This document shows positions 1 to 64,000 of a DNA stretch of 64,000 bases, piece after piece; position 1 is the stretch's first letter, and every line of letters begins with the position of its first letter. Below the pieces are notes generated by a model, which was given only the letters and a program-made list of their open reading frames with translations, searched no databases and was not told the origin of the DNA. Both the position numbers and the translations under genes were made by a program. The stretch is from Streptomyces sp. TLI_053 (GTDB taxonomy: Bacteria > Actinomycetota > Actinomycetes > Streptomycetales > Streptomycetaceae), in contig NZ_LT629775.1 in the NCBI RefSeq assembly GCF_900105395.1, positions 186,001-250,000 on the forward strand. Direction: 5' to 3'.

Positions 1-539
1 AGGACCGCCTCATCCACAGCCTCAGCTACATCAGCGGCAAGCTGACCAGTCACGCCCGCCACCTGCGCCTCGAACACGGCGACCGCCTGGTGCGCCTCGA
101 TGTGAAGAGACTGACCGTCGTCGCGGACACCCCACAGGGCCCGACGGAACTGTTGCGGATCGGCAGCGGCAAGAACTGGGTCGGCTACCACATCGCCGCC
201 CACCTCGCCCTGCACCAGTACCTGGTCGCCAACCAACGGCCCGTCCCGCGGTTCCTGATGCTCGACCAGCCGACCCAGCCCTACTACCCCTCCGACATGG
301 CCAAACGAAGCGGTCGCCTCGAAGACATCACCCTCGACGAGGACCGAGAAACCGTCAAACGGCTCTTCGAACTCATGCATCAGGTCACCACCAGCCTCTC
401 CCCCGGCTTCCAGATGATCGTCAGCGACCACGCCAACCTCCCCGACCCCTGGTTCCAGGACTGCGTCCGCTACAACTGGCGCGACGGCGAAGCCCTCATC
501 CCCCAGACCTGGATCGACCAGCACTCCGCCGGTGCCTGA
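1..539 (+). CDS. DUF3732 ABC-type ATPase, C-terminal part (5' end outside window)
   Basis: The frame is open from base 3, so the protein begins upstream of the window and about 178 residues are visible. It matches what I know of the DUF3732 family, SMC/Rad50-like ATPases found in multi-gene defence or DNA-repair-like operons. The tail of an ABC ATPase is readable: a Walker B-like strand [10 protein letters not shown], in which Gln stands where a catalytic Glu would be expected, then the family signature PYYPSD, then a H-loop-like strand MIVSDHAN. The end [13 protein letters not shown] is typical of the family C-terminus. Partner genes would lie to the left and cannot be seen. The neighbouring HNH, helicase relic and PARIS-like genes support a defence setting, but the function of this protein is inferred only. 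Confidence 0.8.
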
Positions 540-935
540 CCCGTGTGAATCCCGCCTCCGCGGCACCGGGCTCCTCCACTGCCGGCGCCCCTGCCGCCAC
601 GACGCACAGAGCACCAGACAGGGGAAGGAGGGTGGCCGCCCTGGCCTTGCCTCCGTGAGCATCCGGCCGGCTGACAGGCGGATCGTGAACCGAATGCCCA
701 GGACCTTGCTGGAAGAGATCGCTGCGGGCGTCTGAAGGAAGGCGGCTCGAGAGCACCGGGGGAAACGGTCATGACCGACCCGCTGTCATGAACTCCCGGC
801 GGCCGATTCGATCACGGTGCGCAAGCGGTAAGCGAGACCCCCTCGCGAACCCGCACCCACGCCACCACGGCCGGGCTCGGGGCCAGCGCCCCGGAGGTCA
901 TCAACAGCCGTGCCGTCGCCGCAGACGTGAAGACG

Positions 936-1085
936 CGATCCCCGCGCGCGCAGGGCTGACACGGTGTGGCAACCCGGCTCCGACGCAAGGCCCGCTCGTC
1001 CCCGCAAGTGCGGGGCCGGCACCGGCGTCGAGGCCGTGTGATCCGGGGCGAGGCTTCTCGCTGCCACCCGTGCGAGGCCGACACC
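936..1085 (+). CRISPR. Decayed type I-E-like CRISPR remnant (three degenerate repeats)
   Basis: Three degenerate copies of a palindromic repeat are spaced about 60-61 bases apart: 936-962 (core TCCCCGCGCGCGCAGGGCTG), 996-1023 (core TCCCCGCAAGTGCGGGGCC) and roughly 1058-1085 (ending GAGGCCGACACC). The pitch equals the 28-29 + 32-33 geometry of type I-E arrays. The copies resemble the better preserved set at 6560-6705. No cas gene is visible. The remainder of the 540-1167 intergenic stretch shows no gene I can support. Confidence 0.5.
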
Positions 1086-1167
1086 CCTGGCCGAGCCGTC
1101 CACCGCACCCGGGGCCCCGACCGTCACAGCCCTGCCCGTCGGGCACCGAGGAGCCTCTCCCGAACAT

Positions 1168-2442
1168 CTACCGGCCGGCGCAAGCCCCCTGCCCCGGTAG
1201 CCACCGCCCGTGCGCCTCACGGGCCACCACCAGGAGTACCCGGACGAGCTCCTCCCGGCACGAGCCACGCTCCTTCATCGCATGGCAGTTGGGGCACAGC
1301 GCAACCATCTGCGACGGATGGTCACGCCCACCCTCCGCAAGCCGCCGCACGTGGTCCACCTCCAGGATCGCCCGGCCGTCATCGGTGCAGTCGACGGGCT
1401 GACCACCACAGCCAGGGTTCTCGCAGAACCCCTGGCAACGAAGCAGTACAGCCTCCCGGGCCTGCGGGATCCGCACCGGGTTCCGGCTCACCGCATCACG
1501 CCGCCGGCCGGGGAGAGCGGCCTCGCGCCGCTCCACGTCCGCCACCAGCGTCCGGTAGCGCTCCACGGCCTCCGCGGTGGCGGGTTCCCGTGCCGCAGGC
1601 CGGGGTTCCGCAGGCTGCGGAGCCGCACGCCGCACCGCAGCGTCCACAGTGAGCGCACGGCCCTCGCACCGCTGGTGACGGCTACGGCCCGGCGTGGTCA
1701 GCCGTTCGCCGCACACCGGGCAGATCCTGCCGGCCCTCTCGGCCACTGGCGGGGCCGGCTCGGCGCGTGCCGGCCCGGGTACCGCCGGTGGGAGCGGGGG
1801 AAGTGTCGGCACGGAACGGCCGACACTTTCGCGCGACGGCGGCGAATCCTGCGCACGGGCTGCGGTGAGCGGAATGGGCCACTCCACCACCGGCTCCCCC
1901 TTGAGGCGGGGCTGCGGCACCGACCGCGCCGGAACCGGACGCGGCGGCAGGGTCCGAGCCCGGCCCGGCTCCGGCTCAGCGGGCCGCCGTCCCAGGCCGA
2001 GCCGGGCACCGTGCACCAGGAGCTCGTCCGCGCGGACGATCCACTTGCGGGCGCGGCTGCGCGACGCCAGGTGCTCGGCCGGCGGGCACCCGTTCGACTC
2101 CCAGCGCACCGGCACGTCCGCTGTCACCGAGACCGCGCTGCGCTGCCGGTCGAAGCGCACCTCGCACCCCGGGCCCAGGATGTCCAGCAGGTCGTCCTGC
2201 TCCCGGCGCAGGCCCGACAGGACCTCCGCCCGCCGTTTCCCGTCCCCGGGCGCCCAGTACGGCCCGGTCAGGGTGAGCGTGACCCGGGGCCGGGATCCGC
2301 GGTGCAGCGAGACGAGGACCGTGAACCACCGGGTGCGCCGAAGGACCACACTGCGTCGGTCGCTCGCCCAGACACTGGTGTAGTCGCCGACGAACTCCAG
2401 GAAGTCGTCCTCTTCCACATCGGTGGGCCTGTCCTCGATCAC
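1168..2442 (-). CDS. HNH endonuclease
   Basis: A 424-aa protein whose last 110 residues form an HNH nuclease. A CENPGCGG zinc-ribbon-like pair is followed by ILEVDHVRRLAEGG and then MVALCPNCHAMK, giving the D-H, N and C-x-x-C-H elements of a McrA-like HNH fold. A second CxxC (CPVCGERL) lies near residue 240. The middle is Pro/Ala/Arg-rich and probably disordered. The N-terminal ~170 residues form a separate domain I do not recognise. HNH proteins of this build act on DNA in restriction, mobile elements or repair. The position between a DUF3732 ATPase and a helicase/PARIS block suggests defence, but no methyltransferase is adjacent. The ATG at 2442 opens directly on the conserved-looking N-terminus. 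Confidence 0.75.
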   Translation of the reverse strand: MIEDRPTDVEEDDFLEFVGDYTSVWASDRRSVVLRRTRWFTVLVSLHRGSRPRVTLTLTGPYWAPGDGKRRAEVLSGLRREQDDLLDILGPGCEVRFDRQRSAVSVTADVPVRWESNGCPPAEHLASRSRARKWIVRADELLVHGARLGLGRRPAEPEPGRARTLPPRPVPARSVPQPRLKGEPVVEWPIPLTAARAQDSPPSRESVGRSVPTLPPLPPAVPGPARAEPAPPVAERAGRICPVCGERLTTPGRSRHQRCEGRALTVDAAVRRAAPQPAEPRPAAREPATAEAVERYRTLVADVERREAALPGRRRDAVSRNPVRIPQAREAVLLRCQGFCENPGCGGQPVDCTDDGRAILEVDHVRRLAEGGRDHPSQMVALCPNCHAMKERGSCREELVRVLLVVAREAHGRWLPGQGACAGR

Positions 2443-2859
2443 CGCGACATCCTATGATCCGCCCGACGAGCAAGCCGACGGCCCCGAGGGATCAGGCGAC
2501 GCACAAACTTCGGGCCGGCCCGGACCACGTTGAACCTCCTCCCGGCCGCCCCGGAGAAGCATGACCGCTCGCAAGGAGCCTGATCCGGCCCGCGCGGAAG
2601 CGAGGCACCTCGCGCTCCACGCATCAGCCCTCCGCCACCGGCCGCACACCGCGGAGGGAGTGCTGGAGCGGCTGGACGGTGTCCGGCTCGACGCCGTCAC
2701 CGCGGTCGCCCGTACCCACCGGCTCGCGCTGTATCGCGGGCTCGAAGGCCGTGTGCTTGCGTCGTCGGTGCGGGTCCGGCCTGCGGCCCGGCGCAGGAAG
2801 TCCTGGGCCATCGCCCCCGGAGGGCCCTTGTACTGCGGAAGCTCTCACCGGGCTCGGGA
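2443..2859. other. Intergenic stretch with a possible coding relic
   Basis: No intact gene is supported. A plus-strand segment from about 2561 to 2790 starts with ATG and keeps third-position G/C near 85 percent over roughly 75 codons. It then loses coding character, so it may be the remains of an unidentified gene. Confidence 0.25.
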
Positions 2860-3550
2860 TCATGATCGGGTGATCTCGGGCACGCCGGCGTGGTCGAGGA
2901 GCGCAAAGAGGCCGGCAATGGGTCCCGTGCGGGCGTCCGGCATGGTGGTGGTGACGATCAGACGCTCCGCGGCCCTGGAGAGACCGACGAAGAAGGCCCT
3001 CTGGCTTTCGATCGGGTCTCGGCTGTAGGCCCACCACTGGTTCTCGTCGAGGCCGAGGAGGAAGACGGTGTCGTACTCGAGGCCTTTGCTGCGGTGTGCG
3101 GTGAGCAGGACGATCGCGTCGGCGGCCTCGAGCCCCTCGAGGACATCGCTCCATTCGGCTGCTTCGTAAACGGCGGCGTCAAGGCGGGCTTCGAACGCCT
3201 CGGTGATGAGGTCGAGGTCCATGGAGGGAGTCGTTGCCTTCACGTACCGGCGCAGCGCGGGTGCGTCGAGGAGGTCCAGAAGGTGTCCGACGACGGTGGC
3301 GGCCGAGGTGGCCGACGGCGGGTTGGCGTGCAGCCAGGTACGCAGTTGAGCGGTGAGGCGGGGCGAGGTGTTCGCCGGTGTGGCGTTGAGTGGCTTCGTC
3401 GTCGCCGGATCCGTGGATGCGGAGCATGCCTGCCGAGGCCTCGCGCCACACGGGGGGCCAGGCCGTTAGGCCGGTCGGCGAGCCGGAGCAGTCCGAGGAG
3501 CAGGCAGGCGGTGTCGTTCTTCAGGAGATCCTGAAGTGTCACGGGGCGAT
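2860..3550 (-). pseudogene. UvrD/Rep-type helicase relic (C-terminal part, frameshifted)
   Basis: Read leftward, three segments in different frames join into the C-terminal part of a superfamily 1 helicase. The first piece, about 3550-3461, contains LQDLLKNDTACLLLGLLRLA. The second, about 3452-3385, reads WREASAGMLRIHGSGDD. The third, about 3390-2860, is the longest and carries motif V/Va (LLTAHRSKGLEYDTVFLLG) and motif VI (AFFVGLSRAAERLIV). Walker A and B of the ATPase core are missing, so the gene is truncated as well as frameshifted and cannot make a working helicase. It abuts the divergent PARIS-like operon. Helicases of this class accompany nucleases in systems such as Gabija, but here only the relic remains. 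Confidence 0.8.
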
Positions 3551-3638
3551 GCGGGCCGCGACCCGCGCAAAGCCGACCGCGGACTACTGTTGTCGCTTCT
3601 GTGCGGGTTGCCGCCTGCACCGGTCCGAAAGGGACGGA

Positions 3639-5219
3639 ATGAGACCATTTCACCAGCCGCTCGTCTCCGCCGTTGAGGTGGAGGAGCTCTTCGGGCTCTA
3701 CAGCTATGAGTTGAGTTTCGGCGTCGGCACGAGCTCAGACATGCAGAGCGATCGCCTGACGCTGATCTACGGGAACAACGGCAGTGGCAAGACCACCATT
3801 CTCAAGCTCCTGTGGCATACGTTGTCCCCGTCCGACTCTCATGATCATCGGGCTGGCATTGCCAGGACCCCGTTCAAGTCGTTTATCGTTCACCTCACCA
3901 ACGGGGACGTCATCCGGATCTCCAAGCTGAACGGGCTTCTGGTCGGGGGCTTTCTCGTCAAGGTGACGACGGACGGAGTGCCCCGGTTGGAGCAGCTGTA
4001 CGTCGAGCTTCCGAACCGCGGTGACGTGATCGCCGTCTCCCCGGAAAGCCTGTCGGCTCCCGGGCCGTCGCAGGAAGGGCTCTTCGACGATCCGCAATCC
4101 GGGCCGCGCTGGCACGGCGACCCGATCCGGCGTCAACGGGAGGTCGCTTCCAGACGACGTGTACTGGGAACGGACAACGCGTTCGTCGCCTACCTCGAGA
4201 AGCTGAACGCCGCCCCGTATCTCCTGGCCGACGACAGGCAGATCTACGGGGATACGATCACGTCGCAGCCCGACAGGCGTCCGCGCTATGAGGCGGACTA
4301 TCGGCCGCCGCCCAGACTCGGTGTGCAGCAGGACGAGGGTCCTGGCGGCGGGGTGGCGGCGGAGCTGGCCAATGCGATCAGCCGCGTGAACGCGATGATC
4401 CAGAGGAAGGCGCTCGCCGGCAGCGTCCAGGGGTCAAAGGGCTCCAACAGCGCCTACCTCGGAATTCTGCAACGCGCGGCGTCCACCGACCTCACCAAAG
4501 CCGACGAGAGGACTCGCGAGGAGCTCATCGAGAGCCTCGACCAATTGGCGGAACAGAGCCGTGAGTACAGCAGGTACGGTCTACTTCCCTCGTTCGAGCG
4601 GGACCAGTTCGTCGAGGCGGTCAAAGCTGTGCCCTCGTCGAAGATCGGTGTGGTCGAGGACGTGCTGAGCCCCTTCATCGATGCGCAGCAGGCGCGGCTT
4701 GAGGCTTTGGCGGGGACCGTCAGCCTGGTCCGCACCTTCACGACGGAGATGAATCGGTTCTTCAACAGCAGCGGGAAGGAGGTCACCTACAGTCGCGGCC
4801 GCGGACTTCAGGTCAGGCACGTGCCGGGTCGCATGCCCAGTGCAATCGGCTCCCGTAGCCGGAACTCGGGTCTGGGCGGGAGCCTCTTCCCGGAGCAGTT
4901 GTCGTCCGGAGAGCGGCAGATCCTCCTACTCCTACTCAACACTCTTCTCGCGCCCGGGAACACACGGCTGTTCCTGATCGACGAGCCCGAGCTGAGCCTG
5001 AATGTGAAGTGGCAGCGGCAGCTCATGGACGCGATGCTGGCCTGCACCGAGGGCAGCCAGGTCCAGTTCATCGTCGCCACCCACTCCATCGAGGTAGTGA
5101 CCGGGCACCGCAGCTCCCTCGCTCGGATGATCTCCCGTCAGCGCGAGCCCGAGCTCGACCTGGAGGAGGAAGGTCAGGCCGACGGCGAGGCTTGGGAGTC
5201 GGAGGAGACAGAGCAGTGA
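3639..5219 (+). CDS. AAA/ABC-type ATPase of a PARIS-like (AriA-like) defence pair
   Basis: I chose the ATG at 3639 because a purine-rich GGGACGG lies just upstream and the protein then opens directly on the ATPase fold. Upstream in-frame sequence overlaps the helicase relic. The 526-aa product has Walker A at residues 45-52 (GNNGSGKT), an ABC signature near 418 (LSSGERQ), Walker B near 446-455 (LFLIDEPELSL) and an H-loop THS near 482. This is an AAA15/AAA21, OLD-like ATPase. The next gene encodes a DUF4435 protein and its start overlaps this stop, which is the arrangement of AriA-AriB in PARIS. In PARIS the ATPase senses phage anti-restriction proteins and releases the nuclease. The family assignment is by motifs and context. 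Related ATPase-TOPRIM pairs (OLD-like, Gabija-like) are the alternatives. Confidence 0.75.
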   Translation: MRPFHQPLVSAVEVEELFGLYSYELSFGVGTSSDMQSDRLTLIYGNNGSGKTTILKLLWHTLSPSDSHDHRAGIARTPFKSFIVHLTNGDVIRISKLNGLLVGGFLVKVTTDGVPRLEQLYVELPNRGDVIAVSPESLSAPGPSQEGLFDDPQSGPRWHGDPIRRQREVASRRRVLGTDNAFVAYLEKLNAAPYLLADDRQIYGDTITSQPDRRPRYEADYRPPPRLGVQQDEGPGGGVAAELANAISRVNAMIQRKALAGSVQGSKGSNSAYLGILQRAASTDLTKADERTREELIESLDQLAEQSREYSRYGLLPSFERDQFVEAVKAVPSSKIGVVEDVLSPFIDAQQARLEALAGTVSLVRTFTTEMNRFFNSSGKEVTYSRGRGLQVRHVPGRMPSAIGSRSRNSGLGGSLFPEQLSSGERQILLLLLNTLLAPGNTRLFLIDEPELSLNVKWQRQLMDAMLACTEGSQVQFIVATHSIEVVTGHRSSLARMISRQREPELDLEEEGQADGEAWESEETEQ

Positions 5220-6172
5220 CGCGGGACGGGGAGATGGAGCTTCGACGCCGCCCGGAGGAACTGGCCACGCTGTACTTCCTGGAGCCCGAGATTCGGGACG
5301 TCATCGTAGAGGGGCGCGGCGACAGAAACTTCTTCACCTGGTTCGTCTCCGAGACACCGTCGCGGGGGCTTGTCCGGGTCTATGCCGTCTCCGACCGCGT
5401 GGACCTTCCGGACTCGGAGCTGATCAAGTACGGCCTGTTGACCGGGCAACGAAGCAGAGTGCTGCACCTGTCGAACGTCCTGTCGGAGCTGGGAGTCGAC
5501 TCCGGGGCGGCCCGCCTGGTGATGGACGCGGACCTCGTGAGCATCGGGCTCGACGCCGACGCGGAGAACGACCTCCTCCTGCGCACAGACTTCTCGGCGC
5601 TCGAGGCCTACGCGTTCAACGAACGGACCATGAACAAGCTTCTGAGGATGGGGCTTGGAGCGCCGGAGACGGTGACCGCCGCAGACGTCCTCACGGCGGT
5701 CACACCGGGCCTGGTGACGCTCTTCCTAATCCGCGCCTGTCTGCGTGAATCGGGATGCGGAGCAGCTGTTCCGAACAAGGCCTTCGAGAAGATCTTCTCG
5801 GCCACGTCCTTGCCCATCACTGTCGGCGAGATATTCCAGGACGCCCTGAACGGGACCGGGAAGGCGGAACGCGGCGCCACCACGAAGGAATCACTCCTCA
5901 AGCGGTTCGGTGAGCTCGAGAAGCTCGTCACAGGCGACCCCCGGCACTTCGTCAACGGCCACGACATCAGCGAGCTCGTCGTTCAGTTCCTCAAAGCGCG
6001 CTGCAAGTCCGTCTTCAACCGAGACACGACCCGGACATACCAAGCCGGCCCCTCGCTGGAACTGCTGCTCATGGGAAAGGTGGATCTCAACGACCTGCGC
6101 CACCCCCTGTTCGAGAAGCTGGAGCAGTGGCTGCGTGAGAGCAGCTGCCCTGATAGCGCTCCACCCGTGTAG
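5216..6172 (+). CDS. DUF4435 TOPRIM-like nuclease (AriB-like effector)
   Basis: The GTG at 5216 overlaps the TGA of the ATPase gene (GTGA), implying translational coupling. An ATG at 5234 is the alternative start. The product is 318 aa. TOPRIM-like hallmarks are visible: VIVEGRGDRNFF near residues 28-39 supplies the metal-binding Glu, and VMDADL near 101-107 gives a DxD. LLRTDFSALEAYAFNE follows, a stretch typical of DUF4435. In PARIS this protein is the toxic effector, a nuclease reported to attack host tRNA after release. The key acidic residues look intact, so the pair may be functional. Substrate and trigger cannot be judged from sequence. A 10-bp hairpin lies 11 bases after the stop. Confidence 0.75.
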   Translation: MTRDGEMELRRRPEELATLYFLEPEIRDVIVEGRGDRNFFTWFVSETPSRGLVRVYAVSDRVDLPDSELIKYGLLTGQRSRVLHLSNVLSELGVDSGAARLVMDADLVSIGLDADAENDLLLRTDFSALEAYAFNERTMNKLLRMGLGAPETVTAADVLTAVTPGLVTLFLIRACLRESGCGAAVPNKAFEKIFSATSLPITVGEIFQDALNGTGKAERGATTKESLLKRFGELEKLVTGDPRHFVNGHDISELVVQFLKARCKSVFNRDTTRTYQAGPSLELLLMGKVDLNDLRHPLFEKLEQWLRESSCPDSAPPV

Positions 6173-6183
6173 GACCGGCGTGG

Positions 6184-6230
6184 GCGGGTCGGCCCTCGGC
6201 CTCCGTCCTTGATTCGCCCTGCCGACCCGC
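6184..6230 (+). terminator. Probable terminator of the PARIS-like operon
   Basis: Perfect 10-bp inverted repeat GCGGGTCGGC (6184-6193) / GCCGACCCGC (6221-6230) with a 27-base loop, starting 11 bases past the DUF4435 stop. There is no T tract, as is usual in high-GC actinomycetes. Confidence 0.5.
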
Positions 6231-6559
6231 CGCTCCGGTTCAGCCGCCCGCGGGAATGCTTCGCCCCTCTCTCCGGGGCGGGTCGGCTGCGGTACGCCCC
6301 CGTCGGCCATGCACACGGGAGGGCTTCGCGGGACCGGTGCGCGGGGCTGTTCCGGGCGAGTCTGGGCTGACCGTCGCCGACGTGGGCACCGTGCACGCAC
6401 GCCTGGCAGTGGTTGTCCGGGCGCGCCGTGGCCTCTCCACGCCGACCGGGTGCCACGGGCTGGCCTGTCCCGCTCCCCCCAGCCGGCCGCCGCTGCCCTG
6501 GCCCGCCGAACCGGCACAGAACAGCGTCTTAAACAGCTAGAGTCACAGGTCAGGAAATG

Positions 6560-6705
6560 CCGTCCCCGCACATGCAGGGCTGACACCCCTACGGCGAAGG
6601 CAGCGTCGTCTACCTCGGAACCGTCCCCGCGCACGCAGGGCTGACACCCGCGGCATCACCGAGCTCGCGCTGACCGACCGCACCGTCCCCGCGCACGCAG
6701 GGCTG
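6560..6705 (+). CRISPR. Orphan type I-E-like CRISPR mini-array (three repeats)
   Basis: Repeats at 6560-6586, 6621-6647 and 6683-6705 share CCGTCCCCGCGCACGCAGGG followed by CTGACAC. The first copy differs at one or two bases and the third is cut short after CTG. The intervening spacers are 34 and 35 bases by this boundary, so the pitch is 61-62, the type I-E geometry. No cas genes, leader or long array are visible. The repeat differs from that of the clusters at 36487 and 43921. Confidence 0.75.
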
Positions 6706-7379
6706 CCGTTTCCCTCCCTCCGGTCCTCACTCCTCCTGCATGACAAGACGACCCCGCTCTGACCACACCGCAAGCCCGGCCGAGTCCCGGCGCCTTCAGC
6801 GGAGCCGATTTCCTGCGTATGCAGACGCAGCGGCTCCAAAGCGGCTGGCCAGAGGGCTGCGGCCATTGCAATTCTCACCAGAGTGACTTGGAAATTCCCA
6901 CAAGTCGTCATACGCCGATCTCATTCAATGACATCCAGGTGAAGGAGGACGCCCGCACCTGCCTGCGCCCTTGGCCAAGGCGTCATTGACACATCAGTGA
7001 GACAGCCTCAGGACATCCAGCTGAGACTTCGCAACTCGGTGGCGCGCGGGTTGAAGGCGCGCAGCTTCACCGTCCGGAGGATCGCGTTTCACGGAGTTCG
7101 GTCTTACGGAGGTCCCGACGTACTCGCGCACCGCCCACCCGGAGCCCGCCGCGGCGTGGACCGCGACCGCCCTGGTGTGTCCAGAGGCGCTGGGGACGCT
7201 GTCCGCGATCGTGTCCGGAGGCCCCGGCATGGCTTCGAGCCGCCCGACCACCGTCCTGATCGGAGGTCACGCGAAATTTCACGTGACAACAGCGAGCCGG
7301 CTCCGCGATCATCAGCCGATGACCACGAGACCGGACCTTCTCCGTCTGAGCATCGTGCCCACCACCCAACAAGGGCAGC
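6706..7379. other. Intergenic region without a supported gene
   Basis: I see no intact gene. On the minus strand, about 55 codons leftward from 7251 keep high third-position G/C and may be a coding relic of unknown identity. AT content rises around 6880-7000. Confidence 0.3.
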
Positions 7380-8051
7380 GTGGAGGTCCGCCCGATCGTC
7401 AACGGCCGGGATCTTCTGGCCGAGGCGGTCCCCGGTGGCGTGGGAGGCTCCCGGTACCAAGGAGTAGGCCCCCGGTATCTGTTGGGCCCGGACGGGCCGT
7501 TGCATGCCGCGGCGACGCCCCGGGAAGTTCGTCCCGCCTGGTCCGGGTGCGGCGTGGAGGAGTGCTGTGGCGCCCTGTACATGACGGTCAGGCGTGACGG
7601 GAATCATGTTGCCCGGACCGGCTGGCGCGACCCTGCCAATCAGGACTTCGACCTGCCGGAGCTTCGGTTCACCGCCGGTCAGTACAAGGACGAGGTCCTG
7701 CGAGCCAAGGAGGACCGCAGTCGGGAGTGGCCGGCAGGGGCGGTTGCGCGGCTGCTCGAGGCGCGACCGAGGACACGCGGGGACTGGCTCGCCAGATGGG
7801 ACTGCGAGTTGCACGGCGTCCGGGCCTCCCGCAACGAACCGGACCGACTCCACGTCGTCCTGATGCATCCCCGCAACCGGGCCGATGCAGACCGGCCCTG
7901 GCTCCAGTTCGGGACGACCCTCCCGGTCTCCGCCGACGACCCGTCGGACCAGGCCGAACACCTCGAAGCCCAGCCGACCGCAGGCGATCCCCGCGCCACC
8001 GCCGAGGTCCGGGAAGGTTCGCATGACGCCGAGCAACTGGGCCACCCCTGA
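7380..8051 (+). CDS. Conserved hypothetical protein
   Basis: A 223-aa protein starting at GTG 7380, with AAGGG eight bases upstream. It resembles Streptomyces hypothetical proteins I have seen, with recognisable stretches such as PRYLLGPDGPLHA near 30, GCGVEECCGALYMTVRR near 57-73, WLARWDCELHGV near 135-147, and LHVVLMHPRN near 158. A Cys-rich knot (C57, C62, C63) is conserved-looking. No signal peptide, membrane helix or nucleotide-binding motif is seen, so it is probably cytoplasmic. The function is unknown. It stands alone, with no close same-strand neighbour. A later start is possible, but the N-terminal VRPIVNGRDLLAE looks genuine. Confidence 0.65.
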   Translation: MEVRPIVNGRDLLAEAVPGGVGGSRYQGVGPRYLLGPDGPLHAAATPREVRPAWSGCGVEECCGALYMTVRRDGNHVARTGWRDPANQDFDLPELRFTAGQYKDEVLRAKEDRSREWPAGAVARLLEARPRTRGDWLARWDCELHGVRASRNEPDRLHVVLMHPRNRADADRPWLQFGTTLPVSADDPSDQAEHLEAQPTAGDPRATAEVREGSHDAEQLGHP

Positions 8052-8331
8052 CCGCCGGTCGACCCCCTGTCCACATGAACGATCAGGACAGGCCACGCCG
8101 GGCCTCCCGGACACACTGCTGCGACCCGTAACGCGCACCAAGGCACCGGCCGAACCGGCACCGGGCTCCTTCGAGACGACCTGCTGCCAACCGGGCCCAC
8201 CATGACGTCATCATCCTCTCCGTTGGAGCGGTCAGGGGGGCAGGCACCGGTCCGGCAGGTGGACAGGACAGCGATGGGGCCTCCGACCGGGCGCTTGTGA
8301 AGTCGCAGGTCGACTGAACAGTGCGGATGCT
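8052..8331. other. Intergenic, nothing recognised
   Basis: No gene, hairpin or repeat that I can support in this stretch. It leads into the inverted repeat copy at 8332. Confidence 0.4.
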
Positions 8332-8430
8332 CATGAGCGTCTTCCGGCGGGGCCCGACCCACCGACCGACCGACCTCGGGTCCTTGACAGGGTTCTGTCG
8401 GCCCCGTCCGGAAGCCGCTCGTGTGCATCC
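8332..8430 (+). repeat. Copy A of a ~100-bp dispersed inverted repeat
   Basis: This segment matches the reverse complement of 23830-23926 over about 97 bases with scattered mismatches. Shared blocks include GTCTTCCGGCGGGG, CACCGACCGAC, GACCTCGGGTCCT and TGTCCGGA-type ends. The copies face each other across 15.4 kb. Identity of the element is unknown. Confidence 0.75.
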
Positions 8431-8436
8431 TGGCTG

Positions 8437-8646
8437 TCAGTCGACCTGCGTCCAACCGCGGGGGGAGGTGCTGATCCCGGCGAAGCCGCGGTATGCCTTT
8501 CTTTTCCACAGCGTGCTGCCCGGGTCGTATTCGTGGAGCGCCTCGCGGGCTTCCTGCTCGGTGTCGAAGGCGTATTCCTTTCCGTTCGGTGTGCGGATCT
8601 TCCATTCGTCCATCGGCATTCCGGCGAGACCCGGTCCCATCGACAT
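8437..8646 (-). CDS. Small hypothetical protein (69 aa)
   Basis: It opens at ATG 8646 with a perfect AAGGAGGAAACG ribosome binding site just upstream, so it is almost certainly translated. The 69-residue product is soluble and acidic-basic mixed, with a compact middle WKIRTPNGKEYAFDTEQEA and a C-terminal GWTQVD. It has no Cys, no signal peptide and no membrane helix. It may be a small beta-rich domain. I do not recognise the family. It sits 83 bases downstream of the glycosyltransferase gene on the same strand, so it could be the last gene of the glycocin-like operon. That link is only positional. Confidence 0.65.
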   Translation of the reverse strand: MSMGPGLAGMPMDEWKIRTPNGKEYAFDTEQEAREALHEYDPGSTLWKRKAYRGFAGISTSPRGWTQVD

Positions 8647-8729
8647 TCGTTTCCTCCTTGATCGTGGATTTCTTCCATGCTACGGCCGCGCATTTCCCGG
8701 TTCCTGTCGGCGGGAGGCGGGGCCGGGGC

Positions 8730-9998
8730 TCAGCGGGCCGGATCCTTCGGCCCGATTTCCTCCCGCAGCCGTTCCAGTTCGGCGCTCAGGAACGTTCCGG
8801 CGCCGAGCGCGAGTGCTGCCCCCAGGGCCGGAGCGGCATGCTCGTAACGGCCGGTCGCCAGGGACAGCAGGCCGTGCAGTTCGTGAAGGCGCCCCATGAC
8901 CCGGATGTCCGCACAGGCGGTCTCGCGCACCGCGTCGGCCGCGGTGTCGGCGAGCCCGGCGAGGACCCTCAGGCTGCGGCTCGTCGTGACGACGGTGCGG
9001 AAGTAGGTGGCCTCGGCGCCGCGCCCGGCCCGCTCCAGGAGCGCGGTGTAGGTGTCGATCTCGTCCGATCCGCCGAAGCGCAGGGCAAGTTCGCACAGCA
9101 GTACCCAGGTGTCCTGGCGGCGTTCGTCGGTGTAGTCGCACGGGGGGAGGCCGTCGCGGGCGGGTGCCGCGGCGAGCCGGCCGAAGAGGGACCGCGCGGC
9201 CTCGGGGCCGGTGTGCTGGGGAAGTTCGGCCCGGGCCTGGTAGAACACCCACTTCGGATTGTCCGGCTCCTCGGCACGGCACAGTGCCGTCAGCCTGGCG
9301 TGGCGGTCGAGCTTTGCCTTCGCGGTGATGACGGTCGGGTGGTAGCCGTGGTGGCGAAGGACGGTGGTGAGGTGGACCGTCGGGGGCGCGTTGCCGTCGC
9401 TGTCGTAGGGACGCTCGTGGATGCGACCGCGGTAGCGCAGTGCGGTGCGCGCCCGCACGAGGCGCGGCAGGTCGGGGTAGCGGCCGGCCGGGTCGTGATC
9501 GTCGAGCACCAGCGGGCACGCCGCGAGGTCGGCATGGGGCAGGATGTGGTCCAGGAGGACTGCGGCGCGGCGGACGGTTCCGGCGTCGGCGGGTGCGAGC
9601 ACCTCGTCGGCGTCGATCATGAGGACCCAGCCGTCGTGAACGTGGTCGAGGGCGAGGTTGCGTTGGTGCGCGAAGTCCTCCTGCCACGGGGCGTGGACGA
9701 CCCGGGTGGGCAGCGGATGTGCCGCCACGATGTCCAGGGTGCGGTCCGAGGAGCCGGAGTCCACGATCAGCGCCTCGTCGACGTCCTGGGTGAGGGCGTC
9801 CAGGCAGCGGCCGATCGTGTCCTCCTCGTCCTGGGTCAGGACGACAGCGGTGACGCGGGGCGCCGTTCGGTGCCGTCGGTCACCGGCGGGAACCGGAAGG
9901 TGTGCCAGTTGCGGGGACATCCCGCTGATCAGCGCGAGGCCCTCGAGGGCCGGGCCAGGATGTGTGTCGGGCCGGTCGAGCAGGTCGTGGATCAGCAT
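8730..9998 (-). CDS. Family 2 glycosyltransferase, SunS-like (glycocin modification)
   Basis: A 422-aa GT-A fold glycosyltransferase. The nucleotide-sugar site is readable near residues 49-62 (VTAVVLTQDEEDTI), followed by LIVDSGSSDRTLDIV near 77-91 and the metal-binding DxD as LMIDADEVL near 128-136. The remaining ~230 residues are helical and TPR-like. Both the length and the two-part layout match SunS, which attaches glucose to a Cys of sublancin. The start overlaps the end of the exporter gene by seven bases, so the two are coupled. A precursor peptide with a sublancin-like core is two genes upstream. I infer S- or O-glycosylation of that peptide. Donor sugar and target residue are not shown by sequence. 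Confidence 0.8.
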   Translation of the reverse strand: MLIHDLLDRPDTHPGPALEGLALISGMSPQLAHLPVPAGDRRHRTAPRVTAVVLTQDEEDTIGRCLDALTQDVDEALIVDSGSSDRTLDIVAAHPLPTRVVHAPWQEDFAHQRNLALDHVHDGWVLMIDADEVLAPADAGTVRRAAVLLDHILPHADLAACPLVLDDHDPAGRYPDLPRLVRARTALRYRGRIHERPYDSDGNAPPTVHLTTVLRHHGYHPTVITAKAKLDRHARLTALCRAEEPDNPKWVFYQARAELPQHTGPEAARSLFGRLAAAPARDGLPPCDYTDERRQDTWVLLCELALRFGGSDEIDTYTALLERAGRGAEATYFRTVVTTSRSLRVLAGLADTAADAVRETACADIRVMGRLHELHGLLSLATGRYEHAAPALGAALALGAGTFLSAELERLREEIGPKDPAR

Positions 9999-12124
9999 GC
10001 CGGGTGCTCCTCGGCGTGCGGGGCCGGGGTGGCGGGGGCGGGGGCGGGCAGCTCGATGACGCGGTCGAAGGCGAGGTCGGTGGCGGCGGTGTGCGACACC
10101 ACGACCTTGGCGGCCGGGAGCTCGGCGAGGTTGGCCCAGATCCGGTGGACCGTGGTGCGGTCGATCCCGCTGAACGCCTCGTCGAGGAGGTAGACATCAG
10201 GCCTGCGCAGGACAGCCCGGGCCAGTGCCAGACGCTGGACCTGGCCACGGGACAGCCCGCTGCCGTCCTCGTGCACCAGGGTGTCGAGCCCTTCGGGCAG
10301 GCCGGCCACGACCTCGTCGAAGCAGGCCGTCCGGCAGGCGAGAGCCCGGGCCCGGTCGTCGGCCGGCACGCCGAAGTCGAGGTTCTCCCGCACACTGGCG
10401 GCCAGCAGCAGAGGGGTGTCGGCCAGGTAGAGGACGCGTTCGCGCAGCGACGCGTCGCCGATCGCGGCGAGGTCCCGACCGCCGATCCGCACCGTGCCGC
10501 CGTGGTGGGCGATGAACCCGGCGAGGGCCTTGAGGGCGGTGCTCTTGCCCCGGCCGTTGGCGCCGACGAGGCGGATCCGCTCCCCCGGGCCGACGGACAG
10601 GTCGAAGTCGGCGAGGGCGGGTCGGGTCTGCTCCGGGTAGACGACGGTCAGGGCTCGTGCGTCGACGCCGGTGTTCGGCACGGTAGGCCTGCCGGCGCCG
10701 GCGGGGACGGTGAGCAAGGGGTCCTCGCGCTGTTGTGTCACGTCGCGGTAGCGGCCGACAGCGGCTGCCAAGTGCTGGAATGCGACCTGCAGGCCGGCCA
10801 GGGAGTCGACCGCGGCGAGGAAGCAGCCGGCCAGGGCGACGGTGGAGAGGATCTCGCCCACGCTCCGGGTGCCGGCGTGGTTCTGGTGCAGGCATGCCCA
10901 CACGACGAGGAGTGTGGTCAGGCCCAGGTTGAGGCCCTTGAGCACGGTGTTGGTGTTGCCCAGCCGCCCCAGCCTCGTCTCGGCGGCGATCCGGTGTTCG
11001 AGCCGGTCCAGTACGCGGCGGACGGCGAAGTCACGGGCTGCGAGGGCCACGACATGCTCGTAGCCGCGCAGGATGTTGAACAGTTCGGCCTTGAGCGTCG
11101 CGTCGCGCTGGAGGGCCTCCTCCGACGCCGTCCGGATCGGACGGAACAGGAGCCAGGAGGACCAGAGGTTCACCGCGGCGGAGGCCGCCAGGATGCCCAG
11201 AACCGGCGGGTCGTCGAAGGCGAGGTAGCTACCGGTGAGCAGCGCGATGCCCAGGTCGATGGCTGCGCGGACCGTGGAGGAGGCCACCAGGGACTGGATC
11301 TCCCCCACGTCGTCGACGCGGTTCACCAGGTCCCCGGCGCGCCGCCCCTGGTGGAAGGCGAGCGGCAGGCGCAGCAGTCGGCGGATGTAGTCCTCGGACA
11401 GCCGGCGCTGGAGGGACTGTCCGAGGGTGACGCTCATCCGCCCGCGCAGGTGGTTGGCGCCGGCGGCGACCATGACCACCAGGGCCAGGACGGCGGCGAG
11501 CAGGTCGAGGGAGTGGGTGGAGTCCTCCCGCAGTACCAGGTCGGTGCCGACTTTGAGGAAGAGACTGGTGGCCAGTGCGGCCAGGGAGACCGCGCCGGTC
11601 AGCGAGAGCAGGAGGGCCAGCGCGGGCCAGTGCGCCCTGACCAGTGGCCGCAGCACCGGCTGTGGGCGGGGTCCGCGCAGGCGCGCCCACCGCGAGAGGC
11701 CCGTGACCGGGCGGCCGGTCACCAGGGCGTGGCCGGTGAACACTTCGGTGAGGTCCTGCGGATCGATGAGGGTGGGGCCGGAGAACAGCGGGTCGCTGAC
11801 CACGAACCGGTTGCCGCGCACGGTGTGGACGACGATGAAGTGCGGTCGGCTGTCGATGTGCACCCGGATGATCGCCGGTCCCGCGACCTCCAGGGCCAGG
11901 GCGAGCTGTGCGGTGTCCAGGCGCAGGAGTTCGGACGCCACGCCGTGGTCGGCGAGGACGCGGTGCAGGCGGGCGAGGGTCGAGCCCCGCTGCCCCAGCC
12001 CGACGGAGTCCCGTAGGACGGTGGTGTCGACGAGGCGGCCGTGTCGGCGCAGGACGGTGCGGACGCAGGCGGGGCCGCAGTCGGTGTCGCCGCTCTGGTG
12101 GGTGTGGAATCGTCGGAAGTTCAC
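9992..12124 (-). CDS. Peptidase C39-containing ABC exporter (PCAT, SunT-like)
   Basis: I chose the GTG at 12124 because AGAGGAA lies upstream and the C39 domain starts at once. The 710-aa protein has the full bacteriocin-exporter layout. First is a C39 protease with its catalytic Cys in QSGDTDCGPAC (residues 8-18), His in PHFIVVHTV and Asp in VVSDP. Then come six-helix membrane segments, including LALLLSLTGAVSLAALATSLF. An ABC ATPase follows with Walker A GANGRGKST, signature LSRGQ, Walker B VYLLDEAFSGID and H-loop VVSHTA. Such proteins cut the leader after a double-Gly-type site and export the peptide. It lies 65 bases after the precursor gene and overlaps the glycosyltransferase gene. All catalytic residues look intact. 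Confidence 0.92.
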   Translation of the reverse strand: MNFRRFHTHQSGDTDCGPACVRTVLRRHGRLVDTTVLRDSVGLGQRGSTLARLHRVLADHGVASELLRLDTAQLALALEVAGPAIIRVHIDSRPHFIVVHTVRGNRFVVSDPLFSGPTLIDPQDLTEVFTGHALVTGRPVTGLSRWARLRGPRPQPVLRPLVRAHWPALALLLSLTGAVSLAALATSLFLKVGTDLVLREDSTHSLDLLAAVLALVVMVAAGANHLRGRMSVTLGQSLQRRLSEDYIRRLLRLPLAFHQGRRAGDLVNRVDDVGEIQSLVASSTVRAAIDLGIALLTGSYLAFDDPPVLGILAASAAVNLWSSWLLFRPIRTASEEALQRDATLKAELFNILRGYEHVVALAARDFAVRRVLDRLEHRIAAETRLGRLGNTNTVLKGLNLGLTTLLVVWACLHQNHAGTRSVGEILSTVALAGCFLAAVDSLAGLQVAFQHLAAAVGRYRDVTQQREDPLLTVPAGAGRPTVPNTGVDARALTVVYPEQTRPALADFDLSVGPGERIRLVGANGRGKSTALKALAGFIAHHGGTVRIGGRDLAAIGDASLRERVLYLADTPLLLAASVRENLDFGVPADDRARALACRTACFDEVVAGLPEGLDTLVHEDGSGLSRGQVQRLALARAVLRRPDVYLLDEAFSGIDRTTVHRIWANLAELPAAKVVVSHTAATDLAFDRVIELPAPAPATPAPHAEEHPAC

Positions 12125-12145
12125 TGCATGGTTCCTCTGCCGGGT

Positions 12146-12175
12146 GCCGCGGCCGGCCGTGGGGCCGGCCGCGGC
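12146..12175 (-). terminator. Hairpin between precursor and exporter genes (attenuator)
   Basis: Perfect 13-bp stem GCCGCGGCCGGCC (12146-12158) / GGCCGGCCGCGGC (12163-12175) with a 4-base loop, 14 bases after the precursor stop codon. In RiPP operons such a hairpin commonly lets the precursor be expressed more than the processing genes. That role is inferred here. Confidence 0.6.
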
Positions 12176-12189
12176 GCTCGGCGATGTCC

Positions 12190-12387
12190 CTACTTGCCCT
12201 TGCACTCGCGGTTGTAGATGGCCATGTAGTTCGCCGGGGTCCCGCCGCAGGAGATCACCGCGCTGGTGAAGCTGAGCGCCTTGATGTGGGCGCACTGGGC
12301 GGCGTTGAGGCCCTCTCCGGCCGCTGCTTCGGCGGCGGCGGCGTCGAGTGCCGGGAAGCCCATCGCCCGCAGGTCGGTCAGACTCAT
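12190..12387 (-). CDS. Sublancin-like glycocin precursor peptide (65 aa)
   Basis: The ATG at 12387 has AAGGA eight bases upstream. An in-frame ATG at 12450 lacks a binding site. The 25-aa leader MSLTDLRAMGFPALDAAAAE continues to AAAGE, and a ~40-aa core follows, beginning GLNAAQC. Against sublancin (GLGKAQC...) the core aligns without gaps: Cys7 matches, and Cys22-Gly-Gly, the glucosylated Cys in sublancin, falls at exactly position 22 (ISCGG). The final Cys is at 37 against 36. Sublancin Cys14 and Cys29 are replaced by Ser and Tyr, so only one disulfide (7-37) is possible. Together with the exporter and SunS-like enzyme downstream this indicates a glycocin bacteriocin. The cleavage site (after GE or after EG) is uncertain. 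Confidence 0.8.
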   Translation of the reverse strand: MSLTDLRAMGFPALDAAAAEAAAGEGLNAAQCAHIKALSFTSAVISCGGTPANYMAIYNRECKGK

Positions 12388-12628
12388 CTTGCTGTCCTTG
12401 TCTCTCGGTTGATCTCCGGAAAGCACATGCGTGTGCTCCGTGATATTCATCGGAATGCGGCGGCGATCGGTGGTGATCGATGGTGATCGGATTCGGGAAT
12501 CCGGTTCGGATCCCCTTGGGTGCGGCGCCCGGAATTTCCGGTCGGCCGCTCGCCCCGCCTGAACATTAGAAATCGGACGAGACCTGACGGGCAAGGCGGA
12601 TCGGGGTGCTCGGTGTTGCCTCGCGACT

Positions 12629-12657
12629 TTGACGCTTCGGAGTCGATCTGTTACTAT
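12629..12657 (+). promoter_or_regulatory. Sigma70-type promoter for the HTH-TPR regulator
   Basis: TTGACG (12629-12634), a 17-base spacer and TACTAT (12652-12657) form a near-consensus vegetative promoter. It lies in the 347-base divergent region between the glycocin precursor and the regulator, which is AT-richer than the surroundings. Transcription would begin near 12664. Confidence 0.65.
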
Positions 12658-12734
12658 GAATTCGAGATTTGTTGATACTTCGACGAAATTTCCACGTGCC
12701 GGTCGGGGCCGGCACGCACGCCCGACACACCGAC

Positions 12735-14108
12735 ATGGCAGCGCATCCCCTGGTCGCGCTCAGAACCGCGACCGGCCTCTCGCAGTCCGCGTACGCCCAG
12801 CTGATCGCCCGGGTGCACGCGGAACTCGGTCACGGGCAGATGGCCGCGCGGCGGGAGAAGGTGTCCCGCTGGGAATCCGGCCGGATCACCCCCGAACTCA
12901 GCGCCCAGCTCGCCATCGCCCGCATCCACGACGTGGACCGGGACATCGTCCTGCGCCTGGGCTGGCCGCGATGGCTGCCGGGCGCCACCGGTGACCACGC
13001 GCTGTCGGGACAACCGTGGAACCCGCAGGCCGCCATCGGGGTCACGCGGGCGACCGCGGAAGCGACCTGGGACTGCGGCCCCACGCTGATCATCACCGGA
13101 CCCTCCCTCGCCGGCCAGATCCGCGGCGCCGTACAAGCACTCACCGATCCCCGGCCCCCCGCCCGCGACGGCCCCCGCATCACCCCCGCGACACTCACCT
13201 GGTCCGAGGCCCGCATCCGCGCCCTCGAAGAACTCGAAGCCGGCAGCCCCATGCACCAGGGCGCCCTCTACCTGGCTGCCCGCGCCGAGTACCGACTCGT
13301 CAGCGACCTGCTGACCCGCTGCGGATACGACCCCGCCACAGGCGCCCGGCTGCTCCTCCTCGCGGCCCGCAGCGCCGCCCTGTGCACCTGGATCAGCGGC
13401 GCGCTGGGGGAAGAGGTCCGTGCCGAGCGCTACGCCCTGGCCGCGATCCGGGCCGCGTCCGCCGCGGGCGCGCCCCGCCACACCGCCGCCTATCTCTCCC
13501 TGCTCTCCCTCAGGCACCTGCGCCGCGGAGACCCCCGCGATGCCCTCTCCCTGCTCCGGGCCTCCCGCACCGTCGACCCCCGCCCCACCCACCGCCTCGC
13601 CGTCATCCAGCACACCCGCCACGCCCGCGCGCTCGCCCGGCTCGGCGAACACGCCGCCGCCCTCCGGGCCCTGGACCACGCCGAGCGAGCCCTGGCCGGG
13701 ACCTCCCCGACCTGGGACGCGCAAGCCGACCCCACCGGCAGCTACGTCAACGACGAGTTCCTCACCCTCGCCCGCGGCCAGACCTGGCTGCGCCTGGGAG
13801 AACCGGTCCGCGCGCTCTCCTGCTACCACAGCGTCCTCACCGACGGCACGCCCCCCTCACAGCCTCCCTCCCCGCACGCCGCCGCACGCCTGCGCCCGGT
13901 CGTGGAGGCCCAGCTGGCCACCGGGGACATCGACGCGGCCACCGCCGCCGTTCGCGCCGCCGCCGACCGGGCGGGCACCCTGCCACCCGGACTCGCCCGC
14001 TGGTTCCGCCACCGTCTGACCCCCCACTCCGCACATCCCGGCACACGGGAACTGCTCGACCACCTGGCCGACCGGCCCGCCCCGTACTGGCGGACCGGTC
14101 CCGACTGA
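12735..14108 (+). CDS. HTH (XRE-type) transcriptional regulator with TPR-like C-terminus
   Basis: The ATG at 12735 gives 457 aa. Upstream in-frame TTG 12669 lies too close to the promoter and is less likely. An XRE-type HTH occupies residues 5-70, including LRTATGLSQSAYAQLI and KVSRWESGRITPELSAQLA. The remaining ~370 residues are Ala/Leu/Arg-rich helical repeats of TPR type, as in large actinomycete regulators that bind small ligands or peptides. No membrane helix is seen. It is divergent from the precursor-exporter-glycosyltransferase operon and shares a 347-base intergenic region with it. It is therefore the natural candidate to control that operon, although this is inferred. A ligand peptide sensed by the TPR part would be reasonable but is not shown. 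Confidence 0.75.
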   Translation: MAAHPLVALRTATGLSQSAYAQLIARVHAELGHGQMAARREKVSRWESGRITPELSAQLAIARIHDVDRDIVLRLGWPRWLPGATGDHALSGQPWNPQAAIGVTRATAEATWDCGPTLIITGPSLAGQIRGAVQALTDPRPPARDGPRITPATLTWSEARIRALEELEAGSPMHQGALYLAARAEYRLVSDLLTRCGYDPATGARLLLLAARSAALCTWISGALGEEVRAERYALAAIRAASAAGAPRHTAAYLSLLSLRHLRRGDPRDALSLLRASRTVDPRPTHRLAVIQHTRHARALARLGEHAAALRALDHAERALAGTSPTWDAQADPTGSYVNDEFLTLARGQTWLRLGEPVRALSCYHSVLTDGTPPSQPPSPHAAARLRPVVEAQLATGDIDAATAAVRAAADRAGTLPPGLARWFRHRLTPHSAHPGTRELLDHLADRPAPYWRTGPD

Positions 14109-14576
14109 CCGCGCCGTCGGCCCCGGCCGTGCCCGACCGACCGAGCGACCGAGCGCGTCGCCGCCGATCCGGGCCAGGACGCGAAGCCACAGCCGCCTCC
14201 CCGGCAACAGGGCGCCCCCGGTCAGGGGACAGCAGTGGGCACCGAGTCCGTCCAGCACGTCGGACAGGGCGTCCCTGGCCCGTTCACACCGATCACCGCC
14301 CGGGATGCCCCCCACGGACTCCTCGTGACGATCGACGGAAGGCAGCCTGTCGACGTCCAGGGCCCCGCCGCCGTCGTCGACCACCGGCCGGGCGAGGTGG
14401 GCATCCGCACCGGGTGGCCCTGCGGGCCCCGCTCCGCGCCGGCTTCCTCTGCACGCCAACCGGTCCGTGACCCGCACACCGGCGGTCCGGGAGCGCCGGC
14501 CCGCGGGCCGGTACGGCGGCGCGGCCGAAGGCAGACGGGACGGAACGCCGCCCGGTCCCTGGGACCGGCCCGGGCC
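14109..14576. other. Intergenic region, nothing supported
   Basis: No gene, RNA or repeat that I can support. It separates the regulator from the opposing membrane protein gene, so the two genes converge here. Confidence 0.4.
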
Positions 14577-15119
14577 TCAGGCAAGAGCGGTGACGAGCCT
14601 CGCCGCGGCCATCGCGACCAGGAGCACCGCACCGCCCAGCAGGTACTGCGTGGCGTGGCGCATCCTTCGCGCCCGGACCTGATGGACACTGATGCACCGC
14701 CACAGCTCGACAGCGGCGGCATCGGCAGCCGCCTCGAGGGTCTGCGCACAGAGCCCCGCGCGGAACTGCTCCACGGAGGCGAACGCCTCGACGGTGTCGC
14801 CGTAGCTGAACGCGATCGGCACCACGGCGCCGGACGGCCGCGACAACGCAGGCAGCCTTCCCGACCCGGTGAGCACCAGAGCCGCCAGGGCCACCGAACA
14901 CACGCTCACGACCAACGCGGCCAGCCCGACCGCCCCGAGGACGGGCGACACCTCCGAGGACGTCGCCCCGGAGGCGAACACCACACCGGTCACGACGAGC
15001 GCATCAGCGCTCAGGAGAGCACCTGCCCGGTTCACCAGCCCCAGACGAAGCCCGTCCGCCCGCACCAAGTGCCACTGGACCAGACGCAGCCTCTCCTCTG
15101 GACACAGTTCCTCACCCAC
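14577..15119 (-). CDS. Pycsar-effector-like (DUF5706) membrane protein
   Basis: I chose the GTG at 15119, preceded by a GGGGGAAGGG purine run, giving 180 aa. An N-terminal amphipathic segment (RLVQWHLVRADGLRLGLVN) leads into two membrane helices (LLSADALVVTGVVFASG and LGAVGLAALVVSVCSVALAA). A cytoplasmic helix rich in Glu/Ala follows, and a last membrane helix (YLLGGAVLLVAMAAARLVTA). This topology and the R-A-D/N-R-A-G-ALL pattern resemble the DUF5706 family, which includes membrane effectors of Pycsar antiphage systems. No cyclase gene is beside it, so either the system is incomplete, the partner is elsewhere, or the protein has another role. The assignment is by pattern only. Confidence 0.5.
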   Translation of the reverse strand: MGEELCPEERLRLVQWHLVRADGLRLGLVNRAGALLSADALVVTGVVFASGATSSEVSPVLGAVGLAALVVSVCSVALAALVLTGSGRLPALSRPSGAVVPIAFSYGDTVEAFASVEQFRAGLCAQTLEAAADAAAVELWRCISVHQVRARRMRHATQYLLGGAVLLVAMAAARLVTALA

Positions 15120-15921
15120 TGCCCCACCCTTCCCCCGTACCGCCAGGACAGACAGACATCTGCCCCACTGCACAGGGAATTCCCCCACCCACAGGCAGCA
15201 ACCCCCAACAGGAGTCTGACCGTTCGCCGCCCCGCCACAAGCCCAGCCGCTCCCCCGCCGGGCCGGCCCGGCGTCCCGCACCCGCTCCTCCCGCCACCGG
15301 CCCGCCGGGGCCGGGAGACGGACGGCCAACCGCTCCCGCACCGGGCCGGAACAGGCAACACCCGCAGACCCAGCTCTTTCTCCTCCCGGTCGCTGACACA
15401 CAGCGCGCACTCCCGCAGCTCCAGCTCCGGACCGACACTCGACGGCGTCACTTCGCCGACCTCCGCCAGCGCGGCAGGCCCCCGGGCATGCCGACCGGCA
15501 GCCAATTCCGGATCGGACCGCCCTGGCTCCCACCGGGACAGCGGTGGCTTCGGCACCGGTGGTCCTCGAGCCCGGCTTCAGGGAGTCCGGCACGGTGGCG
15601 CCCCAGCGCCGGGGGTGCTCCGCCCACCGGTCCGGCCCTCCGGGGAAGGCGAGCCGCCTCGGTCGGTGCGCGGCCTGGCCAGCAGCAGCCTCCGACCACG
15701 CGGGCGGGGCGGGTTGGCGGCACAGGCACACGAGGACACCGGCACGACGTCACCGCGAAGGGCGCCCCGACAACCTCAGCCAGCACGAAGGGGAAACCAC
15801 CCGCCGGGCACCGCACGCGTCACGGACGGTTCCGGCGGCGCCCACGGCTCCGGTTGCGGGCACCGCCCGTGCCCGCAACGACACTCCCCCGGCACCGGCA
15901 CGCATCCCGCCCGGACCGACA
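15120..15921. other. Long intergenic region, no gene supported
   Basis: Open frames here show no clear codon bias in one frame and no recognisable domain. It leads into the dispersed repeat at 15922. Confidence 0.4.
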
Positions 15922-16121
15922 TCCCGTCACCTCCGCAACACACCCGGGAACAGGAAAATCTTCGGCACACCCCGGGATCGTGCGAGCCATTCTTTGCCAG
16001 CAGGACCGCAAGATTTCCTGCTCCCCAGGGAAGACGGCGCATCGTCCCAGGCCGGGCGGCCGGCCACCACCGCCGGCGCCGGCACGGTACGCACGGGCCC
16101 GGGCGCGGCACGACGACGACC
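15922..16121 (+). repeat. Copy 1 of a ~200-bp dispersed direct repeat
   Basis: The segment is about 80-90 percent identical by eye to 49972-50190 in the same orientation. Shared blocks include CCCGTCACCTCCGCAAC, CCGGGAACAGGAA, ATCTTCGGCACAC, GCGAGCCATTCT, GACCGCAAGATTTCCTG and GGCCCGGGCGCGGCACGACG. Inside it, CAGGAAAATCTT (15951-15962) faces AAGATTTCCTG (16010-16020), so the transcript could fold into a stem. No protein is evident. Confidence 0.75.
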
Positions 16122-16615
16122 GCACACCGCACCGCCCACGACAGGCGCACCTGCCCGACACACCGACCCGACGCGCAAACCGGCCCCGGGCGCGGCATCG
16201 GGAGCCACCGGACCATCGGACATGGTGAACACCGCACCCGGCGCCCGGCCCCTCCCCCACGACACCAGCACCCCGAATCCGAACGCCCGCACCCCAGGGC
16301 AACGTCCGGGCGAGCCCGCCGCACCGATCACCGCCGGCCCGCCACCCACCAGGACACGGGCACCGTCCCCACCCAGCTGCCCACCCCCCGGGGGGACGCA
16401 CTCCGCAACGGCGGGAACCCTCCAGAGCCCGGAGACCGGGATTCCTGTCCCGGCTCAACTCCCGCCAGCACGACCAGATCCGACGGCCGAACAGCTCTCT
16501 CGTCGAGACCCTCCAGGAGCCGGACGGGCCCCGACCCCCTCCGAGCGCCGTTCAGTGCCGGCGAAACCCGCCGCGCGGCCTGCCGTTGGTGACCGTCGGT
16601 TCGACGTGGGACCCG

Positions 16616-16687
16616 GGCCGCCGCCCCTGAGGTTTCGCGTGGACCGGTCGGCGGGCCGGTCCACGCGAAACCTCAGGGGCGGCGGCC
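16616..16687 (-). terminator. Perfect 32-bp hairpin (strong terminator or small mobile hairpin)
   Basis: Arms 16616-16647 and 16656-16687 are exact reverse complements over 32 bp, with an 8-base loop TCGGCGGG. The centre of each arm holds CCCCTGAGGTTTCGCGTGG or its complement. It lies 147 bases downstream of the secreted-protein gene on the minus strand and has no T tract. It is unusually long for an ordinary terminator. The rest of 16122-16833 shows no gene I can support. Confidence 0.6.
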
Positions 16688-16833
16688 GCCGATCCGGTCG
16701 AGAGCCCACGCCATCGGGACAGCGGTGGCGACAGCGACGGCGATCCGGTACCAGAAGGAGGAGGTCACGTGATCGGCTGCCACCAGGACCCCGCCCCAGA
16801 GGGCCAGGACCCCTGCCTTGGCAAGACCCCCGG

Positions 16834-17274
16834 TCACGTGAGCAGCGCCGTCAGGCAGCCCGAGGCCCCGGCCGCCACCGTGTTCACCGTGATCTCCCTG
16901 GCCACCTTCTTGTTCACCTTTCCGGCGATCAGGGCGGCGGCGCCGCCGACGCCCATGCGGATCAGGCAGTTCTTCGCCGTCTCCGTCATCGGCCTGGCCC
17001 CGAGTGCCTTGCAGTACTTCTCCCGGTCCGCCTCGTTCTTCCCGAAGCGGCAGTTGACGGCGTTGTGGTCCTGCCGCGGGTCCACCAGAACGGGGGCGTC
17101 GATCACGTTCACACCCGTGGACGCCTCGGTGGCGGTGCCCGCGGGGAGTTCAGTCACCGACACCGACACCGACATCGGCTCAGCCGGAGCCGCGTGGGCG
17201 GCGGTGCCGGTCACGAGGATGCTTCCCGCTATCACTATTGAGGTGAGACCTGCTGCGAATTTCTTCAACTTCAT
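16834..17274 (-). CDS. Secreted hypothetical protein (146 aa)
   Basis: I chose the ATG at 17274 because a classical signal peptide follows (KLKKFAAGLTSIVIAGSILV, then AHA at the cleavage site). An ATG six bases upstream is an alternative. The mature part has Cys in VNCRFGKN, EKYCKALG, KNCLIRMG and SGCLTALL, which could make two disulfides. The C-terminal 45 residues look like one hydrophobic Gly/Ala helix region (GGAAALIAGKVNKKVAREI...), reminiscent of bacteriocin-like or pore-forming peptides, but I cannot name a family. A related fragment, KNCLIKAGTDSADALVVGRF, occurs at 23925-24098. It is probably exported by the Sec route. Confidence 0.7.
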   Translation of the reverse strand: MKLKKFAAGLTSIVIAGSILVTGTAAHAAPAEPMSVSVSVTELPAGTATEASTGVNVIDAPVLVDPRQDHNAVNCRFGKNEADREKYCKALGARPMTETAKNCLIRMGVGGAAALIAGKVNKKVAREITVNTVAAGASGCLTALLT

Positions 17275-17651
17275 TCCCATGAACGATCGGCACGAGAAAA
17301 CGTACTGCTCTCGCTTTCCATCGAATCTAGTGGTGGGTCCCATTCCGCGAAATGAGACCTTCGTACACCTTCCTTGAATCTTCCCTCCTGCTCACCGCGT
17401 GGAGCGAGCAGGCCGTCACTCATGACGCCCCGATCTGCGCCGTGGGTGACGCCCGTTCAGCGCGTCGTTTGTGGCCCCGTTCCCCGCATCGGTCGGCGGG
17501 CGGTGAAGAGGCGCTTCGCGGCCGCGGCGAACAGCGGCGGCCCCGCTCCGGCCAGGCGATCGAGCGCTCCTCCCGGTCGTCCTGGCGAGCGCTGGCGAGT
17601 CGGCCCCGCAGGCCGGTGTTCTCCAGCTGTCCTCCTCTACTGTGTCGCACC
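17275..17651. other. Divergent intergenic region
   Basis: 377 bases between the divergent secreted-protein and reductase genes. It must hold both promoters, but I see no convincing -35/-10 pair. The part next to 17274 is AT-richer. Confidence 0.4.
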
Positions 17652-18479
17652 ATGACCATTCTGATCATCGGTGGCAGTGGATTCCTGGGCACCGAGCTGG
17701 TCCGCCAGGCCGCAGCGGCGGGCCGCACGACGGCTGCGACGTTCACCACCCGGCCCGGCAGCACCCCGGGGGTCTCGTGGCACGCCCTCGACCTGCGCGA
17801 CTTCAGCCGCATCGAGGCGATCATGACCGAGGTGGAACCCCACGTGGTCGTCAACGCGACGAGCGGGGGACCCGACTGGACGGTCACGGCCGAGGGACCG
17901 GTCCGCCTGGCGATGACCGCGGCGAAGCACGGCAGCCGCCTGGTCCATGTGTCCAGCGACGCCGTGTTCTCCGGCCTGCGCGTCCACTACGACGAATCCT
18001 GCCTCCCCGACCCCCTCACCCCCTACGGTGCCGCGAAGGCCGCGGCGGAGACAGGTGTCCGCCTCGTGAACCCGGGCGCCGTCGTAGCCCGCACCTCCCT
18101 GATCATCGGCGACCGGAGATCGGAACACGTACGCGCGGTGCACGACCTCGCCGCCGGCACCCGCACCGGCGTCCTGTTCACCGACGACATCCGCTGCCCC
18201 GTACACGTCGCCGACCTGGCCGCCGCCCTGCTGGAACTCGCCTGCGGCGACCGGTCCGGCGTCCACCACCTGGCAGGAACCGATGCCCTGAGCCGCCACG
18301 AACTCGCCACCCTCATCGCCCGACGCGACGGGCTCGACGCCTCCCGGCTTCCCACCGGCCTGCGGGCCGACAGCGCACTTCCCGGGGCACTCGACGTCCG
18401 CCTCGACAGCCGTGCCACCCAGGACCGGCTCCGGACAGCACTCCGCGGCGCCCGCCAGTTCCTCGCCGCCGGGACGTGA
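17652..18479 (+). CDS. SDR-family sugar-nucleotide reductase (dTDP-4-dehydrorhamnose reductase-like)
   Basis: The ATG at 17652 opens on a Rossmann fold: MTILIIGGSGFLGTELVRQA carries the GxxGxxG dinucleotide motif at residues 7-13. The catalytic YxxxK is PYGAAKAAAE near 125, preceded by VHVSSDAVFSG, giving the Ser/Thr-Tyr-Lys set. DDIRCPVHVADLAAALLEL near 178-196 matches the RmlD substrate-binding half. The 275-aa length is normal for RmlD-like proteins, which reduce 4-keto sugars with NADPH. There are no other sugar-biosynthesis genes around it, so the substrate is open. The ribosome binding site is weak. It is a cytoplasmic enzyme. Confidence 0.85.
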   Translation: MTILIIGGSGFLGTELVRQAAAAGRTTAATFTTRPGSTPGVSWHALDLRDFSRIEAIMTEVEPHVVVNATSGGPDWTVTAEGPVRLAMTAAKHGSRLVHVSSDAVFSGLRVHYDESCLPDPLTPYGAAKAAAETGVRLVNPGAVVARTSLIIGDRRSEHVRAVHDLAAGTRTGVLFTDDIRCPVHVADLAAALLELACGDRSGVHHLAGTDALSRHELATLIARRDGLDASRLPTGLRADSALPGALDVRLDSRATQDRLRTALRGARQFLAAGT

Positions 18480-19046
18480 ACCCCTCTCCCCGGCGACGCG
18501 ACCGCCCACGCTCAGACTCCGGCGAGAACGCACAGCCCTCGAACAAGACGGAACACGCCGCAGGCCCACTGTCACGCCGGCGTCGGATCTGTCGTCCCGG
18601 GACGAGGCCGACCGGCAACCTGCGCCGCGCGGCCAGCAGCTGCGGAAGCCGGGCGTCGAGCTGGATACCTCGCCGGGCGAGGAGTTCGAACGGCCCGCCC
18701 CTCCATGACACGCGGGATCACTCGAATCCCATCCCCCCTGATCCAGTACTCCCCTGCCCGAAGTCGCGGCCTCGGCCGGAAGCACAGGCATCGTCACCTA
18801 CACCGTCCGCACCACCTCCACCGGAGGATGCAGTGCCCGGCCGACCTCGGCACCGACCCTGTCGACCGGGCGCCCACGGATCCTCCGGTTCGCCGCGCGG
18901 GTACCCGGAGAAGGGCCGGCGTGTGGGCATGTGCTGCCTGGACCGCGGCAGGCGGGCCGGCGGCAGGGGCGTACCGCAGGGTCGGCGTCGCGCTCTCCCG
19001 CGTGGGCCACACGAGACGCTGGGCAGCCGCGCTCCTCCGTGCACCA
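18480..19046. other. Intergenic region, nothing supported
   Basis: No intact gene. The right half may contain further decayed sequence of the kinase relic at 19225-19437, but I cannot follow it. Confidence 0.35.
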
Positions 19047-19083
19047 CTCCGCCCCGCGTGCTCGGCGAGCACGCGGGGCGGAG
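19047..19083 (-). terminator. 17-bp hairpin downstream of kinase relic
   Basis: Perfect 17-bp stem CTCCGCCCCGCGTGCTC (19047-19063) / complement (19067-19083) with a GGC loop. It is placed after the minus-strand phosphotransferase relic and is probably its old terminator. Confidence 0.55.
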
Positions 19084-19224
19084 CCTCTGTGGATATTCGT
19101 GAACCGGCGACGGCCGGAGGTCGGCGGGCCCGGGACCCGCCGACAGCTGCCCGGGCCGAAGGCGCCGGGTGTTGCCCGCCACCGCCGGGCGCAAGTACTG
19201 GTGGCGGCGCGGCTTCCCGAGCGA

Positions 19225-19437
19225 GGCGACACTGTCGCGCCAGCTGAGCGCCCGGCAGAGCACCGCGGCCGGCTGGGCGATCCGGTGCGCCTGCCGCAGT
19301 TCCTCCGACGAGGCGTACCCGGTCCATTCGTCCAGGTAGGCGCCGAGCAACCGGTCGTGAAGCTCCTCCCGGTCGGCCACATCATGGACGACGAAATCGC
19401 GCAGCACCATGGTCATCGACTGAACAGGGATGGCCAT
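19225..19437 (-). pseudogene. Aminoglycoside-phosphotransferase-like C-terminal relic
   Basis: About 70 residues remain that look like the C-terminal helical part of an APH/choline-kinase-like phosphotransferase: MVLRDFVVHDVADREELHDR, then AYLDEWTGYASSEELRQAH and AVLCRALSWRDSVASL. The catalytic HxD loop and the N-terminal lobe are missing, because at about 19437 the sequence switches to the divergent NRPS-like fragment. Downstream of ASLG the coding pattern breaks down. This is a truncated non-functional relic created by recombination at its 5' side. The identification rests on pattern recognition. Confidence 0.55.
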
Positions 19438-20923
19438 GACGCTCTCGGCCCAGTTGCTCGACGACGAGACCTACCGCGACCCGGCCGCCCTCGTCGGCCA
19501 CGTCCGCGACGAGCGGATCGACTACCTCGACGTCACCCCCTCCTACCTGGACGTGCTGATCGCCGAGGGCCTGCTCGCCGAGGACGCCCACCGCCCCGCC
19601 GTGGTCGCGGTCGGCGGCGAGGCCACCCCCGAGCCGCTCTGGCGCCGCCTCACCGCCGTCGACGGCCTGAGCCCCGTCAACCTCTACGGCCCCACCGAGA
19701 CCACCGTCGACGCCTACACCTGGACCCCCGGTCCGGACGGCGCCCCGGTCGGCCGGGTCGTCCGCGGCTCGCGCGCCTACGTGCTCGACGGCTCGCTGCG
19801 CCCCGCCCCCGACGGCGCCGCCGGTGAGCTCTACGTGGCCGGCGCCTGCCTCGCCCTCGGCTACCTCGGCCGCCCCGACCTCACCGCCGAGCGCTTCCTC
19901 GCCGACCCCTTCGGCCCGCCCGGCTCGCTGATGTACCGCACCGGCGACCTCGCCCGCCGCCGCGCCGACGGGACGCTGGAGTTCCTCGGCCGCGCCGACG
20001 ACCAGGTGAAGATCCGCGGCTTCCGGATCGAGCCCGGCGAGATCGCCGCGGACGTCGGACGGCAGGCCATCCTGTCCGCCCTGATCGGGCCCGAGCAACG
20101 GGTCACGGTGTCCGCGTACAGCCGGGCGGTCTTCAACGGAGGTTTCTCCCTGGGCGTGTTGGCGGCGGGCCTCGCCGTGGCCGCGGACACCAGAGCTGCC
20201 TACACCGCGCTGATGCTCGGCAACGCCGGCACCGCGCTCCTGGTGTGCGTGCTGTACCTGCGCCTCCCCAGGATCCCCGGCACCCGCGAGCGCAAGGACG
20301 CACCGTCCGGCCTCACCGCGCTGCGCGACCTGCCCTACCTGGCGATGGCCCAGGTCAGCGGGATCGTCATGCTGGGAGACATCCTGCTGACCGTCGGCCT
20401 GCCGCTGTGGGTGGTGTCCCACACCCACGCGCCCCGGCCCGCGGCCTCGTGGCTGATCGGGGTCAACACCCTGCTCGTGATGGTGTTCCAGGTCCGCGCG
20501 GCTCGCGGTGCCGACACCCTCGCCGGTGCGACGAGGCTCCACCGGTGGGCGTTCCTCGGCCTGGCGGCGTCCTGCGCCCTGGCATCGGCCACCGACCGCC
20601 TCCCCACCTGGCTCGCGGTCGCCGTACTCGCCTGCTCGGTCGCCCTGCTGACGCTCGGCGAGCTGTGGGGGAACAGTGCGCGCTGGACGCTCCGCTACGA
20701 CCTCGCGGACCCCGGTGCGCAGGGACAGTACGGCGGCGCGTTCCAACTGGGCACCGCACTGCCCAGGGTTCTCGGGCCGCTCATGGTCACCGCTCTCACC
20801 GACCGGCTGGCCTGGCTCGGCTGGCTGCTCGTGGGCGCGGTCTTCCTCCTCGGGTACCTGCTGTTCCCCGCCACCATGCGGTGGACCGAACGCACCCGCC
20901 CCGTGTACACCGCCCGTACCTGA
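19430..20923 (+). CDS. Chimeric ORF: NRPS adenylation-domain fragment fused in frame to an MFS transporter fragment
   Basis: Residues ~10-203 are the second half of an NRPS adenylation domain: motif A5 [10 protein letters not shown]6 [21 protein letters not shown]7 [13 protein letters not shown] and A8 [13 protein letters not shown]. Directly after A8 the frame runs into the C-terminal two thirds of a major facilitator transporter. That part starts at [20 protein letters not shown] (about 20056) and has several membrane helices such as [20 protein letters not shown] and a final [14 protein letters not shown]. The substrate-binding half of the A domain and the first transporter helices are absent. 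The frame stays open for 497 codons. It is the product of an illegitimate fusion of two gene remnants and is unlikely to retain either activity. Confidence 0.8.
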
Positions 20924-20929
20924 TTGCCC

Positions 20930-21722
20930 GTCAGGCGCCTCGGTCGGCGCCGCTCGACGCCACCCTCCACCAGCCGCAACGCCCCGTACAGGGCAACGGC
21001 CAGGAGCGAGAGCATCAGGAGGGTGGATAACGTCCCGAACGTCTCCGAGCCGTTGCGCTGCACGGCGAGCAGTTGACCCAGGCCCTCACCGCCCATCACG
21101 AACTCGCGCACCATCGCGCCGGTGGCCGACAACGCGACGCCGGCCCGGAGCCCGGGGAGCACGCTCGGCGGGGCGAGCGGGAACTCGATGCGCCGCGTCA
21201 ATCCCCCACGCTCCGACCCCGTCGGCCCGTGCCGCGGCCAGGACCTCCCGCTCCAGGCCTCGGATGCCCAGAGGTTGTTGACCAGAACGGGGAAGAACAC
21301 CACCGGCGCGCACAGCACCACCACGGGCCACGTCCCGCACCCGAGCCCCGAGGCGAGCAGCGGTGCGAGGGCTACTGCCGGGACGGCCTGACGCGCTGCC
21401 AGGTACGGCTGCAGCGCGCGGGCCGCGAGGCGGCCGCAGGCGAGCAGACAACCGAGCGGCAGCGCCACGGCCGTCCCCGGCGCGACGCCGGCGAGGCTCT
21501 CGTACAGTGCCGTGACCGTCGCGTCCAGCAGCGCGCCCCGGCCCAGGGCCGCTACGAACGCCCCTGCCAGGTCGACCGGGTGAGGGAGGAAGAACGAGGA
21601 CACGGCGCAACCCTCGACCGCGCCCGCCCGCGGCAGGAGGAGAAGCACGCCGGGCGCGAGCGGGGTCAGCACCGCCCCGAGCCGATCCCGGACGGCTCCC
21701 GTCGGCTTCTTGGGGCCCGTCC
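20930..21722 (-). pseudogene. ABC transporter permease relic (frameshifted)
   Basis: Read leftward from about 21722, the frame encodes a BPD-type permease: TVTALYESLAGVAPGTAVAL, then AARQAVPAVALAPLLASGLG and VVFFPVLVNNLW. At about 21270 the coding frame shifts, with GIRGLEREVLAAARADGVGA readable in another frame. It returns at about 21190 with LTRRIEFPLAPPSVLPGLRA, which is the EAA-loop region, and ends with LLMLSLLAVALYGALRLVE. No stop follows this point in frame, so the C-terminus runs into the convergent chimera. The type is SsuC/TauC/ThiX-like. The pair of compensating frameshifts in the EAA loop would disrupt contact with its ATPase, and no ATPase or binding protein is adjacent. Confidence 0.75.
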
Positions 21723-21890
21723 TCACACGGCTGCTGTCCGCTTCGCCTGTGCCCGAGCCGTACAGGTGGCCGATTCTCCCGGTGACCGAGGCAGCTCCTG
21801 TGCACGGCCGCCGAGTGCCGGGTCGGCGTGTGTGCCGTGGAACACATCCACAATCCACCGCATACGTGGCATGATCCTCCCGAGTGTTCG

Positions 21891-22017
21891 CGCGCTCCGG
21901 GGTCGGTGCAATTCCGAACCGGCGGTTAAAGTCCGCGACCCAGCCGACGCCATCGGCTGGTTGACCTGGTGAAACTCCAGGACCGACGGTGAAAGTCCGG
22001 ATGAAAGGTAGTGCGCG
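21891..22017 (+). promoter_or_regulatory. FMN riboswitch (RFN element)
   Basis: The conserved RFN blocks are all present on the plus strand: GGGGTCGGTGCAATTCCGAA, then ACCGGCGGTTAAAGTCCGCG, CTGGTGAAACTCCAG and GGACCGACGGTGAAAGTCC. The P1 helix can form between CGCGC at 21891-21895 and GCGCG near 22013-22017. The element ends about 250 bases before ribB. Binding of FMN would lower expression of the downstream riboflavin gene, as known for this class. The 22018-22265 leader between aptamer and start codon presumably holds the expression platform. Confidence 0.95.
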
Positions 22018-22265
22018 GCGACACATTGTCCGGCCAGGAGCGGCTTGCCGCCCCGGCGCCCGGATTCGGTGCTCGCTCTCCCCGGAACGGCGTCTGTGCA
22101 CGGGGGCGAGCTGCCACTCGCCATCCCTCCCCGCGCACCTGACGCCGTCCATTGCGGAGGCCGTGTGCGCAAGCACGCGTCCTTCTGGATGGCCGCGTTC
22201 TCTCGCAGATCAGTGAACTCCCGGGCCCACGGGCCCAGGGGTTCCCCGACCTCAGGAGAGATCAG

Positions 22266-22916
22266 ATGGCAAACACCCTTCTCAACCGCACTGACCGCTT
22301 GCGGCAGGTGGAACAGGCGATCGAGTCCTTCCGTCGCGGTGCCTTCGTGGTTGTCTTCGACGACGAGTCCCGCGAGAACGAGGGCGACCTGATGGTGGCC
22401 GCCGAGTACACCGACGAGACCGCGATGCGGTACATGCTCGACCACTCCTCCGGTGTGGTCTGCGCGGCGGTGCCTTACGAGCGGTGCGCGGAGCTCGATC
22501 TGCCGCAGATGACGGCGGACAACTCCGGCCTGCACAGTACGGCCTTCACCGTGTCGGTGGACCTGCTCGCCGGCGGGACCACCGGTATCCCGGTCGACGA
22601 GCGGGCCCGCACCGTACAGGCGTTGTCAGACCCGACCGCCCAGGCGGGCGACTTCGCCCGACCCGGCCACATCTTCCCGGTGCGTGCCGCGCGCGGCGGA
22701 GTGCTGGAGCGCGACGGCCACACCGAGGCCGGGGTGGACCTGTCCCGACTGGCCGGGCTGTCCGGCGTCACCACCATGTGCGAGGTCGTACGGCCCGACT
22801 GGAGCATGGCCCGCCTCGACGACCTGCGGGAACTCGCCGCACGCGACGGGTTGGCGCTGATCTCGGTGGGCGATCTGGTCGCCTACCGGCTGGCCGCCCA
22901 GCAGTCGACCACCTGA
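22266..22916 (+). CDS. ribB: 3,4-dihydroxy-2-butanone-4-phosphate synthase (RibB)
   Basis: The ATG at 22266 is preceded by CAGGAGAG. The 216-aa protein makes 3,4-dihydroxy-2-butanone 4-phosphate from ribulose 5-phosphate for riboflavin synthesis. Its hallmarks are intact: VVVFDDESRENEGDLMVAAE near 23-42 (the acidic active-site loop), then GVVCAAV, RPGHIFPVRAARGGVLERDG with the catalytic His-Thr region, HTEAGVDLSRLAG, and a conserved Glu in TMCEVV. It is the monofunctional form, without a GTP cyclohydrolase II domain, which typically has ~400 aa. An FMN riboswitch precedes it, so it is controlled by flavin level. It is a lone rib gene and may be a second copy beside the chromosomal rib operon. 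Confidence 0.95.
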   Translation: MANTLLNRTDRLRQVEQAIESFRRGAFVVVFDDESRENEGDLMVAAEYTDETAMRYMLDHSSGVVCAAVPYERCAELDLPQMTADNSGLHSTAFTVSVDLLAGGTTGIPVDERARTVQALSDPTAQAGDFARPGHIFPVRAARGGVLERDGHTEAGVDLSRLAGLSGVTTMCEVVRPDWSMARLDDLRELAARDGLALISVGDLVAYRLAAQQSTT

Positions 22917-23064
22917 GCGACCCGGTCGGCTCGGAGCCCGGCTGCTCCGAGCCGGCCGTCGGGGAGCGCCTGGAGGAGTCGACGCGCTCCCGCAGCCTGC
23001 GCACCGAGCCGGTCACGGTGCAGGACGCTTTTGACAACTCCCTCCTGCCGTAACCGCGGGCGGT

Positions 23065-23106
23065 GGAGCGTTCGCCCGTACCGGCGCCGGTACGGGCGAA
23101 CGCTCC
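23065..23106 (+). terminator. Terminator of ribB
   Basis: A perfect 42-base palindrome of two 21-base arms meeting at GGC|GCC, 148 bases after the ribB stop. Each arm contains GCGTTCGCCCGTACCGG or its complement. A loop of about 4 bases would form in RNA. Confidence 0.75.
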
Positions 23107-23829
23107 CGTGTGCCACCGGTGCGCCAGTGCGGAGGATTCCGTCGCCGGTGCGGCATCGGCACGCCCACAGCCCGCGGCCTGGCCTCGGTGAGTGCGGTCA
23201 GCCGGGCCGCAACCGGCGTCCGGATCAACCGCGGTGGTTGTCGATCAACTCGTACTGGGCCGGAGCCCTGGATCACGCCCGCAGGCTGGCGTGATCGCCC
23301 AACGGCTCCGGGTCGGGGGACAGTGGTCGGCCGGCCACGGCAGTCGCGAGTTCCTCGGCCATCGGAGCGTCCGACTCCCAGGTCTCCGCCTCACACTGCG
23401 CCGAAGTGAACCGCCCCGGGCCCGGGGAGGGGGAATCGTGCTGGTCGACGAGGACACCAAGGTGTCCGCCGTGCCGGGGTGCCGGGGACGTCGGGCCGGT
23501 ATCACCAGTGGAGCGGCCGGCGGGCGCGGCGGGCGAAGGGCGGGACGGTGGGGTCGGGATCGGTCTGTGCACGGGCCCCGGATCCAGCAGCTCCGCCAGG
23601 CGCCGAGTCCGACGCCGATGTCGACGTAGGACTCGAGGAAGGCGGTGGAGCCGGCTGCCGGTTCCGGCCCCGCACGTCCGGTCGGCCGGGCCATCGGCGC
23701 CCCTGTCCGTCCTGTCGACGACCCTGTCGGCGTCGTTCTCCCCCCGTACGCGCACAGCGCGGTACTGCATGACGGCGTGGCAGCCGTGTCGATGCGGCCC
23801 TCTTGTGAAGTCACGCAGACCGGGCCGGT
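23107..23829. other. Intergenic region, nothing supported
   Basis: No frame keeps coding character and no domain is recognisable. The region probably contains decayed sequence leading to the inverted repeat copy at 23830. Confidence 0.4.
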
Positions 23830-23926
23830 GGATGCAGACGAGCGGCCTCCGGACAGGGCCGACGGGTCCGGTCGAGGACCCGAGGTCAGTCGGTCGGTGG
23901 ATCAGACCCCGCCGGAAGACACTCAT
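23830..23926 (-). repeat. Copy B of the ~100-bp dispersed inverted repeat
   Basis: Reverse complement of this segment matches 8332-8430. It ends at the ATG of a fragment related to the secreted protein at 16834-17274. Confidence 0.75.
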
Positions 23927-24098
23927 GGGCAAGAACTGCCTGATCAAGGCTGGGACAGACTCGGCCGACGCCTTGGTTGTCGGCCGTTTCAACAAGGAGG
24001 CGGCCGAGAAGATCGCGGTCCCTGTCGTCGGCGCCGTGTTGGTCCTCAGCGCGGGCTACACCTTGATCCTGACCAGGACGGGGTCGTGGCGGAGGTGA
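23925..24098 (+). pseudogene. Fragment related to the secreted protein at 16834-17274
   Basis: The 57-codon frame reads MGKNCLIKAGTDSADALVVG, then RFNKEAAEKIAVPVVGA and a C-terminal hydrophobic run ending LILT. It parallels the last 45 residues of the protein at 16834-17274 (KNCLIRMGVGGAAALIAGKV...NKKVAREI...LTALLT), with Lys-Asn-Cys-Leu-Ile and the Asn-Lys pair conserved. The signal peptide and the first two Cys are missing and the left side abuts the inverted repeat. I take it as a truncated paralogue. Translation from the ATG cannot be excluded, but no binding site is visible. Confidence 0.5.
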
Positions 24099-24636
24099 CG
24101 GACACGACGTGCATGTCCGCCCGGGAGAAGAGACTCGGAACAGCCACGGCCGGGGAACTGCCCTCGCTGACCGTGTGAGGGCTCATCTGCCCCGGCAATC
24201 CGGCCGCTGCCCCTACCGGTGGCGGCGGCCGGGCTCGTCCCACGAAGGCGCCGCAGGAATCACACCTCCGGCGTCCTCACACGCACGGCCATTGTGTCGT
24301 CCACGGTCCAACCGTGATTCTGGATCAAATTCGCACGGCGAGTCGACCTTCGCCACCACCAGAAACATCTCCTCGACCTCCACGCCGGTCCCCGAGAAGA
24401 GAAGGTCCACTACACGCAGTCCATCACGCCGAGGTCATGCCCACCACCCGAGCGTGGTCGGCACGGACTCCTCGATCAGCGACAGACCTCCGGTCAGTGG
24501 CGGCCTCGGCCGTCCGCCCGGGGTGCGGACGGAAGTCGTCGCGGCTGCACCGCTACCACCGCCGCCGTCCTGCCGACCGTCCGGTGGCGGGGCGTCGGGT
24601 ACGGCTGGACCCGAGGGCACGTCGTCCCGTGCGCGG
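24099..24636. other. Intergenic region, nothing supported
   Basis: No gene or RNA I can support before the hairpin at 24637. About 200 further bases separate the hairpin from the stop of the next minus-strand gene. Confidence 0.4.
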
Positions 24637-24668
24637 GGACGACCGGCCCCCCGCAGGGCCGGTCGTCC
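24637..24668 (-). terminator. Hairpin downstream of the D-threonine-aldolase-like gene
   Basis: 13-bp stem GGACGACCGGCCC (24637-24649) / GGGCCGGTCGTCC (24656-24668) with a 6-base loop, about 200 bases beyond the minus-strand gene end at 24866. Confidence 0.5.
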
Positions 24669-24865
24669 GAGGATCCGTCACATCGTCTTCCGGCTCGCGG
24701 TCAAATGTCTCACCGGACACGAATATCCGCAGGTCGTTACCTCACGAACGCCCCCGGGGTGCCCCTCTCCGGCCGTCCCGCCGCAGGGCCGGATCCATGT
24801 CCATGGCCTGCGTCACCGCAGGTGGAGCGGGACTCCTTCGACCACGGGGTGGGACCTGGCCACCG

Positions 24866-25888
24866 TCACGTGTTCGCTCCGCGAGCTGCGACGGACCAGT
24901 GGTCGAGCACTTCGCCGTCCTCGATGACGACGAGTTCATCGGCCAGGTTGACCGCTGTACAGACGTGGTTGGGGACGACTGTGAGAACGCGGCCGAGAGC
25001 GGGTACTCCGTGTCCTTCCGCCGGCCGGACGACCGCATGGTGTTCCCACAGTCCAGTGACCGTCGCCTTCGGGTACTGCGGCAGGAACCCCCGACCCGAC
25101 ACCCAGGGGGACCGGTCAGCGCCCAGCACCTTGGTCCCGACGTCCAGGACGAACCGGTCATGGGCGGGCACGCTGATCACGGTCGCCGTCGCCATCAGAG
25201 CCAGGTCGTCGACGGAGCAGGTCCCGATCGCGTGCTGTGTGGCGTCGTTGAAGACGTAGACGCCGGGGCGCAGCTCATTGACGACTCCGGGCCGCCAGGC
25301 ACCTGCGGTGGGGGTGGAGCCGCCGCTGACGACAGGGGACTCCACGCCTTCCTCCCGCATCGACCCCACGGCCTCCGCCAGGACTCGCTCCTCGTCCCGC
25401 GCGGCGCGTTCGCGGGCTCCGGGGTCGTGGCCGTAGCCGTGTCCGGGAAAGGTGAACACTCCTGCCACGCGAAGCCCGGCAGTGTGCGCTGACCTGGTCA
25501 GCTCCCCGGCCCTGGAAGGGGACACCCCCGTTCGGCCGATACCGCAGTCCACCTCCACGAGGACCTCCACGGACCCTGCGGCACCGCCCAGTGCCTGCCC
25601 CAGCCGACGCCCCTTCGCCTCGTCGATCCACATCGGGGTCGCCACGAACAGGTCCTCGCACCCGGCGGCGACGAATACTTCGGCCTCGGCGAGGGTTGCG
25701 ACCGTCAGACCCTCTGCACCGGCGGCCAACTGCCGCCGTGCCACCTGCGGGCACTTGTGGGCCTTGGCGTGCGGACGCAGGGCGAATCCGCCCGTCCGCG
25801 CGGCGGCTTGCATGCGTGCGATGTTGCCGTCGAGCGCGGCGAGGTCCACCACGAGCGACGGTGTCGTCAGCCCCTCGGGGAGCCTCAT
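24866..25888 (-). CDS. D-threonine aldolase / D-serine dehydratase-like PLP enzyme
   Basis: A 340-aa fold-type III PLP enzyme. The N-terminal TIM-barrel carries the PLP lysine in LRPHAKAHKCPQ near 37-48. FTFPGHGYGHDPG lies near 145-157. ESPVVSGGSTPTA and NELRPGVYVFND near 187 and 205 hold phosphate and cofactor contacts. The C-terminal beta domain has VVPNHVCTAVNL near 308-319, the His-x-Cys that binds the catalytic metal in D-threonine aldolases and DSD1-type D-serine dehydratases. It would cleave or dehydrate a D-hydroxy amino acid. Its ATG overlaps the TGA of the StrR-like regulator gene (ATGA), so both are co-translated. Whether it serves catabolism or a secondary-metabolite pathway is open. 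Confidence 0.85.
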   Translation of the reverse strand: MRLPEGLTTPSLVVDLAALDGNIARMQAAARTGGFALRPHAKAHKCPQVARRQLAAGAEGLTVATLAEAEVFVAAGCEDLFVATPMWIDEAKGRRLGQALGGAAGSVEVLVEVDCGIGRTGVSPSRAGELTRSAHTAGLRVAGVFTFPGHGYGHDPGARERAARDEERVLAEAVGSMREEGVESPVVSGGSTPTAGAWRPGVVNELRPGVYVFNDATQHAIGTCSVDDLALMATATVISVPAHDRFVLDVGTKVLGADRSPWVSGRGFLPQYPKATVTGLWEHHAVVRPAEGHGVPALGRVLTVVPNHVCTAVNLADELVVIEDGEVLDHWSVAARGANT

Positions 25889-26853
25889 CCGCCTTGCCGC
25901 CTTTCCTCGCGTGCGCCGACGTTCTGCCGCAGCAGTTGCAGGCGGTGACGACCCTCCTCCTTCGGACGCAGTGACGGATCGTGCGAAAGCTTCTCGAGCA
26001 TCAGGGTCCGCCTGAGGTTCGGTGGGACCGTCCGCGGCTCGTGATGGTCGCCGGGACGTGGGGCGGTCCGTACGGGGAGCTGTGTGCCGCGGTCAGGGGC
26101 GTCGGCCTTGCGCCCTGCGGCATGCGGCGGGGCTGGCCGGGTGTCGACGGGCACAGGGCCGGTGGTGGCGAGCTGGCCGGCGGACAGGCGTTTGCGGACG
26201 TCCGCAGCCGTTGCGGGTGCGATACCCGCGAGCCGGGCGACCGTACGCAGCGAGGCGTTCGGATCGCCGGTGATCAGGTCGGCTGCGCGGCGGCGGCCAA
26301 CAGCGGGGTCGAGCGGTCGTGTGCGTCCGTCGCGGCCGGTGCGGGTGTTCCAGTGCGCTTCCGGGGTTGAGCGGTGTCGCTGGGTGGCGACGGTCCTGGC
26401 ACCGAGGCCGGGCACCTGGGCGATCGCACGGTCCGACAGCTGCGGGTGCGACGCCAGGATCCTGGTGCCGGCGGCGCGCCGGTCGGCCGGCGAGAGCGCC
26501 AGGCCATGCCGACCGTCGATCCCGGCCGCGTGCAGGAAGGATTCGTGCGCCGTGACGTCGAAGAGCTCCACCTCGACTGCCGCCCGCCCCTCTCCGCGGG
26601 CCGCTTCGAGCCGGTGCGTCCCGTCGGCAACCCGCAGGTCCGAGCGTCTCACCAGGATCGGCGGCAACGCTTCTTCCTGGCCGGCCGACGGAGCAACGTG
26701 CTCCTGGTCGAGCCCGCGGCTACGTGGGGACTCCCCCGGCAGGAGGGACGTGATCGGAAGGGTGGTCGTCATCCGAGCGTGACGCTCCACCGGGTCGCCC
26801 TGGCACGTTCCGGGCAGCGCGGGCGCGAAGGTTCTGCCAGGTTGGTAAGACAT
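25885..26853 (-). CDS. StrR-like transcriptional regulator with ParB N-terminal domain
   Basis: I prefer the ATG at 26853 (GGGGA upstream), giving 322 aa. GTG 26790 and ATG 26772 are alternatives. A ParB-like domain spans residues ~20-110: LPITSLLPGESPRSRGLDQE, LPPILVRRSDLRVADGTHRL and DVTAHESFLHAAGIDGRHGL. HTH-like helices follow (LSPADRRAAGTRILASHPQL, LRTVARLAGIAPATAADVRK). The C-terminal DPSLRPKEEGRHRLQLL is typical of the StrR/NovG family of pathway-specific activators of antibiotic clusters. It is translationally coupled to a D-amino-acid enzyme. No biosynthetic cluster remains intact, but an NRPS fragment and an MFS fragment lie 5 kb to the left. Control of a former cluster is a plausible inference. 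Confidence 0.8.
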   Translation of the reverse strand: MSYQPGRTFAPALPGTCQGDPVERHARMTTTLPITSLLPGESPRSRGLDQEHVAPSAGQEEALPPILVRRSDLRVADGTHRLEAARGEGRAAVEVELFDVTAHESFLHAAGIDGRHGLALSPADRRAAGTRILASHPQLSDRAIAQVPGLGARTVATQRHRSTPEAHWNTRTGRDGRTRPLDPAVGRRRAADLITGDPNASLRTVARLAGIAPATAADVRKRLSAGQLATTGPVPVDTRPAPPHAAGRKADAPDRGTQLPVRTAPRPGDHHEPRTVPPNLRRTLMLEKLSHDPSLRPKEEGRHRLQLLRQNVGAREERRQGG

Positions 26854-26858
26854 CCGAT

Positions 26859-26883
26859 TCCCCGATCCACGCAGGGGTGACGG
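26859..26883 (+). repeat. Single CRISPR-like repeat remnant
   Basis: TTCCCCGATCCACGCAGGGG followed by TGACGG matches the type I-E repeat pattern of this window, but it stands alone and overlaps the leader of the StrR-like gene. It may be a relic or chance. Confidence 0.3.
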
Positions 26884-27045
26884 AGCACCTGGCCTCGGCC
26901 GGTTCCCGTCGCCCCGCCCGAAAGTTCCGACGAGAACACCCGATCGTAGGCATGTACGTTCAGCCGACACCAAAGGACGAGGCACCGCCCAAGGCACTGC
27001 CGCCTACCGCGCCACCGGTTCAACTTGCCCCCGCCCGGGCCGTCG

Positions 27046-27702
27046 TCAGCCGAGGAACAGCGGCAGGCGCGCGCCGAGCGGGCCGAGGGTCGCCGTTTCG
27101 GCGGGGGTCGCGCTCCGGCGCCCCGTACCGATCAACAGGGCGTCCGTGTCCGGGAGTCCGGGCGGGAAGGCCGCCCCGGCGATGCGTTCCAGCAATCGGC
27201 GGGACGCGGCCGCACCCTCGGCGGGCGGGCCCGGAACGTGTGGGAGGTGGGCGACCAGGTCCAGATGGTGCAGCGTCCACTCCAGGACGTACGCGTCCAG
27301 GTAGTCACCGGCCGTCAGGACCTGGCCCTGGGTGGACACCCGCAGGCACGGGTCGGCCAGTCGGGCGGCGCGCCCCGCCGCGCAGCCCACGTCCTCCAGA
27401 TGGAACCGCAGCAGGGCCGGGTCCCCGTAGGCGGCGGCGAGCCGTACCGTGAGCGCGTCCAACGGGTCCTGTCCGTCCGGTGGTTCGGACGAGACCTGCC
27501 AGTACGACGCCGCGTCACGGGTCGGTTCCGCCCCGGCCGGGGTGACCAGCGTGATCAGCACGTCCTGGGCGTCGATGACCAGGTGGCAGACCAAATCTCG
27601 CACCAGCCAGCCCGCGCACCCCAACGGCGCCGGGAAGTCCTCCGGCGCGAGCGCGTCCACCGCCGACCGCAGCGCGGCCCATGACCGTTCGAACAGTCCC
27701 AC
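27046..27702 (-). CDS. DinB-like / mycothiol-dependent maleylpyruvate isomerase N-terminal domain protein
   Basis: A 218-aa protein of the DinB/MDMPI superfamily. The N-terminal helix pair contains WAALRSAVDALAPEDFPAPL and GWLVRDLVCHLVIDAQDVL near 31-49, with the first zinc-ligand His. YVLEWTLHHLDLVAHLP near 142-158 supplies the Glu-xxx-His-His set. This four-helix bundle binds a divalent metal and, in actinomycetes, mycothiol. Members act as thiol-dependent isomerases or transferases. The C-terminal 40 residues are shorter than in true maleylpyruvate isomerase, so the substrate is unknown. It opens at ATG 27702. The StrR-like gene lies about 190 bases downstream of its end on the same strand. 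It is cytoplasmic. Confidence 0.75.
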   Translation of the reverse strand: MGLFERSWAALRSAVDALAPEDFPAPLGCAGWLVRDLVCHLVIDAQDVLITLVTPAGAEPTRDAASYWQVSSEPPDGQDPLDALTVRLAAAYGDPALLRFHLEDVGCAAGRAARLADPCLRVSTQGQVLTAGDYLDAYVLEWTLHHLDLVAHLPHVPGPPAEGAAASRRLLERIAGAAFPPGLPDTDALLIGTGRRSATPAETATLGPLGARLPLFLG

Positions 27703-28418
27703 CCCGGCAAGCTACCACCGCCCGCCGCCCACCGGACGGGCCGCGGGACGGGCCGCGGGATCGACGCCCGTGGGCTGCGGCCACTCCCCCGCGCCGCATC
27801 CCGGGCCGGGTGCCGGGACCTCGGTGCCGGGACGTAGGGCCGTGGCCCGACGGCCCCGGACCCGAGTCCGCCGGGCCGGGAACGCCAGGAGGGATCAAGG
27901 GAGCTATGGCGGCAGGCATCGACACCGCACGGACGGTGGCGCCGCTGCACCAGGTTGCCCAGGCTTCCTCGGGGCCGGTCGTGCTCGACGCGGGCCTGCG
28001 GACCCGGCACCGGAGCCGCCGCGGATGCGGGCGGCCTGCGGTGCGGGCATCCTCAGGAATTCCTCGCTGTACCCGCGCAGGCGGTCGAGTCGGGCGGGCG
28101 CCGAGGCCAGTCCCCGGCCACGCGCCTGCGACAGTCCGGCGGTGGCGATGTCCGTCCTCACACCTCCGGGGCGGACGACAGCCACCCGGACCGGCAGGCG
28201 GGCCGGTGGTGGACTGATCCCGCTCTGCGTCCCGCACCCGACGGTCCCGGTATCCGGATCGGTGGCGTCCGACCAAGACCGGCTGGCTGGCTGGCTGGCT
28301 GGCACCAGGCCGCTTCGGGGCAGCTGGTAGTTCCCGACCGGGTCGCCGAGCCAGGTCCATCGATCCGCCGATCAGTGTGCCGATTCAGGACGGAAGTCCC
28401 GTTTCTTGATCAATTACC
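27703..28418. other. Intergenic region with a GGCT microsatellite
   Basis: No gene I can support. Two short repeats stand out: GGACGGGCCGC repeated near 27735-27758, and a GGCT tandem of five to six units at about 28281-28303. The right end becomes AT-rich as it enters the promoter region of the gene at 28540. Confidence 0.45.
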
Positions 28419-28451
28419 CATATGCCCCTTTCATCAGACCTACGGCATATG
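28419..28451 (+). promoter_or_regulatory. Inverted repeat upstream of the secreted-protein gene (operator candidate)
   Basis: CATATGCC (28419-28426) and GGCATATG (28444-28451) form an exact 8-bp inverted repeat with 17 bases between. They sit in an unusually AT-rich patch about 90-120 bases before the start codon. A regulator binding site is plausible. Confidence 0.4.
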
Positions 28452-28539
28452 GCACCTTTTGACCTAAGGTCACCTCGGTGCAGGCACTACCACCGCCTTG
28501 CGCCGATGACTCCGAACGGACAGAAAAAGAGAGTGCTCC

Positions 28540-29493
28540 GTGAACCACCGTCACCACCGTCAGCTCATTGCCTCTTGCCTGGTCACTGCCATCGCCGCCG
28601 GGTCCGTACTCCTCGCGGTCGCTCCGGCCGCACTCGCCGATGACGGGTCCTCTGCAGCGAACCGGGCCGCGAACACCGTCGAACGCGCCACTGGCACAGA
28701 CAACCTCGCACTAGCCAAGGCGACGTCCGGCGGCGCGGGCGAGGCCACGGTCAGCACCGCCGCCGGGAACGTCACCGTCACCGCGCCGACCGGCTCGGCG
28801 GGCGAGGTGAGGACGGTCGCACCCGACGGCTCCACCCTCACCGTCGATCTGCCGAACACCAAGAACGTCACAGGGGTCAAGGCCGGCGCCGGCACCATCG
28901 TCTACCCGGACGCCGCGAAGAACACCGACATCGCCGTACAGCCCACCACCGACGGCGGCGCCCGCTCCCTGGTCACACTCAAGGACGCCGGCGCGCCGAC
29001 CGAACACCGCTTCACCCTGAACCTGCCCGACGGCGCCGAGCTCATAGCCAACGACCAGGGCGGCTACGACATCACCAAGAGCTCCCCGCAGGGCGGCAGG
29101 TTCGTGATGGGACAGATAGACGCCCCCTGGGCCAAGGACGCCAACGGACGGACCGTCCCCACCAGCTACAAGCGCGACGGCAACACCCTCGTCCAGGAGG
29201 TGCACACCACCAAGGACACCACCTTCCCCGTCGTCGCAGACCCCAAGTGGACCTGGGGCATCATCACCGGAACCGTCTACTTCGACAAGGACGAGACGAT
29301 CTCCACAGCGGCGAACAGTGCCTTCGTCGCGGTCCTGTTCGCGTGGGCGCCTCCGCCGTTCGATGTCTACGGTGTCCTCAACGCGGCGAACATCTCTCGA
29401 GTAGCCACGATCGCGGCAGGTAAGGGGCAGTGCGTGAAGATCAAGGTCCCCACCTTCGCGGCCGACCAGTACAGCGGCGGATACTGCCAGTAG
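28540..29493 (+). CDS. Secreted hypothetical protein (317 aa)
   Basis: The GTG at 28540 has GAGAG upstream and opens a signal peptide (LIASCLVTAIAAGSVLLAVA, cleavage near ALA-DD). The mature N-terminal ~180 residues are Thr/Ala/Gly-rich with strand-forming repeats (VSTAAGNVTVTAPTGSAGEV, then IVYPDAAKNTDIAVQPTTDG). They end in the conserved FPVVADPKWTWGIITGTVYF, found in many actinomycete secreted proteins. The last 75 residues differ in character: a hydrophobic stretch VAVLFAWAPPPFDVYGVLN and two Cys (QCVK, GYCQ). This conserved stem plus variable tip layout suits an exported effector or surface factor. A membrane protein gene follows after 25 bases, as in toxin-immunity pairs. The function is not established. 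Confidence 0.75.
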   Translation: MNHRHHRQLIASCLVTAIAAGSVLLAVAPAALADDGSSAANRAANTVERATGTDNLALAKATSGGAGEATVSTAAGNVTVTAPTGSAGEVRTVAPDGSTLTVDLPNTKNVTGVKAGAGTIVYPDAAKNTDIAVQPTTDGGARSLVTLKDAGAPTEHRFTLNLPDGAELIANDQGGYDITKSSPQGGRFVMGQIDAPWAKDANGRTVPTSYKRDGNTLVQEVHTTKDTTFPVVADPKWTWGIITGTVYFDKDETISTAANSAFVAVLFAWAPPPFDVYGVLNAANISRVATIAAGKGQCVKIKVPTFAADQYSGGYCQ

Positions 29494-29518
29494 TGCCAGG
29501 ATTCAACGGGAGGCTGCA

Positions 29519-29803
29519 ATGAACACCACCGCCATTTACATCCTGGTCCCCGGGCTACTGGGAGTGGCCTTCGTGGTCCTGGCCGTCCGCCACCGCAATC
29601 GCCGCCGCCACGGCCACCCGCTGCACCTCGTCCCAAAGTCCGTCACCGGCAGGGTTTCGGCCGTGACGGTTGCAACCGGCATCGTCGGCTTGGGCATCGC
29701 ACAGGGCAATGTGGGCAGTTCCGTGATCCCGGCCCTCACCCTGGGCGGCCTCGCCGGTGCTGCCGCGGACGTCCTCCATCATCGCCGGAACAGCCCGCGC
29801 TGA
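29519..29803 (+). CDS. Small membrane protein partner (94 aa)
   Basis: The ATG at 29519 has GGGAGG nine bases upstream and lies 25 bases after the secreted protein, so the two form an operon. The product has one N-terminal membrane helix (YILVPGLLGVAFVVLAV), a basic loop RHRNRRRHGHP, and two further hydrophobic segments (VSAVTVATGIVGLGIA and VIPALTLGGLAGAAADVL). It ends in a basic tail. This size and topology fit an immunity-type or anchoring membrane protein, but I do not recognise a family. A strong hairpin terminator follows about 100 bases later. Confidence 0.65.
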   Translation: MNTTAIYILVPGLLGVAFVVLAVRHRNRRRHGHPLHLVPKSVTGRVSAVTVATGIVGLGIAQGNVGSSVIPALTLGGLAGAAADVLHHRRNSPR

Positions 29804-29904
29804 GTTCATCCAGATCCGGCGGGTCCGGTGCCGGCCCAGGAACTGTTCAAGGTTCGGCCTCGATCCCCCGTCCGGAGAACCTGCACGGCCGGACCGGTGA
29901 ACAC

Positions 29905-29958
29905 CGAAGGCGTGGTGTCCCGCCGAACCCAGGTGGTCAACGGGACACCACGCCTTCG
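29905..29958 (+). terminator. Terminator of the 28540-29803 operon
   Basis: 18-bp perfect stem CGAAGGCGTGGTGTCCCG (29905-29922) / complement (29941-29958) with an 18-base loop, 100 bases past the stop. The rest of 29804-30302 shows no gene. Confidence 0.7.
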
Positions 29959-30302
29959 CTCTCTACGGACGCTCGATGCTGACTCTCACCGGCATAACCG
30001 GTGCCAGCTCCAGGTGGCGGACAACAGGCCCATGCCGACCCGCGATGCGCGTTCGACTACCGCAGGAGCGGTCGGCACTGATCACCCACAGCGGGACGAT
30101 GCTGTGCCAGCCGATGAACGCTGTCGGCGCTGATCGGTGAGTACCGGGCCGCCCATCAGGGGCTGCCGCTCTGGGGGGTCATGATCCTCCTGGCGGCGGA
30201 CCGGTCCGTTTGGTGGTTCGCCGCTCGGGTCGGGCCGGGTGGTGGGACACTTCCGGCCACGGGGGCTGTGCGGTCGGGGAGTCGGCGAGGGGGCGGGCGC
30301 GG

Positions 30303-30785
30303 ATGCGTCGATGGGTGTGGTGGACGGTGGCCGGGCTGTGCGCGGCGGCCGGGGCCGGACTGGTCGCGGTGGCGTTGTGGGTGGATCTGGAGACGGCGGA
30401 CAAGGTCGCGAGCGTGGTGGGCGCAGTCCTCGCCCTGGCGGGCCTGGCGTTCACGGTCCGGGCCCTGCTGCGCGAACGCCCGCCCGGGGCGGGTGCGGCG
30501 GGGACCGGGGCGCCGGACACCGGCGGCGGCTTCGCTGCGGCAGCGGGCGGTGGCGACGGTGCCGGGGACGGTGCTGTGCGGGAGGTCCGGGTCCGGGTCG
30601 AGGGAGGCGGTGTCGGCGCCGGGGGCGACATCACCGCGGCCGGGACCGTACGACCGACCGCGCCCGACGACAACGGCGGTGTCACGCCGCGGATCGACAG
30701 GCGCGACATCCACGTCACCGGCCCCGGCTCCGTCGGCGCCGGCGGCGACATCCACGGCATCGACCTGAACGGGAACCACCAATGA
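30303..30785 (+). CDS. Two-TM membrane protein with Gly-rich amyloid-like C-terminal motifs (putative NLR-paired effector)
   Basis: The ATG at 30303 follows GGGGGCGGG and gives 160 aa. Two membrane helices (WVWWTVAGLCAAAGAGLVAV and VASVVGAVLALAGLAFTVRA) are followed by a Gly/Pro linker and two copies of a motif, GGGVGAGGDITAAG near 105 and GPGSVGAGGDIHGIDLNGN near 140-158. The same GSVGAG-DI pattern recurs in the N-terminus of the next protein, an NB-ARC-TPR protein whose ATG overlaps this stop (ATGA). A short Gly/Val motif at the effector C-terminus and NLR N-terminus is the layout of bacterial amyloid-signalling (BASS/RHIM-like) pairs. I infer a membrane-disrupting effector. The motif assignment is by eye. 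Confidence 0.65.
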   Translation: MRRWVWWTVAGLCAAAGAGLVAVALWVDLETADKVASVVGAVLALAGLAFTVRALLRERPPGAGAAGTGAPDTGGGFAAAAGGGDGAGDGAVREVRVRVEGGGVGAGGDITAAGTVRPTAPDDNGGVTPRIDRRDIHVTGPGSVGAGGDIHGIDLNGNHQ

Positions 30786-33700
30786 CACCACGGTCCTGGC
30801 CGTGGCGCAGGAAACCCGGCGAGCACACCGGCGCCCCCGCCGCCGGCGGCCCGACCGGCCCGACCGGCCCGACCGGCCCGACCGGCCAAGTCGACACGGC
30901 TGGGCAGGGCGAACCGGCGCCCCGAGTCGAAGACGATCCCTCGATTCCTGCCCCGGCCCGCCCCGACAACGCGCCCCCGCCCCCGGCCCCGGCGGGCACA
31001 GGGAGCCCGGCGACGTCGTCCTCGGTGCGGGTCGATGTGTCGGGCGAGGGGTCCGTCGGTGCGGGGCGCGACATCACCCACTCCGCGATCGGTGCGGGCA
31101 GCCGGGTCGAGCACACCGTGGTGGACAACCGGATCGAGCACACCACGGTCGGCCGTGATGTGCTCCAGGTCGGCCGCGACCTGACCATCAACCACACCCA
31201 CCACCACCCCGAAACGCCGACCGCACCGGCGTGGCGGCCGGTACGGGTGGGTACGGTGCCGCCGCTCGCCTCCGCGTTCCAGTCCCGCCCCGGCCTGACG
31301 GAGAAGATCGACCGGGCCCGGGAGCGCAACGCCACCGTGGTCCTCACCCAGGTCCTGTCCGGCGGCGGGGGCGTCGGCAAGTCCCAGCTCGCCGCCTTCT
31401 GCGCCCACCGGGCCCACACCGACGGCATCGACGTGCTGGTGTGGGTGGACGCCACCGAGATCACCCAGATCGTCTCGACGTACGCGCAGGCCGCGGCGAA
31501 GGCCGCTCTGCCCGGCGCGGACGGGCAGGACGCGGAGCGCGACGCCGCCGCGTTCCTGGACTGGCTGGCGGTCACCGACCGCTCCTGGCTGGTGGTCCTG
31601 GACGACCTCACCGACCTAGAGCACGCCGCCCAGTGGTGGCCCCGCCCGCCCGCCGGCACGAACGGGCGGGTGCTGGCCACCACCCGCCGCCGCGACGCCC
31701 TCGTCACCGGAACCGGCCGCGCGATCGTCGACATCGGCACCTACACCACCGACGAAGCCCTCGCCTACCTGCGCGAGCGCCTCGGCGAAGCCGGCGCCGG
31801 GCATCTCCTCGACGACCGCGCCGACGACCTGGCCGAGGCGCTGGGCGGGCTGCCGCTCGCGCTGGCCCACGCCGCCGCCTACATGATCAACGAGGACACC
31901 GACTGCGCCACCTACCTCCGCCTGTTCACCGACCGCGCCTCCCGCCTGGATACGCTGCTGCCGCCGGGCGCGGACACCGACGGCTACGGCCGCCAGGTCA
32001 CCACCTCCCTCCTCCTGGCCCTCGACGCCGCCCAGCAACGCGAACCCGTCGGCCTCGCCACCCCAGCGATCCGCCTCGCCGCCCACCTCGACCCCGCCGG
32101 CCACCCCGACACCCTCTGGGCCACCGACACGGTCACCCACTACCTCACCACCCTCCGAACACCGACCCAGGGCACCCGCCCGGACCCGGAACCCGTCACC
32201 CCCGACCAGGCCCGTGCCACCCTGCGCCTGCTCCACCACTACGCCCTCATCACCCACACCACCCACGACACCCACCGCGCCGTCCGACTGCACGCCCTCA
32301 CCGCCCGCGCCGCCCGCGAAACCACGCCGCCCGCCCAACTCCCCGCCACCGTCCGCGCCGCCGCCGACGCCCTCGCCGCGACCTGGCCCGAACACGAGCA
32401 CACCGCACGCGACCTGACCACCGTGCTGCGCGCCAACACCGACACCCTCAGCACCCACGCCGACGACCTCCTCTGGCGCCCCGGCAGCCACTCCGTCCTG
32501 TTCACCGCGGGTAACAGCCTGCTCCGCGCCGGCCTGCCCCACGCCGCTGTCACCTACTGGCAGCACTTCGCGGCCGACGCCGAGCGGCTGCTCGGCGAGG
32601 ACCACCCCGACACCCTGACCGCCCGTGCCAATCTCGCCACCTCTCACCGGCAGGCGGGGCGCACCGGCGAGGCGATCGTGATCGAGGAGCGGGTGGTCGC
32701 CGACGCCGAGCGGCTGCTCGGCGAGGACCACCCCAGTACGCTGACCGCCCGCGGCAACCTCGCCGCCTCCTACTGGCAGGCGGGGCGCACCGGCGAGGCG
32801 ATCACCCTTCTGGAGCAGGTGCTGTCCGATCGCGAGCGGCTGCTCGGCGAGGACCACCCCCACACCCTGACCGCCCGCGGCAACCTCGCCACCTCCTACC
32901 GCCAGGCGGGACGCACCGGCGAGGCGATCACCCTTCTGGAGCAGGTGCTGTCCGACAGCGAGCGGCTACTCGGCGAGGACCACCCCGATACCCTGACCGC
33001 CCGCGGCAACCTCGCCGCCTCCTACTGGAAGGCCGGGCGCACCGGCGAGGCGATCACCCTTCTGGAGCAGGTGCTGTCCGATCGCGAGCGGCTGCTCGGC
33101 GAGGACCACCCCAGTACGCTGACCGCCTGTGGCAACCTCGCCGCCTCCTATTGGAAGGCGGGGCGCACCGGCGAGGCGATCGTGATCGAGGAGCGGCTGC
33201 TGTCCGATCGCGAGCGGCTGCTCGGCGAGGACCACCCCGACACCCTGACCGCCCGTGCCAACCTCGCCGCCTCCTACTGGCAGGCGGGGCGCACCGGCGA
33301 GGCGATCGCCCTTCTGGAGCAGGTGCTGTCCGATCGCGAGCGGCTGCTCGGCGAGGACCACCCCGACACCCTGACCGCCCGCGGCAACCTCGCCGCCTCC
33401 TACCGCCAGGCGGGGCGCACCGGCGAGGCGATCGTGATCGAGGAGCGGGTGGTCGCCGACGCCGAGCGGCTGCTCGGCGAGGACCACCCCGACACCCTGA
33501 CCGCCCGCGGCAACCTCGCCACCTCCTACCGCCGGGCAGGACGCACCGGCGAGACCATTGACCTGTTGCGTTGCGTTGTGGAGGACCGGGACCGTGTTCT
33601 CGGTCCCTCGCACCCGGACACCATGATGTCCAGGGTGGGCCTGGCGCGTGTGCTGACCGAGCGGGGGCGTGGTCTGCTGCCCGGTGACACGGCGGGCGCG

Positions 33701-33928
33701 TGGCGGGATGCGGCCGAGGTGGTCCAGGCGGTCGGCCCGTACCTGTCGGGTGATCAGGCCGAGTACGGCCCCGTGCTCGCCGGCGCGTACGGGCTTTGCG
33801 CCGCGGTGCTGGACGCCGACGGGCAGCCGGAAGCCGCCGCCGACTTCCGGTCACGGGCTCTGCAGGTCGTGGCCACGCCGGCACCATTCAGTCCTGGAGA
33901 CGATGCTGCGGACAGGAGTCGGCCATGA
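30782..33928 (+). CDS. NB-ARC (STAND/NLR-like) ATPase with TPR repeats
   Basis: A 1048-aa protein. Residues 1-75 are Pro/Gly-rich with a GPTGPTGPTGPTG tract. Residues ~81-137 hold GEGSVGAGRDIT, SAIGAGSRVE and TTVGRDVLQVGRDLTI, motifs shared with the upstream membrane protein. The NB-ARC ATPase follows: P-loop GGGGVGKSQ near 194-202, Walker B SWLVVLDDLTD near 268-278, an ATTRR sensor strand near 300 and GLPLALA near 356. Residues ~600-935 are eight 42-aa TPR units of type ERLLGEDHPDTLTARGNLA plus one divergent unit. STAND proteins bind a trigger on the repeats and oligomerise. Here the trigger may be a phage or competitor protein and the output the membrane partner. That role is inferred. Confidence 0.85.
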   Translation: MTPRSWPWRRKPGEHTGAPAAGGPTGPTGPTGPTGQVDTAGQGEPAPRVEDDPSIPAPARPDNAPPPPAPAGTGSPATSSSVRVDVSGEGSVGAGRDITHSAIGAGSRVEHTVVDNRIEHTTVGRDVLQVGRDLTINHTHHHPETPTAPAWRPVRVGTVPPLASAFQSRPGLTEKIDRARERNATVVLTQVLSGGGGVGKSQLAAFCAHRAHTDGIDVLVWVDATEITQIVSTYAQAAAKAALPGADGQDAERDAAAFLDWLAVTDRSWLVVLDDLTDLEHAAQWWPRPPAGTNGRVLATTRRRDALVTGTGRAIVDIGTYTTDEALAYLRERLGEAGAGHLLDDRADDLAEALGGLPLALAHAAAYMINEDTDCATYLRLFTDRASRLDTLLPPGADTDGYGRQVTTSLLLALDAAQQREPVGLATPAIRLAAHLDPAGHPDTLWATDTVTHYLTTLRTPTQGTRPDPEPVTPDQARATLRLLHHYALITHTTHDTHRAVRLHALTARAARETTPPAQLPATVRAAADALAATWPEHEHTARDLTTVLRANTDTLSTHADDLLWRPGSHSVLFTAGNSLLRAGLPHAAVTYWQHFAADAERLLGEDHPDTLTARANLATSHRQAGRTGEAIVIEERVVADAERLLGEDHPSTLTARGNLAASYWQAGRTGEAITLLEQVLSDRERLLGEDHPHTLTARGNLATSYRQAGRTGEAITLLEQVLSDSERLLGEDHPDTLTARGNLAASYWKAGRTGEAITLLEQVLSDRERLLGEDHPSTLTACGNLAASYWKAGRTGEAIVIEERLLSDRERLLGEDHPDTLTARANLAASYWQAGRTGEAIALLEQVLSDRERLLGEDHPDTLTARGNLAASYRQAGRTGEAIVIEERVVADAERLLGEDHPDTLTARGNLATSYRRAGRTGETIDLLRCVVEDRDRVLGPSHPDTMMSRVGLARVLTERGRGLLPGDTAGAWRDAAEVVQAVGPYLSGDQAEYGPVLAGAYGLCAAVLDADGQPEAAADFRSRALQVVATPAPFSPGDDAADRSRP
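32581..33588 (+). repeat. Eight tandem 126-bp TPR-coding repeats
   Basis: Eight in-frame 126-bp units (42 codons each), beginning CGAGCGGCTGCTCGGCGAGG, are nearly identical at DNA level, with the differences limited to a few codons such as those for the D/S/H after GEDHP and Q/K/R before AGRTGE. A ninth divergent unit follows. Such fidelity implies recent expansion or ongoing homogenisation. Confidence 0.95.
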
Positions 33929-34405
33929 CCCCACCTCCTCGCCCCGTGACGCAGACCCGCCGGGAGGCAGCCACCGGTCGACAGTCTGTGCGGCGAGCAC
34001 CGGCAGGCCTCACCGCGCGCCCGTTCCCGCAAGCACCCTGCCCACAACCCCTCTCGGCCTCCAGCAGCAGGTTCCCGATGTTCCAGGGCATTGGTCTCGG
34101 CCCCGCCCGGCGAGCGCGAACGAGACCGGGGCGCGGGGCCGCGAACGCAGGTGGCGGGTTCCACCTCGCCGGTGTCGGCGAGTAAACCGCGATCCGCCCC
34201 GAACCGGCACAAGGACGGCGCAGTAGCAAACGGTCGAAGGACAGGACGACAGCGCACTGAAGTAGCCAGGCCACGACCTGACCATGGCGGACGCGCTGTG
34301 CGCAGCCACCGCCCACCGCCTCGCCATGCCCCTGCTCGCCGCCGACCTGGTCCCCGAGCGGGCGCCGTAGGCGGTGGCGGACCCGATCCGCTGTCGTACT
34401 CGGCG
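33929..34405. other. Intergenic region, nothing supported
   Basis: No gene is supported. Frames on either strand lack a consistent codon bias. The NLR gene and the small gene at 34406-34612 converge here. Confidence 0.4.
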
Positions 34406-34612
34406 TCACCTCCGGTGGCGGTCGTAGCGCAGGAAGCCGACGCAGTCGTAGTCGCAGTCGTCGGGGATCCCGGGCAATCCCGTGAGCTCGATCAGGGAAA
34501 CCACCACGCCCTGCGGACGGTGGACGTCACACGCCAGGAGGCCCATGCACGGGAGGTCTGGGGTGCAGTCCGCACTGCTGTGCGTGGTGCCGCTGCTGGT
34601 CGCCGTGGTCAT
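34406..34612 (-). CDS. Small Cys-rich hypothetical protein (68 aa)
   Basis: It opens at ATG 34612 with GGGAGG seven bases upstream, which is why this start is chosen. The product contains five Cys (SADCTPDLPCMGLLACDV near 14-31; IPDDCDYDCVGF near 51-62) and a compact hydrophobic middle VVVSLIELTGLPG. There is no signal peptide. The Cys pairs could bind metal or be modified. The length and Cys content recall small peptide precursors or zinc-knuckle proteins, but no modification enzyme is nearby. I do not recognise the family. The gene stands alone. Confidence 0.5.
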   Translation of the reverse strand: MTTATSSGTTHSSADCTPDLPCMGLLACDVHRPQGVVVSLIELTGLPGIPDDCDYDCVGFLRYDRHRR

Positions 34613-35164
34613 GTACGCCTCCCACGATGCCTGAACAACACCACGCACAACGACCCACCGGAATGCCGACAACGCCCCGACCGGCCCGCAGGCGGTACGC
34701 AGCGCGCCGAAGTCGGCACCGCACCCCGCCGACCGGGATTTCCTTCCGCGCCTGCGGCCGAGCCGGGCGCGGCACTGGGGGCCCAGCGGCCGGGACCGGC
34801 TGCGGGGGCGGTCGGGGTGCCGGGATGGTCTGGACGTCGTCAGGCCCAGGCGCGCGGTGCCGTCCTTCTCTCGTTGGCGAGCCGCGCTTCGCAGGTGCCG
34901 TATCCGATGCTCAGCCGGGTCGTCGACTGTGAACAGACATGCCAAGAGCGTCATCTGTGGGCAGGACCGGCTCATGCGAAGGCGGACAACGAAGCGGTGT
35001 TCCTCTCAAATGCCACGGGGCACCGGAGCTGAACACCCCCTCGTCATTGACCATCAACCCGGGAGGAGTCGCCCAGGCCAGGTAGCAACAGTTCCAAGGT
35101 CCCCCATCACCCGCAGGGTCTCCGTTTCAAGCTGCCAGCTTCGGAGCTCAAGGTGAAAGGCGCC
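34613..35164. other. Intergenic region, nothing supported
   Basis: No convincing gene or hairpin. It carries the promoter region of the small Cys-rich gene and the 3' flank of the inhibitor gene. Confidence 0.35.
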
Positions 35165-35542
35165 CTAGGCCCTCCGCAGAGAACCGATCGTGTAGGTTCC
35201 GGCAAGGTTTCCCTTGTTTCCGGCGGTGGTGCTGCCGATCCGGCTGCTGTAGTTGGCGTTGTGGAAGTACTCGTACTTGTCACCAGTGTGGTTGTACACC
35301 GACCGGGTTTTGGTGCCTCCAGCCATCCACGAACACTGCGGACGGGCGTTCGGTGCGTTCTCGCTCCACTGACACTTCTGACCGTTGCCGTTCTGCTCCG
35401 AGTAGAAGCAGATCCAACCGGAGCCGCAGGTTTCGTAGCCACTGATGGTGGTGTTGCTGGCCTGGGCCGCAGGAGAAAGCACAAGTGCGCTGCCGAAGAG
35501 GCCAACGGTCATGGCCAGAGTGAACTTCGTACGGGAATTCAC
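35165..35542 (-). CDS. Secreted peptidase inhibitor family I36 protein
   Basis: The GTG at 35542 is preceded by AAAGGAGGGTCA, an excellent binding site. A signal peptide (KFTLAMTVGLFGSALVLSPA, cut near AQA-S) leads to a ~97-aa mature domain. It has the I36/SMPI pattern: GSGWICFYSEQNGNGQKCQW near 41-60, then CSWMAGGTKTRSVYNHTGDK and YEYFHNANYSSRIGS. The four mature Cys would form two disulfides in a gamma-crystallin-like fold. Members inhibit metalloproteases or serve as extracellular proteins in Streptomyces. It is a stand-alone gene. The 35543-35991 upstream flank has no other gene. Confidence 0.85.
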   Translation of the reverse strand: MNSRTKFTLAMTVGLFGSALVLSPAAQASNTTISGYETCGSGWICFYSEQNGNGQKCQWSENAPNARPQCSWMAGGTKTRSVYNHTGDKYEYFHNANYSSRIGSTTAGNKGNLAGTYTIGSLRRA

Positions 35543-35991
35543 TGACCCTCCTTTGGAATGAAACGAACTCTTCCACCGACCCGTCCGATACAGTTCGGGT
35601 CGTAACAGGCAGTTTCACCTGTACCATGGCGAGCGGTAACCCAGGAACAAGCCAGTCCGGATCGTCTGGAGCATCACTGCGGCAGCCTGTTCCGGCTCAT
35701 CTGTCAGTCACAGATCCGACCAGCGAAAACGGCCAAAACTGCTGCCCATCAAGCATTGCATCCGGAGCGTTCGAGGCACAGGGCTATCGCTGTCGATAAC
35801 AACCGGCGGGCCGCGACTGCGGATTTGGAGGTTGATCATGGCCAGATCGGGACATCACGGGATCGGCTGCCCGGTGCGCTGGCCGGCAGGCGAATCGCCG
35901 AACGCCTTCCCGACGCCCAGCGGGAAGGCGGCGGTGGATCATTCCCTGCCAAAGTCATCAGCGGGATCGCCGCGTTCTGCTGGACGGTCGG

Positions 35992-36468
35992 TCAGAAGCT
36001 CCAGCTGTACAGGCCTGCGCCAGTGCTCACCGCGGACACCGCGAGCTGGGCGACTCCCTGGAGGACCGCCGGCAGATCGTCGTCGGTCATGTCGTCGCCG
36101 TCGTGGGACCTGAGCCTGGTGGTCCAGCGATCGGCGAGTTCTTCCAGCTCCGTGGAGCCGGCGTCGGCCAGCGCCCGGGTCAACCGCTGTGGCAGAACGA
36201 ACACCTCGACGCCGTCGTTCGATGGGGCAGTGACCCACTGCGGCCACCGCCCGTGGAGCTGCTCGGGTGTCGGCACCTTCGCAGAGGGCTCCTGGAGGTA
36301 CATGTCCCACTCGGCGATGGCACTGTCCGGTTCGATGAAGCGGCAGGTCACGGAATCAAATTCTGGACTTGGTCGCCGCCCCCGCATCGCGGTGACAGCC
36401 CCGTCGTCGGGTGCCAGGAAGAACACTATGTCGTGAGCCACCACAGCATGATGGCGAAGCAACGACAA
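35992..36468 (-). CDS. Hypothetical protein (158 aa)
   Basis: The protein starts at 36468 with MSLLRHHAVVAHDIVFFLAP. A later start, such as the Met at residue 28 (MRGRRPSPEF), is possible. It is acidic and soluble, with readable helices TPEQLHGRWPQWVTAPSNDG, VEVFVLPQRLTRALADAG and LEELADRWTTRLRSHDGDD, and ends VSTGAGLYSWSF. It has the look of small cytoplasmic proteins carried in actinomycete accessory regions, sometimes as immunity proteins, but I cannot assign a family. It is adjacent to a CRISPR mini-array on its upstream side. Confidence 0.6.
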   Translation of the reverse strand: MSLLRHHAVVAHDIVFFLAPDDGAVTAMRGRRPSPEFDSVTCRFIEPDSAIAEWDMYLQEPSAKVPTPEQLHGRWPQWVTAPSNDGVEVFVLPQRLTRALADAGSTELEELADRWTTRLRSHDGDDMTDDDLPAVLQGVAQLAVSAVSTGAGLYSWSF

Positions 36469-36486
36469 CGCTGCAGGTTGCGAAAG

Positions 36487-36635
36487 GTCCTCCCGCGCCC
36501 GCGGGGTCAGCCGTTGATCGAGTCGGGCGGGCTCTCGCCGGACGAGTCCTCCCCGCGAACGCGGGGGTCAGCCGGACGCGTTGGCGGCGGTCAGGGTGCC
36601 GGGGCTGTCCTCCCCGCGCCCGCGGGGGTCAGCCG
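36487..36635 (+). CRISPR. Orphan type I-E CRISPR mini-array (three repeats, two spacers)
   Basis: Repeats: 36487-36513 (27 bases, two bases short), 36546-36574 and 36607-36635 (29 bases each), of type GTCCTCCCCGCG-NN-CGCGGGGGTCAGCCG, the classical Streptomyces I-E repeat. Spacers 36514-36545 and 36575-36606 are exactly 32 bases. No cas genes or leader are visible. The stop codon of the gene at 36629-37129 lies inside the last repeat. Confidence 0.85.
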
Positions 36636-37129
36636 GCGTTGGCGCGACCGTTCCATTGCCGGTAGTCGCCGCGGGAGACCTCTCTGCGAATCCAGGACTC
36701 CGCGCTGGACCGGATTCCCCAGCGGAGCACGTGCCCGTCGTCGCGGACCAGGTCGTCCGTCGCGCTGTCCTTCACGGCCCACAGTCCCGGATCACGCCCC
36801 TCTGCGGGCAGTTGTACGGGCTCGTACCGGGCGGCGTTCCGGTGGCGGCCGGTCAGGCCGTCGCCGCGCCGGACCCGGACGGCGACGAGCCGGTCCCCGG
36901 GCAGTACGACGGGGAAGTCGAAGACGTCGCCGTCCAGGCAGTCCTCGACGGCCTCGGTGCCGCCGGCTCCGAACAGCCGCCGCAGTGCGGCGTGCTGCTG
37001 GGGCCCGAGGTCGAAGTCCCGCACGGTCCGCCAGATCTCGGTCAGGGCGGCCGCGGGTGCCAGGGTCGTCGGGGGCAGGAGCCCGCCCCCGACGCTCACG
37101 GTCCATTCCTCGTCGTTGGTCGGGCCCAT
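36629..37129 (-). CDS. Hypothetical protein (166 aa) in a regulator cluster
   Basis: It opens at ATG 37129 with GGAGAG upstream. The acidic soluble protein has a recognisable order: WTVSVGGGLLPPTTLAPAAA, FDLGPQQHAALRRLFGAG, then VLPGDRLVAVRVRRGDG near 85, and RWGIRSSAESWIRREVSRGD near the end. No signal, membrane or catalytic motif is seen. It is the last of four same-strand genes with the DUF5753 regulator and DUF6879 gene, separated from the regulator by 157 bases. Its stop codon falls within the third repeat of the CRISPR mini-array, so the C-terminus may have been altered by insertion of the array. The function is unknown. Confidence 0.6.
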   Translation of the reverse strand: MGPTNDEEWTVSVGGGLLPPTTLAPAAALTEIWRTVRDFDLGPQQHAALRRLFGAGGTEAVEDCLDGDVFDFPVVLPGDRLVAVRVRRGDGLTGRHRNAARYEPVQLPAEGRDPGLWAVKDSATDDLVRDDGHVLRWGIRSSAESWIRREVSRGDYRQWNGRANAG

Positions 37130-37286
37130 GCCTTGTCTCTCCTTGGCCGTGCCGAACGGGGCGGGGCCGAGGAAACCGAGCAGGTGCGGTCCTCGGCCGC
37201 ACCGGTACGGTAGGGCGCGGCGATTCTCGGATCAGGCCGTGATCCTCGATGATTCTCCGATCGGCTGGGATCGTGCTCGGTGATCC

Positions 37287-38129
37287 TCAGCGAGGTGTCA
37301 GCGAGGCCCCCGCACGGCCGATGAGCCGGTGCGCCTGGTGGCCGGTAACGGCGCTCTCGGCCAGCCAGTCCCAGGCCTTGCGGTAGAGGGCGATGTCGGC
37401 GGGACTGTCGAGCCACAGCTCGGCATTGATCGTCTCGACGATCACGAGGCGCTCGTCGTAGATCCAGAACCCGTGCGCCGGTGTGCGGCGCGGTGCGCTG
37501 CCGAGCGGGATGATGCCGAGGTCGACGGTGTCGAGGCCCAGCAGCCCGACGAGCCGGTCCAGTTGGGCGGCCATCACCTCGGGCGGGCCGATCGTCACGT
37601 ACAGCGCGGCCTCCCAGACGAGGAAGTGAAAGCGGCGGCCGGCGTCGTAGAGCGCTTCCTGGCGGCGTATGCGGGTCCGCACGGCGTCCTCGGTGTCCCT
37701 GGGCGAGCCGATGAACTCGCAGCCCGCCGCGAGCATGTGCCGCGCGTAGTCGGCAGTCTGGAGCAGGCCCGGGATCCGGGCGGACTCGAAGGCCCGGACG
37801 ACCTGCGTGCGGCGCGTTTCCAGGACCGCGGCCTCCTGCCGCTCGCGATGTCCGCCGGAGAGCTGGCGGTTCCAGGACCGGTACTGCGTCTCCAACCCTC
37901 GCAACCGGGCCCGCAGCTCGACTGCGGCTCCGGGGCTGCCGGTCGCCGAGGCCCAGGCGTCCAGGTCCGCCGGGCTCGGCGTCTGCCGGCCGGTCTCCAG
38001 TTTCGACACCTTCGACTGCACCCAGCCGAGCTGTCCGGCGAGGGCCCGGCCGGAGAGGTCCGCCTCGGTGCGCAGCTCGCGAAGGCGCGCTCCGAGGGCC
38101 ACCCGGCCCTGCTGATGGTCGGTACTCAC
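37287..38129 (-). CDS. XRE-type HTH regulator with DUF5753 (Scr1 family)
   Basis: The GTG at 38129 overlaps the TGA of the DUF6879 gene (GTGA), giving 280 aa. The N-terminal HTH is clear: LGARLRELRTEADLSGRALA, GQLGWVQSKVSKLETGRQTP. LETQYRSWNRQL near 95 leads to the DUF5753 domain with ESARIPGLLQTADYARHML, RRFHFLVWEAALYVTIGPPE and DLGIIPLGSAPRRTPAHGFW. These regulators are very numerous in Streptomyces and usually pair with a small DUF397-type partner and membrane or hypothetical genes. Here the partner upstream is DUF6879. The family has been linked to development and secondary metabolism. Confidence 0.92.
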   Translation of the reverse strand: MSTDHQQGRVALGARLRELRTEADLSGRALAGQLGWVQSKVSKLETGRQTPSPADLDAWASATGSPGAAVELRARLRGLETQYRSWNRQLSGGHRERQEAAVLETRRTQVVRAFESARIPGLLQTADYARHMLAAGCEFIGSPRDTEDAVRTRIRRQEALYDAGRRFHFLVWEAALYVTIGPPEVMAAQLDRLVGLLGLDTVDLGIIPLGSAPRRTPAHGFWIYDERLVIVETINAELWLDSPADIALYRKAWDWLAESAVTGHQAHRLIGRAGASLTPR

Positions 38130-38665
38130 ACGCGGGACGGTACCGCCGCGGCGAACTCGACGGTGGGGACCGCGAAGTGCCACGACGCATCACGCGCCTG
38201 GCAGGCTCGGAGTACTTCGGCCGGGTCGGTGATCAGCTCGACTCCGAGCGTCCGGTCGTCGTCGTCGAAGTGGAACCTCGCGAGGACGGCGCTGTCGAAC
38301 AGCCAGAAGTCGAAGTCGGGTAGATCGAGCTGGTCGGCGTCGGTGCGCCAGAGGTTGCGGATGTCCTCGCCGGCCTCGACGTTGCCCGGTCCGGACGCGA
38401 GGAGGAAACGCTGCCCGTCGGTGGGCGGGTCGTCGACGATGCGAACACGTTCGAACCGGCGACCGTCCGCGACTGCTGCTCGGACGCTGACGTTCCAGGC
38501 GACTTCCGGCTCGTACTGCGGCATCACACCGGCCACGAACGCCTGGTACCTGGCTCCGGCACGATCCGATGCGTAGCCGCGACGTGTCTCCAGACGGAAC
38601 GCGGTGTGTGCGAACGTCTCGAACAGGCGCGGCGCCGCCTCGGCGAAGGGAATGATCTCGGGCAC
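38126..38665 (-). CDS. DUF6879 family protein
   Basis: A 179-aa protein that I recognise as DUF6879: TFAHTAFRLETRRGYASDRA near 17-36, FVAGVMPQYEPEVAWNVSVR, then RVRIVDDPPTDGQRFLLASG near 71-90, and DFDFWLFDSAVLARFHFDDD. The family is often encoded immediately upstream of DUF5753-type HTH regulators, as here, where the stop overlaps the regulator start. The role is thought to be regulatory or as part of the regulator pair. No enzyme motif is visible. It is cytoplasmic. The ATG at 38665 lies seven bases from the next upstream stop, so the genes form one operon. Confidence 0.85.
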   Translation of the reverse strand: MPEIIPFAEAAPRLFETFAHTAFRLETRRGYASDRAGARYQAFVAGVMPQYEPEVAWNVSVRAAVADGRRFERVRIVDDPPTDGQRFLLASGPGNVEAGEDIRNLWRTDADQLDLPDFDFWLFDSAVLARFHFDDDDRTLGVELITDPAEVLRACQARDASWHFAVPTVEFAAAVPSRV

Positions 38666-38672
38666 AGTCGGC

Positions 38673-38867
38673 CTAGTCCTTCGGCGCGAACCGCGTCAGC
38701 AGCGCCCGCGGGATCACGACTGCCGTCTCACCGGTTTTCAGGTGGAGCAGCTGAGCGATGCCGTCCGGGTCGGTCAACTCGTCGCCCTGTACGACGATGT
38801 CGCCCGTCTCCGTCTCGTACAGGGTCGGACAGTCGCCGTGCTCGTTCGTGAAAACTGGCTCCGGCAC
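38673..38867 (-). CDS. Small hypothetical protein of the regulator operon (64 aa)
   Basis: GTG 38867 is the first start after the IS-derived sequence. The product reads EPVFTNEHGDCPTLYETETG, then DIVVQGDELTDPDGIAQLLH and ends with VVIPRALLTRFAPKD. This matches small actinomycete proteins of the type HGDCPTLY...VVQG...LPRALL that accompany DUF6879 and DUF5753 genes. No good ribosome binding site is seen, and IS-derived sequence begins within 15 bases upstream. The original promoter and perhaps a few N-terminal codons may have been replaced. It is the first gene of the operon running to 36629. Confidence 0.7.
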   Translation of the reverse strand: MPEPVFTNEHGDCPTLYETETGDIVVQGDELTDPDGIAQLLHLKTGETAVVIPRALLTRFAPKD

Positions 38868-38877
38868 TGAAAGGGGG

Positions 38878-39024
38878 TCAGAACCAAATTTCAGAGACCG
38901 TTGACACCTCGGCCTCGGCCAGGGCACTGGTGAGTTGGTCGATCTGTTCGCGCAGGTAGTCGGCTCGTGCGGCGGTCTCGCCGTGCTCGGCTTGCAGCAG
39001 CCGCAGGAGTTCGGCGACGTTCAC
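38878..39024 (-). CDS. Small coiled-coil ORF accompanying an IS5-type transposase (48 aa)
   Basis: The GTG at 39024 overlaps the TGA of the transposase fragment (GTGA). The 48-aa product is almost one amphipathic helix: MNVAELLRLLQAEHGETAAR, then ADYLREQIDQLTSALAE. Such short helical ORFs follow transposase genes of some actinomycete IS elements and are probably part of the element. Its stop at 38878 marks approximately the left end of IS-derived sequence. Confidence 0.55.
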   Translation of the reverse strand: MNVAELLRLLQAEHGETAARADYLREQIDQLTSALAEAEVSTVSEIWF

Positions 39025-39232
39025 GCGGCCAGCTCGACATCGTCGCGCCAAGCGGGGCTGGGGGTGGTGAGGCGGCAGAGCATGACCGCGGTGGGGGCCC
39101 AGTAGGCGCGGGAGGCCGCGTTGTCGGGCCGGTGGTCGTAGTCACGGGCGAGGCGCCGGTGGAGCATAAGGGTGCCGTTGACCTGCTCGACCACCCACCG
39201 CAGGTCAGCGGTGAAGGTCTCTCACCTCCACA
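39021..39232 (-). pseudogene. IS5-family transposase C-terminal fragment
   Basis: Read leftward from about 39232, the frame gives LTADLRWVVEQVNGTLMLHR, then RLARDYDHRPDNAASRAYWA and PTAVMLCRLTTPSPAWRDDV before the stop at 39021. This is the final helix region of IS5-group DDE transposases, including the last catalytic Glu (VEQVNG). The N-terminal ~200 residues are missing. At about 39232 the sequence switches to an IS630-type relic, so one element inserted into or recombined with another. Confidence 0.75.
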
Positions 39233-39789
39233 CGAATCACAGCGCCTCACGGCGCAACTCGAAGACGACCCAGGCCCCGAGCGCCGCCGCGGTGCTTTTA
39301 CCTGCGGCCAGGTCTCCTTCCTCCACACCTCGACCGCCGCATCGTCGCGCTCGATCGCCCGGCGAGTGGGCTGCTGCCACGACCAGCCGTGTCGCTTCAG
39401 CAGCCGCCAGGTGCCCTCCACGGTGTAGGAGACGTGGAACAGCCGGCCGATCAGCGTCTTCACCCTCGCCAGTGTCCACCGCTGGTCCGCCCAGCCGTGG
39501 ACGAGCGGGCCGTGCTCCAACTCCCGCTCCAGCCTGGCGATCCGGGGCGGGCTGGAGCGGGAGTTGGAGCACGGCCCGGCGAGCCCTTCGACTGGACCCC
39601 GACTTCTCCGCGCTCGCGCCAGGCCCGGCGCCACCGCTCCACCGACCGCTCGCTCACCCGCAGCGCGGCAGCGATCTCCCGATTCTTCTCCCCGCCCTCG
39701 AAGCGTTCCACGGCCTGCAGCCGGATCCGCTCCCGCGCGGTCCTCTCCGCGTCGGTCAGCCCGCCGCCCTGCGCGTGCCTCACAGCCAA
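39233..39789 (-). pseudogene. IS630-family transposase N-terminal relic (frameshifted)
   Basis: The first ~75 codons from 39789 read LTDAERTARERIRLQAVERF, EGGEKNREIAAALRVSERSV and ERWRRAWRERGEVGVQSKG, the HTH of IS630-type transposases. At about 39560 the frame changes and continues as RLERELEHGPLVHGWADQRW, LARVKTLIGRLFHVSYTVEG and WRLLKRHGWSWQQPTRRAIE. A further shift precedes AALGAWVVFELRREAL, near the first catalytic region. The DDE core is lost. A local duplication of CTGGAGCGGGAGTTGGAGCAC-type sequence around 39520-39575 probably caused the first frameshift. Confidence 0.75.
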
Positions 39790-39921
39790 GGGCTACCGGA
39801 ACCGACGGGCCCCGTCAGGCGAAAGGCTCGACCATCACCCAATCAAGCTGAGTACTCAAGCGGCGCGCCGCGGCCGACGACCGATCGGTGACCTCGTGAA
39901 TCCCCGCTGTCGAGCACAGGC

Positions 39922-40461
39922 TCAACCGAACAGGGTGACCGAGGACCACACGCCAAACCACTGCTCGGCGCCCCACGCCTCGAACCGCTCCACCTCGGTG
40001 AATCCCAGCTTCGCCGCGAGGCGCATCGAGCTGGCGTTGGCGGTCTGTGTGTAGAGCACCACCGGCTCACCGGGCAGCGCGCCGGCAAACCAGTCGAGTG
40101 CCGCTGTGCACGCCTCGGTGGCGTACCCGTGGCCCCATGCTTCCGATAGGAACAAGTAGCCGAGCTCCGTCTCCCCGGCCTCCAGACGGTGGTTGCTCGG
40201 GGCGTGCGGTTTGAGCTGGATCGTGCCGATCATTGCTCCGTCGAGCTCAGCCACGAACCAGCCACGGCGCTGCCCGGGCACCTCGGGCACCGTGCGTTCG
40301 AGCTCGGCGCGCGGTCGAGGGACACCGAGGTAGGTGTTCACCTCTGGCGAGGAGTTCAGCTCGATGACCGCCGCGCGGTCCCGGGCCTCGGACTCGCGGA
40401 GCACGAGCCGCTCGGTCCGTATCGGGGCAGGTGGCCAGACGACGAGTCCAAGATCAGTCAT
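39922..40461 (-). CDS. GNAT family N-acetyltransferase (RimJ/RimL-like)
   Basis: A 179-aa acetyltransferase of the RimJ/RimL/DUF type. It opens RTERLVLRESEARDRAAVIE near 15-34. The acetyl-CoA-binding motif A is ELGYLFLSEAWGHGYATEAC near 98-117, with the (R/Q)-x-x-G-x-G/A signature in the form W-G-H-G-Y-A. TANASSMRLAAKLGFTEVER near 138-157 is the typical final helix and beta-bulge. It probably acetylates an amine on a small molecule, an antibiotic or a protein N-terminus. The substrate cannot be told. It is a single gene between IS relics and may be cargo of a former element. Confidence 0.9.
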   Translation of the reverse strand: MTDLGLVVWPPAPIRTERLVLRESEARDRAAVIELNSSPEVNTYLGVPRPRAELERTVPEVPGQRRGWFVAELDGAMIGTIQLKPHAPSNHRLEAGETELGYLFLSEAWGHGYATEACTAALDWFAGALPGEPVVLYTQTANASSMRLAAKLGFTEVERFEAWGAEQWFGVWSSVTLFG

Positions 40462-40693
40462 GGCTGGGAAACTATCGCACGCTCGCTGGGCAGGAGGCTC
40501 AAATGACGGTCAACGGCAGCAGTTCTGACCCATCGGCCCGATCTGGACGTCGGTGTTCACGGGCCGGGCAGATGGAGAGGGCCCAAGACTGCACGTGGGC
40601 CGATCAGCGAGGGCACGAACATCTTCGTTGGGCTCTGGCCACATTGGGAAACCGCGAGCTGGACCTGTCACCCCCGAGCGACAGGACCCGACA

Positions 40694-41029
40694 TCACGCA
40701 TTCAACTTCAGTAGCCAAGCCGCCGTCATCACGGTGGCGATGGGTACCTCAGGATCGAAAGCCGGATCAGGTACCGATGTGGGCCGCTCACTCCTTGGCC
40801 AGGCATGAGAACCGCGAAGAAGAGTCGCGAACGCCGTACTGTCTATGGCCTCGACGATACGGGGCCGTTTCTGGGCGGATGCCGGCACGATCAGATCAGC
40901 GCGTGGCCAAAGGCCCGGGCGTGAGCCGTCGTCGTTCTCTCGGAGAACGGCATGGTACGCGCGCTGTAGGCGCGGCGCGACTTCCTGGTCGTAGGCGTCG
41001 GGGGCTAGGACAAGTAGTTCAGGGTTCAT
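40694..41029 (-). CDS. Hypothetical protein (111 aa)
   Basis: It opens at ATG 41029 with a weak CGGGGCG binding site. Codon bias is moderate and GC is lower than average, so it may be imported. Readable elements are LLVLAPDAYDQEVAPRLQRA, then LIVPASAQKRPRIVEAIDST and a C-terminal FDPEVPIATVMTAAWLLKLN. No motif or signal peptide is seen and I do not recognise a family. It lies among IS relics, and truncation cannot be excluded. Confidence 0.45.
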   Translation of the reverse strand: MNPELLVLAPDAYDQEVAPRLQRAYHAVLRENDDGSRPGLWPRADLIVPASAQKRPRIVEAIDSTAFATLLRGSHAWPRSERPTSVPDPAFDPEVPIATVMTAAWLLKLNA

Positions 41030-41277
41030 GCGACGCCCCGTACTCCGATATATTCATCAAATTCTCATTTACTGGTACCTGAGGTGATCCGGTCGCCGGA
41101 TGGAGAGTGAATCATCGCATACGATCACTCTGTCCCGCCACTCTGTCCCGCGAAAGCTTCTCGCGTTGGTTGAAAACCTGCCTAAAGGTAGGACTAAAGT
41201 CCCTTCCTGGTTGCATAAGGTGAGATTTGAGCGCTCCGGAATTGCATCCGATGTTGATAGCGGGCATGATGCCTGGA

Positions 41278-41697
41278 ATGCGCTCTGATCTCATCTCGGA
41301 CGAATTGTGGGAGCAAGTGGCCCCACTGATGCCGCCTGTCCGTGGGGGCCGCGGACGGCCGCGTGTGCCTAATCGCACCGCTCTCGGCGGCATCATGTAT
41401 GTCCTGCGGACCGGTGTCGCTTGGCGTCAGGTTCCTGTCGCCACCGTGGGCTGTGCCGGCGTGACCTCCTGGCGTCGGTTGAGGGAGTGGGTCGAGATCG
41501 GAATCTGGCCCCGTCTGCATCTCCTCCTGCTGGCAGAGCTGATGGCCGAGCTACGAGAGGCCGACCCGCTGGACCTCGATGAACGGGTCGCACACGTGGA
41601 CATCCTGAAGGGCGGCCGCGTCAGCCCTTCAGGGATGGAGGGGCAGCCGAACGTGACCGACGTGAAATGGAGAACCGGGATTCGACGCACTTCCTGA
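41278..41697 (+). pseudogene. IS5-family transposase N-terminal fragment
   Basis: From the ATG at 41278 the frame reads MRSDLISDELWEQVAPLMPP, then RGGRGRPRVPNRTALGGIMY and VLRTGVAWRQVPVATVGCAG, the usual opening of IS5-group transposases. After MAELREADPLDLDERVAHVD the expected catalytic D-G-S-H region is altered to DILKGGRVSPSG. The frame stops at 41697, giving 139 aa of an expected ~270. The C-terminal two thirds are absent. The flanking 41030-41277 and 41698-42005 stretches are AT-richer than the rest and carry no other gene I can support. Confidence 0.8.
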
Positions 41698-42005
41698 GTT
41701 TTAAGGGAACATGCAACGAGGCGCACGTGGCGCCGCAGAGGCGCGCTCTGCCGCTGAGCGGAAATGTGCTTTTCCTCAGGATCGGCCGCAGGGCATGCGT
41801 GTGCGAATATACTGCGGCCCGATGGCTTCCGTCGGAACACTGGCCATTGCCGTGCCAGGCCGGGAGGAAAGGAACCCGCGGAATATGTAAGTGCACGCAT
41901 GGTTCACACTGTCGGATCAGCTTTCTTGTCGGGTGTGGCCGAGAGTATGCGTGGAGGCAGAAACATGCCTATCTCTATTGTCATTGCATCAAGGAGTATT
42001 GAGAA

Positions 42006-43595
42006 GTGAGTCAGGGTCGCACCGGTACGCCGGGTCACAGGAGCACCGCTACGAGGAGGGCGCCCGCCACCGGGCGCCGCAGGGCCGTCCGCATCGCCGC
42101 GGCCACCGCCGTCACGGCGCTGCCGATTGCCGTCGTGCTGTCGTCGGTGGGTACGGCCGCGCCGCTGGCCGCGCCGCTGGGCGCCTGTACCGGGCCGGAC
42201 TGCCCGGCGACCTGGCCGGAGCTCACCAACGGCGACTTCACCGGCCAGGACGCCAGCATCAGCGTCTTCACCGGCGGCAACTTCACTGTCGACGGCAACG
42301 CGGCCGAGGCCGAGGGAAAGATCGTCACCCTCGGGAACCTGACCGTCAACAAGGCGGGCGCCGCAAACTACAGCATGGGCGTCGTCGACGTCGGCTCGCG
42401 CGTGGTGCCGCCGAACGGCAGCGACTTCGTCACCGTCGGCGGCACGATCGATGTGGTCATGGGCAACATGCTCTTCATCGGCGGCAGTGACTCGCACGGC
42501 ACGGCCTTCGGCAACCTGCGCCACGCGGGCACCGTCACCGGCACCGGCACCGGCACCGTCAGCATCGCCCCAACCGGCGAGTCCATCGCGGACCCGAACG
42601 CCGCCGCGCCCTACCAGAGCATGCTGACCCAGATCGAGGAAACCTCCGACTGCGTGGGAAAGGCTGCGGCTACCGGTGCGATGAGAGTCGTCGAGAGCAC
42701 CACCCCCCAAGGAACGGCCAACGAGGCTGCGGTCTTCACCGGTGACGGGACCAGCATGAAGCAGGTCTTCAATGTCTCGCAGAACCTCACCAGGGCCGAC
42801 GGCGGGCAGATCGGCCTGGTCTTCAACAACATCCCGGCCGGCGCCACCGTCGTGGTGAACATGCTCGGGGACAGCCCGATCATCAACACCTACACGGGCA
42901 CGGGCCTGGCGGGGGACCAGACCACCGACATGCGGTCGAAGCTGATGTACAACTTCCCGACCGCCACCAACGTCCAGCTCCTCGGCAGCTCCCAGTTCCA
43001 GGGCTCGGTGCTCGTGGGCAACCCGGGCGGCACGACGACCATCTCCATACCGGGCATGAACGGGCGCGTGTACCTCGCGGGCAACCTGATCCACACAGGG
43101 ACGGGCGGGTACGAGCTCCACAGCTACCCGTTCGACGGGGACCTGCCGGGCTGCACGCCGTCGTCGAGCCCCTCGCCCAGCTCCTCGCCTTCGTCGAGCC
43201 CGTCGTCCTCGCCGTCCTCCAGCCCCAGCTCCTCGCCTTCGTCGAGCCCGTCGTCCTCGCCGTCCTCCAGCCCCAGCTCCTCGCCTTCGTCGAGCCCGTC
43301 GTCCTCGCCGTCCTCCAGCCCCAGCTCCTCGCCTTCGTCGAGCCCGTCGTCCTCGCCCGATCCGTCCTCCTCGCCGACGCCGGCCACTTCCGAGCCGAGC
43401 TCCTCGGGTGCTGGCGGGGCCACGCCGAGCACCGGCGCGGACCCGACCAGTGCCCAGTCCGGCGGCGGCCAGTTGCCTCACACTGGCGCGGACGGAAGCT
43501 CGCTGGTCTTCGGCCTGGCGGGTCTCGTCCTGGTCGGTCTCGGTGCTGTCATCGCCGTGTTCGCCGCCAGGCACCGTCGTGGTCGGACCGGCTGA
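42006..43595 (+). CDS. Choice-of-anchor A surface protein with Ser/Pro linker and LPxTG sortase signal
   Basis: The GTG at 42006 follows AAGGAG at 41989 and opens a twin-basic signal peptide (GRRRAVRIAAATAVTALPIA). The 529-aa protein has the choice-of-anchor A domain at ~65-370: ELTNGDFTGQDASISVFTGG, KIVTLGNLTVNKAGAANYSM, then FNNIPAGATVVVNMLGDSPI and FQGSVLVGNPGG near 330. A ~75-residue Ser/Pro linker follows, encoded by 48-bp tandem repeats. It ends with the sortase motif LPHTG, a membrane helix LVFGLAGLVLVGLGAVIAVF and an Arg-rich tail. It should be covalently attached to the cell wall by a sortase. The role is probably adhesion or cell-surface organisation. Confidence 0.92.
   Translation: MSQGRTGTPGHRSTATRRAPATGRRRAVRIAAATAVTALPIAVVLSSVGTAAPLAAPLGACTGPDCPATWPELTNGDFTGQDASISVFTGGNFTVDGNAAEAEGKIVTLGNLTVNKAGAANYSMGVVDVGSRVVPPNGSDFVTVGGTIDVVMGNMLFIGGSDSHGTAFGNLRHAGTVTGTGTGTVSIAPTGESIADPNAAAPYQSMLTQIEETSDCVGKAAATGAMRVVESTTPQGTANEAAVFTGDGTSMKQVFNVSQNLTRADGGQIGLVFNNIPAGATVVVNMLGDSPIINTYTGTGLAGDQTTDMRSKLMYNFPTATNVQLLGSSQFQGSVLVGNPGGTTTISIPGMNGRVYLAGNLIHTGTGGYELHSYPFDGDLPGCTPSSSPSPSSSPSSSPSSSPSSSPSSSPSSSPSSSPSSSPSSSPSSSPSSSPSSSPSSSPSSSPSSSPDPSSSPTPATSEPSSSGAGGATPSTGADPTSAQSGGGQLPHTGADGSSLVFGLAGLVLVGLGAVIAVFAARHRRGRTG
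43179..43357 (+). repeat. 48-bp tandem repeats encoding the Ser/Pro linker
   Basis: Units start at 43179, 43227, 43275 and 43323 with AGCTCCTCGCCTTCGTCGAG and are identical by eye. The fourth is truncated before the CCCGATCC junction. They encode the S-S-P wall-spanning linker, and copy number is likely variable between strains. Confidence 0.9.
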
Positions 43596-43623
43596 CAGCC
43601 CGCGTATGTGGAGCACTACCTCG

Positions 43624-43662
43624 AAGGGGGTAGCCGGTGGTCATAGCCCCGGCCGCCCCCTT
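43624..43662 (+). terminator. Terminator after the surface protein gene
   Basis: AAGGGGG (43624-43630) pairs with CCCCCTT (43656-43662), and GCCGG (43633-43637) pairs with CCGGC (43649-43653) inside. A short T run follows. It lies 28 bases past the stop. Confidence 0.6.
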
Positions 43663-43920
43663 TGGTCCCTGTTCCGGCAGTGCCGTGTCCCCCGGCCGTT
43701 GTGTCGCGTTGGTCGACGGATCAGCTGGGAGTTGTGCTGGCATTTGAGACGACCGCGTTGCCCTGGGCGCTCATCAACTGCACGAGATCCTGACCGGGAT
43801 CGACCCCGTTCTTCGCTCCGCATAGCCCACAGCGCATCGTGATCTGGCTCCGCGCGGATCGCCAGGACAAGTGCCCATCCCGGCTCGAACAGGTGGCGAC
43901 TTGTCACACCGGGCAGTGAG

Positions 43921-44009
43921 GTCCTCCCCGCGCCCGCGGGGTCAGCCGCTCGCTGAGCAGTGGGGCGTTGCCACCAAGACGTCCTCCCCGCGCAGGCGGG
44001 GGTCAGCCG
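43921..44009 (+). CRISPR. Orphan type I-E CRISPR remnant (two repeats, one spacer)
   Basis: Repeats 43921-43948 (28 bases) and 43981-44009 (29 bases) of type GTCCTCCCCGCG-NN-GCGGGGGTCAGCCG flank a 32-base spacer (43949-43980). The repeat is the same type as at 36487-36635, 7.4 kb away. No cas gene is visible. The remaining 43663-44392 intergenic sequence shows no gene I can support. Confidence 0.8.
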
Positions 44010-44392
44010 AACCAGGACGGTAGGTGCCCGGGTGAGTGGCAAGGCGGGCTGCGGGGCCGGGCGCGGGTTGGTGGTGCCCACCGGTGATGGCCCGGGGTGT
44101 GCGTCTCGAGGCCGGGCGGGCACCACCGGCAGCGTAGCGGCGTGGGCTCGAAAGGGGCGGTACGCCGGTGCGGAGTGTCGCGGAGGCGGGTGGGTGTCCG
44201 GCTCGCCCTGCGGCCCGGCGCAGCGGCCTGCAGAGCAGGGGGCGGGGCGGGGCGTGTGGGTCGGCAGTGGCGTCCTCCCGCAGGGGTGTCGGTCGGTTCG
44301 TCGGCGGATTTCGCCTCCGCTGGCCCGGGTGGTGGCCGATGATGGGGCCTGCGGGGTTGTGGGGCGGCCCGGGCCGGGGAAAGGGGTCGTGT

Positions 44393-44779
44393 GTGGAGTT
44401 GACCGGTACGGGTCTGCGCGGCTCGCCGTGGCCGGAGCTGCTGCCCGACCGACGCCCCGTCCTGGTCGTGCCCGCCATGGCCGGGCCTGCGGTTCTGTCC
44501 GGGGAGGGGTGGACGGCGCACGTCCCCGGGTGCGACCCCGCCCCCGGGTGGTCCGCCGTCCTCGACGGGCAGCAGCTGGCCGTGCACCGGCCCGGTGGGC
44601 GCCCCTGGTACGAGGGTCCTGTCGCCGCCGGGCGTCAGTGGCAGCGCGCGCTCCGCGCGCACCGCACCCTGCTGCTGGTCACCGGGCCGTTCGCCGGTGT
44701 CCTCGACTTCAGGGCCGCCGCCGCCACCGGCCGGCTGCTGCTCCTGACGGTTGCCGCTCGCCTCACCGACCCACCGTGA
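44393..44779 (+). CDS. Hypothetical protein (128 aa)
   Basis: The GTG at 44393 is preceded by GAAAGGGG, so I favour it over earlier in-frame starts. The product reads LTGTGLRGSPWPELLPDRRP, VLVVPAMAGPAVLSGEGWTA, then a Trp-containing middle GWSAVLDGQQLAVHRPGGRP and a final GRLLLLTVAARL. High third-position G/C supports coding. There is no signal peptide or catalytic motif. I do not recognise a family. The GW and GDG-type turns suggest a small beta-rich fold. It is the first of two short same-strand genes of unknown role. Confidence 0.5.
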   Translation: MELTGTGLRGSPWPELLPDRRPVLVVPAMAGPAVLSGEGWTAHVPGCDPAPGWSAVLDGQQLAVHRPGGRPWYEGPVAAGRQWQRALRAHRTLLLVTGPFAGVLDFRAAAATGRLLLLTVAARLTDPP

Positions 44780-45060
44780 CCCGTCGTCCGCCCCGGGGAC
44801 GTACCGACCCGCTCCTGCGGTGGAGGTGGACCGCCCGATCGTGCGGGTCGATGGTGCCGATGACCGCGAAGGCGGCCTCCGCGACCGTGGCGCCGACGAG
44901 CACGTGGCCGCCACGGGCCGGCCGTTCGGCCGGGACGGCGACATTGTCGAGGACCGGTCGCCCGGTGCCGGTGACCGGCCCGCCGGGGGATCCCGATCGC
45001 GACGTCGGGTCGCGCGGGAGGTCCTGGCGGAGCCATCGGGCTCTCGGTGCTACAGCTGCC

Positions 45061-45339
45061 GTGACGGCTCCCTTCACGATCCACTACCCCGGGTTCCTGC
45101 GACTCGCGGGCCTGCTGGACCCGGCGGTGCCGGCAGCCGGCACGATGTCGACAGGGGATGCGGGCGAGTGGGAGCTGGCCGTCGGGGCTCTCGCCGGCCA
45201 GCTCTCCGAGTACCACACACCGCTGCCGGGCGCGGACCGGACAGCCGTCCTGGGCCTGGCCGAGGCGTTCGGCGCGTCGGCCAGGGCCGGGGCGGCGCTC
45301 CGCTGGTGCCCCGACCCGCGGGCGGACACCGAACAGTAG
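45061..45339 (+). CDS. Hypothetical protein (92 aa)
   Basis: The GTG at 45061 begins the only stretch of this long open frame that shows normal codon bias. No strong binding site is seen. The 92-aa product contains FTIHYPGFLRLAGLLDPAVP, then EWELAVGALAGQLSEYHTPL and LGLAEAFGASARAGAALRWC, a helical soluble protein. No family is recognised. It may be a truncated piece of a longer gene, because 44780-45060 has no clear continuation. Confidence 0.4.
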   Translation: MTAPFTIHYPGFLRLAGLLDPAVPAAGTMSTGDAGEWELAVGALAGQLSEYHTPLPGADRTAVLGLAEAFGASARAGAALRWCPDPRADTEQ

Positions 45340-45734
45340 TGGGAGGTCGAGGACTCACCCCGGGCCGCGACCGCGCCGCCTCGCCGACAAGTGGCGGATG
45401 CTCCCGGGCGGCTCTGCTCCGGCAATCCCCCGCGCTCCCAGCCGACACCCCGCACACCCACCGGCCCGACCACCGGCGTCCGAGGCGCGATCACCGGCGT
45501 CCGAGGCGCGATCACCGCTGGTGGAGGACCACCGTCCAGATCGCAGAAAACCCTTCGTCGACGGGGGCTGAATCCGGTCATGTTCAGACCGCCGACGATG
45601 AGACACGGTGAGACAGCCTGGGACCCCCGCGGACAACCACGAACCTCCACGGACAGCGAACGGGCCTGGCCGAACCCGGGCGTGCCAGGAGCAGTTGTCG
45701 TTTCGTCAGGGCCAGGTCGCGCCACACTTCCAGC
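45340..45734. other. Intergenic region with a short tandem repeat
   Basis: No gene is supported. A 21-base unit ACCGGCGTCCGAGGCGCGATC occurs twice in tandem and starts a third time near 45473-45520. Confidence 0.5.
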
Positions 45735-46229
45735 ATGCCGAGCTTTCACGACAGGAAGGTGATCGGTGACGCCCATGAGCGACGCGTCACCGAGGAACTC
45801 AACCACCGCGGCTGGGATGTCAGTCCCTGGGGCCAAGGAGTCATGGGCGAGCCCGTGCGCCTGGCCCTCCGCAGCACCGACAGTTTCCTTCGCTGGACCC
45901 CCGACCTCATCGCGGCCCGTGACAGGCAGGTCGTCTTGATCGACTGCAAGAGCCGGATGACCAGCCGGACCAGCAGTCGGCACGCCATCGAGAACGCCGC
46001 CGTCACCGCCCATCTCCAGCTCGTCGCCTGGACCCGCCTGCCGCTGTACTACGCCTTCGACAACCTCGACCTCCTCACCCCCAGCGACGCCCTCGGCACG
46101 GGTATCCACGGGCCGCGAACCACCGCAGGTTCCGGCGCGCCCTACCTCCTCGTCCCATCCGACCGCGCCCTCGCCTTCGACCAGGTCTTCGGCCCGTCCC
46201 TCCACATCGAGCTCTCTGATGCGGTCTGA
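45735..46229 (+). CDS. PD-(D/E)XK nuclease-like protein
   Basis: The ATG at 45735 starts a 164-aa protein. The motif WTPDLIAARDRQVVLIDCKS near 55-74 supplies the P-D ... D-x-K arrangement of the PD-(D/E)XK fold. A conserved helix HERRVTEELNHRGWDVSPWG near 14-33 precedes it with a Glu in the right place. The C-terminal half is beta/alpha (HLQLVAWTRLPLYYAFDNLD, YLLVPSDRALAFDQVFG). This build is common for Holliday-junction-resolvase-like or restriction-like proteins encoded by actinomycete integrative elements and phages. The target cannot be told. It is a stand-alone gene with AT-moderate upstream sequence, and seems intact. Confidence 0.65.
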   Translation: MPSFHDRKVIGDAHERRVTEELNHRGWDVSPWGQGVMGEPVRLALRSTDSFLRWTPDLIAARDRQVVLIDCKSRMTSRTSSRHAIENAAVTAHLQLVAWTRLPLYYAFDNLDLLTPSDALGTGIHGPRTTAGSGAPYLLVPSDRALAFDQVFGPSLHIELSDAV

Positions 46230-46375
46230 GCCCACACCAGCCACTGTCCGCCGTCTGACTCGCCCGGCCTTTCCCACGACTCTCCCGGACTGTCAAAACA
46301 CAGTGGGATGCCCACAGGTCAGCAGGCCGGGCAACCGGAATGCCATCAGCGGATCACTGCCCCGAAGTTGCGGGG

Positions 46376-47030
46376 TCATGGCTGATCCGCGTTCTCCTCG
46401 TCACTTGGTCCCTGTTCCGTGAGACTGGCTCCCCGGTACTCGGTATGGTTCCGGTCGACGCATCCCGCGACGCGGAGGGGAGCGGGGTGGCGGGTTCGGG
46501 AGTCCCAGACCAAGGACTGGTGACATAGGGCGGCAGCGAGCGCGGCGAGGTTCTCGGCCGGGTACGGTCCAGGCTCGGGGACGGTGATCTGGATGGCGGT
46601 GAAGCTGCTCCAGTCCTTAGCCAGAAGCGCAGTGCGCTGGTGCTCGGGGATGGTGAACCGCGTGTGCTGGGAGCCGTTGACGGAGGTCTGCCCGAATCCG
46701 TTGTAGGTCCGGGATGCCTGGGCCAGGTACCAGCTGGTGACACCGGTGGTGGTCGTGCGCTGGTGCAGCCAGTCGTCCGGTGTCGCGGGGCGGTGTGGGT
46801 CTCGGCGCCGGCCGTCGCAGTCGCTTCCACGTCCGGTAGCGCGATTCCAGACCCTGGAGGCGACCTTTCGGCTCACCCTCCGACTCCGGGCGGCCTGTAC
46901 CCACGCCTGCAGGTCCGCGGGCGTGGCGGCCTGCCTGCCGTTCTCCGGCTTGGACACCTTCGAGGCCGTTCACCCCGACCTCGGTGCGCAGCTCGCGAAG
47001 TCGGACACCGAGAGAGAAGTGACAACGGCG
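46376..47030 (-). pseudogene. DUF5753-type HTH regulator relic joined to an unknown segment
   Basis: Leftward from about 47024 the sequence encodes SLGVRLRELRTEVGV in one frame, then after a frameshift KVSKPENGRQAATPADLQAW in another, the HTH of a DUF5753-type regulator. RLQGLESRYRTWKRL appears in the first frame again near 46830. The regulatory domain is missing. From about 46790 to 46376 an unrelated segment is open in the second frame: DDWLHQRTTTTGVTSWYLAQ, FGQTSVNGSQHTRFTIPEHQ and WSSFTAIQITVPEPGPYPAE. It looks like coding sequence but I do not recognise it. The whole is a rearranged relic. Confidence 0.6.
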
Positions 47031-47660
47031 CGAACCACGTGAACCGGCCGGGCCCGCAAGGTTTCGGCGGCTGACATCCGGCCAGTCTTGAGCCCCCTCC
47101 ATCTCCCGGTCGTCGTAGATCACCCGGCACCAGCAATCCAGCGCGCGGACCTGCACGTCGATCTCGCCGCGGCCGGCATCGTCCAGCTGCTCCGGCCTCC
47201 AGCTCCACCAGCGGAACAGGCGTGCGCAGGCCGCCTCGAACACCGGCAGCGACCACTCGCCCCACCCGTGGACGTCGCCGACGGTGTCCGCCATGGAGCG
47301 CAGGGAGCCGATGGTGCGCGGCATGGCGTCGTTGGTGGTGAGGTCGAAGCGTTGGACCCAGGAGGTGAGTTGTCGGTCGGGTGGGTTGATGTGGGTGCCG
47401 GCCGTTCCCCAGCGGTCGAGGATCTCGGTGCGGGTGCACGGCCGGGTGGTGTCGGCCGGTCGGGTGGTGGTGTCGTGGATCAGGGCCTGCCTGCACAGGA
47501 GCTGTCCGGGGTGGTGCGGGTCGGGTTCCTGCCAGGAGAGCGTGACGGGCCGTGGCTGGGCGAGGACAGCGGAGTCCATCCTTTTCTGGACGGCGGTCAG
47601 CCCTCTGAGGTGGCGAGACGCCGTGCGCTCCCCGACTCCGGCCTGCGCCTGCTGCGTCAC
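46617..47660 (-). CDS. Hypothetical protein, C-terminus running into relic sequence
   Basis: The GTG at 47660 overlaps the stop of the gene before it (GTGA), so the two are coupled. The first ~205 residues look genuine: TASRHLRGLTAVQKRMDSAV, PVTLSWQEPDPHHPGQLLCR, TEILDRWGTAGTHINPPDRQ, then WSLPVFEAACARLFRWWSWR and VRALDCWCRVIYDDREMEGA. After about 47040 the frame reads through the HTH relic in a non-native frame, so the original C-terminus has probably been replaced. No family is recognised. The Trp-rich middle is distinctive. It belongs with the 47657-48355 gene to an imported pair. Confidence 0.55.
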   Translation of the reverse strand: MTQQAQAGVGERTASRHLRGLTAVQKRMDSAVLAQPRPVTLSWQEPDPHHPGQLLCRQALIHDTTTRPADTTRPCTRTEILDRWGTAGTHINPPDRQLTSWVQRFDLTTNDAMPRTIGSLRSMADTVGDVHGWGEWSLPVFEAACARLFRWWSWRPEQLDDAGRGEIDVQVRALDCWCRVIYDDREMEGAQDWPDVSRRNLAGPAGSRGSRRCHFSLGVRLRELRTEVGVNGLEGVQAGERQAGRHARGPAGVGTGRPESEGEPKGRLQGLESRYRTWKRLRRPAPRPTPPRDTGRLAAPAHDHHRCHQLVPGPGIPDLQRIRADLRQRLPAHAVHHPRAPAHCASG

Positions 47661-48355
47661 CGGTCCGAGGCGCCTGTTCGTTTCATCGCGACTGCGGCGA
47701 TCCCGGTGCCGGTGCCCTCGCCGCCGCCGTCCCCCTCGCCACTCTCGTCGCCGTCATCCCCATCGTCGTCCGTCTCCTCCGAAGAACGCCCGGATCTACC
47801 GGATCGGCCACCGAGGGGAGAATCGTCATCCAATTCAGGAAGACCTGACGGGGGAGTTTCGCTCACCGGAGATGGCGTATAGTTCAGCCACCCAACACCC
47901 CGCAGGACAAGAGCTTTGGAAAGGGCGTGAATGCTTGAGACGGTCGAATCCACTGCATCGATCGCCGCATCGATCGCCGGGATTCCACTCCTTGGAAGAT
48001 TTTTAATTTTCGATATATCGTCGGCCATCTGCCAGTCCGCCGCATGGCGGTCGTCGATCTGTTCGCCCTCCGGAAGGACCGTCGGCCCGATGGTGTAGCG
48101 GAAGTCATGCTGGGCCGCAGCGTTCATGGCCGCAGCAGACTGGGCCCATGCAGGGACTCCCGTGATGGCATTGGAGTAGAAAGATGCCTTCAGGGCCTTC
48201 GTCTGAGGGTCGTCGCCCTCCATGCTCAGCACTCGATTGCGAAGCTTGATGAAATCGGAGTTGGGGAGTCCGGCGATCCTCCTGTACTGATCGGGCGTGA
48301 AACGGGCAACGGGATTCGTCTCCGAGAACTTCTCGCCGTACACAAAGTCTGCCAT
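47657..48355 (-). CDS. Hypothetical protein of an imported lower-GC operon (232 aa)
   Basis: The ATG at 48355 is preceded by GGTGGAGAGC. The protein begins MADFVYGEKFSETNPVARFT and continues PDQYRRIAGLPNSDFIKLRN and TKALKASFYSNAITGVPAWA. A helical middle follows (IPAIDAAIDAVDSTVSSIHA), and a very acidic, Gly/Asp/Glu-rich low-complexity tail (residues ~185-225). The 47880-48400 DNA is clearly less GC-rich than the neighbours (for example ATTTTTAATTTTCGATATAT near 47999), a sign of transfer. No signal peptide is visible. The GxxAWAQSAAAMNAAAQHDF stretch could be an alpha-helical toxin or structural domain. The function is unknown. Confidence 0.65.
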   Translation of the reverse strand: MADFVYGEKFSETNPVARFTPDQYRRIAGLPNSDFIKLRNRVLSMEGDDPQTKALKASFYSNAITGVPAWAQSAAAMNAAAQHDFRYTIGPTVLPEGEQIDDRHAADWQMADDISKIKNLPRSGIPAIDAAIDAVDSTVSSIHALSKALVLRGVGWLNYTPSPVSETPPSGLPELDDDSPLGGRSGRSGRSSEETDDDGDDGDESGEGDGGGEGTGTGIAAVAMKRTGASDR

Positions 48356-49337
48356 TGCTCTCCACCTGTGATTCGCTAGCGAATGATGACGAGGGCGCAG
48401 GATAATATCCTCCGGGCCGACCGTCGAAGGCGCGGCCACTTCCCGCAGAGGCAAAGATATCCGGCCAGGCAATGGGATTGAGTGGAGCTGTTTCGAAACT
48501 TACAAACTTCAAGGACAAGTTCACGCGAATTGTCATCCCGGGCAGTGAAAGCACTCGTTTCCCGACCTTCGGAAGCCCAGCAAACGCGCCGCGCGGGAGC
48601 CCGGCTCCGTCCAACGGGCGCGAAGCCCCTCAACCCGGGTGCCGACGGCCGCCGCCGTAGCCAGCCACGGCCGGCCTACTTGAGACTCACAGGATCGGCC
48701 CGACCACGAAGCGGATCCAGGTAGAGATGGCCCGCATGCGGACGTCATTCCACGCAGCCGGTCGGCGTGCCATCAGCTCCGCAGCCGGTTCAGGCAGCTA
48801 CGGCTCAACCAGTTCCACACTGCGTCCGACACGATCGACGGGCAGAACGATCTCGTCCCCACGGGCGGTCCAACAGGCAGACCGATCTACTGCCGCCCAG
48901 TGTCACGGTCACTGTTGGGGTCCTTCGCCCCGGCGCCGCTTCCAGCCTGGGCCCACGCTTGGGCCGAGCCGCCGGCGGTGTCCGACGGCCCCGCGTCATC
49001 CGCAGCCAGCCTGCCTGCGCGGCATCGCAGTACCTCTCCCGGCCAGGGCCAACTCGAGTGCATCGGGTGCCTCCCCGGCGACCACCAGCCCGGACAAGCT
49101 CCTGAAATGCCCCGACGATCATGGCTGCGTGCGGGCGGCGCCGGTGTCCGGTGGTGAAAGGAGTCGGCCTCCATGCCGCCCCTCCGCGCGGGGCGGACGT
49201 GTGGGATCACCGCCGCCGCGTTGTACGCTCTCGCGCCCGCAGGTTCCAACTCGGTTGCTCGTGAGTGTGGCTGTCTCGCTCACCGGCTAGGGAACGCGGC
49301 GGATCAACCGGACGGGCGGCCGAATTACCCGTCGGAC
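48356..49337. other. Intergenic region with a minus-strand coding relic
   Basis: No intact gene. On the minus strand, from about 48870 to the stop at 48685, a degraded frame reads DEIVLPVDRVGRSVELVEP, an in-frame stop, then LMARRPAAWNDVRMRAISTW and ends in VVGPIL, which looks like the tail of a lost gene. The 48870-49337 part shows nothing I can support. Confidence 0.35.
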
Positions 49338-49646
49338 ATGACGGATGCCGAATGGGGCCGTGGTCCGCGATGCGTTGCCGGTGCCGGGCCGGTTGGAGGG
49401 CCGGGGCGGGCAGCCGGAGGGCTAGTGCCACTGGCAGATGGTGGACGCGGTGCGCTACCTGGTCGCGGGCGGCATCGCCTGGCGGGCGATGCCTGCGGAC
49501 TTCCCCGCATGGGACCGCGTCCACGCGTTCTTCCGGCGCTGGCGGGACAGGGGTCTGTTCGGCGAGTTCCACGACCGGCTGCGCGACCGGGTCCGCAAGA
49601 CTGCCGGCGGCGACCGGGAGCAGACGGCGGGGATCGTCGACGCGCA
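49338..49646 (+). pseudogene. IS5-family transposase N-terminal fragment
   Basis: From ATG 49338 the frame begins MTDAEWG and then shifts near 49360. It resumes in another frame as WQMVDAVRYLVAGGIAWRAM, PADFPAWDRVHAFFRRWRDR and LFGEFHDRLRDRVRKTAGGD, the opening of IS112-like IS5 transposases. It ends abruptly at GIVDAQ (about 49646), where the first catalytic region should begin and a relic of an NLR-like gene takes over on the opposite strand. No downstream half is present nearby. Confidence 0.8.
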
Positions 49647-49975
49647 GGATCCGTTCGGCGTCGGTTGCGAGGCTCTGCCAGTGGGTCACGGCGACGCCGA
49701 ACTGGCCGGTGCTGTTCAGGCTGGTGCCCGCGGTGCACAGGACCGGGTGGCGGTGGAGGTGCCAGAGACGGTCGTCGGCGTGGGCAGCGAGGGTTTCGGT
49801 GTTGGCGCGCAGAACGACGGTCAGGTCGCGGGAAGTTGGGTGGGCGGGATGAATTCACGGGCAGCGCGGGCGGTGAGGGCGTGCAGGCGTACGGCGCGGT
49901 CGCCGTTGCGGGTGTCGTGGGTGATCAGGGCGTAGTGGTGGAGCAGGCACGGGACGGCGAGGGCCTGTTCGTCCC
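49647..49975 (-). pseudogene. Fragment of an NB-ARC-TPR protein related to the gene at 30782-33928
   Basis: Leftward, the minus strand encodes a run homologous to residues ~495-605 of the NLR-like protein: DTRNGDRAVRLHALTARAAR (compare DTHRAVRLHALTARAARE), a short deletion, LTVVLRANTETLAAHADDRL (compare DLTTVLRANTDTLSTHADDLL), and VTHWQSLATDAERILRVDDP (compare VTYWQHFAADAERLLGEDHP). Both ends are cut, by the IS5 fragment on one side and the dispersed repeat on the other. It shows that a second copy of this NLR type once existed here. Confidence 0.75.
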
Positions 49976-50190
49976 GTCACCTCCGCAACCGACCGGGAAC
50001 AGGAAGATCTTCGGCACACTCCGGGAGCGGGCGAGCCATTCTCTGGCCAATGGACCGCAAGATTTCCTGTTCCCCCGGGAAGGGCGGCGCATCATCCGAG
50101 GCAAGGCGGCCGGCCGCCGCAGCGGCCACCGGCACCGGCACCGGGTGTACGCGGGCCCGGGTCCACGCGGGCCCGGGCGCGGCACGACGA
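49972..50190 (+). repeat. Copy 2 of the ~200-bp dispersed direct repeat
   Basis: Same orientation and similar sequence to 15922-16121. The internal pair CAGGAAGATCTT / AAGATTTCCTG is kept, with the second arm at 50059-50069, so the potential stem is conserved although the loop differs. It lies between the NLR relic and the tectonin gene. Confidence 0.75.
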
Positions 50191-50411
50191 GCGTCCGAGC
50201 ACGGCCCCGGGAGGAACCGCCAGGGCCGTAGCCGGGCCGCCGCACTGCCGCCGGCAGAGACCGGGCAGCGCCGGCCCACGCACCACGTGTCGCTGCCAGG
50301 AAAGTTTGTCCGAAGAAACGGTGGAGGCCGTGGGGCGAGACGTGTCTGATGGTGTACCGACAAATGCCTGTCCGGTCCGGGCGGGCCGCGGACAGGCTGA
50401 GGGGGTACAGG

Positions 50412-52751
50412 GTGACTGGTGTCGGACGCCCGCAGGGGCGACTCAAGGGGGAGACCGACCAGGCTGACGACCTGGCACGGTTCGTGCGGGAGGTGACGTC
50501 CGGAATCACCGTCCGCGAACTCGCCCGGCACTACCGCGCGGGCAAGACCAGTTGGAGCGAGTACCGGTCGGGGGAGAAGGACATCCCGTGGCACCTGCTG
50601 GAGCGGGTGGTCCACGACCGGGTACCGGAACCGCAGGCCCGGAGGGCGTTGCTGGCCCGCGCCGCGCGACTGCACGAGGGGGCCGCCGCCGCGGCGCGGG
50701 GCGCGCGGCGCCCGGCACAGGGGCGGGCCGACGCGCAGCAGGCGATCGAGCGGGCCCGGCAGGCGCAGAGCCGGGCCGAGGCGAACGTGGCGGAGGCGGA
50801 CGAGCTGATCCGCGCGTTGACCGCGGCCGTGGCCGAACTGCGGAGGGAACTGGGCGACCGGGCTTCGGACGGCACCGGTGCGGCTGCGCCGCGGTGGGCG
50901 GAGGGGGACACGGCGGAGCCGCGCCGGTCCCGCCTGCGGGAGGTCGCCCGCGGTCTGGCCGAGGTGCGGCGCCTGCGGCGGACCGTGGAGGAGGCACGGC
51001 GGGCGGCACAGCCGCCGCGTGCACCGGAGCGGGAGGCGGACCCGGAAGCGGAACCGACCACCGCCGGGCGGTCGGCCGTCGGAGCCGGTACGCACGCCCG
51101 GGCGGACGAGCACCGGCTGCCCGGTGCCGAACCAGCGGTGATCGGCCGGGCGCGGGCGCACCTGCCGGTGCTGCGACGGATGGCCGGTGACCTCGTCGGA
51201 GAACGCGAGGCCCGGGAACGCGAGGCCGCCGCCGTCCGGAGCCGGGAGACGGACGGACGGTCTCTCGCGGTGCCGCGCCCACCGCTTCCCCGGATTGTCC
51301 GCGGTGAGATCGTCGGCGGTGCGGACAACTGTCCGCCCGGCCCCGTTGTCCGCCTCGGCCCTGTGCGCGTCGTCCCGTTCACGGGCGGGCCCGCCGCGGG
51401 CCCGGCGCGGAGGCGTTCCCGGGTGGTCACCGCCATCCTGGCGGCCGTGGTGCTGGTGCTGGCCGGGATGCTGCTCGGCACGCGGGTCGGCGGGCCGGTC
51501 GCGGTACCGGATGCGTCGGTGCCGAGCTTGGGTGACGGCCAGCACGTGCCGGCGGTCGTCGAGTCCGAAGGATCCTCGGCGCCCTCCCCGTCCTGGTCCG
51601 CGGGTGGAACTCCTGCCAGGCCGGCCTCCCCGGGGACGGACGGTCAGGCATCGACGGCGCCCGCCCCGGTTCCGTCCCCGGCCGGCCTGGCACCCGCCCC
51701 GGTTCCGTCCCCGGCCGGCACGGCGCCCCTGCCCGGCTCGCCGTCGACGAGTCCCCAGTCGCCGGCCTCTCCTTCGTCCGGTGCGGCCGCCCCGACGACG
51801 CGTCCGTCGGCTGCCCTGCCTCCTGGAAACGCGGCACCTGCAGCCAGCGCGACCTCGGCGTCGCCGCCCGAGGCGTCGAGCACCCCGCAGGACCGCAGCA
51901 CGCCGGACGTTGCGCCCGTCGCGGTGCCCGAACCGTCGCCATGGCCCGGGGTCGTGCCGTCCGTACCGGGCGCACTGTACTCGATCTCCCCGGACGACCG
52001 GGCCGTCTATCAGTGGCAGGGCAGCGGCACGGCCTGGACGCGCATCGGGGGCCCGGCGGAGCGGGTCCTCGCCGGACGGGCCGGGGTGTTCGTCGTGGAC
52101 GCGGACAACAAGCGGCTGCTCGGTTACGGCGGGACCCCCGGCAGCTGGACGCCCGTCGGCGAGCCCGGCGCCGACTTCGCGATCAGCGGCAGTCGGCTCT
52201 ACCGCCTCGCCTCGGACCACACCGGCGTCTACCGCTGGAAGGGCACCGGAACCGGCTGGACCAGGGTGGGCGGCCCGGCCGGGCGGCTGTTCGGGGGCGC
52301 GGCGGGCCTGTTCGCGACCGATCCGCGCAACACCCAAATCTTCCGCTACGACGAGGAGAAGGACTTCTGGCCCTACGTGGGCAACGAGGGAGCGACCTTC
52401 GCCGTCAGCGACACCCACCTCTACGGACTCTCGCCGGACCGCAGGCAGGTGCTCCAGTGGGACGGCACGGGCAGTGACTGGAGCCTCATCGGCGGTCCCG
52501 CCCAGGACCTCTACGCCGGCCCGTCGGACGTGTTCGCCACCAGCCCCGACCGGGGCACCTTCCTTCGCTACAGCCGCCGGCCCCAGTTCTGGGACCCCGT
52601 CAGCGAGGCGGGGGCCGAGTTCGCCGTCACGAACGACCACATCTTCCGCCTCGCGCCCGACCACAGCGCCGTCTACGAAGCACCCAGCGGCAATCCCACC
52701 CGCTGGACGAGAATCGGCGGCCCGGCGGTCACCCTGACCGCCGCCAGGTAG
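50412..52751 (+). CDS. HTH - coiled coil - TM - tectonin-like beta-propeller protein
   Basis: I prefer the GTG at 50412 (GAGGGGG upstream) over ATG 50349, giving 779 aa. Domains in order: an XRE-like HTH at ~10-75 (GITVRELARHYRAGKTSWSE, IPWHLLERVVHDRVP), an Ala/Arg/Glu coiled coil (~85-240), and one membrane helix near 338-358 (VVTAILAAVVLVLAGMLLG). A ~170-residue Pro/Ser linker follows. The C-terminal ~270 residues are tectonin-like repeats of type YQWQGSGTAWTRIGGPAERV and YRWKGTGTGWTRVGGPAGRL, at least five copies, forming a propeller outside the cell. This is a one-component receptor layout with an outside sugar- or wall-binding sensor and an inside DNA-binding or adaptor part. The downstream genes at 53038-55487 encode small secreted proteins. 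Confidence 0.85.
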   Translation: MTGVGRPQGRLKGETDQADDLARFVREVTSGITVRELARHYRAGKTSWSEYRSGEKDIPWHLLERVVHDRVPEPQARRALLARAARLHEGAAAAARGARRPAQGRADAQQAIERARQAQSRAEANVAEADELIRALTAAVAELRRELGDRASDGTGAAAPRWAEGDTAEPRRSRLREVARGLAEVRRLRRTVEEARRAAQPPRAPEREADPEAEPTTAGRSAVGAGTHARADEHRLPGAEPAVIGRARAHLPVLRRMAGDLVGEREAREREAAAVRSRETDGRSLAVPRPPLPRIVRGEIVGGADNCPPGPVVRLGPVRVVPFTGGPAAGPARRRSRVVTAILAAVVLVLAGMLLGTRVGGPVAVPDASVPSLGDGQHVPAVVESEGSSAPSPSWSAGGTPARPASPGTDGQASTAPAPVPSPAGLAPAPVPSPAGTAPLPGSPSTSPQSPASPSSGAAAPTTRPSAALPPGNAAPAASATSASPPEASSTPQDRSTPDVAPVAVPEPSPWPGVVPSVPGALYSISPDDRAVYQWQGSGTAWTRIGGPAERVLAGRAGVFVVDADNKRLLGYGGTPGSWTPVGEPGADFAISGSRLYRLASDHTGVYRWKGTGTGWTRVGGPAGRLFGGAAGLFATDPRNTQIFRYDEEKDFWPYVGNEGATFAVSDTHLYGLSPDRRQVLQWDGTGSDWSLIGGPAQDLYAGPSDVFATSPDRGTFLRYSRRPQFWDPVSEAGAEFAVTNDHIFRLAPDHSAVYEAPSGNPTRWTRIGGPAVTLTAAR

Positions 52752-53037
52752 CCCGGCGCTCCCGGGCGTGGAACGCCGGTCACCCCGGCGTGCTCGCGAA
52801 GCGTCTCCGATCGGCCTCCGACTCCTCGGCGGACAAAGCGGGTTGTCCGGCACTCACCTGGCCTTCGACCGTTCGCCGTTGATGGACAAACAGGCGGACC
52901 GGATGGTGGGACCACCGACGATTCCACGGGCCCAGGACGGGCCCGGTGCGAGGAGCACGCGATCCGAGGAATTCCGACGGAAAGTCGGATGCCCGGGCGT
53001 GGTCACCGTAGGGAATCGACTTTGTGAGGAGGAAACG
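52752..53037. other. Intergenic region, nothing supported
   Basis: It holds the promoter of the secreted protein at 53038, but no clear box is seen. GAGGAGGAAACG at its right end is that gene's binding site. Confidence 0.4.
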
Positions 53038-53454
53038 ATGAGGAAGCTCAAGACCGCAGCGGCGGCCCTGATCGCGAGCGGCACCCTGCTGCTGGCGGCT
53101 CCCGGAGTGGCATCCGCCACCGAGGTCCACCAGTACCTCGGAAACCTGGAGAACCTGGGCGCGAGCGGCGACAAGTGGAAGAGCACGGTCAACGCGACCG
53201 GCCGCTACAACACCTCCTGCACCAGCGTGAGCGGCTACGCGGGTGCGAACGGATGGGACCCGAACGGCTGGTTCAGCTCCATCCGGCGGGCGAAGGACCA
53301 GTCCGGGGCCTTCTGGAGCTCCGACCACTACAGCAGCGGGCGGTACTGCATCGAGAACAAGGACCTGCTCAGCTGGGGCGAGTACTACACGCGGGTGACC
53401 GCGAAGCACACCACCGCACTCGCGGGGATCAGCGTCGATCACTACGCCTGGTAG
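53038..53454 (+). CDS. Small secreted protein (138 aa)
   Basis: The ATG at 53038 follows GAGGAGGAAACG. The signal peptide KLKTAAAALIASGTLLLAAP ends near ASA-T. The mature ~110 residues contain three Cys and many aromatic residues: GDKWKSTVNATGRYNTSCTS, NGWDPNGWFSSIRRAKDQSG, FWSSDHYSSGRYCIENKDLL. It is rich in Trp/Tyr/Ser, typical of extracellular beta proteins. I do not recognise a family. A 17-bp hairpin follows the stop. It lies directly downstream of the tectonin receptor gene, which could regulate it. Confidence 0.7.
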   Translation: MRKLKTAAAALIASGTLLLAAPGVASATEVHQYLGNLENLGASGDKWKSTVNATGRYNTSCTSVSGYAGANGWDPNGWFSSIRRAKDQSGAFWSSDHYSSGRYCIENKDLLSWGEYYTRVTAKHTTALAGISVDHYAW

Positions 53455-53469
53455 CAGGTCGTACCGCGT

Positions 53470-53504
53470 GACCGTCCCGGGCGGCCGGGCCGCCCGGGAC
53501 GGTC
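53470..53504 (+). terminator. Terminator after the secreted protein gene
   Basis: 17-bp stem GACCGTCCCGGGCGGCC (53470-53486) and its complement (53488-53504), centred on one base, 15 bases past the stop. Confidence 0.75.
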
Positions 53505-53533
53505 GTCCCGTCCGGACCAAAGAGGAAGTCGGC

Positions 53534-54064
53534 ATGAAAGACGCTCCAGCGAGGCCGGTGCGCTTCGCATTGCTCCTGCTCGCGTTCGCAGCCACCGCGG
53601 TCGCCGGCTGTTCCACGCCGCACGGCGGATCCCGGAAGGCCCCGTCCGGCTACCGTCCCGTGGCGTCCGGCCAGGCGGTCGGACACACCTGGCAGTTGCT
53701 GCGCGGTGAGAACGGTGAGGGGATTTCCTGTCTGATGGTGAAGGTAGACCTGCTGGAGAGCTCTGCCGACTGCGGAATGAGCCTTGAGGTCGCGCCTTTC
53801 AATGTCGCGGTGCAGAGATTTCCGGACGGCTCGACGGTGGCGTTCGGCATCGCCAGAAAGGAGGTCACTGCCGTCCGCGTGGAACGGCGGGGTGCCGTGG
53901 AGGACGTGCCGATCGTCGGCACGCTCTCCGCGGAAGGCCCGAACTTCGTGGTCGTCCTGGGAACTCGCGGCGATCCGGTCGGTGACATCTCCTCTACGGG
54001 GCCGGACGGCAGGGCGTACTCCGTCCGGGACAAGATGGCCGAGGCCAACGGTGAAGGTGCGTGA
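53534..54064 (+). CDS. Lipoprotein (176 aa)
   Basis: The ATG at 53534 follows AGAGGAAG. The signal peptide FALLLLAFAATAVAGCSTPH has a lipobox (VAGC), so the mature protein is anchored by Cys25. The extracellular domain has YRPVASGQAVGHTWQLLRGE, a Cys pair (ISCLMVKVDL, SADCGMSLEV), then GSTVAFGIARKEVTAVRVER and NFVVVLGTRGDPVGDI. The layout, a beta sandwich with one disulfide, resembles many actinomycete surface lipoproteins. The function is unknown. It follows the previous gene's terminator, so it has its own promoter. Confidence 0.75.
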   Translation: MKDAPARPVRFALLLLAFAATAVAGCSTPHGGSRKAPSGYRPVASGQAVGHTWQLLRGENGEGISCLMVKVDLLESSADCGMSLEVAPFNVAVQRFPDGSTVAFGIARKEVTAVRVERRGAVEDVPIVGTLSAEGPNFVVVLGTRGDPVGDISSTGPDGRAYSVRDKMAEANGEGA

Positions 54065-54400
54065 GGGCCGGACACCAAGGCCGGGCGGGAGTCCCCACCG
54101 GTGAGGGAGGCAGCGAAGGGGGCCGCCGTCTCCTGGTGGTCAGGGTCGTCGCAGGCGCTCCGGTCGACGGCGATGGCGCGCAGCAGGAGGGTGACGGCGG
54201 TGGCCGGGATCATCAGGGTGTCGCTCGCCAGGTCGGGGACAACGGGCAGCCGCAGGGACGGCAGGGCGTCCTTGTGTCCGCGGCCATTCCGGGTTGTCCG
54301 CTGTTCACCTGGGCCGCGACCTGGTTTTGTTGGCGGACAATCAAATGTGCTCGCACTGTGGGAGCTCCACCGGGTCTTCGGCAACTCGTCGGAGCCCGCG
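54065..54400. other. Intergenic region, nothing supported
   Basis: No gene or hairpin I can support. The last ~100 bases are AT-richer and probably contain the promoter of the gene at 54426. Confidence 0.4.
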
Positions 54401-54575
54401 CCAAGACTTGACGAAGGAGCTCTCCGTGATCAAGAAGCACCTCGCGACCGTACTCACGGCCACGGTCCTCGCCGGAGGCTTCGTGGGCCTCTCCGCCGGC
54501 TCGGCCCACGCCGCCGACCGGGTCAACAAGTGCGGAAGCTCGTACGCCTTCAAGAAGAGCTGGACCATCAACGAC
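54401..54575 (+). repeat. 175-bp exact direct repeat, first copy (second at 55007-55181)
   Basis: Bases 54401-54575 and 55007-55181 are identical by eye over 175 positions, covering the leader, ribosome binding site, signal peptide and first ~50 codons of two adjacent genes. The genes then diverge, with a second shared block coding GNGYNCAIARGNDATVT. Confidence 0.9.
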
Positions 54576-54878
54576 AACGGCGACGCACGCGTGGCCGGAT
54601 TCATCGACATTTACTACAACAGCGGGAACGGATACAACTGCGCGATCGCCCGCGGGAACGACGCGACAGTCACCAATCACCACGAGATCTTCGTCGCCGT
54701 CCGACGCTCCGGAACGAACGACTGGATCAACGACGGTGCCGGCAGTAACTACACCCGGTACGCGGGCCCGGTCTACGCGTACGCCAAGGGGGCCTGCATC
54801 GACTTCGTCGGGGGGCTGAAGTACAACGAGTCCGCGGGTCAAGGGGCTTCCGGCTACAACTCCCAGCACTGCGGCTGA
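54426..54878 (+). CDS. Small secreted protein, tandem copy 1 (150 aa)
   Basis: The GTG at 54426 follows GAAGGAG. A signal peptide (LATVLTATVLAGGFVGLSAG, cut near AHA-AD) leads to a ~120-aa mature domain with four Cys (RVNKCGSS, GYNCAIARGND, KGACIDFVGG, SQHCG). A central signature is FIDIYYNSGNGYNCAIARGN. This pattern resembles small Streptomyces spore or substrate-associated secreted proteins, but I do not recognise a named family. The second copy at 55032-55487 shares the first ~50 codons exactly and is ~70 percent similar afterwards, so this is a recent tandem duplication. A hairpin follows the stop. Confidence 0.8.
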   Translation: MIKKHLATVLTATVLAGGFVGLSAGSAHAADRVNKCGSSYAFKKSWTINDNGDARVAGFIDIYYNSGNGYNCAIARGNDATVTNHHEIFVAVRRSGTNDWINDGAGSNYTRYAGPVYAYAKGACIDFVGGLKYNESAGQGASGYNSQHCG

Positions 54879-54889
54879 AACCATGGCCT

Positions 54890-54925
54890 GGCGGCCGACC
54901 GCTGACGACGGGGCGGTCGGCCGCC
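54890..54925 (+). terminator. Terminator between the two tandem secreted-protein genes
   Basis: 13-bp stem GGCGGCCGACCGC (54890-54902) / GCGGTCGGCCGCC (54913-54925) with a 10-base loop, 11 bases after the first copy. Confidence 0.7.
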
Positions 54926-55031
54926 CACTGTGACCAGGCAACGCTCCGGAGCCGGGCCCGAGCCGTCCCACAGCGACGGTAGCCCGGCCGTTCCGGCCCT
55001 CAGCAACCAAGACTTGACGAAGGAGCTCTCC

Positions 55032-55487
55032 GTGATCAAGAAGCACCTCGCGACCGTACTCACGGCCACGGTCCTCGCCGGAGGCTTCGTGGGCCTCTCC
55101 GCCGGCTCGGCCCACGCCGCCGACCGGGTCAACAAGTGCGGAAGCTCGTACGCCTTCAAGAAGAGCTGGACCATCAACGACCGTCACAACCTCGGCGTGG
55201 TGGTCGGATTCATAGATATCTACTACAACAGCGGGAACGGATACAACTGCGCGATCGCCCGCGGGAACGACGCGACAGTCACCGGCCAGAACCGGATCGC
55301 TGTCTTCATCCGGCGCTCCGGGGGCGGCACCTGGGTGAGCGACGGCACCGGCCAGAACTACACCCGGTACGCCGGCCCGGTCTACACGTACGGCAAGGAG
55401 GCCTGCATCGACTTCATGGGGGAGCTGAGGTACAACGAGTTCTCGGGATATGGTGACGGCGGCTACAGCAACGAGCACTGCGGCTGA
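55032..55487 (+). CDS. Small secreted protein, tandem copy 2 (151 aa)
   Basis: The GTG at 55032 has the same upstream GAAGGAG and the same signal peptide as the first copy. The mature part starts identically (DRVNKCGSSYAFKKSW) and then differs: DRHNLGVVVGFIDIYYNSG, TVTGQNRIAVFIRRSGGGTW, KEACIDFMGELRYNEFSGYG. All four Cys are kept. Substitutions cluster in loops between shared blocks. The two products may be secreted together with different binding preferences. The function is unknown. Confidence 0.8.
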   Translation: MIKKHLATVLTATVLAGGFVGLSAGSAHAADRVNKCGSSYAFKKSWTINDRHNLGVVVGFIDIYYNSGNGYNCAIARGNDATVTGQNRIAVFIRRSGGGTWVSDGTGQNYTRYAGPVYTYGKEACIDFMGELRYNEFSGYGDGGYSNEHCG

Positions 55488-56048
55488 AGCGCCCGGCCAC
55501 AGTGGGACAAAGGGGTGCGGCGGGGGCAGATCTCCAGGTCCATCCAGGCGATGTCGTTGAGCTCGATGTCGAGGCCTCGGGCGCAGTAACCGCCGCCCGC
55601 TCCCCTGCCCGGGTACGCAGCAGGTGCTTCAGCTCGGCCGCCCTGCGCAGCGCGAGGGCGGGCTCCGCGGCCGCTCGGGCCGTCCCGGGGCCAGCGGCGG
55701 CTCTCCCCCGCGCGGCCTGCGAAGTCGTCGTCGAGGACTCGCGGAACCGCTCCCGCCCGTGCAACGGCGCGAGGCCGGCGGCAACGGTTCCGTACCAGGC
55801 GGCCTCGGCCATCCGCGCGGCCGCCTCGTACCACTGCTCGTCGGCGCGGTGGCGCACCGGTCACGGCCCACGGTGCAGGCGGCCGCACGGGCGGGAGGCA
55901 GATGCGTCGGGTGGCTGGGGTGAGGGCGTCTGGGTGGCCTGGGAGGATCGGGGTGGGCGTTGCGCGCTGTCTGCCTCGGTGGTGTGTTTCGTGGCCCGCG
56001 CGGCCCCGGGTTCACCGGTTGCGGCGTGCCGATGGACCCTTGCTGAGG
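55488..56048. other. Intergenic region with a possible minus-strand relic
   Basis: No intact gene. Minus-strand frames around 55860-55600 (for example RMAEAAWYGTVAAGLAPLHG) and 55570-55510 (RGLDIELNDIAWMDLEICPR) look partly coding in different frames and may be a frameshifted relic of an unidentified gene. Confidence 0.3.
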
Positions 56049-56618
56049 TCAGTTCCAGGGTTCGTCGACGGTCCCGGTGGCGAAGGGGGTGCCTTCGAGG
56101 AGTTCCGGGGTCAGGTGGACGCCGGTGAGGTGTTCGGCGAGGGCCAGGGCGAGTTCGGTCCTGTCCGGGTAGGGGGCCGGGTCGAAATCCGGTACGGCGG
56201 CGGAGACGGTGCCGGGGGCCATGTCCTCGGTGCGCAGGCGGGCGGTTCCGTTCGCATACCAGCAGAATCGGGTGCTCGCGTTGACGTTGCGGAAGTGGGA
56301 GACGAGGGTGGTGTCCGCCCATGCCGCGATGGTCTCCTCGTGGACGCCGAGGTAGCCGTTGGGCTCGAGGACCAGGGTCCAGCCGTCGGCCAGGTCGGCC
56401 ACGGCGACGAGCATCCGCTCGCCGCCGGTTTCGGCCTCCAGGTTCTCGGCCGCCTCGCAGACTGCGTCGATGCCCGTGACCCAGGGGCCGCTCAGCGCGC
56501 CTGCCCGACGCAGCAGTTCGCCGGCCGGTACGCCTTCGACCAGGGTCAGGCAGTAAGCGTCCTGCAGGGACGGGTAGTGGGTGCGGAACCAGCTGTGGTC
56601 GTGCGTGTGGTCGCTCAT
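56049..56618 (-). CDS. DUF6461 family protein
   Basis: The ATG at 56618 is preceded by AAAGGTAGGA. The 189-aa protein shows the DUF6461 pattern: DAYCLTLVEGVPAGELLRRA near 20-39, then MLVAVADLADGWTLVLEPNG near 69-88, YLGVHEETIAAWADTTLVSH, FRNVNASTRFCWYANGTARL near 109-128, and a final acidic part with DRTELALALAEHLTGVHLTP. The family is abundant in Streptomyces and of unknown function, often near polymorphic-toxin or regulatory genes, possibly as immunity proteins. It is a single cytoplasmic protein. An IS110-type relic lies upstream. Confidence 0.85.
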   Translation of the reverse strand: MSDHTHDHSWFRTHYPSLQDAYCLTLVEGVPAGELLRRAGALSGPWVTGIDAVCEAAENLEAETGGERMLVAVADLADGWTLVLEPNGYLGVHEETIAAWADTTLVSHFRNVNASTRFCWYANGTARLRTEDMAPGTVSAAVPDFDPAPYPDRTELALALAEHLTGVHLTPELLEGTPFATGTVDEPWN

Positions 56619-56858
56619 GTGGGTCCTACCTTTCTAGGTGTGGGTCTGCTCTGACAATTCGTAGGATCAGAACGGCCAGGTGTTCTGGGTATGGCTGATG
56701 TGCGTGCCGCCGTTGGATGACTCAAAGGACTTGGCCGTCCGGAGCCCTGCGACGGCTCGACCGCCAATTGGGAGACGCGACTCGATCACTGCCGCAGGAC
56801 AACGTCGGCGAGGTCGTCTGCGGGTGTGACGTGATGGGACGAGCTGGCGGAGCGGAAC

Positions 56859-57488
56859 GTGCCCGAGATGTGGGCCGGGGTGGACATCGGCAAGGAACAC
56901 CACCACTGCGTGGTGATCAACGCTGACGGTGAGCGGCTGCTGTCCCGCCGGGTCCTGAACGGCGAGGCGGAACTGCTGGATCCCATCGGCGATGTCCTGG
57001 CGATGTCCACCGACGTGCTGTGGGCCGTCGACCTCAACCACGGCGGTGCCGCCCTGCTGATCGGTCTGCCGCTCGGCCACGACCAACCCATGGCCTGTCT
57101 GACGGGCCTGGCGGTCTACCGCGCCTCGGCCACCTACAAGGGCGGCAAAGGCAAGACCGATGCGAAGGACGCCTTCGCCATCGCCGATCGCCTGGCCGGG
57201 TTCGCCTGCCTTGCCCCCGGACCCCGCGACTCCGGCCGCGTGAGCGGCAACCTCCGCAGGCCCAAGCGATACCACCGCGGCCTGCTGCGGAGCATGCACC
57301 TCTCGGCCATGGTCAGCACCACGACGTGCCCCACCTCCAAGGCGTGCTACCAGCGCAAACGGGCCGAGGGGAAGGGCCACAAGCAGGCTCTGCTCGCTCT
57401 CGCCCGGCGCAGGCTCAACGTCCTGTGGGCAATGATCCATGACGGACAGTGCTATCAAGGTTCACCTCCCGTCACGACTGCGGCTTGA
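56859..57488 (+). pseudogene. IS110-family transposase with internal in-frame deletion
   Basis: The first ~120 residues are a normal IS110 DEDD domain: MWAGVDIGKEHHHCVVINAD with the first Asp, LWAVDLNHGGAALLIGLPLG, and YKGGKGKTDAKDAFAIADRL with the late acidic pair. At about GFACLAPG the frame jumps to sequence resembling the extreme C-terminus, ending KRAEGKGHKQALLALARRRL and NVLWAMIHDGQCYQ. About 190 residues are missing, including the region before the catalytic Ser of the transposase_20 domain. The frame stays open, so a 209-aa protein could be made, but it should be inactive for transposition. Confidence 0.8.
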
Positions 57489-57523
57489 CATCACGATTGG
57501 GAAGCTCCTTCTGTGACTGAGGC

Positions 57524-57553
57524 GCGGCGGGACGGGGGTGCCCGTCCCGCCGC
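57524..57553 (-). terminator. Terminator of the large secreted nuclease gene
   Basis: 13-bp stem GCGGCGGGACGGG (57524-57536) / CCCGTCCCGCCGC (57541-57553) with a GGTG loop, 14 bases beyond the minus-strand stop. Confidence 0.75.
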
Positions 57554-57567
57554 AGGTGTTCATGACC

Positions 57568-60500
57568 TTACGGCTTGATCGCCGGGTCGATCCTGCAGAC
57601 CGTGTTCGTGCAGTTCTCGAACCCCGGTGTGTCGACGTAGAAGGGGTCGTTGTCGATGACTCGTTGGGCGTTGTAGAAGATCCCCAGGTGCCGTCCGGCC
57701 CCGTTGTTGTGCGGGTCGGTGATGGTTGCCCGCCCGCAGACCTCGGACCAGGTGGGCGGTCCGGAGAACTGAGGCCGGGGGTCGGTGCGCAGTTCCCATC
57801 CGCCGTTGGGCAGTTGGAGTCCGACCAGTTGGACGCAGTCGTTGCCGGTCGCTCCGTTCTGGCCGCCGCTCTCCTTCGTCGCGGCGAAGGGGTATTCGTC
57901 GCAGGTCGGTTTCGGGACCTGGTCGTAACGGGGGTAGTTGTCCGGGCAGATCTTGGCGCGGTTGCGGTCGCGTACGTCCTGGTCGGCCTCCCGGTGCAAC
58001 GGGGTCTTGTTGGCCTTGCTGCCGGGGGTGGTCCGCAGCCGCTTCTGGAGGATCCAGTACATGGCGCTCGCGGTCGGGAAGCGTGCCGTGTTCACGGTGT
58101 AGGTGGGCGTGTAGGCGGGCACAACGCAGCCGCGGTTGAAACCCGTTCCGTGGGGCCTCTCGTCGCACCGGAAGCTGAATCGGTTGTCGCCCCAGGTGGC
58201 GTCGGAGACGGTCGTGGAGCCCGGTACCGACCCGGTGAGAGTGGAGAGGAACTGGAGCGTGGAGAGGCTCTTCGCGCCCTGGTACCAGGTGGTGGTGTAG
58301 TCGATGCTGACGGCGTGCGCGTCGCCGGGAACCCAGGTCGGCGATCCTGTCCACGTGGCGCTGGACATGGTGCACTCGGCGGCAGGCAGGCACTGCGGCT
58401 TGAACGTCAGCGTGAGTTCGGGGATGTTGTTGTCGACGGGTACCAGGATGACCCTGTGCTGGATCTTCGTGTTGTTCTTGACCGCCTTGGTCTCGTCCTG
58501 CATGAGGAACCGGGCGTGGCCGACGGGGACCTTGTCCTGGTAGGCGATGACGTCAACCGGTTTGGCGAAGCAGGTCTCGAACCTGGTGATCTGCTTCTGC
58601 CCTGGGCCGTTGTTGCACCAGTCGACGAGCGAGGGCGGGATGCCCGCGCCGGCGGCCGCCGAGCGCACCGCTGTCCGGGCCTCGGCCGCCGCCTTCGGCG
58701 ACCGGAACAGGCTGGGGGTCTTGGCGCTCGGGGTGACGGTGTTGTCGAGGAGCAGGGGCTTGCCGCTCTCCTCGTAGTCGGACTCGGGGGCGTCGGGGTT
58801 CTCGGGAGGCAGGATGACGTCCGGGAGGACCGCTGCCGAGGGTTCCAAGGGGGCGACGGCGACGGCGTCCCAGGCGATGTCGGCGTCCCCGGTGCCGTCG
58901 AGGGCGATGGTGCTGAGCGAGATCTTGGGCGGGTCGCGGAACCAGAAGTCCCCGATGGCGAGCCAGCGGTTCGCGTTCGCCTTCTGATGGATCGGGAAGG
59001 TCCTGATCCCGTCGGCGGTCTCGACCTGGTAGCGGGCGTCAGCCGTCTGCGCCCCGTGGTCGGGGATGTGGATGTATACCGTGGCGGGCCCGGCGACCTT
59101 GTCCTTGAAGGTCCAGGTGCCCGTGATCTTCAGCCGTCGGCCCTTCTCGTCGTCCTTTCGTGTGTGGGAGAAGTAGAAGTGGCCACCGAATCCCGCACCG
59201 AGTTGGTGGAGGTCAACCTTGGACGGGTAGTGGCCGGTCGAGTCCTTGGGGAAGTCGAAGGTGAACGTCCCGGCGTTGGGGGTGCGCTGGCAGTTCGGAC
59301 GCACGGAGGCAATGTTGTCGGCGATGTCGTCGATGATCAGGGCGCCGGCCGGGAGGCTCGCGCCAACGGCGCATTTGGGCGGATAGGCGGTGCCGTCGGC
59401 TTCTTCCGGGTAGGTGGTGTTGAAGCGGACGAGGTCGTTGCCGCAGGAGTAGGAGCAGTCCTTCTTCCAGGTGGCCGACTGGTTGAACCAGCACTTCAGG
59501 TCGTACTGGCCTGCGGCGTTCTGGCGGGCGCAGGGGCCGGCCTTGGCCCCGGCCACCTCCGGCGCGTTGGGGGTGAAGGACTGGCCGGGCCTGCAGGAGT
59601 TCGAGTCGTTGCAGAACAGGTCCCGCGGCGGGGTGCTGGCGGTGCGGTTGGCGTCGCCGTTCCACCAGGCTTGGCGGTAGCCGGAGACGGTCTTGCCCGG
59701 GGATTCCAGCGCCTCGATCGGGTATGCGGCCCAGCCCATGACCTTCTCCGGGTAGGGCCAGTTCTGCGGGTGGGCGGCATCGGCATAACTGTTGTGGTGG
59801 AGAAACGGCTTGCGGTTGGCCGGGTAGTTGGGGTTCGCCGGGTTGTTGGACCAACCCAGGCCCCAGGGGGAGCCGTCGGCAGTCTTGGCGTAGAAGCCGG
59901 AGTTGTAGGCCCAGGCCGCGTAGAACCAGTTCTCCACCTTCGCGGAGTCCCCGTTGTTGAGGACCATGCCCGCCGACCTGGTCTGGTTCCACTTCTCCTG
60001 GAGGGTGCGCAGGCCAGCCGCCACGTTGGTGGCGTAGTCGAGGGCGACCGCGCGCTGGGTCTGGTGTGGCAGGGCTTTCCCGTCCGGGCTGTCCTGCGGC
60101 AGGCGCATGCCGTCCGTCTGCTGGGTGAGGCCGTAGCCGCAGTCGGCCTTGTCCCAGTGGATGTCCCAGTCGTCGCCGGTAGAGGCGTTGTACAGTTCGC
60201 GGCCGTAGAAGTTGCCGATCAGTGTGTTGCCGGTGACGCCGGGCACCGCGACACGGCTGGCCTGCCACATGTTGGATTCCTGGGCGATGATGCCCAGCAT
60301 GATCTGCGCGGGGACGCGGCCCCCGCCTTCCAGCGGGATCGAGGGGAAGAGTCCCTGCGGGGTGTAGGCCGGCATGGCGAGGTTCTTCCAGTTCGCCGGC
60401 CGCTGGATGTTGAGGTTGCCGACGACTGCCTGGTCGACGGCCCATTCGACCTGGCGGGGTTTGGGCTGCATGGCCTGGTTGCGCGGGTCATTGCGTGGGA

Positions 60501-61857
60501 CCGCACAGGTGCGCTCGGTCTCGACCGGATCCGAAGGCGAGCCTTCTCGCACCGGCGTGGCTGCGGCGGCCGGGAATATCTGTGCGGGAGCGCTGCGTCC
60601 CTTCAGCCCAGCGGGCACCGAGGGGGCCGGTGTGCTGCCTGGGAGCGCGGGCGACGGCACGGCGACGGCGCCTTCGGCGGCTGGGGAGGGGGTCACGGTG
60701 AACTCGGCCGACTTGCCGGTCGAGGGGACGCTGACGGTGATGGCGACGGGCCTGGGTCCTGCTGCGGTGTCCGAGGACGGTACCGGGTTGCCCGGTACCG
60801 TCGGGCTGGGGCGGGCGACGGCGGCGAGGCCTTCGGTGGAGACGGTGGCGTCGGCGGGGGCCTGGACGGTCCTCACCCCTTCCGGGAGGGTCTCGACCTT
60901 CTTCGGGCTGCCGGTGATGTAGACCTTGCCCTGTGCGGCGGAGGTGAGCCCGAGTTCCGGGAGTTCGCCCGTGGCGAGGGTCCGGGTCTTGGGGTCCGGC
61001 ACGGGCGTGTCGGTCTGCACGCGCTTGACCTGGGCGTTGTTCCCGGCGGCGTCCATGAACACGACGCCGCCGTCCTGGTCCGCCTTCACGTGAAACGGTG
61101 TGCCGTCGGTGACGGCGAGCTGTCGACGCTCCCCCTTGTCGCTGATCGTGATCAGGCGGTTGGTGTCGGCCGCAACGATGGCGCCTTCCTTGACCGGGAC
61201 AGCGGAGGTGACCTGTCCATCGACGGTGACGGGGGCGGAGCTCTTCGCCGCCGCCGCGTCGACCCGGATCAGCCGGGTGCCGCCCTTGTCCTCGCCGCCC
61301 TGGGTGAGGACGGCGTCCTCGCCGTTGCCGCAGCCGGGGCTGAAATAGGCGAGCGAGGCGTGGACCGGCAGCTTGGCGACGTTCCCGCTCTCCAGGTCGA
61401 CGACGGCGCTGAAGCCCCCGCGCTCGAACAGTTCGGGCTTGTTGGTGAAGGTCCGTGGCGCGTAGACGGCGACGACGTGCTTGCCGGAGCCGGTGAGGCA
61501 GGCGTTGCCGATCCACTGATCAGCGTCGAAGCCGTTCTCACGCAGTGTGGTGACGGTCCGCCAGTTGTAGCCGTCCTTGGCGTTCGCGGCCAGGATGTGG
61601 AAGCCGTCGCCGTCGCCGGAGGTCGTCCAGGCCTTGTCAGCGGAGTGCTCCCAGCCCTTGCCGAGGATCTCCGTGCGCTTGGCGGGGTCGATCTCGGAGG
61701 GGTGCTCGACAGTCTGCTGTGAGGGCGGGTCGGCGGGCACCGGGGTATCGGCTCTGGCCGCCACCCCCTGTATCAGGGACGCGGCCAGGGCAGTGGTGAT
61801 CACCACTGCGGCCGGGCGTCCGAAAATTGGTTTCAGCCGCAAGAGTGGCTCCTTCAT
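57568..61857 (-). CDS. Large secreted protein with lytic-transglycosylase-like and NucA/NucB DNase domains
   Basis: The ATG at 61857 gives 1429 aa with a signal peptide (PAAVVITTALAASLIQGVAA, cut near ARA-D). Residues ~40-330 look like a beta-propeller (for example AKLPVHASLAYFSPGCGNGE), and a Pro/Ser linker follows. At ~480-720 is a lysozyme-like/transglycosylase domain with the catalytic-type Glu in IMLGIIAQESNMWQASR and DCGYGLTQQTDGMR. At ~860-1010 is a golvesin/CBD-like module (GHYPSKVDLHQLGAGFGGHF, VYIHIPDHGA). The C-terminus carries CDEYPFAATKESGG and NDCVQLVGLQLPNGG, the NucA/NucB nuclease signature. It could open peptidoglycan and degrade DNA, as in predation, scavenging or interbacterial attack. 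No immunity gene is obvious. Confidence 0.85.
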   Translation of the reverse strand: MKEPLLRLKPIFGRPAAVVITTALAASLIQGVAARADTPVPADPPSQQTVEHPSEIDPAKRTEILGKGWEHSADKAWTTSGDGDGFHILAANAKDGYNWRTVTTLRENGFDADQWIGNACLTGSGKHVVAVYAPRTFTNKPELFERGGFSAVVDLESGNVAKLPVHASLAYFSPGCGNGEDAVLTQGGEDKGGTRLIRVDAAAAKSSAPVTVDGQVTSAVPVKEGAIVAADTNRLITISDKGERRQLAVTDGTPFHVKADQDGGVVFMDAAGNNAQVKRVQTDTPVPDPKTRTLATGELPELGLTSAAQGKVYITGSPKKVETLPEGVRTVQAPADATVSTEGLAAVARPSPTVPGNPVPSSDTAAGPRPVAITVSVPSTGKSAEFTVTPSPAAEGAVAVPSPALPGSTPAPSVPAGLKGRSAPAQIFPAAAATPVREGSPSDPVETERTCAVPRNDPRNQAMQPKPRQVEWAVDQAVVGNLNIQRPANWKNLAMPAYTPQGLFPSIPLEGGGRVPAQIMLGIIAQESNMWQASRVAVPGVTGNTLIGNFYGRELYNASTGDDWDIHWDKADCGYGLTQQTDGMRLPQDSPDGKALPHQTQRAVALDYATNVAAGLRTLQEKWNQTRSAGMVLNNGDSAKVENWFYAAWAYNSGFYAKTADGSPWGLGWSNNPANPNYPANRKPFLHHNSYADAAHPQNWPYPEKVMGWAAYPIEALESPGKTVSGYRQAWWNGDANRTASTPPRDLFCNDSNSCRPGQSFTPNAPEVAGAKAGPCARQNAAGQYDLKCWFNQSATWKKDCSYSCGNDLVRFNTTYPEEADGTAYPPKCAVGASLPAGALIIDDIADNIASVRPNCQRTPNAGTFTFDFPKDSTGHYPSKVDLHQLGAGFGGHFYFSHTRKDDEKGRRLKITGTWTFKDKVAGPATVYIHIPDHGAQTADARYQVETADGIRTFPIHQKANANRWLAIGDFWFRDPPKISLSTIALDGTGDADIAWDAVAVAPLEPSAAVLPDVILPPENPDAPESDYEESGKPLLLDNTVTPSAKTPSLFRSPKAAAEARTAVRSAAAGAGIPPSLVDWCNNGPGQKQITRFETCFAKPVDVIAYQDKVPVGHARFLMQDETKAVKNNTKIQHRVILVPVDNNIPELTLTFKPQCLPAAECTMSSATWTGSPTWVPGDAHAVSIDYTTTWYQGAKSLSTLQFLSTLTGSVPGSTTVSDATWGDNRFSFRCDERPHGTGFNRGCVVPAYTPTYTVNTARFPTASAMYWILQKRLRTTPGSKANKTPLHREADQDVRDRNRAKICPDNYPRYDQVPKPTCDEYPFAATKESGGQNGATGNDCVQLVGLQLPNGGWELRTDPRPQFSGPPTWSEVCGRATITDPHNNGAGRHLGIFYNAQRVIDNDPFYVDTPGFENCTNTVCRIDPAIKP

Positions 61858-62168
61858 CTTCGGTGGGTGCCGCGTTGTGGCGCGACGGCCGGCCCGGGCC
61901 TGTGGCGCGGACCGGAAGCGGGGAGGCCGAAGCCGAACGCGTGCGCGAGGTGGCGGTGGGTACCCGGGCGGCGGTCGCGGCGCTGTCCGGGGCCGGGCGC
62001 CTCCGTAGTCGGGGGCAACTTCTCGCGAGGGGGGGTCCGCGCCCAAGTCGGGGCGCGGGCTGCCGGCGACCGGGGCGGGTGACGAGGAGACCGGTCGGCA
62101 GGGCGGCGGCGGGGCCTGGTGTCCCCTGGCGGTGCGAGGGGACACTTCGGGCGATCGGGTACTGGGGG
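61858..62168. other. Intergenic region, nothing supported
   Basis: 311 bases between the transporter genes and the secreted nuclease gene, all on the minus strand. It must include the nuclease promoter unless the genes are co-transcribed. No clear box or hairpin is seen. Confidence 0.4.
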
Positions 62169-63392
62169 TTACCGTCTGAGCGCTTCGGCGGGTTGGATCC
62201 GGGAGGCCCGCCAGGCGGGGTAGACACCGGCGATCAGCCCGGTGGCCAGTCCCAGGAGCGGGGCGGTGGCGATGGTGGCCGGGTGCAGGACCGGGGTCCA
62301 CTGCTTTGCGGCGGCGACGGCGACGATGGTCACGGTGCCCAGGCAGGCCCCGGCCAGGCCGCCGAGCAGGCCCAGCATGGTGGATTCGGCGAGGAACTGG
62401 GCGGTGATGTGTCCTGCGCGGGCGCCGAGGGCGCGGCGCAGACCGATCTCACCGCTGCGTTCCAGGACGGCGACCAGCGTGGTGTTGGCGATGCCGACCG
62501 CCCCGATCACGAGACAGACCGTCGCGAGGAGGAGGAAGAGCTGCCCGAGGTCGTTCTCCACTCCTGTGCGCAGGCTGCGGGGGTCGGGCGGCGGGGTGGC
62601 GCGCAGGTGGTCGGGATGCTCGGGGCGCAGGGCCAGGGGGGCTTCGGCGGCGACCTGGGTGGCCGCGCCGAGCCGGGTGGTGATGAGCATCTTGGCGCGG
62701 TCGTCGGTCGGCGGGCCCCAGAGTTCCTCGGCGGTGGTGCGCGGGACGATCACGGAGGTGAGCAGGTCCGGACGGCGCCGGACGTCGTTGATGATGCCGA
62801 TGACGGAGAAGGGGGTGCTGCCGATGAACACGGCGGGCTGCGCCCGCAGGTCGGTGATGCCCAGTCGTGCGGCGGTGGTGGCGCCGAGCAGGGCGACCCG
62901 CTGGCGGTGCCGGTCGTGGAAGTCGTCGTAGGCACGGCCCTGGCGCAGGGCGGGTTCGGTGGCCCGCAGGGTGCCGGCGGACGCGGCGACGAGCTGAGCC
63001 TGGCGGTCGGTGACGGAGTAGGTTGCGCCGGGCGGGCCGCTGGCGACGCTCTGGCCGGTCGGCAGCCGTACGTGCCAGGAGACACCGGCGGCGGTGACGC
63101 CCCGAAGCGCCTCGATCCGTGCGTCGGCGTCCGCGGGGAACGCCGGGCTGTTCTGGCCGGGCGTTTGGGGCGCGATGTCGTCGACGGTGACCTCGGTCGC
63201 GGTCAGTTCGCTGAAGCGGGCGTCGATCTGGGAGGCGGCGGTGCTGGTGAGGCCGGTGACGGCGATCAGGGTTCCGACGCCCAGCACGGTGCCGACGGCG
63301 GTCAGCGCGGAGCGGGCCGGGCGCTGCAGTACGCCGGCCACGGCCTCCGAGGCGAGGTCGCGAAAGGACATCCGGGAACGGGGTAGCTTCAT
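62169..63392 (-). CDS. MacB-type ABC transporter permease
   Basis: The ATG at 63392 overlaps the TGA of the ATPase gene (ATGA). The 407-aa protein has the MacB/FtsX plan: an N-terminal membrane helix (ALTAVGTVLGVGTLIAVTGL), a ~220-residue periplasm-type extracellular domain (MacB_PCD) with TATEVTVDDIAPQTPG and INDVRRRPDLLTSVIVPRTT, and three C-terminal helices in the FtsX domain (LFLLLATVCLVIGAVGIANT, MLGLLGGLAGACLGTVTIVA, LLGLATGLIAGVYPAWRASR), ending with PAEALRR. In actinomycetes these export peptides or act as mechanotransmission complexes. A membrane-fusion partner would lie outside the window to the right. Confidence 0.93.
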   Translation of the reverse strand: MKLPRSRMSFRDLASEAVAGVLQRPARSALTAVGTVLGVGTLIAVTGLTSTAASQIDARFSELTATEVTVDDIAPQTPGQNSPAFPADADARIEALRGVTAAGVSWHVRLPTGQSVASGPPGATYSVTDRQAQLVAASAGTLRATEPALRQGRAYDDFHDRHRQRVALLGATTAARLGITDLRAQPAVFIGSTPFSVIGIINDVRRRPDLLTSVIVPRTTAEELWGPPTDDRAKMLITTRLGAATQVAAEAPLALRPEHPDHLRATPPPDPRSLRTGVENDLGQLFLLLATVCLVIGAVGIANTTLVAVLERSGEIGLRRALGARAGHITAQFLAESTMLGLLGGLAGACLGTVTIVAVAAAKQWTPVLHPATIATAPLLGLATGLIAGVYPAWRASRIQPAEALRR

Positions 63393-64000
63393 GCCAGCAC
63401 CTGGCCGTCGCGAATGGTGATGGTCCGTCGGCCACGGCGGGCGACCTCGGGATCGTGGGTGATCACGACGATGGTCATGCCGTCGCGGTGCAGGCCGTCG
63501 AGCAGGTCGAGGAGGGAGCCGGCGGTCTGCGAATCGAGGTTGCCGGTCGGCTCGTCGCACAGCAGCAGGGACGGTTCGGCGGCCAGCGCCCGGGCGATGG
63601 CGACGCGCTGGCGTTCGCCTCCGGAGAGTCTGGTGGGCAGCGCGCCGAGGCGGTGGCCCAGGCCGACGCGGCGCAGTGCCTGTTCGGCCCGCTGCCTGCG
63701 CACACCGCGGGCGACGCGCTGGTAGAGCATGGCCAGTTCGACGTTCTCGCGGGCGCTGCGGTGGGCCAGCAGGTGGAAGGACTGGAAGACGAATCCGATG
63801 CGCCTGCCGCGCAGGGAGGTGCGCTCGGCGTCGCCGATGGTGGCGGTGTCGATGCCGTCCAGGACGTAGCGGCCGCACGTGGGCTCGTCGAGGAGGCCGA
63901 TGATGTTGAGGAAGGTGGACTTTCCGGCGCCGGAGGGGCCCATGACCGTGATGTAGTCGCCGCGTTCCACGCTCAGGTCGCACGGGTGCAGTGCCGTCAC
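63389..64000 (-). CDS. MacB-type ABC transporter ATPase (5' end outside window)
   Basis: About 203 residues of a LolD/MacB-class ATPase are visible, open to the right edge. Walker A is GPSGAGKS, Q-loop FVFQSFHLLAHRSARENVEL, signature LSGGERQRVAIARAL, Walker B LLLCDEPTGNLDS and H-loop VVITHDPE, all intact. Perhaps 20-30 N-terminal residues are missing. It couples ATP hydrolysis to the permease encoded immediately downstream with an ATGA overlap. Confidence 0.95.
   Translation of the reverse strand: MTALHPCDLSVERGDYITVMGPSGAGKSTFLNIIGLLDEPTCGRYVLDGIDTATIGDAERTSLRGRRIGFVFQSFHLLAHRSARENVELAMLYQRVARGVRRQRAEQALRRVGLGHRLGALPTRLSGGERQRVAIARALAAEPSLLLCDEPTGNLDSQTAGSLLDLLDGLHRDGMTIVVITHDPEVARRGRRTITIRDGQVLA

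Follow-up and report, generated by a model that had tools for sequence, protein, structure and literature searches.

A 64,000-nucleotide stretch of the Streptomyces sp. TLI_053 genome, here called the window, probably carries a glycocin biosynthetic cluster that belongs to a three-cysteine subfamily of sublancin relatives and for which a scheme of modification, export and folding can be proposed. Four intact frames on the minus strand encode, in this order, a precursor peptide, an exporter, a glycosyltransferase and a small protein of 69 amino acids, and all four show third-position bias (third-position G+C of 0.92 for the precursor, 0.92 for the exporter and 0.88 for the glycosyltransferase). 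The start of the glycosyltransferase gene overlaps the stop of the exporter gene. A first-pass annotation had called the first three genes with correct coordinates and frames and described them as a complete glycocin operon; their clustering stands, although the fourth gene (8437-8646) had been overlooked. The product is most likely a glycocin of the sublancin fold that bears a single S-linked sugar and a single disulfide, both predicted, as is its activity. It appears to be a small antibacterial peptide carrying a sugar, in which one of the two internal cross-links of Bacillus sublancin has been lost. The host is a soil actinomycete, and the cluster lies on the chromosome; one end of the assembly's single contig is 186 kb away from the window.

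The precursor (12190-12387, minus strand) is 65 amino acids long, with a leader of about residues 1-24/26 and a core containing Cys32, Cys47 and Cys62. It falls short of the strict sublancin family by both available models, scoring 20.7 bits (E 4.6e-4) against Pfam Sublancin (PF19151; cut-off 26.9) and 17.3 bits (E 0.0057) against TIGR04196 (cut-off 40 bits). The ungapped core match to sublancin that the first-pass annotation described is nevertheless real: no shuffled version of the window precursor reached the Smith-Waterman score of 55 against SunA (2000 shuffles), and one of 2000 did so when the cysteines were kept fixed, and a profile of ten precursors, from the window and nine relatives, retrieves SunA at E 8e-8 (best of 2000 shuffled SunA sequences, 0.018). 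Taken alone, the precursors of L014, L017 and L018 match SunA weakly, with 55, 19 and 45 of 2000 shuffles reaching their scores. In the alignment Cys32, Cys47 and Cys62 correspond to sublancin Cys7, Cys22 and Cys36, at spacings of 15 and 15 residues versus 15 and 14 in sublancin. The Cys14-Cys29 pair is absent as had been claimed, its places being taken by Ser39 and Tyr54. All ten precursors contain three cysteines and no more, which follow the order of Cys7, Cys22 and Cys36 in sublancin; none of these precursors has the five-cysteine pattern of nested disulfides (7-36, 14-29) around a glycosylated Cys22; the three-cysteine pattern is a trait of the subfamily and not a peculiarity of the window locus. 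The spacing equivalent to Cys7-Cys22 ranges from 13 to 17 across the subfamily; apart from the window, only L021 and L022 have the value of 15. According to a passage in PMC12457901, all glycocins characterised earlier have five cysteines.

The leader is conserved among the relatives' precursors. The window leader has GEG, with no clean GG, GA or GS, and GG is found only in L019, L020 and L024; the exact cleavage site is uncertain and may be AAAGEG/LNAAQC or AAAG/EGLNAAQC. A GK site has been reported for one glycocin (PMC12457901). The structure model of the precursor has helices at residues 29-39, 43-46 and 51-61 (mean pLDDT 68). A fold search with this model gave no match at E<=0.001, and a PDB sequence search with the precursor gave only one chance match (E 1.2).

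The glycosyltransferase (8730-9998, minus strand; 422 amino acids) is, by its PDB and NCBIfam matches, a SunS-type GT2 peptide glycosyltransferase. Its closest solved relatives are PDB 7msk (E 6e-36), which we take to be the thurandacin enzyme ThuS (the record itself names a Glyco_trans_2-like protein), and SunS (7msn, E 6e-31), which places it in the SunS/GccA class; thurandacin comes from Bacillus. The best NCBIfam model is TIGR04195, at 132.9 bits (E 1.4e-38), far below its 350-bit equivalog cut-off. A profile built from the Streptomycetaceae enzymes aligns SunS from model position 1 at 213.5 bits, while the best GT2 outside known glycocin loci, an Acidobacteriota enzyme of unassigned role, aligns from position 59 at 147.9 bits, on par with a GccA-like enzyme (146.8 bits). 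The first-pass annotation had raised the prospect that this enzyme clusters with wall or polysaccharide glycosyltransferases. SunS and 7msk match it far above the wall and polysaccharide models scanned, but the phylogenetic tree does not join the glycocin clades at depth: Firmicutes glycocin enzymes (87/84) and the Streptomycetaceae clade (92/99) are each recovered, no well-supported node unites both, and the tree does not resolve the deep order. A class-wide search at E<=1e-40 found the enzyme in two of 394 genomes, both already known, so no further family was seen at that threshold; a search of viral contigs with the same query found no relative. Lentzea-type glycosyltransferases were found in a separate search.

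The exporter (9992-12124, minus strand; 710 amino acids from a GTG start) is a SunT-like C39 peptidase/ABC protein with all three domains at full length (Peptidase_C39, 5e-20; ABC_membrane, 2e-22; ABC_tran, 8e-25), and beside it lies a small precursor with a predicted removable leader. The 65-base gap between the precursor and exporter genes contains a G+C-rich hairpin (12146-12175, minus strand), and its fold energy of -45.6 gives a z of -5.1 against 200 mononucleotide shuffles. In eight of nine other loci the corresponding z ranges from -2.4 to -8.1, with -0.6 in L022, and a stem-loop is annotated at the equivalent position in SPbeta. The hairpin is probably an attenuator that favours precursor transcripts.

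Precursor, exporter and glycosyltransferase genes occur together in 9 of the 11 distinct Streptomycetaceae relatives examined, so that a related core does stand beside the same gene set, a point the first-pass annotation had left for checking. Its central proposal, that this is a sublancin-like glycocin locus whose core has fewer cysteines, is supported by this conservation and by the glycosyltransferase matches. The remaining two relatives lack a precursor and an intact exporter, L013 having a cut exporter and L016 only the glycosyltransferase, and in L022 a transposase-like ORF, recognised by eye, separates precursor and exporter. The glycosyltransferase is patchily distributed: 9 of the 394 genomes of the family have it, the window's own genome counted.

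Compared with sublancin 168 (SunA/SunT/SunS of the SPbeta prophage), the cluster shares a precursor, a C39-ABC exporter and a glycosyltransferase homologous over its N-terminal and GT2 regions, the ungapped core match GLxxAQCA...CGG, and the hairpin after the precursor gene. Unlike sublancin 168, it has no Cys14-Cys29 counterparts and no detected relative of BdbA, BdbB or SunI, its genes run precursor-exporter-glycosyltransferase-small ORF, and its host is an actinomycete. Glycocin F, thermoglycocin and orniglycocin likewise combine a SunS-class glycosyltransferase and a C39 exporter with a sugar-decorated cysteine-rich peptide, but they have five (GccF), seven or eight cysteines and thioredoxin-type genes, whereas the window has three cysteines and no such gene was found.

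The lack of thiol-disulfide oxidoreductase genes reported by the first-pass annotation held up in the searches made. Two thioredoxin genes lie in the GccF plasmid locus, and bdbA and bdbB in that of SPbeta. Queried by tblastn with BdbA, BdbB and three thioredoxin-type proteins from glycocin loci, window positions 3001-20000 and the loci of 11 relatives (12 loci in total) gave no match at E<=0.01. In a control on three Firmicutes loci, BdbA and the thioredoxins retrieved one another, but BdbB retrieved nothing except itself, and the search is therefore blind to distant BdbB types. No thioredoxin or DsbA domain was detected in nine neighbouring ORFs scanned, and no SunI relative at E<=0.01 in the same window positions and 11 loci. 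A first motif scan was discarded because its pattern recovered none of six known oxidoreductase-type genes in the three Firmicutes loci. With a looser CxxC pattern, neither the window nor six of nine relatives gave a biased ORF; the ORFs returned in L015, L019 and L022 lie, judged by eye, antisense to known genes. One ambiguous CxxC ORF in L022, between precursor and exporter, overlaps the transposase-like ORF.

In the proposed scheme, the hairpin would allow the precursor to be made in excess over the enzymes. With the leader still attached, the SunS-like enzyme would use a nucleotide sugar as donor and attach a single sugar to loop residue Cys47 (sublancin Cys22). Cleavage by the exporter's C39 domain at the GEG site would free the core from its leader, and the core would be exported. 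Outside the cell, Cys32 and Cys62 (sublancin Cys7 and Cys36) would pair to form the only disulfide, the outer one, with no oxidoreductase devoted to the task. The core would fold as helix-loop-helix with the aromatic Tyr54 at the place of Cys29, one half of the inner disulfide. Once mature, the peptide would probably act against related Gram-positive bacteria, with a sugar PTS permease mediating the inhibition; the 69-residue protein is the best candidate for self-protection.

Other readings of the locus were weighed. The product could be a glycosylated signal or developmental peptide and not an antibacterial, which we regard as unlikely: the loci have no SunI relative (E<=0.01), and DasR-like operator cores before the precursor in three relatives suggest a tie to GlcNAc signalling, but the closest characterised relatives are bacteriocins and the genes are scattered among family genomes as bacteriocin genes are. 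It is quite unlikely that the sugar sits on a loop Ser or Thr (Ser39, Thr41, Ser42, Ser46), with Cys47 free or paired otherwise. Such residues do occur in the window precursor, and a passage of PMC12457901 describes glycocin glycosyltransferases that make both O- and S-links; all ten precursors, however, keep the central cysteine, whereas Ser and Thr occupy varying positions in the loop, and the loop of L014, L017 and L018 is different and shorter.

A decayed or silent cluster with no product appears very unlikely, since all four frames are intact with third-position bias and the C39, membrane and ATPase domains are full-length, even if the window lies 186 kb from a contig end and damaged relatives exist (L013, L016, L022). 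Chance neighbourhood of a general GT2, a general peptide exporter and a spurious small ORF can hardly be credited; GT2 enzymes and ABC exporters are common and the precursor match is below the family cut-offs, yet this account is already contradicted by the fact that the three genes recur in 9 of 11 relatives, where leader and three-cysteine core are conserved, and by SunS and 7msk as top glycosyltransferase matches. Against these readings we retain that of a three-cysteine glycocin cluster.

Glycocin clusters outside the Firmicutes and S-linked glycosylation in Actinobacteria have, going by titles, reportedly been published already. The suggestion that the system would be new in actinomycetes is weakened accordingly, while the three-cysteine core itself is borne out, and the cluster is thus best seen as a variant within known glycocins. 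If the assignment is right, glycocins could do without the nested pair of disulfides regarded as typical of them, and studies of structure-activity relations and engineering would gain a minimal sublancin scaffold.

A divergent HTH-TPR regulator had also been described. The neighbouring, divergently transcribed plus-strand gene (12735-14108; start uncertain, longest frame from 12669) does encode an HTH/TPR-like regulator of the NsdA family (NCBIfam NF053720, 160.9 bits versus a cut-off of 75, E 7e-47), but its membership in the glycocin cluster is unsupported: tblastn at E<=1e-3 found no homologue in the relatives' loci (13 loci, 12 distinct). Without composition correction L013 gave one 24% match (E 0.001), which lies on the other strand from the glycosyltransferase and exporter.

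The gene for the candidate immunity protein (8437-8646, minus strand) is preceded by the ribosome site AAGGAGG and is conserved near the glycosyltransferase in the three nearest relatives. Its product is modelled as beta-beta-alpha-beta (pLDDT 79), and a fold search gave no match at E<=0.001. The idea of a glycocin-only gene was rejected, as homologues occur in 13 of 394 family genomes (own included). Copies of at least 64% identity (window, L013, L021, L022) all lie near the glycosyltransferase. In the other 11 of the 13 homologue-bearing genomes the copies are divergent, with identity of 51% at most, and these genomes gave no glycosyltransferase match. No precursor match was found near the divergent copies in ten loci examined (G004 left out).

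GlcNAc-type PTS permease genes, a proposed glycocin target, adjoin 9 of the 11 relatives' loci. The link to the permease is only suggestive, because the window cluster does not lie beside PTS genes and the PTS-adjacent site also receives unrelated cargo. The PTS-linked sister clusters would provide a genetic handle, in tractable Streptomyces, on the way in which PTS permeases serve glycocins as receptors. For the window cluster itself, control by DasR was rejected, the best core having 4 mismatches, a level reached by 386 of 1000 shuffles. The EIIC of L021 is 76-89% identical to the glycosyltransferase-adjacent EIIC of seven other nagE2-linked genomes and only 59% identical to that of L024. 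The allele class of this L021 EIIC (E<=1e-180) is present in all seven nagE2-linked glycosyltransferase genomes of the 394-genome set and in 122 others, all of one genus (129 of 394 overall). The allele class and the glycocin-bearing lineages may simply share ancestry, so receptor-variant immunity remains a lead. One tentative and rather doubtful synthesis would have single-disulfide actinomycete glycocins co-evolve with their target: mostly directly beside the GlcNAc-PTS permease gene nagE2 in the Streptomyces loci seen, they could be under DasR, with the permease variant perhaps acting as receptor-type self-immunity; the window cluster would have relocated and need the 69-residue protein instead, and a second, Sec-exported class of SunS-modified peptides would exist in Pseudonocardiaceae. 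Of six SunS-like loci in that family, two lie beside PTS genes, with signal-peptide-like precursors.

The cluster lies on the minus strand and, from 12387 downwards, consists of open reading frames for proteins of 65, 710, 422 and 69 amino acids, in that order (precursor, 12190-12387; exporter, 9992-12124; glycosyltransferase, 8730-9998; 69-aa gene, 8437-8646). The ATG of the 422-aa frame overlaps the stop of the 710-aa frame, AAGGAGG is the ribosome site of the 69-aa frame, and third-position G+C of 0.92, 0.92, 0.88 and 0.80, respectively, is as expected for genes in DNA of about 70% G+C. The genome is one contig of 9.9 Mb, with one end 186-250 kb away from the window. The 710-aa protein carries complete C39 peptidase, ABC membrane and ATPase domains. 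The 422-aa protein is a GT2 enzyme (Pfam, E 1.4e-14) and, among NCBIfam models, scores best with the one for SunS, the peptide S-glycosyltransferase (E 1.4e-38; 132.9 bits, cut-off 350). Its closest solved structures are 7msk (6.1e-36), which we take to be ThuS, and SunS (5.9e-31), followed by GmaR (3.1e-15). Domain, family and structure-record matches agree with the first-pass annotation, which had read precursor, C39 exporter and SunS-like glycosyltransferase as a glycocin operon. The cluster is real and probably working.

The 65-aa protein matches Pfam Sublancin (E 4.6e-4) and TIGR04196 (E 0.0057), both under the curated cut-offs. Its score against the sublancin precursor SunA exceeded those of 2000 of 2000 shuffles, and all but 1 of 2000 when the cysteines were held in place. 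Compared singly with SunA, 7 of 10 precursors were reached in score by at most 2 of 2000 shuffles, while those of three relatives were weaker (L014, L017 and L018; 55, 19 and 45 of 2000). The reduced-cysteine core noted at first pass was borne out in the window precursor and beyond it, as each of the ten precursors has exactly three cysteines. Six leader residues do not vary in this set (Met1, Ser2, Leu3, Leu6, Arg7 and Gly24), and Tyr54, at the place of sublancin Cys29, is nearly invariant. Cysteine spacings vary from 13 to 17 and from 14 to 16 residues, where sublancin has 15 and 14; only the window, L021 and L022 therefore keep the register of sublancin Cys22 exactly. Three-cysteine glycocins are a conserved subfamily, not an oddity. 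Passages of PMC12457901 give five cysteines for all earlier characterised glycocins and report two glycocins with seven and eight; a three-cysteine core would therefore be the smallest cysteine set described in the open-access literature searched. The predicted precursor model (mean pLDDT 68) is a helix-loop-helix with helices at 29-39, 43-46 and 51-61; it returned no match in a fold search and fits a sublancin-like product, though the prediction is weak.

In sublancin, according to excerpts of PMC6391423, Cys22 is glucosylated by SunS, SunT cleaves and exports the peptide, and BdbB is involved in the formation of two disulfides. By analogy, the window precursor would be cut at the GEG site, S-glycosylated on Cys47 and closed by a single Cys32-Cys62 bond. 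One disulfide is thus predicted where sublancin has two, and the product is probably a one-disulfide sublancin variant. In line with the reported lack of thiol-disulfide oxidoreductase genes, a search of 12 loci with five proteins of oxidoreductase type, taken from glycocin loci of Firmicutes, gave no match at E<=0.01; nor did SunI at that threshold.

Counting the window's own genome each time, the glycosyltransferase was present in 2 of 70 genus, 9 of 394 family and 2 of 394 class genomes (class at E<=1e-40). Named genomes were scanned as well and contributed Streptomyces sp. NBRC 110611 (L021), NRRL B-1347 (L022), Root431 (L024) and Lentzea albidocapillata (L025); L023 repeats L017. The distinct Streptomycetaceae relatives number 11 (L013-L022, L024). 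The proposed search of other actinomycetes for a precursor beside a C39 exporter and GT2 recovered the trio in 9 of these 11. L016 has the glycosyltransferase alone, and in L013, where no precursor was found, the exporter is cut short and adjoined by a transposase-like frame (by eye). Another such frame (by eye) sits between precursor and exporter in L022. Nine of the 10 loci have a G+C-rich hairpin 3' of the precursor gene (z -2.4 to -8.1), like the stem-loop annotated there in SPbeta, the sublancin prophage; the corresponding gap in L022 gave z -0.6.

In nine of the 11 relatives (L014-L021, L024) the glycosyltransferase is flanked by a PTS EIIC gene on one side and a metallo-beta-lactamase-fold gene on the other, with the cluster inverted in L019 and L020 relative to the other seven. 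The L021 EIIC is GlcNAc-type (TIGR01998, E 1e-140, under the cut-off for an IIBC fusion), and the other eight were assigned by similarity to it. Glycocins are proposed to target PTS permeases (PMC5890784, PMC6405829). A functional PTS link is favoured by matches to the DasR consensus, A(G/C)TGGTCTAGACCA(G/C)T as excerpted from PMC4398421, in three of nine relatives tested. These lie 5' of the precursors of L018 (12508-12523; 0 mismatches in 12, 0/1000 shuffles), L019 (12015-12030; 1 mismatch in 12, 1/1000) and L020 (5560-5575; 1 mismatch in 12, 0/1000), the last two being closely related. Directly upstream of precursors, such putative operators suggest GlcNAc-responsive control.

Of 61 family genomes sampled as a control, 50 had the EIIC; it was a convergent neighbour of the metallo-beta-lactamase-fold gene in 46 of these, with a gap under 200 bases in 39 (counts by hand, without G083, G021, G091 and G101). 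Seven control genomes, among them the window's own (2.9 kb), have longer gaps, and a search of these found neither a precursor nor an exporter of a glycocin, nor the 69-aa gene; the sole glycosyltransferase match was at chance level (27%, E 0.005, with stops). The EIIC site is therefore an insertion hotspot, also for other cargo, which weakens the functional reading. The hotspot EIIC falls into at least two allele classes among 394 Streptomycetaceae genomes; the 75-90% class (relative to L021) occurs in 129, which belong to a single genus and include all 7 nagE2-linked glycosyltransferase genomes of that set. The window cluster is 5.8 Mb from its own genome's nagE-like genes and no DasR operator was found near its precursor, so neither a PTS link nor DasR control can be claimed for it.

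SunS-like glycosyltransferases also occur in 6 of 200 Pseudonocardiaceae genomes, one as a partial match. Each is preceded by a small frame (L025 7385-7960, L137 9668-10057, L138 7677-8096, L139 9284-9697, L140 7735-8163, L141 about 6880-7503) that, by eye, has an N-terminus resembling RLAFLDDLE, a hydrophobic segment like a signal sequence, and five cysteines in its C-terminal part. No C39 exporter was matched in the six loci, L139 having ABC genes without a C39 part, and the small frames may encode a Sec-exported class of glycosylated peptides. Two loci, L025 (4355-9248) and L140 (7735-12760), adjoin a PTS set of EIIC, GntR regulator, EIIB and EIIA (from domain matches in L025; in L140 EIIC by match and the rest, with an additional HPr-like frame, by eye). 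They do so on opposite sides, which suggests separate insertions and speaks for a functional PTS link.

The 69-aa gene is kept near the glycosyltransferase, at 64-75% identity, in L013, L021 and L022, the window's nearest relatives in the glycosyltransferase tree. In L013 it lies downstream on the same strand, which is also the arrangement of the window; in L022 it is likewise downstream but on the opposite strand, and in L021 it is upstream, again on the opposite strand. A change of strand without departure from the locus would be expected of an immunity gene, and we infer that it is a candidate for that role. Its product is predicted as a small beta-beta-alpha-beta fold (pLDDT 79) with no match in a fold search; EnfI, an established immunity protein for a glycocin, may be a membrane protein according to PMC8620827. 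Distant copies (<=51% identity) occur in 11 other family genomes without a glycosyltransferase hit. The neighbourhoods of divergent copies at L116-L125 are without glycocin genes, and these copies are possibly orphan protection genes. Response-regulator-like frames (by eye) adjoin the 69-aa gene in L021 (4600-5367) and L022 (9596-10279); in the window their place is occupied by the NsdA-type regulator (12735-14108, plus strand).

Elsewhere in the window, a domain scan found a gene for an AAA-type ATPase and, after it, a weak match to DUF4435 (3390-6172), a pairing that resembles OLD/TOPRIM-like defence gene pairs. One frame at 19430-20923 combines a partial AMP-binding domain with a partial MFS domain and looks like the remnant of an NRPS region.
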